Shown: positions 1-64,000 of the stretch, in pieces | Layout: every line of letters starts with the position of its first letter | How positions within the stretch are numbered: the stretch's first letter is position 1 | DNA from: Urechis unicinctus | Lineage: Eukaryota > Annelida > Polychaeta > Xenopneusta > Urechidae | Reading direction: 5' to 3' | NCBI GenBank assembly: GCA_034190875.2 | Contig: CM067353.1 | Coordinates: forward strand, 33,819,175-33,883,174 | Length of the DNA stretch: 64,000 nucleotides | Program-made: the position numbers and the translations under genes | The notes under the pieces: model-generated | The model's database searches: none | The model's input: the letters and a program-made list of their open reading frames with translations, nothing else | What the model was told of the DNA's origin: nothing

Positions 1-3000
1 TGGGGCCATAAACCTATACATTGATAAATGACACAATTCACTTTTCCCTAAGCGCTCATTTATATCTATATGCGTAGTCATGGACGACAGACTAGGATGA
101 GACTAGAAATCCAGGGCTTCTTCAACCGATTATGTTTTACAAATCACATTTTGTTATTATGCCGGATATTATCCCCCGAGGTCTTGATATGTTTTATATT
201 GTGTCAATATCGCGGCACGATAAAACATGTCAGGGTTAAGTGACATCCCATCCTAGTTATGTATCAGCAACATTGCTGATGGCACAATATAGTTACCCCA
301 AAAATACAAAAAATAAATTGATGGTAATGAGGAAAAGACATGGTACGAGTTGACCCTGGCATCGTGCTCCCTTTATCCTACACCCAGTGCATACACACAT
401 ATAGTTCAGCTGTTTCATATAATATAATCTTGAAAACAAAAAAAATAATTATATACATACATTAACATCTTTTTACTCTATGAATCGTACTGAGTTCCTT
501 GCAATTAATGGATTATTCACATTTTGTTTCATGTGGCCTGTCATATCAACTCCTCCGTGGGTATCATAAATAATTACTCTCGTGCTATTACAGCTGCACC
601 AGAGGATTGAGCACTATTTTTGATATTACAATTGAATTTTCGGAGTATATTGAGTGATATTTGCATTGGAATATGTATTTTCGCTATGCGATTTTTGGCT
701 TGAAACACAATATCTCTTAGGATTTTTGTAAGCTTGGTGCACATTGTATGGAGCTGGTTATCAACAATAAACATATGCAATGGCATGTGCATGGAGTATT
801 ACTGCTCTACGATGCTAGGCTTCATGAAGGGTGGGACATAAGTTAAGTAAACCAATCGATGCCTCGATCGTTCATTTACGTTATTACACATAGTCAAATA
901 TCAAAGTATAGTGTCAACTGCAAACCTTCCCTTTGTAATTGTTATGATGTATGATTGATACAAATATGTTTGATTTCTACGGCAATGCTAAGGGACTTGC
1001 TTTGTGACTGTCAGAGCAGGCTCAATATTCTGTTCCCTAGTGACAATTCTCATCCCAGTGATACATGTTGCAATCAACATCTTCACCCAGTTACTAAAGC
1101 AGGTTACATAAGTATTAGCATACTTAATAGTAATGCCTCGGAATATTATAAACGAGTTAACATTCTAGCAAGACGAACTGCAGTTACTATGTTTCGCAAG
1201 AAGAAAAGACAATTCGTACCATGATTTCAACTGTTTGAATCAGGCCGTATGATTTGTGATGTCGATGGTTCACCCATAATATATAAATTTATGCTTTAAA
1301 CGAAGGAAGAGTGTCATAGCGGCGCCGAGCCATTGTATACATTGGTGTAATGTACAGAGCGGCGCTCACTGTTCGAAGCGTTAATTCTCGTTTTAAAACG
1401 TGTATCATCACATGGTTTGCTGAGGCACTGTCAGCATAGATTCCAACTGACGCATTCTTTTGAATACGCAAATCGCATCAGACAGTATATCGTGTCTTTT
1501 TATACAAGCTTGATATCTTTATACTCCAGGAAAATGGTGTTAATACTGAGCATTTACTGATTTGCTGAATAGTATCTAGCTGTAGTATGGTATGTGAGGT
1601 ACCATATTGCCGATCGAACTGGTTTTCATTCTTAAAGAACCTTTTACTCAAATATATATTGGGCAATGGTAACTAAAAACCTGTCAATATTATGAAATAA
1701 TTCTTAATTAATAATGTTTACTATGTTTACCTTCAAATATTCTTGCTTAAAAGTGCACGCCCACCTGGCATACACTTGCCGCTTTTAAAGGACCTGAGAG
1801 TTATGAATAGTCATATCAATTGAAGTCGAAACTTGTGTTACCCCATCTAACAGTATGCATGAACATACTTAGAGCTTTAAAACAACCATCCACAGATGAT
1901 TGTACACGGAAGGTGATGCATAGTTTGAAATGCAAACGTTCTGCAGTAATCGGATAAATGGTACTGCGTTGGTCCACATTAACATAATAAATCATATAAG
2001 AGCTATCTTTGTTTTGAAAGGTGCGTCACGTAAGGTATCTTACTGGATTTGGCTCCGATGAAGGCAGCAATCATGTTTGGTAAATCAGTCTGACTCTATA
2101 TAGCACAGTAATAATATGCATAATATTGAAATATCATCACCGACAGATGAGTGTCTAATGTATGTTCTTACTATATGTTGTCATGTAGGCGCCATTGTGG
2201 ACGACCAAATACATAAAGCACCTAAATGTTGCAGCCTAAGCAAATCAACATATGTTGCAATACAACCAGAGAAGACTACCTTATACCAAGGAATGAGCCC
2301 ACAGCTTCGATTGCTTATAACAGACGCAATTGTATTCAGTCTGCGCTACACCCAATATACCATTGTGTTTGTTCCACAGCACCCACTAATGTGTGCTGCA
2401 ACATGAATCTGCAATGTAACTCGTAGCGTGAGTATTGTCTCCCCCATATGATGGGTCCCAAAAGGTCCATCTGGGGCAATAAGTGTTGATGGCTTTTGTG
2501 TAGTGCACCGTAAACATTACCTCTCTAAGTTATAGTAGAAAGGGTCAATGCATTTATAGGAAGATAGTATATACACCCAAGTCCAGCATATGTGTTACTT
2601 ATATTCGAGGCTGATATATATATATATATATTGGTTGCTTATTTATAATTTCAACATCATTATCAAATAATCATACGCTTTTGTTTTCAATATTAAGCTT
2701 GGGTGATAGCATTTGGTTCAAGTATTATAAACAGTACAAGCTTTATTTAACAAGTAATGAATCTCAGAGTTTATCGATATATCCTTAAGAAATGTAATTC
2801 CTATCCAGCTGGTTTACATCGGTTGTCATTACACCAACACTGAATACATAATTCGCATGTTAATTGTGCAGATCCTCTGCTTTCAATATACGGTGCTAGA
2901 TAGCATCAGTGTAGCCTTATGTACTGAACGTATAATAACAGCTCGATTCATATCAAATCACTCACTATAACCCGTTAGTAGGTCCTCTCAGGGAATCATT

Positions 3001-3530
3001 ACATTCAGTCGTGTATTATTAGGATTAACGTCATATATTCCTTCATCTATATACAGCCGGGCAACATGCTGCTTATTCCCCGAAATAATTAGTTCAGAAT
3101 GATATTTATGATCTAATAAATGCACAACAAATACGTGTTTGTCGATTATTATTTTGGCTACATCTTGTTTGGCCTCTTGAAGTTTGATGACAATAATAGT
3201 TAGCCTTTTTGGAAGTACACTTAACTGGATACATGCACACCTCACACCAAGACATTTGATGTTTTGTTAATATCAAGATGGTGAAGGATCAGCATCACGG
3301 AATATAAGTAACAAACGATCTGAAGTACTTTGTGTCGCTGTCTGAATCAATATCTGTAATCACAAAGCATCATAATGCAATTCTTAAAGCTCGTTATGAG
3401 TCATTTCGTGTAATTTGTCCTCAAGCGATTCATTTTCAATCATGTCGCATGTGGCAAAATTACCAGTCTCATTCCAATATCTCGTCAATTTGCGGTGACA
3501 TTACGAACATTAAATTATACGACTATCTAA
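1..3530. other. Gene-free AT-rich DNA
   Basis: No reading frame longer than about 100 codons and no recognisable protein motif is present on either strand. A short TA run lies near 2,615-2,632. Parts (for example 1,130-1,260 and 3,340-3,450) look like very diverged copies of modules seen more clearly at 4,440-4,520 and 5,420-5,520, so this is probably a decayed edge of the repeat array that follows. I see no RNA gene here. Confidence 0.6.
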
Positions 3531-6500
3531 TATGACAGCCACGATTACGGTGGAAGTATTAAGAAAATGTCAGTCTGTCATGAAGTCTGTTTCTGCATAT
3601 AATACAACGATCTGAATTTAAATCTTATTCTGTTTAGACCCTTGTCCAATGAATTCATGCATATCACTATGCTGTTAACCTGAATAATAGAATCTTAGCA
3701 ATTTATGATTTGTGCGCAGTGTATTTGCAGCATTGCGTAATTGGTTATGCTAGCGAAATTTGATCACATCGGCACATAACGTCTTCTACTTAATACTCGA
3801 AAATGTAAGGTTACCATAAAACACAATTCTAGAGCCTGGGATGAGATCATGAAGTATCCCAGCCACGTGGATTGTCCGGCTGTCATGCAAAGAGCATTAC
3901 TATTGCGCTTGACTGACCTACAATAGAGGGCCTGATGTGATTTGTGCTACATTTGGCCGACAGTCCAAGATCGAATATACCGCTCTTTTGACTGCCATTA
4001 TAACCGGCTTTGTCTCACAGTGTGCTGATTGTTATATTGCTAAATCATCATTTTGTACCGAACAATTCGAATTAGACATGAGCCTTTCCCTTTGATAATA
4101 GAAAGATATATTTTTCTCTGACGTCTGATATGATCGGCATCTGATATAAAGTCAGTATGAACATAGTGCAAACCTGTTATGATGTAATGGTTAGAGCGTT
4201 CAGGAGCATGGGTTTAAGTTAACAGAATTGACAGTTGATAGCCTAAAGCGTGGTTAATAAAATGTCTATTGTCAAGGTTTAGTGCCCCTCTCATCGCAGC
4301 AATAAATGTCGCAATAAAATCTCCCGGCAAGTTCATACAGCAAGGTACAGAGGTATTTGCGAGATTTATCAGAATGAATTTTAATAACGCACCCTATAAG
4401 GACATGAACAATATGACATTCTTGCAAAAAGCACCGTGCTTACTTTGTAGTTTATTGCGCAAGATCGAACGACAATTCACGCCATGATTGGTTTATGCTC
4501 AGACCAAGTCGCATGTCGGGTGGTTTTTTTTTGGTCAAATATTGTGGGATGTATTTTCGCATCTTTAGAGAACAAGCATTTTCCGTTTATGATTTTTAAT
4601 AGGTCAAATGTGCGCGTATGCTAAAACAGTGATTTATGTTTATGTTAGTAAGCATCTTTTATAGGCGATGTTTTTCTTATTGGGTCGTGAAATGGGTAAT
4701 TTGTTTCCCATTTTGCTCCAATTTAGTGTAAACTTTGATATAAAAATATATGTAAATCACCAAAGTAGTGATGATGAGGACGATACGAAAACCCACGTAG
4801 TTTGTGGTCTGTCGTGAATACTGTAATATACAGGTGACATTAACGTCGTATTGTGAAGTTTGGTGTAGAGATGTACCCGATACTCACTTGAGATGACGAA
4901 GGGGAAGACTCGAACTGCACGCGTAGGGCTTAGAATAACTTCATTAGTTTGCCTAAAATGCTGGAGAGAGATGTGCTGAGCTTTGAGTCGTCCTGGATTG
5001 AACTTATTTTAAAATTTACAGGTGATTCCCACAACGACTTATGCACGCCATCCCAAATCTCATGGGACACGCATTAGTCTGGATGGTGAAGACTGAAGTC
5101 GCTCGTGTTTAGGATATGGGGTATACAGTTAGTAAGGTGGGAGGTGGCAGGTGTCACAAGTGGATCTGGGAAGCTGGGGTTTATAATTAACATAAGCTGT
5201 GGGGGGTTATTCCATCAAACTGATGACTGAGAGGGTACGTTATGATGTTGCAGGGTTCGCTGTCAATTTGGCACTCAATATCAATTGCTAGCCTCCATAG
5301 CGCTACACTTAGAATACTTCGTGTTGAGATGTGACCAGAAAAAATCATCGTTAATATCTTAATGGTGAGGGATAGGAATACTGAAACATGAGTGACAAAT
5401 GGTCTGTAGTACATTATGTCATTGCTTGAATCCATATCTATAATCGAAAAACGTCATGACGCAATTGTTCATTGGGTCGTATTTGATGAATGTCCTGCCA
5501 TGATTACTTCAGGATCCATTTGCCTTTGAACATGTAGCTTCGCAATATTTCATTCTATGCATAGTTATGTTTGGTCTTTGGCGCCATGCTTAGAGTCAGC
5601 GGTGATATAATACGTAATATCTATGGTTTTATGCCTTGTTGACTAAATTGATTTGGTCATAGATGACGTCGGGTTAGTAAACTGATTTTGTGGTGTTATG
5701 CTGGAACATATCAATCGTTGGTAGACGTTGCAACCCCGTCCTATGATAGTGGGTCACAGAACACAATAACAGCATAAATGCTAAGAAAATATTTTACACC
5801 TTAAGTTAACGAAGGTTTACGAGTGAAGCATCAATAGCCTTTCACACCATGGTAGATTTTTTGATTTTGCGTTTTTAAATAAATACTTATCATGGTATAA
5901 CGAGGGGGTTATACATCTGATTCGATTTAATCTTTTCCATTTGTAAACATTTATTTCATAACCCTAAAGAATCAACTTTAAAGTTTCACAGCATCGTGTA
6001 GAAGTCTCAGCTCAAATCATGCTTAATTGCATAGCTGTTAGTATACAATGATATATGCGGTAACAAAATCTAAATCGTTTGTATGCAATGGCACACAAGT
6101 TTTGGCATTACAAAATGCTCAAAGACAAAAATGTTATGATAAAAAGTATGTTGCATTACTACAGTATTCTCGTTTGTGTATTAGCCTCTTTTCAAATTTT
6201 CAAGTAAAAGGCCCATTTATGTTACGCCCATTACGGTTTGATACGTTTGGCTATGATGTCTACGAAGGCGATGCGATTATATCGTGGTTGAATATGTCTT
6301 AGCTTGTGGAATACGACCAATAAACCTTGGTGTTACAATGCAGCAAACCGGACGCACAATGACCACCATGAGTGACCTGATGCATGGAAAGCATGCGTTT
6401 TCAATTGATTTGTTAATCTCAGACATGCTTACATTTCCATGCACAGCGGACCAGTTATTTACACATAACCTTCTATGTTGTCTATGCCCTGTTTTGAACG

Positions 6501-9500
6501 GTGCAATACCACAACGGACCACTAATTGATTGCATGGCGCAATGGGCATAAAAATTAGGAGATAAAAGCACTTATTTCATGATGTATATGTCTATTGTGA
6601 TGCTTAAGTTAAATGTACACTAATGGATTTCCTCTGAATGTAATTTGTCCTTGGTAGGATATGTGCATGTAAACAAAGCATATTATAGGAAGCTATTTGT
6701 AATATATATGAAAGGGGCGATACGGACACTCTGGTTCAGGTAATTTTTGTTTATTACTTGGTTGCCGCATTTTGAATTATTTCTCTTATGCTTATACAGG
6801 TGGATCAGCTTTGCCTAGTAAGTATTTGGCACAGTTAATGGCATTATGACGCTCTACTTGCGGTATGCGGTACATGTTGAGGATAGTTGCATCACGCTAT
6901 AGGGTTGTTCTTGCGTTGGAATGAATACTATTTATGTATTAGCGAGTGCTTTTGATCGTTGACGAATCATGACAGTGCAGCACTTTTTCAACACATTAGC
7001 CAGCCAATATTTGACCGCAGAGTAATTGTGAAACTGGATGCCGTATCAATGCGCTGTCATACGTACGTATGATATTAACAATATTGGCCTGGATGTAACT
7101 CAGTTTACTATGGTATGCACAGAATACCCGATTCTAAAAGATATTTTAAAATATCATTTGTTTTTAATGTCAGATACGCATCTTCACATTTGAAATAATG
7201 AGGGGATGAGACATGTATTCAAAGAGGTCTGCATATAGGGTAGTGTGGAAAGCACGTGGACACACATGCACATGTATTTCATGCAGGCAGTAGTATCCAT
7301 GCTGTCAGGTTCCTCGAATCGAACCCTGTTACATGGAATATGATGATTATTCTTACGTACTACAAAAGAGTATTAATGGGTGCTTGCAATTAAGGAAGAC
7401 AATCACTGTCAACGCAAATTAACAATGAATATCTGCATTTAATCGTATTTATTGTCTTAAAAAGCTGATGTGTACAATAGCAGAAACTGATTACTGACAA
7501 TATTAGCTAGTATATTTAAATACATGACGCTTAGATTTAGCAGAAATCCTGAGTACAATATGTAAGAATAAATATTAGTCAAACAAAGGCTAAACTGAAC
7601 CTTAATCTAAGAACATTCACTTGCAAAATAATCAACTGCAGGTAAGGAATTGTTCAGTGGTCACCATTACTTTGTTATATGGACAGTAATAACCTTCACT
7701 ATTATGTAGTATTGAAAGTACCATCATTGTTTGTTGCGTAACATGTGATCAGGGTATTGAAAATAGCTTTCAAATGTTTGGTCGTTCATTGGGCCATTCA
7801 CGGTATTATAATGTGTGTTTCAAACTATTATAAAGTTGTTCGAGGTCTTGATGTTGTAATGATTATGTGATAAAGATGAAGGAGTAAGATCAAGTTATAA
7901 ATTCTTAGATGTTTTATAAATCACAGAATTGCTTCCGGGATAATGCAATGCAAAACGTCAATATTCTTTCGTGTTGCATAACCGATGTATAGCCAACTTA
8001 AAATTTCACCGAATGTCGGAACTTTGTCTCCGTCAGCGTCAGCGTCTTTGCATGATATAAGTTGGCTGTGTTAAACAGACACACTATTGTTGAACATATG
8101 CAGCTCACATGAATAGAACCACTTCAAAATTGTTTAACATTGTGCGCAGACGCAAATGATGTAATGCTCGTTGTAAATATTTAATCACATTGATCTATTT
8201 ATCATCTTTATAACCAAAGAAAGCGTTTGTACAAAAGCAACTTTCTATGCACGAATGGTTTAACAAATGACTTAATTGTAGAATGCTTCTTACATATTCA
8301 GTTTATATGTGATACACAAAGGAAGTAATATAGCAAGAACGTGGGTGCATGAAGTATTAGAGGTTACATTGATTGAAACTCCAATATGTTTGGCCGAACC
8401 TAATCATCGCACGTTAATTGGTCAATATATTGGCATATAATGACGGCATTATATTGTAATTTTTGGCCACAATTATTGAATAAGGTGTATGACACTTTTT
8501 TGGAAAACACAAGCATGACTTGAATAAACAATCTGTGCCTCTGAGGCATACAATCACCTGCATCTGATACCATTTAAACAGTTGCCTGGCAAGAGCGTTC
8601 GGGTCCATGCTTTCTAATCTACAGAACTGACATGTGATAGCCTAAAACGTCCATGGCTAATGCTTGGCTCCATAGAGACAGATCATCACCGCAGTCAATG
8701 TCACCATTAAGATCTCCAATCCCATTCCTGAAGTACTGAGGATTAAAATTGCTTTATGGTATCGCCTCGGAATAACTGTAGCGGTCCATGATTGTTTTAT
8801 GCTTGAATCAGGTCGTATTTTAGGCTTGAATTTTTCACGATTGCTGAACCACCATTAATATTTACCACATTTTCACGTACAGTTAAACCATCTCTGCGTG
8901 CTACCACTTGCTTTTTATGTGCGTTTTACGGGTAATATGTGCATGCATAATACGACAACATTACCTTGTTTAAATTAGTAAGCGCCATTTGTAGGCAATA
9001 TTTAATTTTAGTGGTCCTTAAGATAGAAAATTAATCTCCTAATATAGTTGTTATTCATCGAATTGAAATATGATCAAGGTGGAAATTCATTGTGTAGAAC
9101 TGGATACAACTTAATGCTATTATGATCACAATGACCGACGACAGGATGCCTGTTTGAATCGTTCACGATATGCTCCACTGTTCCAAACTTTGTATGTGTT
9201 TGTATGTGAATTAAATTCGTTTACAGCTACGACTGAATTCGACTGGCAGTGACAGTAACAAAGAAGAGAACGGTCACTGTCAGGGTTCATGTCGCTCTCA
9301 GAGGATCTTTTACGACCATATTCAAAGATTGGACCACTATATGATGTGATCACCCAAGGCATGAGAAACCAGTTAGGTTGTCTTACGTTTAAATCGAAAA
9401 TGAAACAAAAATAACTCACATTGAATTGCGCAGTATTTTTCTGCATAGGTTGAAATGATACATTACAGCGACGAAATATAAAATAGGATCAATTTAGATA

Positions 9501-12500
9501 ACCGTAGGATAAACAGCACGACAGGTACTCGATCAGATCAACTTCTTTAGTGGCTTGATTTCATTGCTCGAAAGTATCAGATTACCCTGAAAGGATTTTG
9601 TATCGACCACAATCTAGCAAGTGCATTGATACCGTGCTTGGCAAAACAACTTTGCGACGGCTGATTTAATTGTGTTCATCATCTGACCGAGATGAACCCT
9701 AGAGTTGCACAAATTGCTCACCGTCTTGTATTACTAAAAGTAATTTTTACGCAAGTGGTAACAAATGAAAGTTATTCCAACAACAAGAAGCAGAAGAATT
9801 AATGTCCCCCCCCCGTATTTCAAAGGTATTTAACGCAATACAAAGCAGAAGAATTCATGAGGGTGCAACTAACATTTGAAGGCACATGGATGAAGGAACC
9901 CCAAAAGCTGACCTCGGTGGAACGACTCTCTTCTATTGTGGGAGATAAACTAAATAAACTATCCATTTGATGAAGCGGTCAAAAGAATTGACCACCTGAT
10001 CAAAATAGGCATGCTGCTGCTTTGTTCATAACCCGAAATACAACAATACCGGCTGATTAAAATCCAATTAAACGACAACAAGGCACATGAATGAATGAGC
10101 CACAGAAAGCGAATAGCCAGATTAAGATGGCTTTGAGTAATGAAATTCGACAATTTGGATTTGTTACATTCAATACTACGGTGCTGGGAAATGACAAAAA
10201 GACAGACGCCGTGTAGGAGATAGGTAGACTGACAGAAACAAGGAACTTATCAACGCAGTCCTAGACAAACAGAATTGGACTGGGCGTGTGCAGAATTACT
10301 CGCTAAAAGCTTCTTGCTTCAATGACGAGGTTATATTGATGACATCGCTAAACAATTTAGTAAAAAGGGTTGCCTGGCTTACGAACTACACCACGCTCTG
10401 TGTGAACTTGCAGCTTATTTAGAGCCAGCAACCATTAGCTATCGCTCTGCGGGACCTATCATATATAAGCGAATGCTCCATGAATCAAGTCTTTATTGAT
10501 TCGTATATAGCAAACACCCAGAACTGATGTTAATGCAAATGCAACATAGACCATTATTCCGCTTAAAGCAAACTTGGCCGTTAGGATTTGACGCCGTTGC
10601 ATCTCGGGGCAATCCCATGTTGTATTGATATGTATGCAAGATGGGCTGCAAATATAAAAAGGGAGGATGAAACCTCGAGGCAACGACTATTAATAAAGAG
10701 TTACCGTACTGTCCTTGAAACAGCCGTGGCCAGAAATACAAAATATTTAACCAATATAAGGATGTTATAGAATTAAAAGCGAATGGACTAGGCCTTAAGG
10801 TAATGGGCTCGATTTGTTACAGAACTGTCCGTGGGCTTGTAAAGGTAATTATGGTGTAAATTGAGTTTATGATCTAAACGCTCGATTTCGACATTACACC
10901 GTTGGTATTGTTAAGTAGCCATCTTGATTCCACTGCTAAAAGGTAGAGTTACAAATACGATTACAAAATCGTCCTTATTTATATCAAGATAGACATTTAG
11001 GCGTGTCAAAGGTCTAATTCTTAGTCGCTGTTTAATCCTTTGCAAGTTTATTTCCTGATCTATGGCGTTTGACATAAACTCCAACTGCTTTCTAAGCTCT
11101 TTGAGCGACACAGAACACCGTTGCAGATTAAGTCTTAATTGGCCCGTCGCACCCGAACCTTGAACTGTTCAATTAAGACCACGGTTATTATCATGCTGCG
11201 ACCCGATTGATAGACACTGCAACAGGCTGTCAGGTTCATAAGATGGCTTGCGCTCAATTATCGCTTAACCACTGACATAAGTAATGGATGCATGCTATGA
11301 ATCATATGCATCACACATAGCTGTTGTTGTTTCGTAGTGCAAGGGGCAATCAAACGGTTATATTAATGTCAGATACTTAATATTACATACAATACAGAAG
11401 TACAATCATAGCTTAACCATTGTTTAAAGAACCACATATAATATTGTGGCACCATTTTGCTTGAAATAAAGGCTCAAGGATTGTAACACGTTGTTTCCCA
11501 GCTATTGCAAGAATTATGAAAACAAGAACATTACGTACATTACGGAACAATCATATAAATGATTTACGGATGCACTGACCTTTCATCAAGTAATGCATAA
11601 TTCAAAACTCACTTTAAAGCAGTCAACGTTGTATATGTTAAACACGTTAAACTCTAACCTTCTATGTTACATAACTTGTAACAATGAACGTGCTATTAGA
11701 ACCAAATATTCGAAATACCGACAAATCTGTCAACTAAACATTTGATGATAAAAATGCTAAGCTCTACAGACATTGCACCGTAAAATGCTAATATCCTTAG
11801 ACCGTGCCCACGACAAATTGCGAACGAACAACCCTATCATGTATCAGCTCTAACCTAGTTAGACCGGGATCAACAAGCTTTAAACAAAACATTCTACTGT
11901 AGATGTCCCATAACTTGGGCATAATGACCACTAGTATTTTTAAGGTGAAGTAGCGTTAGAAAATGACTGTAATTGGTGCATTAGTATTGCAGTGTTGTTG
12001 CATGAGTAACGTGAAACTAATCTGTCACAGAATGCAAAGTACTAAAATGCACATGCATTATTTAGTAGATCAGGGTGCTGGGTGTTGTGAATTTTGTTTT
12101 GCTCATAGGAAGCGATGCCATATATTCGGAAATACTACATGTCGAGAGATGTATCTGCATTAATGCATGTTTCATGAAGGCATGTGTCATCCGTGTATTG
12201 CTGGAACAATGCCGACATTCACTCGTAGTGAAAAGTCTTCCATACTGTACGAGGCAAACCCATACCCACATATGCTATAACATCTGCCAAGCATATATGC
12301 TTGATGGTTTGGCACGTTATAATCACCACCATTGGTTCCACAACAAACCTAATTATTGGACTACTACCTCATAAAATCCATGCCTCTTATCTGCTATGTA
12401 ATCTATCGCTCTTGTGTGTCCTATTCATGGGAACAGTGATCTTAACCTGATTTTCAGTTTTGTACCCATTTACCCGGACGCCTATTAATTATTTTGCGTA

Positions 12501-14640
12501 TCCAAACACAAGAATCTTAATGATGTTAAATATAAAAAGTTATTTAACTCGGAATGCGGCCATGCAACATTCATGCGATTTATAACTCAAATAATCACAT
12601 TTAATGCTAACGTTCCAGATGAATTTATTAGCTTGATCCGTAATTTATACATTACGGCAAAGCTTACCGAAAGCTTTAGACAGTGCCGTTGTTATATTGT
12701 ACTATCTTAACATGGTTGATGTGTTTTTACCCGGGAGAATCATGTAAATCGTTAGAATCGTAGCCCCAATGGAATAATTAGATTTGATATATAAGGAAAT
12801 GTCAGTCGCGGTCACGGCGCTGTGCAACAACATTCTTTTTACTCTTAATTGTTTTGCGCGGTTTGTAATCCTGCGTACGTGAGACTCGTCATTCGGCGCA
12901 TGCAATGTAAAATTGAATATTATTAAGCTACTCCTTTGGCATGACAAGGAAACGTCCCTAGACAAATCTTGGTTGCCCAATACGTCATACCGAACATAAT
13001 TATCACTTATAATAGACCAGTGTTACTCCTTCGACCAAATACACAAATACTTCATACACATTGTGGAGCATTATTGCATATTCTTGGTTCATATATTTAG
13101 CCACTGTCTGCATTAATGCTATCCGTGAACTACTGTGATGATTTAGGGCTGACTCGATCGCTATCAGCTTTGCGATAAAATCTGCTTTTCGCTGGACTCA
13201 TCCTATCTTACAGTTAATGTAAATCGTTTTCGTACAAAACAAATCCCTTTGCGTGATATGACACAATGGTCTGTTTATACTCCTGACCCCCAAAGTCAAC
13301 AAGCAGGTGCAAATAAGAGGCAATGTGCCCAGGGCCGTTTAGAAGCAATACTGAGACGCACTCACCGCGTTTAATACATATTTCTATTATTTATTTACCG
13401 TAAAGGATTCAGCTTTCAGCCATATAAGTCACAGGGTTTTCATATTAAACTGCATTCCTATCCGTAAGACGTCACATATCCAAGCAATAAAAAGGAAAGG
13501 AATTTTGATTCGTAATTCTCAAAGTGCTATCTTACAGGGTTATATGGTATCATAAACGTGTAATTGCTTTATTTATCAACGGCACGAAAATACGAAGGGA
13601 TTCACCCTACTAGGATTGCTTCAAGCTTTTTAGATTACAATGATGGATGTCAATGACACCATTCATATAATGTCATCTGCCCCAGAGTACTTCATAACCT
13701 TAATCATTTTCGACCTAGCTGTGCTGAAAACGTTATGATACCGAATCAACCAATTGTAGCCGAATTATCAATTGCTCCTTCATTGTGAGTATGGAAGCAT
13801 ACATTGTTATTTTCTTAAACACCAGTATCAATGTACGGACATTTTCGTTTGGAAAATGATGCTCCATATGTATTCAGTAAGTTGACTGCGTATGGCGCGG
13901 AGCTGATGATACACCAGGAACATGACAGATCTATTGATTGCATTATTTTGTTACATTGTTAAGGAAAATTATCGTACGTTGATCGATTGCTATCCTGTTA
14001 TATCATCATTGTTGATCAAACATCTTACAATGGATATGAGATCATCATAAGATAGTACCAGGAATTATGTACTTTTTGGGCATGAAACAATCGGCATCTG
14101 ATACAAGTTGGTAACAACAAATTGCAAACCTGTTATAATTTGCAATTAAATGGTTCAGGCATTCTGGCGCATGAGTTGTGATTCACGAAACTTACGCGTT
14201 ATAGTACAAAACGTGGCTAATTGTATAAGTGGTTCTATGTTGCATATCTCTCAGCTAGTTCCTAAAGCAAGGTTCCGCGGCAAAAGCGTGATTTATCGTT
14301 AAGCACAGCTCACAACGTTTTCAGCAATATGGCATTCTTGCAAATAGACCGTGCTCACTCTGTTACTTATCCCGCAATTACCGAGGACTATATTCATGCC
14401 ATCAGTGGTTCATGCTTAGATCAAGTCGTATTTCATGGGGGGCCCACCTCATTGATGAACCAACGCTATATTCTAGTATGTGCCAATTATGGACTTTTCA
14501 CGGGTCATACGTGCATGTTTAAAACATTATAAACTTACTCGCCATTGCTATAAATATAAAATACCACCCGCTCTATCGTCATTTATTTCCAACCTCCCCG
14601 ATGTTATTCATGTAATAGGTAAGTAGTATAGAGAGTAGCA
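3530..14640. repeat. Q0: old diverged copy of the large Q repeat unit
   Basis: This non-coding stretch is colinear with the younger Q units downstream. About 3,545-4,900 matches 28,757-30,130. About 4,900-5,300 matches 30,190-30,620. About 7,540-9,500 matches 30,730-32,800. About 9,460-10,760 matches 32,790-33,950, and about 11,110-13,700 matches 35,280-37,870. Similarity is clear by eye but interrupted by many substitutions and indels, so this is the oldest copy in the window. The segment 5,480-5,770 resembles P (26,240-26,530), and 14,080-14,450 is another diverged copy of the 4,120-4,520 module, so the unit itself grew by older internal duplications. No supported gene lies in it. Confidence 0.7.
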
Positions 14641-14649
14641 ACACCGTGG

Positions 14650-15951
14650 TTCATGAAGCTTGTATTTTAGAACAGGAACCAGGGAGAGATATTTGTGGCC
14701 TGGTATGCCAACACAGGTACTGGATGCATATATGGAGTGTGGGTACGCTGAAACAAAGCAAATATCGAAGACGACATCAGCTGGGAACGAGCCATCCTAT
14801 GGGCTATGGCCGACTTTGGAGTTCGCAAATGCTTCACCTCCCGGGTGACCATCCTAGGCATCACAGAGGAGAGTACATAACTGTCGCCACTGCGCTGCTA
14901 CAATAAAGACCCAGTCGCTAAGACTGTATTGTGTTCCTCCAAGAAACCTACCGCAATCCACCCCTATGGCGCCACACCAGAAGGTACTTGGCGGAAAACA
15001 AACAGGCAAACTATAGGGGTGGAAGCTATCGGCCGTTGGTCGTTGTACGTGTTGCAGACTCCCAGCCTACAGAGGTGGGGGCCACCAATGGTTTGAAACT
15101 TGCAGAAACAGAGCAGTACTTCGAATCTTTGCAGGACAAGTAGAGACGCAAATTCTGGCTGCCCACCGTCAGCCTCCCAGGCACCACCTCCAGTTTGCAA
15201 GTGGGGTAAAAGCGACGAAAACGTTCTGCAATAGGGCAGAGTGGAGGTAGCGTGAAACCCAATAGAGGTGCTAGAGTCCCCAGACCCTTCCCATGTAGCA
15301 ACACTACAGGAGATGGCCCTTGGCGAAGAGAAGTATGCTGCAGCGGTAGGCGAAGCCTTCCTTTATATAACCACCATCCCTCCTCTCCGGGAACAGTGCA
15401 AGGTAGCGTCCCTACCGCCTGGAGACTATACCTGTAGTCCAAATGCTAAGGCCACGTCCCGAACCATATTGAAGCCGATACTCTTCATTGTGGAACTAAA
15501 TGCCGATGGGGCCCCAAACACAGGCTTAGAAATACCTGCCTACGGCCAGTTTCTATCCAAAGAGGTTGAGAGGATAGGCAAGCTAGAAGATATACAAGCC
15601 CCGCTCTTGTGTAGACTTGGCATTGAGAAGACATCACCCCAGACACAGAATAGGCTTGTGGCCCTGGCACCTAGGCCAAACCCTATCGATAGAACAGAAT
15701 ACTGCCTCCCGGTACACCAAGGGTCGGAAATCCTCAGTGACCCGTCATGTACAGATCGCCCATCTCACAGTCCTTCCATTCCAGGGCAGTTGCTGCAGGC
15801 ACAACACCAACTATGTCGCACTTCTTTCCTAGTGCAGATGTACACAGATCATCCAACAGAAACACCTTCTTGGGCTTCCGTGCCTCATAGTTTTACAACA
15901 TATCTGCAAAGTTGGCATTTAGGGATGCCGAGCACTACCCAGCACCAATAA
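14650..15951 (+). pseudogene. Degraded coding frame of the E element (C-terminal part)
   Basis: A single forward frame reads protein-like for about 1.3 kb but is broken by in-frame stops at 14,668, 14,749, 14,878, 15,094, 15,232 and 15,253. After the last stop it stays open to 15,951 (227 residues if started at 15,268). Conserved-looking stretches include WERAILWAMADFG (from about 14,788) and LSPLRCYNKDPVAKT (from 14,881). The long stop-poor frame, GC-richer codons and restriction to the E element argue that this was a real element-encoded protein. I do not recognise the family. E2 holds what looks like the N-terminal part of the same protein, but the two fragments do not overlap, so the link is inference. 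Confidence 0.5.
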
Positions 15952-16062
15952 CAAGAATACATAGGACCAGTACCAGGAATACATAGAACTACCTAGGAAT
16001 ACCTAGGACTATTCAGGAATACCTGGAGCCTGTACCAGGAATACCGGGGACTACCCAGGAAT
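15945..16062. repeat. Short tandem repeat of CAGGAATAC-type units
   Basis: About seven imperfect copies of an 11-20 base unit built on AGGAATAC(A/C)TAGGAC occur in a row inside E1, directly after the long degraded frame. The unit is frame-disrupting and looks non-coding. It resembles a minisatellite within the element. Confidence 0.6.
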
Positions 16063-16121
16063 GCCCATTGGAGCAATATGCATATACACACATATGTACC
16101 ACAACATGCTACATGCCAACG

Positions 16122-16349
16122 AGCAATGTGGAACAAATACAGGAAATACGCGATCGGCGGGGAAAGATCCCAGCCGTAGAAGCAAAGAAGCGTTATGTAT
16201 AGGATCTGGCCATCTTTGCAATATATGGAAAGAGGAGAGTGCGCAGGAAGCAAAGCTTCAACCCGGAGTGCACCAGGAAGGGCAGCTACTGCCCCTCCAA
16301 CCCCAAGACCTCTCAGGCCAAGAGTTGGTACCGCTGGCAGCCCATCTAG
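16122..16349 (+). pseudogene. Basic protein-like fragment in E1
   Basis: In a different forward frame from the fragment upstream, a run with one in-frame stop (about 16,188) reads as a charged, protein-like segment. It includes RDRRGKIPAVEAKKR and then a cysteine-containing basic stretch (GKRRVRRKQSFNPECTRKG), and it ends at a stop near 16,347. This frame looks more protein-like than the longer overlapping open frames at 16,061 and 16,195. It may be the end of the element protein or a second small protein. Family not recognised. Confidence 0.3.
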
Positions 16350-17067
16350 ACTCTGGATCCACCTACAGAAAGATGCACTTGTCCCCATATATAGAAACAG
16401 TGTTGTGGGACGAGGTGCAGCCATGCCACAGGCTACAATCCTCTCCAGAGCCGAGGAGGAGCTTCCTCCCGACATCCCGTCCCGAGGACATGGTTGTTTC
16501 TGTGGGTGGGGCACATATAACGTTGTTGCGTCTATCCACAGCTTGTTTACCAGAGAGCTTGTAATACATATATGGCAGGGGTATGTGAGAGGGCTGCATA
16601 GTTTTATCTTGTTTATATGTCGCTGTAGGTTGGGAGTTCTCCCAAATACTCGACGACATTGGTTGCATTCGATTTCAGTTTTTGTTCACTACCTCCAAAA
16701 GTTTGCTCTCTTTCTACCTTTTCTATCTACGTGCGACATGGCGGTCTCGATTGTTTTGCGCACAAGCCTATCTATTTGTAGAAGTATGTTGGCCGGTGGC
16801 GTTGGGGATTATCCTGGGCTGTATATATGCATGTGGGGATTCGCCAATTGGGCTATATATTTGGCGTCTTGTGTTTGTACTTCCAGAAGAGCGGCATTTT
16901 CATCCTGTGTACCAGGCAATAGAAGATTCATTGGAGCTTCGCTGAGGTTGTCGCTGGCTGGCGTGCTGGGTTGTTGGCCGGGTTGTTGGGTGGCTGACTG
17001 TTGCTGTTTCTGTGCTATTGGCTGGGTTGATGGCTGGCCTACTGTGTCGTGGAAGCTTTGTGGTGGC

Positions 17068-17105
17068 GTGGGGCCTCTTGTGTTTGGGACGGTGGTTGGA
17101 AAAAG
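17068..17105. repeat. Right terminal inverted repeat of E1
   Basis: The sequence running from GTGGGGCCTCTTGTG through GGGACGGTGGTTGG is the reverse complement, with few differences, of the left end of E2 at 24,051-24,090. The E2 right end (24,889-24,917) carries the inner part of the same repeat but stops at CCTCTT. Confidence 0.7.
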
Positions 17106-17188
17106 AGTAGCTATAACTTTAGTAGCTCCTGCCTTATTGACACTCCTATAAGTTTACTGGTAAATTATAATGGCAGAGTCGGGCCCGC

Positions 17189-17513
<325 letters not shown>

Positions 17514-17516
17514 TGT

Positions 17517-20500
17517 TGATTTAGTAAGTAAACAAAACGATATGACCACACCATCATAAGATGGTTATGCTATCTTGATGTGTGACACAATGCTTATTGC
17601 GCTGTACAGGATTATTACTGGCACGGAGCAAGATCTCGTACTAAGTCTCATAACCTTGAGCCTAATTAATAATATCACTTATAATAACACCTATGAGTAA
17701 GTTAGTCGGGAATAATATCCAGCTCATGTTGCGTTTGCATGTTCTATGTAATAATAAATTGCATTAATGCAGAATACAAATAATCCACAGCTATTTGTAT
17801 TCTACTTGTGGTCTACTTGCCAATTATTGGAATCGACATATTACCGTTAAAATGATGATAAATGCTTTCTTGCTCTACATGTGTTAGTCGCTATACAATT
17901 TACGCCTTGCCGTCAGAAGAATCAATCACTTAGCATGCCGCTGCCTGTGACACGCGATGCCACCCAAATCCTATAGTAAAGGTGACGGAGACAATTATCA
18001 TAGCTTACAAAACGTTGAATGCAGAGGTAGTTTCTTGGTAAACGGACTACAAACTACACCACGACGGAATGTAACGTAGTTATCGTCGTAATACCCTCGC
18101 CTATTTCGATGGGCTCAATGTATAAACCTAGCCTTGATTGAAGTATTAAGAAACTGTCAGTCTGTCATAAAGTATAACTGGCTTTGTCTCACAGTGTGCT
18201 GATTGTTATACTGCTAAATCATCATTTTGTACCGAACATTTCGAATTAGACATGAGCCTTTCCCTTTGATAATAAAGAAAATATATTTCTCTCTGACGTC
18301 TGATATGATCGGCATCTGATATAAAGTCAGTATCAACATAGTGCAAACCTGTTATATGTAATGGTTAGAGCGTTCAGGAGTATGGGTTTTTGAGTGACAG
18401 TTGATAGCCCAAAACGTGGTTAATTGTCTATTGTCAATATTTAGTTCCCCTATCATCACAGCAATAAATGTCGCAATAAATATCTCCAAGCCAGTTCCTA
18501 CTGCAAGGTACAGAGGTATCACAGCGTGATTTATCGTAATAAATTTGAATAACGCACCCCAAATGGACATGAACAATATGACATTCGTTCAAAAAGCACC
18601 GTGCTTACTTTGTAGTTTATTGCGCAATAACGAACGACAATTCACGCTATGATTGGTTTATCCTCAGACCAAGTATGTCGGGTTATTTTTTTTGGTCATG
18701 ATTTGGCATCCACCACAAATATTGTGGGATGTTTTCATGCATCTTTAGCCAACTAGCATTTTCCGTTTATAGACTTTTTACAGGTCAAATGTGCGTGTGT
18801 ACTAAAACAGTGTCCGATATTTATGTCAGTAAGCGCCTTTTATAGGCGATGATTTTCTTATTGGGTCGTGAATTGTGTAATTTGTTTCCCAGGTTGCTCC
18901 AATTTAGTGTAAACTTTGACATAAAAAGAATATGAAAGTCACCAAAGTAGTGATGATAAGGACGATACGAAAACCTACGTAGTTTGTGGCTCGGAGTGAA
19001 TACTGGAATATACGGGGACATTAACATCGTATCGAGAACTTAGGTGTAGAGAAGATGAAGGGGAAGACTCGAACTGCACGCGTAGGGTTTATATTAACTT
19101 CATAAGTTGACTTGATATTTGAATTTAAGATGGTACTTTGCCTATAATGCCGCAGAGAGATGTGCTGAGCTTGGTTGCCTGGAATGAACTCATTTAAAAA
19201 TTTAAAAGTGATTCCCTCAACAACTTAAGCATGCCATCCCGATTATCATGGGACACCTTTAGTCTGGATAGTAAAGACTGGAAAGTCGCTCGTGGTTAGG
19301 ATATGGGGTATACATTAAGAGAGGTAGGAGATGGCAGGTGACACACAGGTCACAAGTGGATCTGGAAAGCTAGGGTTTATAATTAACATCAGCTCTAGGG
19401 AGTTATTCCATCAGACTGATGACCGAGAGGGTACGTTATGATGATAGGAGGTTTGCTGTCAGTTTGGCACTCAATATCAATTGCTAACCTCCATGCCTTG
19501 TTGACCAAATTGATTTGGTTATAGATGACGTTGGGTTAGTACGCTGATTTCGTCGTGTTATGTTGTAACATATTGATCGTTGGTAGACGTTGCAACCCCG
19601 TCCCTCAACTATCTTGAGTACAATATGTAAGAATAACTATTTAGTCAAACAAAGGCTGTATTGATCCCTAATCTAAGAACATACTTAAATTCACTTATAA
19701 AATAGTCCGTTCCTGGTCAGGAATTGTTCAGATGTCACCATTACTTTTTTATATGGACAGCAATAACCTTCACTATTATGTAGTATTGAAAGTACCGTCA
19801 TTGTTTGTTGCGTTACATGTGGTCAGGGTATTGAAGATAGCTTTCAAATGTTTGGTCGTTCATTGGGCCATTTACGGTATTAAAATGTGTGTCTAAACTG
19901 GCTTCACGGAAGACACTATTATAAAGTTATCATAGAATTCCATTCTAAATGACGAAATATAAAATAGGATCAATTAAGATAACTGTAGGATAATACAGCA
20001 CGACAGGTACTCGATCAGATCAACTGCTTCAGTGGCTTAATTTCATTGCTCGGAAATAACAGGTTACCCTCAAATGATTTTGTATCGACCACAATCTAGC
20101 AGTGCATTGATACCATGCTTGGCAAAACAACTTTGTGATGGCTGATTTAATTTGTTCTTCATCTGGCCGAGATGATCCCTAGAGTTGCACAAATTGCTCA
20201 CGGTGTTGTATTATTAAGATAAATCTTAAGTGGTTACAAATGAAAGTTATTGCAACAACAAGAAGCAGAAGAATTAATGTCTCCGCCCGTATTGTAAAGG
20301 TATTAAACCCAATACGAAGCTTAATAATTCTTGAGAGTGCCTCACCAATTGAAATACCGGAGATAGGTGATTCATTTATTTTGAAGGCACATGGATGAAG
20401 GAAACCCCAGAAGAAGAACACAGTAGAAGGACTCTCAATTATTGTGGGAAAAACTGGTTTCTAAATTGGAGTCACAGAAAGCAAATAGCCAGGTTTATAT

Positions 20501-23500
20501 GGCTTTGAGTAATGCTATTACACAATTTTGATTTGTAAATTTCAATACCACGGGGTTTGGAAATGACAAAAAGACAGACGCAGTGTAGGAAATATTAAGA
20601 CTGACAGAAGCATGGAACTTATAAATGCAGTCCTAAGCAGACAGAATTAAACGTTGCTTGATAATGCAGAATCTAAAAAAGAAACTTACTAAAAGCTACT
20701 TGCTTCAATGGCGAGGTTATATTGATGACATAACTACACAATTTAGTAAAAAGGGCTGGCTGGCTTACGAACAACACCACGCTCCGTGAGAACTTGCAGC
20801 TTATATCGAGTCAGCAACCATTAGTTACCTCTCTGCGAGTCTTTTAATGTGTAGGCGAAAGCTGCGTGAATCAAGTCTCTATTGATTTGTTTATAGCAAA
20901 CACCCGCAACTGATGGCTACTTAATGTTAATGCTAATGCAACATGGACTATTGTTCTACTACAAATATACATGGCCGTTAGGATTTGACGCCATGGCATC
21001 TCGGGGCAATCCCATGGTGTATTGATATGTATGCAAGAAGGGCTGCAAATATAAGAAGGGAGGATGAAACCTCGAGGCAATGACTATAAATAAAGAGTTA
21101 CCGTACTGTCCTTGAAGCAGCCTTGGCCAGAATTACAAAATATATATATGACCAATATAACGATCTAATAGAGTTAAAAGCGAATTGACTGAACCTGAAG
21201 GTAATGGACTCGATTTGTTACAGAACTGCCCAAAGGCTTGTAATGGCAATTATTGGTCTAAATAGAGGTTAGGTTCGAAACGCTTAACTTCGAAATATCA
21301 CCGTTGGTATTGTTTAGTTGCTATCTTGATTTTACTGCTAAAAGTAGAATTACAAATGCGATTACAATTGGTTAGGGATCACTTTTATACGAACACAAAT
21401 CCATTAAACATCACGCCTCTTGGTCGGGTAATACGCTTGCTATATACGTATACAGTTTGAAACGTAATTATATTTTCTCATTGTATTATGATTCAGAAAC
21501 CTAATTCGTCTCTCTCATTATTCAACGATAGGTTATACGTAATGGTAGAGTGCTAACTGGTGTAGCCGCACTCAAATGGACCTGAAAAATAACTTGATTA
21601 GCTCAACTGATTCTGAATATCATTTGAATACCCCAAAAATAGAAGTTATATGTGGTTTTTGTGATATCCCGACGATTGCGTTCATGTGCATCCGTAATCG
21701 TAAACGGTCGAATAGCATGTCAGACATGTGGGGAAAACATTGACGTCATAGATTTGTAAAGCATGTGCTGAATGAAGCTTGGCATGTCAACGAGCCGTCT
21801 TGGGGCTTATAAATCTGATGGATTCACATAAATCATCTTCATTGCTACAACTGCTATCAAATAATGCACCATCGGTTGGACCAGCACCTGATTCCAACCC
21901 ACATCAATCCGACACATCACTGCCCAAGATACATTCTAATGATTTTAAAGCTAAATGATATCCCATTAATTGTTTCATACTTCGAATAAAACGCACATAA
22001 TTGGTCAAGGAAAAACTATGCGTTGATGAATAAGGAAATATATTCGTGCTTCACGCGCTCATTAATATCATTAAGCGTAATAATTGGAGCAGCATTATGT
22101 ACATGACAGGTGGGGGTAAAACTAGCTGCCCTGTATTTCATCAACAATATATCACCAGCGCTTTGATTGCTAAGCACTTTATATTTGTCTTCCTTTGTAT
22201 GCTTACAGTGATACTGCAGTAAGTTTTAAACTACGCATTGTTTGGCAAACACATACCAGTTATTGTTTGTTAGTTGCTAACACAGTATCAATACGAAGTT
22301 ACTGGCAAGTAAAATATTAATAGTGTGAGCATTGCTATGTTGTGCTCAAAACATATAAAAACAATTTGCATAGACACATGCTTTCACATGCTGATATATC
22401 TTGTCTCTGCATTGGTTAATAAGCCGTATATATGACTCGTGAGCCATAGATACAAGGCAATAAAACCAACTCAATGGAGCTTAAACTATTACCGTGAGCG
22501 ACTCAGTACACCGTTGTCCATTAATCCTTAATTGGCCTATCGCACCCGAACCTTGAGCCGTTCAATTAGGACCACGGCCATTTTCATGCTGCGACCCGAT
22601 TGATATGAGGCGTTCAAAGACTCTGCAACTGGCTGTCAAGTCCATAAGTTGACCTGCTCTCAATTATCGCTTAACCACTGACATATCTAATGGCTGCATG
22701 AATTATATGCGTCACGCATAACTATTGTTGTTTCGTGGATCAAGGGGCAATCAAACGGTTATATTCATTAAAAAAATAGATATATCATACACTACACAAG
22801 TATAATCATAGCTTAATCATTGTTGAAAAACAACATATAATATTGTGGCACCATTTTGCTTGAAATAAAGGCTCAAGGATTGCAGAACGCTTTTCCCCAG
22901 CTATTGCAAGAATAATGAAAACAGGAACAGTACGCACCTTACGGAACAATCATATAAATGATTTACGAATGCACTGACCATTTATCAAGTATTGCGTATT
23001 TCAAAATTTACTTTAAAATAGTCAAAGTTGTAGGTGTTAAACACGTTAAGCTCTAACTTTTAATGTTACATAACTTATAATAATGAACGTGCTATCAGAA
23101 CCCAATATTCGAAATACCGACACACCTATCAGCTAAACACGTTGCGGATTTGATGATAAAAATGCTAAGCGCAGCAGACAATACACTGTAAAATGCTAAT
23201 ATCCTTAGACCATGCCCACGAAAAATTGCGAACAAAAACCCTGTCATGTATCAGCTCTAACCTAGTTAGGCCGGGATCAGCAAGTTTTGAACAAAACATT
23301 CTACTGTAGATGTCCCATAACTTGGGCATAATGACCACTAGTATTGCTGAGGTTAAGTAGCGTTAGTAAATTACTGGTATTAGCTGTAATTGGTGCATTT
23401 AAATTGCAGTGTTGTTGCATTGAATAATGTGAAACTAATCTGCCGCAGAATGCAAAGTGCTAAAATGCACATACATTATTCAGTAGATCAGAGTACTGGG

Positions 23501-24050
23501 TGTTGAGAGTTTTGTTGTGTTTATAGGAGCGATGCCAAATGTCCGGCCAAATGTCCAGATATGTATTTGCATTAATGCTTGTTTAATGAAGGCACATTTC
23601 ATCTGTGGATTGCTAGACAAATGTCGACATTCACTCTTAGTGAAAAGTTATCCATACTGTACGAGTCCAACCCATACCAATCTATGCTATAACGTCTGCC
23701 GTTTGATGGTTTGGCACGTTATAATCACCACCATTGTTCCCACAACAAAACCTGATTATTGGACTACTACCTCATCAAATCCATGCCACTTATCCTATGC
23801 CCAAGGGCTCTTGTTTGTCCTATTCATGGAAGTAGTGATCTTAACCTGATTTTCAGTTTTGTACCCATTTACCCGGACGCCTATTAATTGTTTGGTGTAA
23901 TAACATTTTATGCTATACGCTCCGGATCAGCTTATTAGCATGATCCGTAATTTATACATTACCACAAAGTATACCGAAAGCTTTAGACAGTGACTTTGTT
24001 CTGTTGTACCCTCATTTATTGATGATATTTTTTACCTGAGGAGAATCATA
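17517..24050. repeat. Q1: deletion-bearing copy of the Q unit
   Basis: Closely similar to Q2 (28,130-36,910) and Q3. Compared with Q2 it lacks about 540 bases at 18,175 (Q2 28,800-29,337) and about 1.7 kb at 19,947 (Q2 31,076-32,790). It ends where E2 begins at 24,051, while Q2 continues past the matching point (about 36,920) for another 1.1 kb. Small open frames in it are not maintained by anything except recent duplication. No gene is supported. Confidence 0.85.
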
Positions 24051-24917
24051 CTTTTTTCCCAACTACCGTCCCAAACACAAGAGGCCCCACGCCCCCACAA
24101 GGCTTCCCCACTTACAACATCGTAGCTATACTCAAAATGAACAAGAATTGTGCCCTTTTGCACAAATGGCTACCACTAATATATACAAGCAGCTTTTGCA
24201 ATATGGCTACCACAACAACTTTCCAATGCATGGGTATCGGCACCGAGAAGGCAATTACTCCCCATCTACTGCTAGAAACCGCTTACGACATCAACCTGGT
24301 ACCAGGCATCTCCATTATTGACTACCTAGCTGGGAACCTTGGCCCCACACACCTATAGCCACTCACTGGCCTGCCTTGGCTTGTCAATGACATATACATC
24401 TATGGATATCTTCACATCTTCCCCGAGCAAAAAGGAGAGTGGGGTGAAGGCCCAATCATTCTAGACAACACCGAAAGCGTAGGCCACCATGTGTGCACTT
24501 GGGTGTAAACAACGCCAACAGGCTACACCGTACGCACCAAGCTGTACAACAAGGTCGTATCCAACTACAATGTAGGGGAGGTACACAGCTTTTTCTATCT
24601 ATGCGCTACAGGGCGGTCTCGATTGTTTTGCGCACAAGCCTATCTATGTGCATGTTGGCCGGTGGCGCTGGGATTACCTTGGGGATGTGGGGAATATCCA
24701 GTTGGCTATATATTTGGCGTCTTGTGTTTGTACTTCCAGGAGGGCGGCATTTGCATCATGTGTAGGAGGCAATAGAAGATTCATTGGAGCTTCACTGAGG
24801 TTGTTGCTGGCTGGCGTGCTGGGTCGTTGGCCGGGTTATTGGGTGGCTGGTCGTTGATGCTTCTGTGCTGTTTTCCTAGTGTCATGGAAGCTTTGTGGTG
24901 GCGTGGGGCCTCTTCTA
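24051..24917 (+). mobile_element. E2: internally deleted inverted-repeat element
   Basis: The left terminal inverted repeat (24,051-24,107) pairs with the right end (24,889-24,917) through a 29-base match that includes GAGGCCCCACGCC. The outermost 40 bases of the left end pair with the right end of E1. Between the ends lies a protein fragment (24,137-24,595) joined abruptly to the 3' segment also found at the end of E1, as expected of an internal deletion derivative. It lies between Q1 and P1. Confidence 0.65.
24137..24595 (+). pseudogene. Degraded coding frame of the E element (N-terminal part)
   Basis: A forward frame starts at an ATG 30 bases beyond the left terminal repeat and stays protein-like for about 150 codons, with in-frame stops at 24,356 and 24,506. 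Conserved-looking stretches are EGPIILDNTESVGHHVCTWV and, after the second stop, TTPTGYTVRTKLYNKVVSN. It ends where the E2 internal deletion joins the non-coding 3' segment. I infer that this is the beginning of the protein whose later part survives in E1. I do not assign a function. Confidence 0.45.
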
Positions 24918-27739
<2,822 letters not shown>

Positions 27740-30700
27740 TTCTATTTCCTGATTTCGTCCACTAGTAGCTGCAACATTAACAAATGTTCCACAAGGCTCC
27801 TAACACTAGTTGCACGTCAATCTATGCAATGCTGTCCGGAGCATCGGCTAAATCTCCAGCTTCACAGCAATCTGCGTCTCCACACTGGACACATATCAAG
27901 CGCTTTATTCCAAAAAGTGATCGCTGATATCAATTGACAGATATAACGATCCTGTCAGCGTACATTGTTCTTACCTTGTACACGTTAGAAATGATCAAGA
28001 CTTATATAACAACTTCAATGAGAACTTCTATGTTGGAACTTCGAGAGAATTACCTACCCCAGGGGTGACCCTCCGTATATAGTCAAACGATAAAACATTC
28101 TCAACATTTCTACAACCATCGAGTCAGCACAAAACGCTATGACCACACAATCACGCTATGATTATGCTATCTTGATGTGTGAAGCCATGCTTACTGCGCT
28201 GTACAGGAGTATTACTGGCACGGAGAAAGTTCTTTTAATAAGTCTCATAACCTTGAGCCTAATTAATAATAGCACTAACAATAACACCTATGAGTAAGTT
28301 AGTCGGGAATAATATCCAGCTCATGTTGCGTTTGCATGCTTTATGTGATTGATTGCATTGATGCAGAATACAAATAATCCACAGCTATTTGTATTCTATT
28401 TGTACTCTACTTGTTAATTATTGGAATTGACACATTGCCATTAGAATGATGATAAATGCGAAACTATCGAATTTATTCTCGGGATCTGCTTTCTTGCTTG
28501 ACATGTGTTAGTCGCTATACAATTTACTCATTGCCGTCAGAAGAATCAATCGCTGAGCATGCCGCTGCCTGTGACACGCGATGCCACCCAAATCCTATAG
28601 TAAAGGTGACGGAGACAATTATCATAACTTACAAAACGTTGAATGCAGAGGTAGTTTCTTGGTAAACGGACTACAAACTACACCACAACGGAATGTAACG
28701 TGGTTATCGTCGTAATACCCTCGCCTATTTCGATGGGCTCAATGTATAAACCTAGCCTTGATTGAAGTATTAAGAAACTGTCAGTCTGTCATAAAGTATG
28801 TTTCTGCATATAATACGACGACCTGAATTGAAATCTGATTCTGTTTAGACCCTTGTCCAATGAATTCATGCATATCACTATGCTATTAACCTGAATAATA
28901 GAATCATAGCAATTTATGATTTGTGCTCAGTGTATTTGCAGCATTGCGTGTTTGGTTATGATAGCGAAAAAGTGATAGTGTACGATACGCATTTGATCAC
29001 ATCGGCACATAACGTCTTCTACTTAATGCTCGGAAATGTACGGATACCATAAAACAAATAGTCACACAATTCTGAAGCCTGGGATGAGATCATTAAGTAT
29101 CCCAGCTACGTGGATTGTCCGGCTGTCATACAAAGAGCATTACTATTGCGCTTGACTGAGTTACAATGAAGGGCCTGATGTGATTTGTGCTTCATTTGGC
29201 CGACACTTCGAGATGTCCAGTAAAAGCGCTGGTTCTCGGTGTTATTGCTTATAACTCTTTACCAAGCATCTGTTGGCGGGACGATTTTTTATCAACGACC
29301 AGTTTCGAATAACCCGCTCCTTTGACAGCCATTATAACGGGCTTTGTCTCACAGTGTGCGGATAGTTATATTGCTATTATTATCATTTTGTACCGAACAT
29401 TTCGAATAAGATAATAGCCCATCCTCTTGATAATACAAAAATATGATCGGCATCTGATATAAAGTCAGTATCAACATAGTGCAAACCTGTTATAATGTAA
29501 TGGTTAGAGCGTTCAGGAGCATGGGTTTTTGAGTGACAGTTGATAGCCCAAAACGTGGTTAATTGCCTATTGTCAATGTTTAGTTCCCCTATCATCACAG
29601 CAATAAATGTCGCAATAAATATCTCCCAGCTAGTTCCTACCGCAAGGTACAGAGGTATCACAGCGTGATTTATCGTAATGGATTTTAATAACGCACCCTA
29701 TAAGGACATGAACAATATGACATTCGTTCAAAAAGCACCGTGCTTAATTTGTAGTTTATTGCGCAAGAACGAACGACAATTTACGCTGTGATTGGTTTAT
29801 CCTCAGACCAATAATGTCGGTTATTTTTTATTGGGTCTTGATCGGTCATCCATCACAAATATTGTGGGATGTTTTTATGCATCTTTAGCCAACTAGTATT
29901 TTCCGTTTATAGACTTTTACAGGTCAAATGTGCGTGTGTACTAAAACAGTGTCCTCTGTTTATGTCAGTAAGCGCCTTTTATAGGCGATGTTTTTATTAT
30001 TGGGTCGTGAAATGTGTAATTTGTTTCACATTTTGCTCGAATTTAGTGTAAACTTTGACTTAAAAAGAATATGTAAGTCACCAAAGTAGTGATGATGAGG
30101 ACGATACGAAAACCTACGTAGTTTGTGGCTTGGCGTGAATACTGTAATATACAGATGATATTAATATCGTATCGAGAAGGTGTAGAGATGGTGAAGGGGA
30201 AGACTCGAACTGCACGCGTAGGGTTTAGAATAACTTCATTAGTTGACTTGATATTTGAATTTAAGATGGTACTTTGCCTATAATGCCGCTGAGAGATGTG
30301 CTGAGCATGGTTGCCTGGATTGAACTCATTTAAAAATTTAAAAGTGATTCCCTCAACAACTTAAGCACGCCATCCCGATTATCATGGGACACGCTTTAGT
30401 CTGGATAGTAAAGACTCGAAAGTCGCTCGTGGTTAGGATATTGGGTATACATTAAGAGAGGTAGGAGGTGGCAGGTGACACACAAGTGGATCTGGAAAGC
30501 TAGGGTTTGTAATTAATATCCGCTCTAGGGAGTTTGTCCATCAGACTGATGACTGAGAGGGTACGTTATGATGATGGTAGGTTTGCTGTCAGTTTGGCAC
30601 TCAATATCAATTGCTAACCTCCATGCCTTGTTGACCAAATTGATTTGGTTATAGATGACGTTGGGTTAGTACGCTGATTTCGTCGTGTTATGCTGTAACA

Positions 30701-33700
30701 TATTGATCGTTGGTAGACGTTGCAACCCCGTCCCTCAACTATCTTGAATACAATATGTAAGAATAACTATTTAGTCACACAAAGGCTGTATTGATCCCTA
30801 ATCTAAGAACATACTTAAATTCACTTATAAAATAGTCCGTTCCTGGTCAGGAATTGTTCAGATGTCACCATTACTTTGTTATATGGACAGCAATAACCTT
30901 CACTATTATGTATTATTGAAAGTACCGTCGTTTGTTGCGTCACATGTGGTCAGGGTATTGAAGATAGCTTTCAAATGTTTGGTCGTTCATTGGTCCATTC
31001 ACGGTATTAAAATGTGTGTCTATACTGGCTTTTCACGAAAGACACTATTATAAAGTTGTCATAGAATTCCATTCTTGATGTCGTAATGATTATGTGATAT
31101 AGATGAAGGAATGAGATCGAGTTATATATCCTCAGATCTGTAATCTTTTATCAATCACAGAATTGCTTCTGGGATAATGCAATGAAAAACATCAGTATTC
31201 TTCCGTGTTGCATAACCGATGTGTAGCCAACTTTAAATTTCACCGAATGTCGCAACTTTGTCTCCGTCAGCGTCAACGTCTTTGCATGATATAAGTTGGC
31301 TGTGTTAAACAGACACACTATTGTTGAACATATGCAGCTCACATGAATAGAGCCACTTCAAAATTGTTTAACCTGAAACTCGGAAGCACTATTAAAACAT
31401 TGTGCGCAGACGCAAATGATGTAATGCTTGTTGTAAATGTGTAGTCACATTGAACGATTGATCATCTTTATAACCAAAGAAAGTGTTTGTACACAAACAG
31501 CATTCTATGCACGAATGGTTGAACAAAATAGCCTGTGTCCCACCAAATACCTTAATGGCAGCATGAGTTAAAGAGTACTTCTTAACTTCATACTTGAATG
31601 GTAGCAACACTTTATTTTAGTTACTATATACTTTTTTGTGCATTTGCACCGGTATTCGTTTGATAAAGAATGCTTCTTACATATTCAGTTATTACGTTTT
31701 ACGCAAAGGAAATAATATAGCAAGAACGTTAGTGCATGGAGAATTAGAGGTTGAAACTTCATGATGTTTGCCGAATCCTAATCATCGCACGTTAATTGGC
31801 TAATACATTGGCATCCAATGACGGCGTAAAGTTGTGATTTTTAGCCACAAATATTGAATAAGGTGTAAGACTCTCTTTGTAAAACACAAGCATGAGTTGA
31901 ATAGGTAATCTGTACCTATGAGGCATACAATCACCTGCATCTGATACCATTTACAGTTGTCTGGCAAGAGCGCTCGGGTGCATGCTTTGTAATCCACATA
32001 ACTGACATGTGATAACCTAAAACCTCCATGGTTAATGCTTGGCTCCATAGAGACAGATCATCACCGCAGTAAATGTCACCATCAAGATCTCCACTCCTGT
32101 TCCTAGGCAATGTACTGAGAATTATAATTGCTTTAAGGTATTGCCGCGGAATAATTGTAGCGGTCGTTTCGCCAAAAAACAATGGCAATTGTTTTATGCT
32201 TGAGTCAGGTCGTGTTTTAGGCTTGATTTTTAATGATTGCTGAACCACCAATAATATCTACCACATTTTCACGCACAGATAAACCATCTCTGAGTGCTAC
32301 CTCTTGTCTTTTATAGGCATTTTACGGGTAATATGTACATGCATAATAAAACAAAATTTCATACTTATTTTAGTAAGCGCCCTTTCTAGGCAATATATAA
32401 TTGTAGTGGTGTATAAATTAATCTCCTAATATGGTTGTTATTCGTCGAATTAAAATATGATCAAGGCGGAAAACCATTGTGTAGAACTGGATACAGAGCA
32501 CTAAATTTCCAAACTTTGTATGTGTTTGTATGTGAATTATATTCGTTTGCTGCTACGACTCGAATGGCAGTGACTGCATCCAAGACAAAGTCGATCACTG
32601 TCAGGTTTCATGTCGCTCTCAAAGGATCTTTTAAGACCCTATTCAAAGATGGGACCATCATTAGACGTGATCACTCAAGGCATGAGAAACCTGTCAGGTT
32701 GTCTGCCGTATAAATCGAAGATGAAACAAAAATAATTCACATAGAATTGAAAAGGATTTTTCTTCATGGGTTGAAATGATACATTACAGCGACGAAATAT
32801 AAAATAGGATTAATTTAGATAACCGTAGGATAATACAGCACGACAGGTACTCGATCAGATCAGCTGCTTCAGTGGCTTAATTTCATTGCTCGGAAATATC
32901 AGGTTACCCTGAAATGATTTTGTATCGACCACAATCTAGCAAGTGCATTGATACCGTGCTTGGCGAAACAACTTTGCGATGGCTGATTTAATTTGTTCTT
33001 CATCTGGCCGAGATGATCCCTAGAGTTGCACAAATTGCTCACCGTCTTGTATTACTAAAAGTAACTTTTACGCAAGTGGTAACAAATGAAAGTTATTCCA
33101 ACAACAAGAAGCAGAAGAATTAATGTCTCCGCCCGTATTGTAAAGGTATTAAACCCAATACGAAGCTTAATAATTCTTGAGAGTGCATCACCAATTGAAA
33201 TACCGGAAACAACCCGAAATACTATGAACCCGGCTGATTAAAACCACGATTACACTGCAAGAAACCTCATATGAAGGAGTCACAGAAAGCAAATAGCCAG
33301 ATTTAGATGGCTTTGAGTAATGCTATTGCACAATTTTGATTTGTAAATTTCAAAAACACGGGGTTTGGAAATGACAAAAAGACAGACGCCGTGTAGGAAA
33401 TATTTAGACTGACAGAAGCATGGAACTTATAAATGCAGTCTTATGCAGACAGAATTAAACGTGGCTTGTTAATGCAGAATCTAAAAAAGAAACTTACTAA
33501 AAGCTACTTGCTACAATGGCGAGGTTATATTGATGACATCGCTAAACAATTTAGTAAAAAGGGCTGGCTGGCTTACGAACAACACCACGCTCTGTGAGAA
33601 CTTGTTGCTTATATCGAGCCAGAAACCATTAGTTACCTCTCTGCGAGTCTTATAATATATAGGCGAAAGCTCCATGAATCAAGTCTCTATTGATTCGTTT

Positions 33701-36700
33701 ATAGCAAACACCCGCAGCTGATGATTACGTTATGTTAATGCAAATGCAACATAGATTATTGTTCTACTAAAAGTATACATGGCCGTTAGGATTGGACGCC
33801 ATGACATCTCGAGGCAATCCCATGGTGTATTGATATGTATACAAGAAGGGCTGCAAATATAAGAAGGGAGGATGAAACCTCGAGGCAATGACTATAAATA
33901 AAGAGATACCGTACTGTTCTTGAAGCAGCCTTGGCCAGAATTACTAAATATATATAACCAATATAACGATCGAATAGAGTTAAAAGCGAATTGACTGTAC
34001 CTGAAGGTAATGGACTCGATTTGTTACAGAACTGCACAAGGGCTTGTAAAGGCAATTATTGGTCTAAATTGATGTTAGGTTAAAAACGCTTGACTTCGAT
34101 ATCACGCCGTTGGTATTGTTTAGTAGCTATCGTGATTCTACTGCTAAAAAGTAGAACTACAAATACGATTACAATCGGTTAGGGAACACAAATCCATTAA
34201 TCATCGCACGTCTCGGCCGGGTAATACGCTTGCTATATACGTATACAGTTTGAAACGTAATTATATTTTCTCATTGTATTATTATGATTCAGAAACCAAA
34301 TTCGTCTCTCTCATTATTCACTGGTAGGTTATACGTAATGGTAGAGTGCTAACTGGTGTAGCCGCACTCAAATGGACCTGAAAAATCACTTGATTAGCTC
34401 AACTGATTCTGAATATCATTTGAATACCCCGGAAATAGAAGTTATATGTGTTTTTTTGGTGATATCCCGACGATTCCGTTCATGTGCATCCGTAATCGTA
34501 AACGGTCCAATAGCATGTCGGACATGTGGGGAAAACATTGACGTCATAGATTTGTAAAGCATGTGCTGAATGCAGCTTGACATGTCAACGAGCCGTCTTG
34601 GGGCTTATAAATCTGATGGATTCACATAAATCATCTTCATTGCTACAACTGCTATCAAATAATGCACCATCGGTTGGACCAGCACCTGATTCCAACCCAC
34701 ATCAATCCGACACATCACTGCCCAAGATACATTCTAATGATTTTAAAGCTAAATGATATCCCATTAATTGTTTCATACTTCGAATAAAACGCACATAATT
34801 GGTCAAGGAAAAACTATGCGTTGATGAATAAGGAAATATATTCGTGCTTCACGCGCTCATTAATATCTTTAAGCGTAATTATTGGAGCAGCATTATGTAC
34901 ATGACGGGTGGGGGTAAAACTAGATGCCCTGTATTTCCTCAACAATATATCACTAGCACTTTGATTACTAAGCACTTTATATTTGTCTTCCTTTGCATGC
35001 TTACAGTGATACTGCAGTAAGTTTTAAACTACGCATTGTTTGGCAAACACATACCAGTTATTGTTTGTTAGTTGCTAACACAGTATTAATACGAAGTTAC
35101 TGGCAAGTAAAATATTAATAGTGTGAGCATTGCTATGTTGTGCTCAAAACATATAAAAACACATGCTGATATATCTTGTCTCTGCATTGGTTAATAAGCC
35201 GTATATATGACTCGTGAGCCATAGATACAAGGCAATAAAACCAACTCAATGGAGCTTAAACTATTACCGTGAGCGACTCAGTACACCGTTTTCCATTAAT
35301 CCTTAATTGGCCTATCGCACCCGAACCTTGAGCCATTCAATTAGGACCACGGCCATTTTCATGCTGCGACCCGATTGATATGAGGCGTTCAAAGACTCTG
35401 CAACTGGCTGTCAAGTCCATAAGTTGACCTGCTCTCAATTATCGCTTAACCACTGACATATCTAATGGCTGCATGAATTATATGCGTCACGCATAACTAT
35501 TGTTGTTTCGTGGATCAAGGGGCAATCAAACGGTTATATTCATTAAAAAAATAGATATTACATACACTACACACGTATAATCATAGCTTAATCATTGTTG
35601 AAAAACAACATATAATATTGTGGCACCATTTTGCTTGAAATAAAGGCTCAAGGATTGCAGAACGCTTTTCCCCAGCTATTGCAAGAATAATGAAAACAGG
35701 AACAGTACGTACCTTACGGAACAATCATATAAATGATTTACGAATGCACTGACCGTTTATCAAGTATTGCATATTGCAAAATTTACTTTAAAATAGTCAA
35801 AGTTGTAGGTGTTAAACACGTTAAGCTCTAACTTTTAATGTTACATAACTTGTAATAATGAACGTGCTATTAGAACCAAATATTCGAAATACCGACACAT
35901 CTATTAGCTAAACACGTTGCGGATTTGATGATAAAAATGCTAAGCGCAGCAGACAATACACTGTAAAATGCTAATATGCTTAGACCATGCCCACGAAAAA
36001 TTGCGAACAAAAACCCTGTCATGTATCAGCTCTAACCTAGTTAGGCCGGGATCAGCAAGTTTTTAACAAAACATTCTACTGTAGATGTCCCATAACTTGG
36101 GCATAATGACCACTAGTATTGCTGAGGTTAAGTAGCGTTAGTAAATTACTGGTATTAGTTGTAATTGGTGCATTTAAATTGCAGTGTTGTTACATTGAAT
36201 AATGTGAAACTAATCTGCCGCAGAATGCAAAGTGCTACAATGCACATACATTATTCAGTAGATCAGAGTACTGGGTGTTGTGAGTTTTGTTGTGTTTATA
36301 GGAGCGATGCCAAATATCCGGAAATACTACATGTCCAGAGATGTATTTTCATTAATGCTTGTTTAATGAAGGCACATTTCATCTGTGGATTGCTAGACAA
36401 ATGTCGACATTCACTCTTAGTGAAAAGTCATCCATACTGTACGAGTCAAACCCATACCAATCTATGCTATAACGTCTGCCGTTTGATTGTTTGGCACGTT
36501 ATAATCACCACCATTGTTCCCACAACAAAACCTGATTATTGGACTACTACCTCATCAAATCCATGCCACTTATTCTATGCCAAAGCGCTCTTGTTTGTCC
36601 TATTCATGGAAGTAGTGATCTTAACCTGATTTTCAGTTTTGTACCCATTTACCCGGACGCCTATTAATTGTTTGGTGTATCCAAACACAATAATCTTAAT

Positions 36701-38017
36701 AATGTTAAACACAGAAACTAATTTAACACAGAATGCGGTTATGCAACATTAATGCGATTTATAACTTAGATTATAACATTTATGCTATACGCTCCGGATC
36801 AGCTTATTAGCATGATCCGTAATTTATACATTACGGCAAAGTATACCGAAAGCTTTAGACAGTGACTTTGTTCTGTTGTACCCTCATTTATTGATGATAT
36901 TGTTGACCTGAGGAGAATCATGCAAATCATTAGAATCGTAGCGCAAATGGCATAATAAGATTTGATTTATAAGGAAATGTCAGTCGCGGTAACGTCGCTG
37001 TGCAACTACAATTATATTTTCTCTTAATTTTTTTGCGCAGTTTGTAATCCTGCGTACGTGAGACTCGACATTCGGCGCTTGGAATGTAAAATTTATTATC
37101 ATAAACGAATGTGTTGGTTAGCTTTATCGAAGTTCAATGGTCAAAATCTACTCCTTTGGCATGACAAAGGAAACATCCCTAGACAAAGGGCTAGACAAAG
37201 GGCTGCCTAATGCGTCTTACCGAACATAATTATCACTTATGATAGACCAGCGTTACTCCTTCGACCAAGTACACAAATACTTTATACACATTGTGGAGCA
37301 TTATTGCATATTCTTGGTTCGTATATTTAGCAAAAGTCTCCGTTCATGCTATCCGTGAACTACTGTGATGATTTAGAGCTGACTCGATCGCCGCCAGCTT
37401 TGCATTAAATCTGTTTTTTGCTGGACTAATCTTATCTTGCAGTTAATCTAAATCCCTTTGCGTGATATGAAATTGTGGTTTGTTTATACTCCTGACCCCC
37501 AAGTCAACAAGCAGGTGCAAATGAGAGGCGTTGTGCTCGGGGCCGTTTAAGAGCAATACTGAGACGCATTTACCGCGTTAAATATATTTTTGCACTATTC
37601 ATTAACCATAAAGGATTCAGCCTTCAGCCATATCAGTCATAGGGTATCCATCTTTATCTGCATTCTTTTCTGTTAGTCGTTACATATATATCCAAGAAAT
37701 GAAAAGGGGAGGAATTACGATTCGTTATTCCCAAAGTGCTAGCTCATAGGTTTATTTGGTACCATAAACGTGTAATTGCTTTTTTAGGGATTCACCCTAC
37801 TAGGATTGCTTCAAGCCTTTTAGATTATAATGATGGATGTCAATGACGCCATCCGTTTAATTTCATCTGCCCCTGAGAACTTCATAACCCTAATCATTTT
37901 CGACATATAGTTGTGTGAATATGACTGGCATCATATAGTCAAAGGCAATGTGCATTTGTGTATTGCTTCGACGTTTTGGTGCATAATAAGACAGCGACAT
38001 CAAGTAGAGGTGATAGA
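27740..38017. repeat. Q2: fullest recent copy of the Q unit
   Basis: The most complete recent copy of Q, about 10.3 kb. It aligns with Q1 and with Q3 (offset about 29,840 to Q3 at its start). It contains the segments missing from Q1 (28,800-29,337; 31,076-32,790) and from Q3 (about 30,410-30,505; about 33,225-34,100). It ends at a junction with E3 near 38,018. No frame longer than about 150 codons exists, and none has a recognisable motif. A recurring small inverted repeat, GCGCC-TTTTATA-GGCG, is seen at about 29,971 and in the other copies. Confidence 0.85.
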
Positions 38018-38194
38018 TTCTTGCATTTGCATCATGTGTAGGAGGCAATAGAAGATTCATTGTCGCTTCGCTGAGGTTGTTGCTGGCTGGCGTGCTGGGT
38101 CGTTGGCCGGGTTATTGGGTGGCTGGTCGTTGACGCTTCTGTGCTGTTTTCCTAGTGTCATGGAAGCTTTGTGGTGGCATATGACCTCTTGTAG
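38018..38194 (+). mobile_element. E3: 3' stub of the E element
   Basis: Only about 175 bases of the E 3' end survive, matching E2 24,748-24,917 and the corresponding part of E1. It starts abruptly within the E sequence after Q2 and runs directly into P2 with the same E/P junction as E2/P1. E3 and P2 were therefore copied as one piece from an E2-P1 type arrangement, and the E part was then truncated. Confidence 0.75.
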
Positions 38195-40923
<2,729 letters not shown>

Positions 40924-40925
40924 TG

Positions 40926-40947
40926 AAACTCACAAGGCTGTTGGGTC
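40926..40947. repeat. Left terminal inverted repeat candidate
   Basis: AAACTC and TTGGGTC separated by nine bases, immediately inside the TA tract. The same two blocks with the same spacing occur in inverted orientation at 57,516-57,537. Confidence 0.4.
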
Positions 40948-40973
40948 TATAAATTAATACGAGGTTATTGGGG

Positions 40974-41201
40974 GACCTCTATTAACCGCATAAGCTGTTG
41001 CAATTATGTTTAATCAATCCCCTTAATTGCTTCATCGTTGACCTACGTATACGTGTATATATATGGAGATAACCTACGCAAAAGCAGATATTCGGCTTGC
41101 CGTTTAGACATTTGTCTTGGGTCTAGACCCAACAAAATAATTGGGTCCGGACCCAATAACATAAACTGAATATATACGGTATGAATATCCATTTTGTTCA
41201 T
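40974..41201. repeat. Left subterminal repeat, copy 1
   Basis: About 228 bases starting GACCTCTATTAACCGCATAA and ending near CCATTTTGTTCATT, repeated in direct orientation at 41,419-41,648 (spacing 445). It contains two palindromes close together, TTGGGTCTAGACCCAA (near 41,119) and ATTGGGTCCGGACCCAAT (near 41,141). Such clustered palindromes are what a DNA-binding recombinase or transposase could recognise; that role is inference. Confidence 0.75.
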
Positions 41202-41418
41202 TTAGATTTTATTTAAAAGTAGATATCACCGCCGATACTCCGCACTTAATGCGAATTTGACCAACGCCCATATACAACCAATACATTAAATTGCGCATGA
41301 GTGGAATCGGATTGATAATTGTTTGCTGGGTCCGTTGCATTTATATGCAAAATGAATTCATGCCATATTCAATCTTACTGGCTTTTCGTAGTGGAACTCA
41401 TAAGAAGACGAAGTCATC

Positions 41419-41648
41419 GACCTCTATTAACCGCATAAGCTGTTGCAATCATGTATTATCAATTCACGTTATTTGCTTCATCGTTGACCTTCGTATACGT
41501 GTATATATATGGAGATAATCTACGCAAAAGAAGATATTTGGCTTGTCGTTTAAACAATTGTCTTGGGTCTATACCCAACAAAATAATTGGGTCCGGACCC
41601 AATTACATAAAAGGAATATATCCGGTATAATTATCCATTTTGTTCATT
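41419..41648. repeat. Left subterminal repeat, copy 2
   Basis: Second direct copy of the 40,974-41,201 segment. The perfect palindrome ATTGGGTCCGGACCCAAT is kept (near 41,587). The first palindrome has one change in its centre (TTGGGTCTATACCCAA). Confidence 0.75.
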
Positions 41649-42560
41649 ATATTGCTCTCCATGATCGTTTTAGAGTGAACATTTGTGCCTCATAGAGTTT
41701 GACAAGTGACCTGTTCTTTTAAACTAAGAACAAGTTTGAAAGGGTTTGGGAGTGGGGGGGTGGGGGTGGTCGGCTGTCGTAACATGACGATAGAACTGAT
41801 AGAACAGGCGAATGCACGGAGTATTGTAAACAAAATGTTCCAAATGGAGGCAATAAGTTATTCCAGATCACCAGAAGTAGTTGCAATAGCTGATAGGAAT
41901 ATACCAAATTCTGAAATCAAGCTAACTAATGAAGTTAATAGTCAATTTGACGGCTCAACAATATAGTCTAGAATGCTATCAACAGGGAGAAATAGCTATG
42001 GAAAAGGTTAAGAACGCCTTGGCTTTCTTCGAACCCTTATAGTTCATAGAGATCAGCAACAATATGTAAAAATAGAAAATTTGAAGCAAGCGTTTGAAAA
42101 CAACGTAGAAACCAAATCAAAACGAACCTAAAGGCATTTACTGCTTTGCACGTTTAAAACTAAGAATCAAGGAAACTATTCGACCCCTAAATTAACAGAC
42201 CCATATAGTTCCATATGATCACACGATAATGGTATTTGTTTACCAGACCCCGAAATTCCACACGTTGGCGATTAAATATATGCCACAGGGCTACAAAATG
42301 GCCGTTTTGAGTCCTACGGAGCCCGTGCGGGCTTTAAATTCGCTCTGCCACTCGGCCACAAACGCCTCAATATGACTTGCTTGAGCAATTATCGACTTAT
42401 TTGTGTTGTAGTGTACGCCTATGGAAGGCTTTGGTTGCACTAAATATACTCGTAGGCATTAGCAAATATGGCATTTAATTATGTGTACATATTACTCCAA
42501 TGACCATAACATTATCATACGCTTCCCAAGCCCTTGACCACGCAAGTGATTTCGATGAAC
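41649..42560. other. Non-coding stretch between left end and gene
   Basis: No convincing coding frame; the 86-codon forward frame at 41,706-41,966 begins in a G-rich run and has no recognisable motif. Near 42,290-42,375, read on the minus strand, TGGCCGAGTGGCAGAGCG resembles the A box of a tRNA-derived promoter, but no matching B box or tRNA fold is visible, so I do not call a tRNA gene. Confidence 0.4.
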
Positions 42561-42574
42561 AAAAATTATCAGGG

Positions 42575-42580
42575 TTTATT
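42575..42580 (-). promoter_or_regulatory. Candidate polyadenylation signal
   Basis: AATAAA on the minus strand, 30 bases beyond the stop codon of the large gene (stop at 42,613-42,611). Position and sequence fit a metazoan cleavage/polyadenylation signal with a very short 3' UTR. This is not proof of use. Confidence 0.4.
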
Positions 42581-42610
42581 CAAGAAAACCTTGCGAACAT
42601 ATGCAATAAA

Positions 42611-42804
42611 TCATGTAGTGCATTTGCCATGTTTCAAATTGTTGATTTTAACCCGTATCTGTGCAAAGGTCCTTCCTGGCAGTAAGTGTGACACCTTCTG
42701 CAAGTCTGCATTATGGACAGATGCTCGCGCATTAAAATGATCCCTAATGACACATGTCTCCTGCTTAGTCCACTTCCTCCGTTTCTTGTCCGTGCCTTCG
42801 CCGT
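42611..42804 (-). CDS. Exon 16: C-terminal Myb/SANT-like domain and stop
   Basis: Acceptor CAG at 42,807-42,805. The exon reads DGEGTDKKRRKWTKQETCVI, then DHFNARASVHNADLQKVSHL and LPGRTFAQIRVKINNLKHGK, ending with a stop at 42,613-42,611. The Trp in the first helix, the spacing, and the LPGRT-x2-QI-x-x-KI recognition-type helix fit a Myb/SANT-like DNA-binding fold. Such a domain at the end of a recombinase-like protein could give sequence-specific DNA contact. Confidence 0.7.
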
Positions 42805-45800
42805 CTGTAACACGAAGTTAGTATCAATAGTATATTACCTTCACACTACACGTCAAAATTCATGTAATTTGATACTGTTTAAAAGTTTCTGAAATAGTCT
42901 TAAAACAGTTTCAGTAAATACCTAACTTATACTTGGAGGTATTGACCTTTAAGGAAGTCGTCCCATGCAATGGTTGACTGAATGGTCATTTGCGATGAAA
43001 CGCATTTGGAAGATAACAGTCATTAGGCAAACAACTAAGACAATTACAATACTGTACCTTTCATGTCACATTTAGTCTTCCTCTTGCGGTGCGCGAGCAG
43101 CTGCCATGATTCTGTAACCAATTAAGTTAATATTGTTGAGGGTGTAGTTGATTCAAAACAGTACGGTATCTGACATGGAGCAATATTATGCAAATTCCTC
43201 AGACAGAGAAACAATCATTCTTTTTATAAGGCAGTAAATATAGTATCGTTTTAGACATGTCTCATCAATAAAATTAGACACTCTGAGTTTTATAATATTA
43301 GCATACCTCTGTCAATATCTTCCTGTTCTTCATCACGGACTTCATATTCTTCTACTGCTTTCGCATCATCATCAACTGAACAAAATTTAGTAGCGGTCAG
43401 GTCATTTGAACACATAAAATTATTGACATTAATGCCTTTGGTGCTTAAATATCAAGACCTGGAACATTTACGCCAAATTGTGGATCAATAAATACCCCCA
43501 ACTGCTTGTGTACTATATACTAGTTATTTATCAGCAAGTAATTATTATCAATTGGGTATCATTGACGTAACCTGTAAATCACTGTAATATGTTGCATTTA
43601 TTTTTTTTTAAATAATCAAATGAGCATTATTCGTTTTGTTGCTGTTGTAAGATTTATACGGTACATTGGATAACATGTTTTCAGTTAATACATATTCCGG
43701 CTAGTTAGAGCATTTTCGGATCAAGCAAATCATTACTACATACCATCATCAGATGAATTACCGCTGTCTTCATTACGGTCATCAACATCATTTTCCTCAA
43801 TACCAGGGAGCTCTACAAAAAGTAAATTAACCAACATTTCAAAAACAACATAACACCATCATCCATATAAACAAAAATTATATTACAGTTAATAATAGTT
43901 ATAAAAATGAAAAACATTAAACAAATAATATATAAAATTGATTGTTTGAAGGCGTTTGATAAATACCTTCAACAGCAATATCCTCTAACCTCTTCCCCTG
44001 CCAGTGATTAACCATCCCCTTGTCGACAGCCAACAAGAGTTGGGAAACCTGTTAACACAAATATAGTAAGAGGCTTTGAACTTAGTGAACATAATTATCA
44101 ATCGGTTATACCATGACAGTTCACACCAAAATTCAATACCACTCTATAAAAATGGTTATAAGTGCGAGGATATGGTCACAATTTCAATATACATTGGAGT
44201 TTCTCTGAGGACAATACCTATCCTTTGAGGTACTACAAACCTTAGTAAGTTCTATGGTTGAATGAGGAAGGCGGTAGTACTCCTTGTGTGTTTTCACATC
44301 ATGACCCAAGTGAGTGGCTAAGCACTCCACTTCCTTTGGTGTCATATCTAAAATCTGAATGATTATAACAGTAGGATCTCAAATAAATATGCAGCGGTAC
44401 CATTGTACTAAAACAAACTGATTTCTCCATGATGACAATCTGAAACACAACTAGTTATAGCCACGCTTCTAAACATGAAACATACTGCGTTAAACTTCAA
44501 AACAATTACCTGTGACACAGTAGTAATATATTTCCGAAGGTTTCCGGAACTTATTCTTTCAGGATGTTTCAGTCCAGGACACTTTTGGGCAAATTCCCTC
44601 AGTTCTGCGCTGCCACTAAGAGGTGTGTCGGAGTTTGCTCGTGCAAATATGTACTGGTTGCTCTCGGCAATACCCACAAGATGCCTGCTTGCATTCAGGG
44701 TGTTGATGGCTTTGACTGAATCTGGGGGGAATAGGACATACGCTTCGATGTTCTTTCTTGACTTGCCAGCTGCTATCATCATGTCCATTCTGAAAATCAA
44801 ATTTGATCAAAAGTTTAATGCAAATAAATATAGATGTAGTTGCACTAGTTTTAGAATATGGCATATTTACAGACCGATCAAAATATTTTACATAAAGAAA
44901 CTACCTGCTTGCTATCAGTTTATCAGTTGGGGACATCGCCATTGCAAATTCTCCAGTAATTTGTTCTGCCCAAGAAGGACGGCTATTATAGTCTGCAACT
45001 TTCAGGTCTTTTACTTCAGCTCGGCGTCGCTTGTTGAAGGTTATCAGCCTACACAGTGTCAACTTGGCTAGCCGGGTCCAATTACTGACACATGGTGCCT
45101 CCTGAAGATGCTCATTCGTCTGCACGATTTCGTCCATGATGAAGTTCCGGTAGGCCACAAGATCTTCAGTGAGAGGAATAGTTCGAATTGCTTCTCTCTT
45201 CTGTTTGTTAATGAGCTTGACACTCACGGAATTAACCCGACAATTCCACTCGCTCTCGAAAAGTTTCTCAAAATTCATAGCCTCTTGTTGCTTCTCATGG
45301 TCATTGCAACGGATAGCTTGGCCAATCTTGATTTGTATGACATGACCGAAAATACTGCCAATATATATTTACTAAGCATGGGAGCTGGAGTTTCTTTTTC
45401 TATGGACATACCTTTTGCACTTTTTTGACAAGAAAATCAAAATAGTCTGGCTTGATCAATTTATCGAGATTGATCATGGGCTTCACTTTTCGTGCCTCGA
45501 ATACTAGAAGACCTAGTGTTCTGGACCCTTGGGCTACTCGATGCATGTCGTTAACCTTCTGGATTTCTTTGGGACCAAGAGATTCCACTCGCAATGCTGC
45601 ATACCGTTTGATGAGTTCGTCATTCATTACGGTTTGCTTCACGGTATCGTCTTGCATCCTTTTTAACATATCACCAACGAGTTGTTCGTGGTCATCAAGC
45701 ATTGCACTAAGCAACAAATGCTTGCCTCTGCGGACAGCATTCTTCGAGATATTTTGGTTTTCATTTTCCCTTTGTCATCATCTTCATCATTATGTTCTTG

Positions 45801-48800
45801 AGGCTGTTCTTTTCCCTGGGCCAATCTCTTTTTGTTTTCAAACTTCCACACAGCACAATTTCTGTGATGATGCCAAAGTGTACTCTTCAAGATGAACTTA
45901 AAGCAATATTCACAAGGAAGGTACTGGTCCGGATTGTGCTCTGGAGCTTCCAATGATCCTCTTCTTCCAACCACTATGCAACCAACACCAGATTTAAGGA
46001 CCTGCATATTATGCTTGAAGTTTCCTTCATTAGCCAGTTTTTCCAGTTCTACTAGCCTCTCTTCAGAACGCTTTGGTAACAAAGCAATTTTCATCACTCC
46101 CAGGCTCTCTCTATGGACATTCAATAAATGCCTTGAGATTTTGCTTTTGATGCATTTGAGACAGAATGTACAGAAGTTACATTTATCATACACCTGTTTG
46201 CATCCTTCCTGAACCTTTCTTTTTTTGAATAGAGCAGTTGCTCCATTTTGTTCTTGATGAAGGGTTAATTGAGATGTGGTGTCTGAAGCACTCAGGTCTG
46301 GCTCCGTCACTTGAAACTCTTGAACCCTCATATCACCAATGTCATCTGAGTAATGTAGACTTGAACCAGTCGTTATTCCTTGGTTGATGAGCTGATTGCC
46401 TTTCTGTACATGATATTCTTTTTCATTCACTCCATTGTGTTCATGCAGAAGGGTCAATTGAACTGTAGTGTCTGAGGCACTCAAGTCTGGCGCTGTCACT
46501 TGAAGCTCTTGAACCATCATATCACCAATGTCTTCTGAGTAATGTAGACTTGAACCAGTCGCCATGCCTTGGTTGATGAGCTGATTGTCGTTCAGTACAT
46601 GATGTTCTGTTTCATTCACTCCATTGTTTTTATGCAGAAGGGGCAATTGAACTGTAGTGTCTGAGGCACTCAAGTCTGGCGCTGTCACTTGAAGCTCTTG
46701 AACCATTATATCACCAATGTCATCTGAGTAATGTAGACTTGAACCAGTCGCCATGCCTTGGTTGATGAGCTGATTGTCGTTCAGTACATGATGTTCTGTT
46801 TCATTTACTCCATTTTGTTCATGCAGAAGGGGCAATTGAACTGTAGTTTCTGAGTCACTCAAGTCTGGCGCTGTCACTTGAAGCTCTTGAACCATCATAT
46901 CACCAATGTCATCTGAGTAATGTAGATTTGAACCAGTCGCCATGCCTTGATTGATGAGCTGATTGTCTTCTTGAATTGCTTGAACGTCTAAGCCATTTGG
47001 GTAATGCAAACGCGCTTCAGTCGCTTTTCCATGTTTGATGAGTTGATTGCCTTTCAGTAGAGGACGGTCTGTTTTCGTCATTCCATTTAGGTCTTGCAGA
47101 AGGGACAATAGAAATGGAGTGATTGAGGCACTCAGGTGAGGCTGTATCACTTGAAGCTCTTGAACCATTAAGTCATATGGGTAATGCGGACTCGATGGTG
47201 TTGCCATTCCTTGGTTGATGAGCTGATTATGGTCTTGCAGAAGGGGCAATTGAACTGTAGTGCCTGAGACACTCAGGTCTGGCTCTGTCACATGTAGCTC
47301 TTGAACCATTGTGTCAACTTGGTATTGCAATGTTGATTCGGTCGCAATTACTTGGTTGATCGGCTGATTGCCTTTCAGTGCTAGATGTTCTGTTAAAGTC
47401 ATTCCATTCTGTTCTTGCAGAAGGGGCAATTGAGCTGATGAGTCCAAGGCATTAAGGTCTGGCTCTGTCACATGATGCTCTTTGAACCACTGTGTCAACT
47501 GGGTATTGCAGTGTCGATGGCGTCACAATTCCTAGGCTGATCGGCTGATTGCCTTTTAGTACAGGACGTTCTGTTACAGTAACTCTATTTTGGTCTTGCA
47601 GAAGAGGATATTGAGCTGAAGTGTCCGAGGCATTCAGGTCAGGCTCTGTCATTGAAAGCTCTTGAACCATCATGTCATCTGAGTAATGCAGACTTGAATC
47701 CGTCGCCATTTCTTGGTTGATGAGCTGATTGCCTTTCATGATAAGACGTTCTGTTTCAGTCAAACCATTTTGGTCTTGCAGAAGGGGCAATTGAACTGTA
47801 GTGTCTGAGGCACTCAAGTCTGGCACTGTAAGTTGAAGCTCTTGAACCATCATATCACCAATGTTATCTGAGTAATGTAGACTTGAACCAGTCGCCATGC
47901 CTTGGTTGATGAGCTGATTGTCGTTCAGTACATGATGCTCTGTTTCATTTACTCTATTGTTTTCATGCAGAAGGAGCAATTGAACTGTAGTGTCTGAGTC
48001 ACTCAAGTCTGGCTCTGTTACTTGAAGCTCTTGAACTATCATGTCTTCTGAGTAATGCAGACTTGAACCAATCGCCATGCCTTGATTGATGTGTTGATTG
48101 TCTTTCAGTACATGATGCTCTGTTTCATTTACTCCATTGTTTTCATGTAGAAAGGGCAATTGAACTATAGTGTATGAGTCACTCAAGTCTGGCTCTGTTA
48201 CTTGAGGCTCTTGAACCATCAAGTCTCCTGAGTAATGCAGACTTGAATCATTCGCCATTCCTAGATTGATGAGCTGATTGTCCTTCTGTACATGATATTC
48301 TTTTTCATTCACTCCATTGTGTTCATGCAGAAGGGTTAATTGAACTTTAGTGTCTGAGGCACTCAAGTCTGGTGCTGTCACTTGAAGCTCTTGAACCCTC
48401 ATATCACCAATGTCATCTGAGTAATGTAGACTTGAACCAGTCGCCATGCCTTGGTTGATGAGCTGATTGTCGTTCAGTACATTATGTTTTGTTTCATTCA
48501 CTCCATTGTTTACATGCAGAAGGGGCAATTGAACTGTAGTGTCTGAGGCACTCAGGTCTGGCGCTGTCTCTTGAACCATCATGTCATCTGTGTAATGTAG
48601 ACTTGAACCAGTCGTCATTCCTTGGTTGATGAGCTGATTGTCTTTCAGTTCATGATGTTCTGTTTCATTCAACCCATTGTTTTCATGCAGAAGGGGCAAT
48701 TGAACTGTAGTGTCTGAGTCACTCATGTCTGGCGCTGTCTCTTGAACCATCATGTCATCTGAGTAATGTAGACTTGAACCAGTCGTCATTCCTTGGTTGA

Positions 48801-51481
48801 TGAGCTGATTGTCTTTCAGTTCATGATGTTCTGTTTCATTTACTCCATTGTTTTCATGCAGAAGGGTCAATTGAACTGTAGTGTCTGGGTCACTCAGGTC
48901 TGGTTCCGTCATTGGAAGCTCTTGAACCGTTGTGTCAACTGGGTATTGCAGAGTTGATTCTATTGAAATTACCTGGTTGATAGTCTGATTGCCTTTCAGT
49001 GCAAGTTGTTCTGTTTCAGTCATTCCATTTTGTTCTTGCAGAAGGAGCAATTGAGCTGATGTGTTAAAGGCATTCACACCTGGCTCTGTCACATGATGCG
49101 CTTTAACCACTGCGTCAACTGGGCATTGCAGTGACGATTCGGTCGCAATTCCTTGGTTGATCGCCTGATTGTTTTTCTGTGCAGGATGTTCTGTTTTAGT
49201 CATTTCATTTTGGTCTTGCAGAAGGGGCAATTGGGCTGAAGTGTCTGAGGCACTCAGATCTGCATCTGCCCTAATATGTTTAACCATCGAAACTGGAGTA
49301 CAATCATGGCCAACATGTTTAGGAAGGTGACTGTTTCCTTCCCGATCGGTATATGCTGGAATAGGCTGTTTCCCTGTGTGGAATGAAGGGAATGCCGAAT
49401 GGCTAGGACATTTGCATTACATTTACCACCACAAATAAAACTCACATCAGATTACAGGATGACGAATTTGTCCATGGGAAAGTTTAAATTTAAAAAGCAT
49501 TCAGTAAAGTTTACGCACCTGTATTAGTAACCAAATCGTCTCTCTGCCGCGCCAACTTTGCCTCACCATATACAGTTTCATATTCACCTCTTAATCGAAC
49601 CAGTGACTGACGGCTTGAAGAAGTGATGTAATCTATCACACAAAGGTCAATTTATCAATTACACTAATGATAAAGGTAAGATTGGTGCTGTATAGTGAAA
49701 GGGAGGAAAGTAATGAGACACTTGATGCTATTAAGTCTACAAAATTGTAATATACAATTATGTTCTTGGATTGTAGGATGTTAGCTTGCTTTATAACAAA
49801 ACGCGCCACCAAAGTTTAAAAGGCGACCGACGGACTCCATAAGAATGGTATATGATAAACTCTGGCAAAAATGGTTCGGAATATTATGACATATAACATA
49901 ACAAAGCGTATTAAATGTTTTATATATCATAGACAGATGAGAGACCATAACACAAAAACAGCAGGTTAGTAAGTCCGGAATTATAAAAAAGGTCATAAGC
50001 GAAATAGATACGCATCTTGTTCACACTGACAAAACAACATGAATACAATGTTTATAATGGTATTCTTATGTAATAAGTTACCTAAACCTGAGCTGAATGT
50101 CTTTGTTTCATCAAAAAACGTTTTATCTTGCAAGACGACACTTGTTCACTAGGAATAAGTTGTATTTAATTATTATTATAAATTTCTAAAATACAATACA
50201 CATGCACAGTTAAAATTAAATTGAAAAATAATCAGGTTTTGAGGAATAATTTATCAACACCTCAACACAGACAGAACCATTAGGTAAAATACTTACATGT
50301 TACCCTCCTTGTCTAGGTATCGCACAGTCGTGTACTTTCCTTTGTTAGATGTGAACAATATCACTGCAGGCCACCAAAGCTTGGGTAACCACTTGCACCA
50401 AATAATTTCCCCTGCTGAAATATGTCACATTTTGTATGTAACCATGCATGCTGAGTACGCTTCACAACAAAGTATTTTCCGAATCCAAATACTATACAGA
50501 TACTTAGACTGCATAACAATCTTCAAACTCTTATGTACTACTGTGAGCACATAAGCACCTAGTACGAAAAATAGTTATCTTATGCTTGGGAAAAATTAAA
50601 AAATTATGGTACTTGAACCTCACATCTTAATTTTTTGAGATGAGGTTTGAAGGTCTTTTTCGATCGAACTGAAGCCCCAGCAGCATTGGAATCATAACTG
50701 AAACAAGAAGCAGGCCACAATAGACAAAGTTACAAATTACAGTAGTCAGACAATAAAAAGCTACTGAAAGCTTGCTTACCATAAAGGAGACTCAGGTGGA
50801 TACTCATATCTAAATGTTTTGCAGCTGATTGTTATAAAGTCTTTGTGATTGATTGTGGTGGAATCTTCAATAATTTCACCATTCAAGATGGACACACCTT
50901 CTATGTTTGAAAGAAAGGCCTGTAACAGTAACACAATTTTAAACAGCTGTGTCAAAATTATTTAGAATAAATGTGTCGCATGTGCTATATTGACAAAAAC
51001 AGGTATGAATATATCTAGCCATGTAGAGAGTAGTTATTGGATTCGTTGAAACAAAAAACTTAGTGACAACATGCTGTAAGAATTTAATGATTTTGAAATA
51101 CAAAGCGGTACAACATTCAAACAGTGAGAGATCTAAAATTGCCTTACATCATTTGCACTCAAAATACTTACTGTTCCTTCATTGTCAACATCTATCCTTG
51201 CATGCGAGGAACGCACACTGGGTATATTTATAACAATGTTGCAGTCATCCCTATTTCTGCAAAAATAATCATTACTTGCAAGAAAACCTTGCCAACAAAT
51301 AATACAATCAATGTGAGATAATTCTTAAAAATGTAGTGATTACAGTACACAAATGTGAATTGATTCCAACATATTTGTCAGATAACATTAAGTACCGTCC
51401 AAAAACACAGCTCTTGTTGAACAAAGGAAAGCAGGCACCATCTATTCCTCCATTTTGGATGACAATGACTTCACCGTGCAT
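42611..51481 (-). CDS. FHA-PWWP-repeat-zinc finger-tyrosine recombinase-Myb protein, 16 coding exons
   Basis: Coding exons on the minus strand: 51481-51396, 51256-51172, 50919-50780, 50697-50624, 50414-50297, 50140-50082, 49632-49519, 49292-45412, 45326 (or 45354)-44905, 44789-44510, 44354-44241, 44048-43967, 43812-43744, 43375-43307, 43111-43058, 42804-42611. Junctions use GT-AG and all agree in phase, except that 45412/45326 needs an unusual acceptor. The predicted product is about 1,940 residues: FHA, PWWP, about 17 tandem repeats, C2H2 and C2HC fingers, tyrosine-recombinase-like domain, charged linker, Myb/SANT-like end. Two frame breaks lie in the 3.9 kb exon (47,481-47,483 and between 45,667 and 45,775). 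The domain set implies a nuclear, chromatin- and DNA-binding protein. It could be a recombinase of the surrounding element, a host gene built from one, or a decaying copy. I know of no named protein with this combination. Confidence 0.75.
43058..43812 (-). CDS. Exons 13-15: acidic then basic linker
   Basis: Exons 43,812-43,744 and 43,375-43,307 (both 69 bases) and 43,111-43,058 (54 bases), all joined in phase 1. They code strongly acidic segments (LPGIEENDVDDRNEDSGNSS, VDDDAKAVEEYEVRDEEQED) followed by the basic HRKRKTKCDMK. Symmetric exons of equal phase can be skipped without frame loss. The linker separates the recombinase-like and Myb-like domains. Confidence 0.65.
43967..45326 (-). CDS. 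Exons 9-12: tyrosine-recombinase-like domain
   Basis: Exons 45,326-44,905, 44,789-44,510, 44,354-44,241 and 44,048-43,967. Visible landmarks in order: TFNKRRRAEV, fitting the first catalytic Arg box; GLKHPERISSGNLRKYITT, with the second Arg; HLGHDVKTHKEYYRLP, with the LGH histidine and the candidate nucleophilic Tyr; and the LLLAVDKG helix after it. Tyrosine recombinases cut and rejoin DNA through a 3'-phosphotyrosine link. The usual His of the H-x-x-R box seems to be Ser here (SGNLR), so activity is uncertain. The exon 8/9 junction is unclear: acceptor CAG at 45,357-45,355 would add family-like residues but shifts frame; the AAG at 45,329-45,327 keeps it. Confidence 0.8.
45412..49292 (-). 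CDS. Exon 8: 3.9 kb exon with tandem repeats and two zinc fingers
   Basis: Acceptor CTCCAG at 49,295-49,293, donor AAG/GTATGT at 45,412. It codes about 17 repeats, then FKKRKV, a C2H2 finger, a C2HC finger, and then the N-terminal part of the recombinase region (from about HLLLSAMLDDHEQL to FDFLVKKVQK). Two breaks split it into three open pieces. At 47,481-47,483 there are three T's where every other repeat has two, a one-base insertion. Between 45,667 and 45,775 the frame shifts again with no obvious intron. Each open piece is protein-like, so the breaks are recent or are sequence errors. Confidence 0.75.
45667..45775 (-). other. Second frame break, between zinc fingers and recombinase region
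   Basis: The frame with the zinc fingers runs on past an acidic HNDEDDDKG run to a stop at 45,663. The family-like sequence SKNAVRRGKHLLLSAML is in another frame that is open only after 45,775. No normal intron reconciles them simply; a donor at GTTTGA (near 45,842) with acceptor CCGCAG (near 45,729) would fit the phases but would delete family-like sequence. A one-base change in the A/G-rich stretch 45,758-45,775 is the simplest reading. Confidence 0.6.
45855..45914 (-). other. C2HC zinc finger
   Basis: C-x2-C-x10-H-x4-C in CEYCFKFILKSTLWHHHRNC. Pairs of such fingers ahead of a tyrosine-recombinase-like domain are, to my knowledge, typical of a family of uncharacterised proteins in fish and invertebrates. 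Confidence 0.7.
46113..46172 (-). other. C2H2 zinc finger
   Basis: C-x2-C-x10-H-x4-H in the segment CTFCLKCIKSKISRHLLNVH. A basic FKKRKV stretch precedes it by about 15 residues. Part of exon 8. Confidence 0.7.
46240..49290 (-). repeat. Coding tandem repeat, about 17 units of 171-189 bases
   Basis: Each unit codes 57-63 residues with consensus elements NQLINQGMATGSSLHYS, then VQEL(Q/H)VTEPDLSASD, TTVQLPLLHENNGVNETEHH. Two units (12 and 13 from the start, near 46,970-47,210) are divergent, and one is short. Several neighbours (for example 46,390-46,920 and 48,400-48,500) are almost identical in DNA, showing recent expansion or conversion. Residues are mostly polar and acidic with few aromatics, so the region is probably extended. 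I do not recognise the repeat as a named domain. Confidence 0.9.
47481..47483 (-). other. One-base insertion breaking the repeat frame
   Basis: On the plus strand this repeat has CTCTTTGAACC, while the equivalent site in the other units has CTCTTGAACC. The extra base splits what is otherwise one open repeat array into two frames overlapping at 47,452-47,498. A homopolymer-length sequencing error would look the same. Confidence 0.85.
49519..49632 (-). CDS. Exon 7: charged, probably helical segment
   Basis: A phase 1-1 exon of 114 bases coding 37 residues, including RLRGEYETVYGEAKLARQRD, likely an alpha helix following PWWP. Acceptor GATAG, donor GTGCGT. It joins exon 6 and the long repeat exon without frame conflict, which is the main evidence that the FHA-PWWP part and the recombinase part belong to one gene. 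Confidence 0.6.
49640..50081 (-). other. Intron 6 of the large gene
   Basis: AT-rich; begins GTAACT at 50,081 and ends GATAG at 49,633. No nested gene or element is evident. Confidence 0.55.
50082..50414 (-). CDS. Exons 5-6: PWWP domain
   Basis: Exon 5 (50,414-50,297) reads GEIIWCKWLPKLWWPAVIL, matching the PWWP opening (G-[DE]-[IL]-[IV]-W-x-K, then the [PK]-x-WWPA signature), and continues to YTTVRYLDKEGN. Exon 6 (50,140-50,082) adds VVLQDKTFFDETKTF, the last strand and start of the helical part. The acceptor for exon 6 is AACAAG, selected because it keeps the frame; a better-looking TAG eight bases upstream would introduce a stop. PWWP domains bind methylated histone tails and DNA. The aromatic cage cannot be fully judged by eye. 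Confidence 0.75.
50624..50697 (-). CDS. Exon 4: basic linker between FHA and PWWP
   Basis: Short exon (24 codons plus split codons) coding a lysine/arginine-rich linker, VRSKKTFKPHLKKLR. The acceptor is TTTCAG. The donor GTGAGG is chosen over nearby alternatives because it gives the phase the PWWP exon needs. The basic run could act as a nuclear localisation signal. Confidence 0.6.
50780..50919 (-). CDS. Exon 3: second half of the FHA domain
   Basis: Acceptor TTACAG, donor GTAAGC. The 46 codons read AFLSNIEGVSILNGEIIED, then a stretch ending ITISCKTFRYEYPPES. The Asn-Gly turn (LNGE), the HKDFI segment (equivalent to the family's HGD-I) and the FRYE strand match the end of FHA domains and again look closest to Ki-67. 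It joins exon 2 in phase 0 and exon 4 in phase 2. FHA domains bind phosphothreonine peptides; whether this one does is unknown. Confidence 0.75.
51172..51481 (-). CDS. Exons 1-2: start and first half of the FHA domain
   Basis: The ATG at 51,481 opens MHGEVIVIQNGGIDGACFPL and then FGR, the family's Gly-Arg after strand 2. Exon 2 (51,256-51,172) continues with NRDDCNIVINIPSVRSSHAR. The pattern resembles the FHA domain of Ki-67: a start close to the domain, G-x-DG, F-PL, FGR, D-C-I, a conserved His. At the position where most FHA domains have the phosphothreonine-contacting Ser three residues before His, this protein appears to have Arg. A likely 5' UTR acceptor CAG lies at 51,503-51,501, so an untranslated first exon probably lies upstream. 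Donors are GTACTT (weak) and GTAAGT (strong). Confidence 0.75.
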
Positions 51482-51503
51482 TTTGTAACACTTTGCTCTA
51501 CTG

Positions 51504-51788
51504 AAAATGTGTCAAGAAATACAGCGTTAGGACAATATAAATCTAGAAGTGATATACACTGCTCTTTCATATCGTTTGCATTTAATTATAAGTTTGGTCG
51601 AACCCTGGCTCATATAAGGTAAGGTAAGGTAACTATAGGGCTTAACGGTACACAAACACTCATGTGTTATATGGTGCCAAACAAAGTTAATAGATAAGAT
51701 TGGCCTGATTAAGCAGCCGCCTTCTATGATAAATGCAAATGGAGATAGAAAAGAAAAAGATAAAAATAGAAACGATTATCCTAAGGCA
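51504..51788. other. Region upstream of the first coding exon
   Basis: Probably intron or 5' UTR of the large gene. It contains a short AAGGT triplicate (about 51,620-51,632) that may be the head of the SINE-like insertion downstream. No promoter motif can be assigned. Confidence 0.35.
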
Positions 51789-51914
51789 AGTCGCCACTAG
51801 CCGATTGACTGAATAAGGCCATTCAAACTTCTTAGTCGCCTCTTATGACATGCAGGAGGATACAATTGGCCTATTCTCCCCCCGGGCCAACAGGGTGGGG
51901 GGGGGGGGGGGGGG
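51789..51914 (+). mobile_element. SINE-like 3' tail ending in poly-G
   Basis: The stretch AGTCGCCTCTTATGACATGC (51,834-51,853) through CTATTCTCCCCCCGGGCC, ending in CAGGGT and 18 G's, closely resembles the conserved tail found in many short retroelements of molluscs and other marine invertebrates (family memory, not a search). Upstream boundaries are unclear. It supports an invertebrate origin. Confidence 0.55.
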
Positions 51915-52934
51915 CTCATGTAGGGATACAATCTATACGATGCCTCAAAGACAAATGGTGATTTAACATCTATATATTATTCGGTCTAATATCCAGACAT
52001 ACGATGATAATCACATCATTCCGAAACTCTAAAAATAGGCGGGCTAACATAGCAATACACCGTTGGGGCTCGCAAATATGAAATAAAATGAACCAAGTAA
52101 AAATATTCAGAAAAAAATGGCCAGAAATATTGCAAGAAAATATTTGAATATGTGTTGAAGATAACGAATTTATAAGAAGTAATGTGATATCCAAGTAACG
52201 GTACAGAAACCACTCAATAATGTTAATGCTAGCAGAATGGGGCCCCGTCACAAGTACATAGCAATTGAATGCATATAGAGGTCCAAAAGCTATTGGGCCA
52301 ATCAATATATAAAATGAGTTATTTTGTGCCTTTTTATGCTTATTTGAATCCTACAAATGTATATACTGGGAATGACACAAGTGAATAATAAATGTGGCCA
52401 CCTAATACCTTCAAGTTACAACTATATATAAATGGAGTACACATACAAAGAGAAAATTGGGTCTCCACAAGATGCGCTCAATGTTGTTTGTGTCATATAA
52501 ATATCTTAATATGGCTATAACCTAATAGTTACTAAATGTTATGTTAGATGCATTTGGTGAATATACGAAATCAGGCCACAATTATCCGTTCTGCCTCAAA
52601 AGAATCAATGTTACCAAAATAAAATCATTGACCCATCATATTGGGTCTGTGCAAAATTAAGGTTAAAAACAATGCAAAGTACCGGTTCATGTATGTTAGC
52701 ATACAGTTATATGGTGTATGCAGGTGTTATTCGGTTCTCAACATTAAGTCAAATATGTTAGCCGCTGCAGCCACTTGTACATGATTGTGTAACATGTCGT
52801 TCTCTTTTGCGCGCATTATCTATTCACCGCTTCTTCGTGAGCGTCGAATAGGTATGGAATAAGCCAGCCCGCACACAACTGGAAGCACATGTTATACATT
52901 TATAACTTTATAACTTGACCGATCAATAATGCCT
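51915..52934. other. Non-coding AT-rich stretch
   Basis: No supported gene. Single GGGTC and GACCC motifs occur near 52,460 and at 52,630-52,647 (GACCCATCATATTGGGTC, an imperfect inverted pair). Confidence 0.5.
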
Positions 52935-53882
52935 CAGTTACAAGAGACGCTACAGGCCCTGTACGGGCCAAGACACTGCAGGCCCATGCAGACCCGCACG
53001 GCGTGTCGCGCTGCTCAGTACATGGCCCGTGCGATTGTTTGAAAAAGTTTGTCCCGTACGGGCCCTGCACGGTTTTCTTATGGCTGCTCTACTGCTCTGC
53101 TAGTCCATTGTGTCCCCTCGACCCCCGCCCCCCCCCCCCCCCCACATGCTCCGAGAGCCCCGGCGCGGGTGCCGTGCGTGCAACATGCGACATTACTCAA
53201 AATGGGCTTGCCCCTTACAAGCTCCTTATTGTTTGTGCGTGTTTGATTTCCAACGTTTTGAATCTGGCAACCAACCAGGGCCCATCCTCCCATATCATCA
53301 CCATGGCACCAAACAAGGGGAAATCGATACCCAATAGAAGGAAACACGACGATGGGACAAAAGAGCGACATAAAGAAGCCGAGATAAACTTCGACCCCGA
53401 GCAGCCATCAGATGACGAAGATTTCGGCATGGCTAATAAAGTACCTCCACTGTCTGCTAACGTGGAAAATAAAATAGTCGAGCTCAATGAGGCTAACCCT
53501 TGTTAGTCAGGATTTCAGAGATAAAAGTTCGACCGGGTATATATATTACCCAAATAATCCGTACATGCACCTGCACTCGTGGGTCTTCACCTCGCCCCGC
53601 CAGGGCCCCAAACGATCCCCATGCAACTGATCGTACATGTGTTCCCAACCCCGTGCAACATCCACACATATAAACCCGCATATAAGGCCCGTGTAGTATA
53701 TGTACGGCTATTTCGACCTCGCGGCCAAATCTCGTAAGAACCCGTAGAACGCCCGCAGACCAACCATAAAGCATATGACCACAAATTTGTCCGAGGGTGA
53801 TTTCATACGGGCTTATTATGGGCCACGGCTCTCAAAGCCGTACTCTGCCCGTAAACAGGGGCCCGTATGTCTCATGTGACTG
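52935..53882. mobile_element. GC-rich inverted-repeat element with ACGGGC motifs
   Basis: The left end CAGTTACAAGAGAC followed by GCTACAGGCCCTGTACGGG (52,935-52,968) pairs with the reverse complement of the right end CAGTCACATGAGAC followed by ATACGGGCCCCTGTTTACGGG (53,882-53,846). The interior is much richer in G+C than its flanks, carries repeated CCCGTACGGGC-type palindromes near 53,050, a poly-C run (53,128-53,143) and a small ORF. No clear target duplication is visible. Confidence 0.5.
53303..53506 (+). CDS. Small acidic ORF inside the GC-rich element
   Basis: 67 codons from an ATG in a good initiation context (CACCATGG). The frame is open further upstream to 53,003, but that part crosses a poly-C run and looks non-coding. 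The product is hydrophilic, first basic (MAPNKGKS, RRKHDDGTKERHKE) then acidic (EQPSDDEDFG). It could be a first exon or a leftover of a transposon protein. Function unknown. Confidence 0.3.
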   Translation: MAPNKGKSIPNRRKHDDGTKERHKEAEINFDPEQPSDDEDFGMANKVPPLSANVENKIVELNEANPC

Positions 53883-54720
53883 TAGCACAGGACAATTCCC
53901 GTCGTGGAACTCAACTGGACCGTATTAATAAAGAAACTGAAGTCCGATAACCCCACTTTTAATCGTATTCATACTGAATCTTAAGCCTCATAGTGCTCAC
54001 TCTTAAAAAGCTGATTTAAATTCGCAAGCTGAAACTTAAGAACGGTTGGTCCAACGGTAATATTTCCAGCGAAATGCCTTCACAGATATGAAGAAGAATA
54101 TGTATGTTCTTAATATGAACCATAACATTATCAGCCGTTTGTTATTAACGACACAAATTTTTATCGGGATATTCAAATTAATTTCGCTGCAAGTTGTTTT
54201 CTTTAAAAAGCGGGGAACTTTTCACAAACAATCGGGTCGCATCGGACAGGGTGTTGATATAAAATTAGCGAGGTAGCTTGCAGTTGATTCGAATTAAGAA
54301 TGGTTTGTGAGATGATTATAGTAGGAGGGAGTTTCCATATGAATAAAGGAATTATTCACGGTTTGCCATGTTATAGTTAACTTCACAAATAATAACAACG
54401 GCGCCGAGATTCACATTTCGCATTGTTGAATATAATAAAAGCAGGCAGTCTATGAATCCACTTCATGCCCAAAAATCACCCCGTCAATGTCGTTTTTTTT
54501 TTGTGTAGCTATAAACACTCAATTTTATGCGTCAAAATCACGTCATAGACTAATGACGCGCAATGACCAAGTAACGCGCAAAATTCAGCAAAGAGTGTTT
54601 TTTATCCTCGCGGAGTTAAAATCTTATTTGTGCAAGCATAGTTGACGGAATTATTTCCCACTCGCGTGGATTAGTTGCAATTATATTGCCGATTATTAGA
54701 CCTTGTAAATGTGTAAATCG
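53883..54720. other. Non-coding AT-rich stretch
   Basis: No supported gene; small frames only. A T-rich run is seen near 54,492-54,501. Confidence 0.45.
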
Positions 54721-54721
54721 T

Positions 54722-54905
54722 CTCAAAGCAAACAATAGCTCTTGTTGTGGATAGCGTTGTGGCCATGTTCATGGGTAACCAGGTCGTAGCTCGGTGTGCT
54801 TTGGAATATGTTTAAAACAAACAATAGCTCTTCGTGCGGATAGCGTTGTGGTCATGTTCATGGATAACCATGCCGTAGCACGGTGTACTTTGGAATATGT
54901 GAAAG
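54722..54905. repeat. Tandem duplication of about 95 bases
   Basis: Two imperfect direct copies, each with AAACAATAGCTCTT, GGATAGCGTTGTGG, CATGTTCATGG and CTTTGGAATATGT in the same order (about 54,727-54,813 and 54,820-54,900). Confidence 0.8.
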
Positions 54906-56157
54906 TGAAACTCGTGGCCATTGGCTGAAGCATATAATATATCATACTCCAATGTACAGTCTGATTGAATAAAGGTGAGTGAATTATTCATAAACAACCG
55001 GTTTTAATGCTATTCCTTTTTGTTTTAACAAACTTTCATCTCCATTATATTTAACCGTCTGTCTAATGAACACATGATAACATATTTTTCCTTTTTCCTG
55101 TAACAAACAAACTGTGATTGTGGTGGTTTATGTGCCTCAGTAGTGTATATAACTAACTGTATAACGTTAACATACTGCTATGAAGATAAGCGACTTTGAA
55201 ACTTGTTTAATCATTGTCAAGGTCTTATGATCGTCATGTGACCTAGCATGCAGCCACACCGCGCGCGTGCTGTTGGTCCGGCGCATGAGGTATTCGCTTC
55301 AGTGCCTTCACCGCTGCAACGATTTCATTAATTAGTGTATTGCAATACCTTGCGTATCTTAAATGTGTATATGCTAATGTGTTGTGCGATAGTATATGCA
55401 ACCTTCATGCGTCGCGTCACAGCCGCCATGTGCCCGGCCCGTACTGCCCAGAAAACCTGTTATAGTTTTTCAAGCATTCCTACCATCCCAAACTAGCTTA
55501 ATGTCACAAATGACTCTAATCAATAATGAGATGGAGTGTTGCGATAACATATTTGCTCATGTTGAGATGGCCAAATGTAAAACAGGCTTGAGTTGCTAGA
55601 ATGTGAACCTGTCGAAATAGCCAGAACGCGCCGCGCAATTTCTTGGAAGAGGCATACCGTTCTTTGTCTACTTGCCGCTTAAACTTCCAGCGTTTCATTC
55701 GTCGTGTATTGCATAAAACTTGTTTTGCCACTTGATATATGGGTCACTGCCACACTGTTTGATTCGCCAAACTTTTCAATTTCTTGGCATGTATAAATAA
55801 TTCATAATAATTTTTTCAGTGAAACAATACCAGAACGTGTTTACGGAGTTGTCATGTTTTATCAGTGTTCGCTTGTACTAACTGAAGACGTACTCGGCAT
55901 AGTTTCTCTAATCAGACTTTCGCAATCAACACAACATAAATAAACCGAGTAGTGTTTTAACACATCCCAATGCACAGACAAGAAGTGCGGCTATCCAAGC
56001 CACATGCGTCAATGACACGCGCATTGTAACGACGCGCGCCGAGACCAATAACGCGCCCCCTTACATAACGTCCCGTTAGATTCAGATCGTTATATTGATG
56101 GCAATTTCTATTTGTGGCCCCTCCGTAGAAAGCTACGACGCACAGAAGCAGTTCAAA
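54906..56157. other. Non-coding stretch
   Basis: Short open frames on both strands near 55,396-55,731 and 55,957-56,190 have no recognisable motif and overlap each other antisense. A GCGCGC-containing spot lies at 55,260. No gene supported. Confidence 0.45.
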
Positions 56158-56323
56158 TGTGGCTGACAGGTCAAAACGTGTTAGACGCAATCAAGGTCTA
56201 ATTGTAGATGTTTTAACTATATGTGCTGTTGTGTCTGTAAAGATACTATTGAATGAAACAATAATTGATAACAATTTGATATAACAAACAATGATATTTC
56301 ATTCAGCTGTGTACCCTACAGCC
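56158..56323. repeat. Right subterminal repeat X, copy 1
   Basis: Starts ATGTGGCTGACAGG and ends near AGCTGTGTACCCTA. Direct copy at 56,594-56,758 (spacing about 436, close to the 445 spacing of the left-end repeat). Confidence 0.7.
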
Positions 56324-56367
56324 TTGACTGGAACCCCGTTGTCTGAGTGCAGGGACGCAGCTTACTT

Positions 56368-56580
56368 GATGAGAATCAAGTCATATCATATAATAGCATG
56401 GTGTTATTATTTCAAAGGGACCCAATACACGTGTGTAGAAAGAACGCTGATTTCGAGTAATCAGACAAATGCTACTTCAAATATGGAATATAGTTTGGGG
56501 GAAAAAACACTATTGGGTCCATGACCCAATAATCATCAAATCTCCAAACAGTCAGCCAGAGCCCCAATAGTTCGATAAGG
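56368..56580. repeat. Right subterminal repeat Y, copy 1
   Basis: From TGATGAGAATCA through AAAGGGACCCAATA, the palindromic ATTGGGTCCATGACCCAAT and CCCCAATAGTTCGA. A diverged direct copy lies at 57,218-57,500. Confidence 0.7.
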
Positions 56581-56593
56581 AATAATAACTAAG

Positions 56594-56758
56594 ATGTGGC
56601 TGACAGGGTCAAAAGTTAGTTAGACACTATCAGGGTCTAGTTGTGGATGTTTTAACTCTATGTACTGTTGCGTGTGTACACATTCAATTGTAAAAAAACA
56701 ATTGATAATACTTTGACGATTAACAAATGCCATTTCATACAGCTGTGTTCCCTATAAC
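56594..56758. repeat. Right subterminal repeat X, copy 2
   Basis: Diverged direct copy of 56,158-56,323, sharing ATGTGGCTGACAGG, GGATGTTTTAACT (one base different) and CAGCTGTGT in order. Confidence 0.65.
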
Positions 56759-57217
56759 ACCGTAAAATACACGACTTGGCAATGGTTAAAATACAAATGT
56801 AGGAGAAGTAAATATTAGGGAGGACAAGTAAAAGTTCCAAGGTCAGAAGCATTGCTGTGGAATCTTGACAATATTCTAAATTTGACAAAAACTGACATAT
56901 CTACTAAACAGCCTATCCCCTGACACTGATCAAACTTAGTGCATTATTGCCCTCACGCGTCGACCACATAACACACAGCAAACAGCTTACAGTAAACGAT
57001 ACAAACTTTATACCTGATATCTTATCAAAACCGGACTATATCTCCTACACAATCAAACTATAGCATTACATGCACGATAACATTAATGTAACAGCTTTTC
57101 ACTCACTGATTAGTAGGAATGCCGCAGCCTCTCGACACAAACCATGCCACGTGTGACTACTTATTAAACACATATATTGGGCCGTACTGTATATAACATA
57201 TTGGGTCTTTGATGCGC
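56759..57217. other. Non-coding spacer between X2 and Y2
   Basis: AT-rich with no gene. A lone ATTGGGTCT lies near 57,200. Confidence 0.45.
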
Positions 57218-57500
57218 TGATGAGAATCATGTCACATGACGCCAAGTTGGTTTGTGATTGGGTAACTTATATATATATATATAAATGTTTCTGCATTTGG
57301 CCAATAGATGTCGGTATAGCATGGTGTAGGTGTTTCAAAGGGACCCAATATACGTGTATTGAACGAATGCATATTTCGAGGATTCAGGCATATATTATTT
57401 CAAATACGGAAATTTTTATTGGGGAAAAAAAATTATTGGGTCCAAGACCCAATAATCAACAAATGACCCAACAGTCAATCGTAGCCCCAATAGTTCGAGT
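57218..57500. repeat. Right subterminal repeat Y, copy 2
   Basis: Shares TGATGAGAATCA, TAGCATGGTGT, TTTCAAAGGGACCCAATA, ATTGGGTCC-AA-GACCCAAT and CCCCAATAGTTCGA with Y copy 1. Extra GACCCAA motifs follow toward the right end (57,465 and 57,516). Confidence 0.7.
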
Positions 57501-57515
57501 ATGAATATCGACCAT

Positions 57516-57537
57516 GACCCAATACTTCGGCGAGTTT
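57516..57537. repeat. Right terminal inverted repeat candidate
   Basis: GACCCAA, nine bases, GAGTTT; the inverted counterpart of 40,926-40,947. TA repeat starts five bases further on. Confidence 0.4.
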
Positions 57538-57542
57538 AAAAC

Positions 57543-57573
<31 letters not shown>

Positions 57574-57612
57574 ATACATATATATGTATACATATACATA
57601 TACATATATATT
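57543..57612. repeat. TA4: short TA and TATACA microsatellite
   Basis: A 25-base TA run followed by TATACATA-type repeats and TTTCTATTTCC, the same tail that follows TA2 at 27,704-27,748. It marks the resumption of the array. Confidence 0.9.
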
Positions 57613-60600
57613 TCTATTTCCAAGGCTCATAACACTAGTTGCACGTCAATCTATGCAATGCTGTCCGGAGCATCGGCTAAATCTCCAGCTTCACAGCAAT
57701 CTGCGTCTCCACACTGGACACATATCAAGCGCTTTATTCCAAAAAGTGATCGCTGATATCAATTGACAGATTTAACGATACTGTCAACGTACATTGTTCT
57801 TACCTTGTACACGTTAGAAATGATCAAGACTTATATAACAACTTCTGTGAGAACTTCTATGTTGGAACTTCGAGAGAATTACCTACCCCAGGGGTGACCC
57901 TCCGTATATAGTCAAACGATAAAACATTCTCAACATTTCTACAACCATCGAGTCAGCACAAAACGCTATGACCACACCATCACGCTATGATTATGCTATC
58001 TTGATGTGTGAAGCCATGCTTACTGCGCTGTACAGGAGTATTACTGGCACGGAGAAAGTTCTTTTAATAAGTCTCATAACCTTGAGCCTAATTAATAATA
58101 GCACTAACAATAACACCTATGAGTAAGTTAGTCGGGAATAATATCCAGCTCATGTTGCGTTTGCATGCTTTATGTGATTGATTGCATTGATGCAGAATAC
58201 AAATAATCCACAGCTATTTGTATTCTACTTGTACTCTACTTGTCAATTATTGGAATTGACACATTGCCATTAGAATGATGATAAATGAGAAACTAACGAA
58301 TTTATTCTCGGGATCTGCTTCCTTGCTCGACATGTGTTAGTCGCTATACAATTTACTCCTTGCCGTCAGAAGAATCAATCACTGAGCATGCCGTAGCCTG
58401 TGACACGCGATGCCACCCAAATCCTATAGTAAAGGTGACGGAGACAATTATCACAACTTACAAAACGTTGAATGCAGATGTAGTTTCTTGGTAAACGGAC
58501 TACAAACTACACCACAACGGAATGTAACGTGGTTATCGTCGTAATACCCTCGCCTATTTCGATGGGCTCAATGTATAAACCTAACCTTGATTGAAGTATT
58601 AAGAAACTGTCAGTCTGTCATAAAGTATGTTTCTGCATATAATACGACGACCTGTATTGAAATCTGATTCTGTTTAGACCCTTGTCCAATGAATTCATGC
58701 ATATCACTATGCTATTAACCTGAATAATAGAATCATAGCAATTTATGATTTGTGCTCAGTGTATTTGCAGCATTGCGTGTTTGGTTATGATAGCGAAAAA
58801 GTGATAGTGTACGATACGCATTTGATCACATCGGCACATAACGTCTTCTACTTAATGCTCGGAAATGTACGGATACCATAAAACAAATAGTCACACAATT
58901 CTGAAGCCTGGGATGAGATCATTAAGTATCCCAGCTACGTGGATTGTCCGGCTGTCATGCAAAGAGCATTACTATTGCGCTTGACTGAGTTACAATGAAG
59001 GGCCTGATGTGATTTGTGCTTCATTTGGCCGACAATCCGAGATGTCCAGTAAAAGCGCTGCATTAGGTGTTCTCGGTGTTATTGCTTATAACTCTTTACC
59101 AAGCATCTGTTGGCGGGACAATATTTTATCAACGACCAGTTTCGAATAACCCGCTCCTTTGACAGCCATTATAATTGGCTTTGTCGCACAGTGTGCTGAT
59201 AGTTATATTGCTATTATTATCATTTTGTACCGAACATTTCGAATTAGATAATAGCCCATCCTCTTGATAATACAAAAAAAACATTTTCCTCTGAGGTCTG
59301 ATATGATCGGCATCTGATAAAAAGTCAGTATCAATATATGGTGCAAACCTGTTATAATGTAATGGCTAGAGCGTTAGGAGCAAGGATTTTTGAGTTACAG
59401 TTGATAGCCCAAAACGTGGTTAATTGCCTATTGTCAATGTTTAGTTCCCCTATCATCACAGCAATAAATGTCGCAATAAATATCTCCCAGCTAGTTCCTA
59501 CTGCAAGGTACAGAGGTATCACAGCGTGATTTATCGTAATGGATTTTAATAACGCACCCTATAAGGACATGAACAATATGACATTCGTTCAAAAAGCACC
59601 GTGCTTACTTTGTAGTTTATTGCGCAAGAACGAACGACAATTTACGCTGTGATTGGTTTATCCTCAGACCAAGTATGTCGGTTATTTTTTATTGGTTCTT
59701 GATCGGTCATCCACTACAAATATTGTGGGATGTTTTCATGCATCTTTAGCCAACTAGCATTTTCCGTTTATAGACTTTTACAGGTCAAATGTGCGTGTGT
59801 ACTAAAACAGTGTCCTATGTTTATGTCAGTAGGCGCCTTTTATAGGCGATGTTTTTCTTATTGGGTCGTGAAATGTGTAAACTTTGACTTAAAAAGATTA
59901 TGTAAGTCACCAAAGTAGTGATGATGAGGACGATACGAAAACCTACGTAGTTTGTGGCTCGGCGTGAATACTGTAATATACAGATGATTTTAACATCGTA
60001 TCGAGAAGGTGTAGAGATGGTGAAGGGGAAGACTCGAACTGCACGCGTAGGGTTTAGAATAACTTCATTAGTTGACTTGATATTTGAATTTAAGATGGTA
60101 CTTTGCCTATAATGCCGCTGAGAGATGTGCTGAGCTTGGTTGCCTGGATTGAACTCATTTAAAAATTTAAAAGTGATTCCCTCAACAACTTAAGCACGCC
60201 ATCCCGATTATCATGGGACACGCTTTAGTCTGGATAGTAAAGGGTTTATAATTAATATCCGCTCTAGGGAGTTTGTCCATCAGACTGATGACTGAGAGGG
60301 TACGTTATGATGATAGGAGGTTTTCTGTCAGTTTGGCACTCAATATTAATTGCTAACCTCCATGCCTTGTTGACCAAATTGATTTGGTTATAGATGACGT
60401 TGGGTTAGTAAGCTGATTTTGTCGTGTTATGCTGTAACATATTGATCGTTGGTAGACGTTGCAACCCCGTCCCTCATCTATCTTGAGTACAATATGTAAG
60501 AATAACTATTTAGTCAAACAAAGGCTGTATTGATCCCTAATCTAAGAACATACTTAAATTCACTTATAAAATAGTCCGTTCCTGGTCAGGAATTGTTCAG

Positions 60601-63600
60601 ATGTCACCATTACTTTGTTATATGGACAGCAATAACCTTCACTATTATGTATTATTGAAAGTACCGTCATTGTTTGTTGCGGTACATGTGGTCAGAGTAT
60701 TGAAGATAGCTTTCAAATGTTTGGTCGTTCATTGGGCCATTCACGGTATTAAAATGTGTGTCTAAACTGGCTTTTCACGGAAGACACTATTATAAAAGTC
60801 GTTATGTGATATAGATGAAGGAATGAGATCGAGTTATATATCCTCAGATCTGTAATCTTTTATCAATCACAGAATTGCTTCTGGGATAATGCAATGAAAA
60901 ACATCAGTATTCTTCCGTGTTGCATAACCGATGTGTAGCCAACATTAAATTTCACCGAATGTCGGAACTTTGTTTCCGTCAGCGTCAACGTCTTTGCATG
61001 ATATAAGTTGGCTGTGTTAAACAGACACACTATTGTTGAACATATGCAGCTCACATGAATAGAGCCACTTCAAAATTGTTTAACCTGAAACTCGGAAGCA
61101 CTGTTAAAACATTGTGCGCAGACGCAAATGATGTAATGCTTGTTGTAAATGTGTAGTTACATTGAACGATTGATCATCTTTATAACCAAAGAAAGTGTTT
61201 GTACACAAACAGCATTCTATGCACGAATGGTTGAACAAAATAGCCTGTGTCCCACCAAATACCTTAATGGCAGCATGAGTTAAAGAGTACTTCTTAACTT
61301 CATACTTGAATGGTAGCAACCCTTTATTTTAGTTACTATATACTTTTTTTGTGCATTTGCACCAGTATTCGTTTGATAAAGAATGCTTCTTACATATTCA
61401 GTTATTACGTTTTACGCAAAGAAAATAATATAGCAAGAACGTTGGTGCATGGAGAATTAGAGGTTGAAACTTCATGATGTTTGCCGAATCCTAATCATCG
61501 CACGTTAATTGGCTAATACATTGGCATCCAAAGTCGGCGTAAAGTTGAGATTTTTAGCCACAAATATTGAATAAGGTGTAAGACTCTCTTTGTAAAACAC
61601 AAGCATGAGTTGAATAGGTAATCTGTACGTATGAGGCATACAATCACCTGCATCTGATACCATTTACAGTTGTCTGGCAAGAGCGCTCGGGTGCATGCTT
61701 TGTAATCCACATAACTGACATGTGATAACCTAAAACCTCCATGGTTAATGCTTGGCTCCATAGAGACAGATCATCACCGCAGTCAATGTCACCATCAAGA
61801 TCTCCACTCCTGTTCCTAGGCAAGGTACTGAGAATTATAATTGCTTTAAATTATTGCCGCGGAATAACTGTAGCGGTCGTTTCGCAAAAAAACAATGGCA
61901 ATTGTTTTATGCTTGAGTCAGGTCGTGTTTTAGGCTTGATTTGTCATGATTGCTGAACCACCATTAATATCTACCACATTTTTACGCATAGATAAACCAT
62001 CGCTGAGTGCTGAGTGCCTTTTATAGGCATTTTACGGGTAATGTGTACATGCATAATAAAACAAAATTTCATACTTATTTTAGTAAGCGCCCTTTCTAGG
62101 CAATATATAATAGTAGTGGTGTATAAATTAATCTCCTAATATGGTTGTTATTCGTCGAATTAAAATATGATCGAGGCGGAAAATCATTGTGTAGAACCGG
62201 ACACAGCTTAATGCTACTCTGATCACAGTGGCAGACGACAGGAGGCCAGTTTACATTGTTCACGATTTGCACCGAATTTCCAAACTTTGTATGTGTTTGT
62301 ATGTTGATTATATTCGTTTACTGCTACGACTCGAATGGCAGTGACTGCATCCAAGACAAAGTCGGTCACTGTCGGGGTTCATGTCGCTCTCAGAGGATCT
62401 TTGACGACCCTATTCAAAGATGGGACCGTGATCCAAGGCATGAGAAACCAGTCAGGTAGTCTGCCGTATAAATCGAAGATGAAACAAAAATAATTTACAT
62501 AGAATTGAAAAGGATTTTTCTTCATGGGTTGAAATGATACATTACAACGACGAAATATAAAATAGGATTAATTAAGATAACCGTAGGATAATACAGCACG
62601 ACAGGTACTCGATCAGATCAACTGCTTCAGTGGCTTAATTTCATTGCTCGGAAATAACAGGTTACCCTGAAATGATTTTGTATCGACCACAATCTAGCTA
62701 GTGCATTGATACCGTGCTTGGCAAAACAACTTTGCGATGGCTGATTTAATTTGTTCTTCATCTGGCCGAGATGATCCCTAGAGTTGCACAAATTGCTCAC
62801 GGTTTTGTATTATTAAGATAAATCTTAAGTGGTTACAAATGAAAGTTATTGCAACAACAAGAAGCAGAAGAATAAATGACTCCGCCAGTATTGTAAAGGT
62901 ATTAAACCCAATACGAAGCTTAATAATTCTTGAGAGTGCATCACCAATTGAAATACCGGAAACAACCCGAAATACTACGAATATTACGCCGTTGGTATTG
63001 TTTAGTAGCTATCTTGATTCTACTGCTAAAAAGTAGAATTACCAATACGATTACAATCGGTAAGGGAACACAAATCCATTAATCATCGCACGTCTCGGCC
63101 GGGTAATACGCTTGCTATATACGTATACAGTTTGAAATGTAATTATATTTTCTCATTGTATTATTATGATTCAGAAACCAAATTCGTCTCTCTCATTATT
63201 CACTGGTAGGTTATACGTAATGGTAGAGTGCTAACTGGTGTAGCCGTACTCAAATGAACCTGAAAAATAACTTGATTAGCTCAACTGATTCTGAATATCA
63301 TTTGAATACCCCGGAAATAGAAGTTATATGTGTTTTTTTGTGATATCCCGACGATTCCGTTCATGTGCGTCCGTAATCGTAAACGGTCGAATAGCATGTC
63401 GGACATGTGGGGAAAACATTGACGTCATAGATTTGTAAAGCATGAGCTGAATGCATCTTCATTACTACAACTGCTATCAAATAATGCAGCATCGGTTGGA
63501 CCAGCAGATCAATCTGACACATCACTGCCCAAGATACATTCTAATGATTTTTAAAGCAAAATGATATCCCATTAATTGTTTCATACTTCGAATAAAACGC

Positions 63601-64000
63601 ACATAATTGGTCAAGGAAAAACTATGCGTTGATGAATAAGGAAATATATTCGTGCTTCACGCGCTCATTAATATCTTTAAGCGTAATAATTGGAGCAGCA
63701 TTATGTACATGACAGGTGGGGGTAAAACTAGCTGCCCTGTATTTCATCAACAATATATCACCAGCACTTTGATTGCTAAGCACTTTATATTTGTCTTCCT
63801 TTGCATGCTACAGTGATACTGCAGTAAGTTTCAAACTACGCATTGTTCGGCAAACACAAACCAGTTATTGTTTGTTTAAAAAACTGTGATGGTTGCTAAC
63901 ACAGTATTTGTGCGACGTTATTGGCAAGTATGATATTAATAATGTGAGTATCCATACGTTGTGCTCAAAACATATAAACATAATTTGCACAGACACATGC
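57613..64000. repeat. Q3: copy of the Q unit, continuing beyond the window
   Basis: Colinear with Q2 from about 27,795 onward. It lacks about 95 bases at 60,240 and about 880 bases at 62,985 relative to Q2, and has small private indels (for example about 61,348, 63,450). It has no supported gene. Deletion points differ from those of Q1, so Q1 and Q3 decayed independently. Confidence 0.85.

Follow-up and report, generated by a model that had tools for sequence, protein, structure and literature searches.

Animal Cryptons are described without a C-terminal domain and without terminal repeats (Kojima & Jurka 2011, PMC3212892). A survey of tyrosine-recombinase (YR) elements that included two molluscs accepted one Crypton, in a cnidarian (PMC4157794). 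Endogenous nimaviruses of crustaceans carry C2H2-YRs specific for telomere repeats and related YRs specific for 28S rDNA; some of the C2H2-YRs have introns, and five of seven key residues were located by the authors (PMC10871703). Starship elements of fungi, with their DUF3435 "captain" YR, are large, and a circle has been proposed for them, which the source treats as an open question (PMC12506042).

The locus analyzed here lies in a stretch of 64,000 nucleotides of the annelid Urechis unicinctus (the window; C12:33,819,175-33,883,174), and the sequence searched with it was the 1.19-Gb genome (926 contigs). The window contains a mobile element of about 16.6 kb (40,923-57,542), with its gene on the minus strand and with ends common to dispersed copies. 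An earlier note on this DNA had described the span 42,611-51,481, which holds the gene but not the whole unit; it overlooked that the DNA is a mobile element, that the FHA domain comes from Ki-67 and that the window copy is damaged. In the genome search, the low end was found at at least 13 places and the high end at at least 11. A (TA)8+ tract lay no more than 20 bp away from 11 of the 13 low ends and 10 of the 11 high ends, against a background of 1.1% of 128,000 bases. The two low ends missing the tract (C8:1969 and C3:19069) were both still A/T-rich, and the high end at C4:61187776 was not in TA repeats. At the window copy, the (TA)n tracts occupy 40,806-40,922 at the low end and, partly interrupted, 57,543-57,611 at the high end. 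When 13 outer flanks, 7 from low and 6 from high ends, were compared after masking of A/T runs, they revealed no mutual similarity. Neither a circle nor an empty site was seen, and no target-site duplication was seen at the element ends, where (TA)n would hide one.

The element is bounded by an imperfect 22-bp pair of terminal inverted repeats (TIRs), with one arm at 40,926-40,947 on the plus strand and the other at 57,516-57,537 on the minus strand, identical at 15/22 positions. The low subterminal region (40,941-41,648) contains direct repeats (40,974-41,202/41,419-41,648) and 8 TTGGGTC/GACCCAA sites, and the high subterminal region (56,157-57,522) contains 9 such sites and two pairs of direct repeats (56,157-56,318/56,594-56,754 and 56,393-56,584/57,316-57,507). 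Altogether 17 of the element's 20 sites were found within 1.3 kb of its ends, where 0.4 were expected; these sites lie partly inside the subterminal direct repeats and are not independent of each other. The results establish that the unit of 16.6 kb has many dispersed copies, which share its ends, are flanked by TA tracts and keep the introns, and that it holds one large recognisable gene. Elsewhere in the element, two 89-bp direct repeats at 54,725-54,900 had no coding content that we recognised, and a short interspersed repeat at 51,616-51,826 lies just 5' of the ATG, with similar pieces at several places of the C9 locus. Outside it, positions 14,001-17,200 of the window are GC-richer, and long open frames overlap there on both strands; a C2H2 match of the minus strand was weak (E 0.0064, below the cut-off). 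No Rfam families or tRNAs were found in the window.

The gene runs on the minus strand from an ATG at 51,481 to a stop at 42,611. The revised model has 14 exons, with GT-AG borders at 13/13 introns; the strand, the GT-AG introns and the phase agree with the earlier note, and its count of sixteen exons does not. The FHA domain is encoded by E1 (51,396-51,481, with the ATG), E2 (51,172-51,256) and E3 (50,780-50,919), which holds the FHA end, and is followed by a linker in E4 (50,624-50,697). A PWWP-like motif (GEIIWCKW..WWPAV), below the Pfam cut-off, is located in E5 (50,297-50,414), and the C-terminal part of this region in E6 (49,519-49,613), whose acceptor was picked by phase (49,589 also fits). 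The giant exon E7 (44,905-49,373) contains a tandem array (46,229-49,266), two C2H2/C2HC-like zinc-ligand clusters (45,780-46,250) and the first half of the recombinase, that is, its N-terminal part with the first catalytic Arg (NKRRRAE; 44,905-45,662). The catalytic Lys (AGKSRKN) and second Arg (GNLRK) are encoded by E8 (44,510-44,789), and the His (LGHD) and nucleophile Tyr (EYYRLP) by E9 (44,241-44,354). E10 (43,967-44,048), the acidic E11 (43,744-43,812) and E12 (43,307-43,375), and E13 (43,058-43,111) lead to E14 (42,611-42,804), which encodes a Myb/SANT-like C-terminus, below its cut-off, and the stop.

Codon phase is continuous from E1 into E7 and again from the end of E7 to E14, and is broken inside E7 of the window copy, where the frame breaks near 47.5, 45.8, 45.43 and 45.37 kb. 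The break inside the array might be read as a boundary between two adjacent genes, one of FHA, PWWP-like part and array and the other of zinc fingers and recombinase. We regard this reading as improbable, as the array and zinc fingers of the C5 copy form one open frame of 1000 aa, splice phases run unbroken from E1 into E7, order and orientation are constant in all six copies that have FHA, array and recombinase parts (window, C3, C5, C6, C7 and C16, the last part being present at least in part), and in C8 and C13 a deletion has removed the middle of the gene but left its first and last exons. The zinc fingers and recombinase likewise share one frame, of 465 aa in C3 and 540 aa in C16. E7 is predicted from these frames to be a single exon of 4.5 kb; the earlier count of sixteen probably includes junctions that are no introns, and some of these extra junctions probably reflect frame damage in the window copy. 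The proposal of one gene in this domain order, in contrast, is supported by the order seen at the six loci.

We further examined the origin of the FHA domain, which had been correctly recognised by the earlier note. It matched PF00498 with 32 bits (cut-off 20.7), and a comparison with PDB returned two human Ki-67 entries (E 6.4e-14 and 7.8e-14), the next distinct protein scoring 16.1 bits (E 0.055). The predicted FHA domain is specifically Ki-67-like. The host genome has a Ki-67-type gene at C10:3,664,505 downwards, away from the element, with an FHA domain, a KSVSFGP...LPPLTPLRKG motif, FTGLRELVQTP-type repeats and KPRGRRGAK-rich repeats; we take the motif, the repeats and the KPRGRRGAK-rich part to be the PP1 motif, repeats and LR region of Ki-67. 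Genome searches with PWWP, array and recombinase queries gave no match at this gene, and inspection of the element's frames by eye revealed no PP1-type motif, Ki-67 repeats or LR-type region. The FHA domains of the element and the host gene are 41% identical. Their first three introns lie at corresponding codons in 3/3 cases, with phases 2, 0 and 2 in both, including the splice site of E3. That three such introns arose independently is not credible, and we conclude that a piece of Ki-67 encoding the FHA domain was captured as genomic DNA, introns included. The identity of 41% implies that the capture is old or that the donor was another species. The element's FHA domain keeps GR and the core, is without the NPT of the Ki-67 loop, and has an altered VSxxH turn; with these changes its ligand may differ, and phosphothreonine binding may be altered.

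The long tandem repeats noticed earlier were confirmed as an array of approximately 16 units, mostly of 57-63 aa, with one of 47, one of 91 and a partial last unit. The units are acidic, with few K and R. All 46 array matches in the genome lie inside copies of the FHA-recombinase element. In repeat family D4 (17 copies), 15 of the 16 spacings are divisible by three, and the remaining one measures 181 bases. The other modules of the earlier description came out weaker. The PWWP-like part matched PF20884 and PF00855 with 15.0 and 14.0 bits (cut-offs 27.7 and 25.6), the Myb-like part matched PF00249 with 15.0 bits (cut-off 24.4), and both assignments are only plausible. The two zinc-ligand clusters are readable, though without a significant Pfam match. 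A chromatin-targeted recombinase, as suggested earlier, is a plausible description of the predicted protein.

The recombinase was identified through relatives in the same genome. It is 36% identical over 297 aa to family C, whose 616-aa open frame matches Phage_integrase (PF00589) at 6e-5 with 23.3 bits, below the curated cut-off of 27.1. In an alignment with families B, C and D, R110, K159 and R235 are invariant in 4/4 rows, and the H and Y are kept in the 3/3 rows that reach them, one row being too short; the HxxR histidine is absent from this alignment. We presume that these aligned residues have the corresponding catalytic roles. By homology, the predicted enzyme is a tyrosine recombinase with R-K-R-H-Y kept, and the earlier assignment was right. 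Searches beyond this genome gave no relatives: nothing significant was found for the window recombinase in Pfam (best FlaG, 0.11), including no match to DUF3504 or DUF3435; its profile gave 7 matches in PDB, none of them recombinases (best, designed SAKe proteins); hhalign gave no signal against the lambda, P1 Cre, P2 and HP1 enzymes; an IMG/VR scan yielded 26 pattern matches, none confirmed as relatives; and a family C query had no match in a phage collection. The mixed alignment A2 was unreliable. Family B (52% in the recombinase alignment) has the same zinc-finger-recombinase arrangement, and none of the 49 genome matches of the FHA-PWWP exons fell at its six best loci, within the detection limit of a best-candidate search. 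Zinc-finger/recombinase families with many genome matches, besides that of the element, include L042 (family C, with its open frame of 616 aa), L043 (open frame of 579 aa) and L041; long simple repeats are present near the gene in L041 and L042.

The 49 FHA-PWWP matches include the window and loci on C3, C5, C6, C7, C8, C9, C13 and C16, with weaker ones elsewhere, among them the host Ki-67 gene; matches fall on contigs C1-C17, and the 14 of these with a listed length measure 50-81 Mb. The window, with the array masked, was compared with nine fetched loci. Similarity to the copies spans introns and reaches far past the gene, with main-block identities of 94-99% for C3, C5, C8 and C16, 87-97% for C6 and 71-94% for C7, C13 and C9, and none for C10. 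Internal stretches are missing from C5, C6, C7, C8, C9 and C13, and part of the C5 locus beyond the low end reads N. The PWWP-like exon E5 is present in five of the six loci with the common domain order and lost from C6, and E8 is lost from C7. Two copies on C16 (C16:37815963 and C16:37826281) have the same orientation, lie 10.3 kb apart and share the same complex TA-rich flank; they look like a tandem duplication, or an integration beside an existing copy, and were counted as one event. At C3:19069701-19089673, two copies are apparently arranged tail to tail, with the high ends facing, as a palindrome.

None of the five copies read through (window, C3, C5, C7 and C16) is fully open. Lesions were found in all five, so no working copy is claimed. 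In two older copies, C7 and C9, exons are better kept than introns. Exons of C7 are 88-99% identical to those of the window (E3 75%, with a 27-base gap) versus 82-92% for introns, and exons of C9 80-96% versus 69-79%, while C13 showed no clear difference (exons 90-97%, introns 81-98%). Substitutions between the window and C7 gave pS 0.100 and pN 0.048 (Fisher p 2e-4, rounded counts). The dN/dS values were 0.46 for C7, 0.53 for C9, 0.70 for C13 (few sites), and 0.31 for C5 and 0.35 for C16, where the changes come mostly from one patch (45,437-45,662). Some segments alone, such as the zinc fingers compared with C7, show no selection difference. The patch, in the recombinase, is approximately 93-94% identical to C5 and C16, with neighbouring parts at about 99%, and may come from another sub-lineage, perhaps through gene conversion.

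Retained introns and purifying selection on exons would also suit a family of host genes that multiplied through segmental duplication and has a function in chromatin as a domesticated recombinase, and the C16 copies at 37.816 and 37.826 Mb, with their shared flank, fit such a family. However, the common ends lie inside otherwise unrelated flanks, in TA tracts and with TIRs, and the copies are partial, internally deleted and damaged, which makes a host family very improbable. A domesticated single-copy gene is ruled out by the dispersed copies with common ends, and the earlier suggestion of a domesticated derivative is not supported, in view of the same multi-copy element, with its shared ends in (TA)n, its internal deletions and its lack of an open copy among the five.

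The main rival reading concerns the enzyme that moves the unit. A DDE-type transposase encoded elsewhere could act in trans, with the YR gene as cargo. The short TIRs, clustered subterminal motifs and TA targets resemble those of cut-and-paste elements; TIRs and TA targets fit a DDE transposase too, which counts against the YR reading. Endogenous nimaviruses of sesarmid crabs enter (AT/TA)n via a Ginger2-like DDE enzyme, with 46-bp TIRs (PMC10871703). On the other side, the YR gene is the sole one recognised inside the element, and its exons are better conserved than its introns in C7 and C9. Among the ORFs of 60 or more aa at 51.5-58 kb, 23/25 were scanned for a second enzyme and none reached a Pfam cut-off, the best being Sid-5 (E 0.019, 15.6 bits against a cut-off of 27); the other two both span the high end. 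C7 and C13 lack the segment that holds the 53.3-kb ORF. We consider mobilisation by a DDE enzyme unlikely.

Taken together, we think it likely that the recombinase encoded by this gene belongs to a mobile element, a YR-type DNA transposon that is like animal Cryptons but structurally different. In our best reading it is a transposon with a C2H2-type tyrosine recombinase, (TA)n as its insertion target and an added Ki-67-type chromatin tether; we infer both the tethering and the movement by the element's own recombinase. In the proposed mechanism, the YR would excise the element as a circle, whose junction would consist of the inverted arms GACCCAATACTTCGGCGAGTTT / AAACTCACAAGGCTGTTGGGTC around a TA core. 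Recombination of this core with chromosomal (TA)n would leave TA on both sides. Such a route would explain the flanking TA tracts, the inverted arms and the lack of another recognisable enzyme. The C2H2 and Myb-like modules may bind the subterminal TTGGGTC repeats, and the Ki-67-type FHA and PWWP-like domains may hold the protein on (mitotic) chromatin, which could help to select targets or let the circle be inherited. We picture the acidic array as a flexible, multivalent linker whose number of units would drift. A more specific version, which we put forward tentatively and regard as rather doubtful, is a recombinase transposon that hitchhikes on mitosis: with a Ki-67 FHA, introns included, and a PWWP-like reader, and with the acidic array as a Ki-67-like brush between readers and enzyme, the circle would be held on mitotic chromosomes until the recombinase inserts it at (TA)n.

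If the preferred reading of a YR transposon holds, the element clearly illustrates how a DNA transposon can extend its enzyme with an identified host domain, here the Ki-67 FHA, taken up as genomic DNA; matching introns still reveal, within this genome, a gene related to the donor. The borrowing of mitotic-chromosome and chromatin readers by selfish DNA thereby becomes testable. The known range of animal YR elements would also widen with respect to size, domains and target (TA microsatellites), and the findings warn that a long multi-domain "chromatin" gene in such a genome can belong to a transposon.

Among known systems, CryptonA and CryptonI of animals resemble the element as DNA elements with a tyrosine recombinase and with no reverse transcriptase recognised. 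The element is multi-copy and has no reverse transcriptase in its gene or in the 23 scanned of its 25 further ORFs, as in a YR DNA transposon of Crypton type; a DIRS-, Ngaro- or PAT-type element was rejected, with no reverse transcriptase or RNase H domain in the ORFs scanned. However, it has C2H2, FHA, PWWP-like, array and Myb-like parts, TIRs and TA targets. The element would work like a Crypton but departs from the features described for those of animals, and it is therefore not filed as a Crypton. The nimaviral C2H2-YRs share a C2H2 domain with a YR and repeat-specific targets, but they sit in large viral genomes, whereas no viral gene was recognised in the element and its target is (TA)n. 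Starships are large, as is the element, but they are fungal, with the captain at the 5' edge and many cargo genes. Ki-67 (MKI67) is alike in FHA sequence, in its N-terminal position and in the intron positions and phases of the host gene, whereas the FHA of the element is fused to PWWP-like, array and YR parts. No FHA-PWWP-recombinase fusion protein was found in the open-access literature by title and abstract. Chromodomain-bearing integrases of Ty3/gypsy elements carry a histone-reading module on an integration enzyme; they are a functional analogy to the element, which differs from them in both enzyme class and reader domains.
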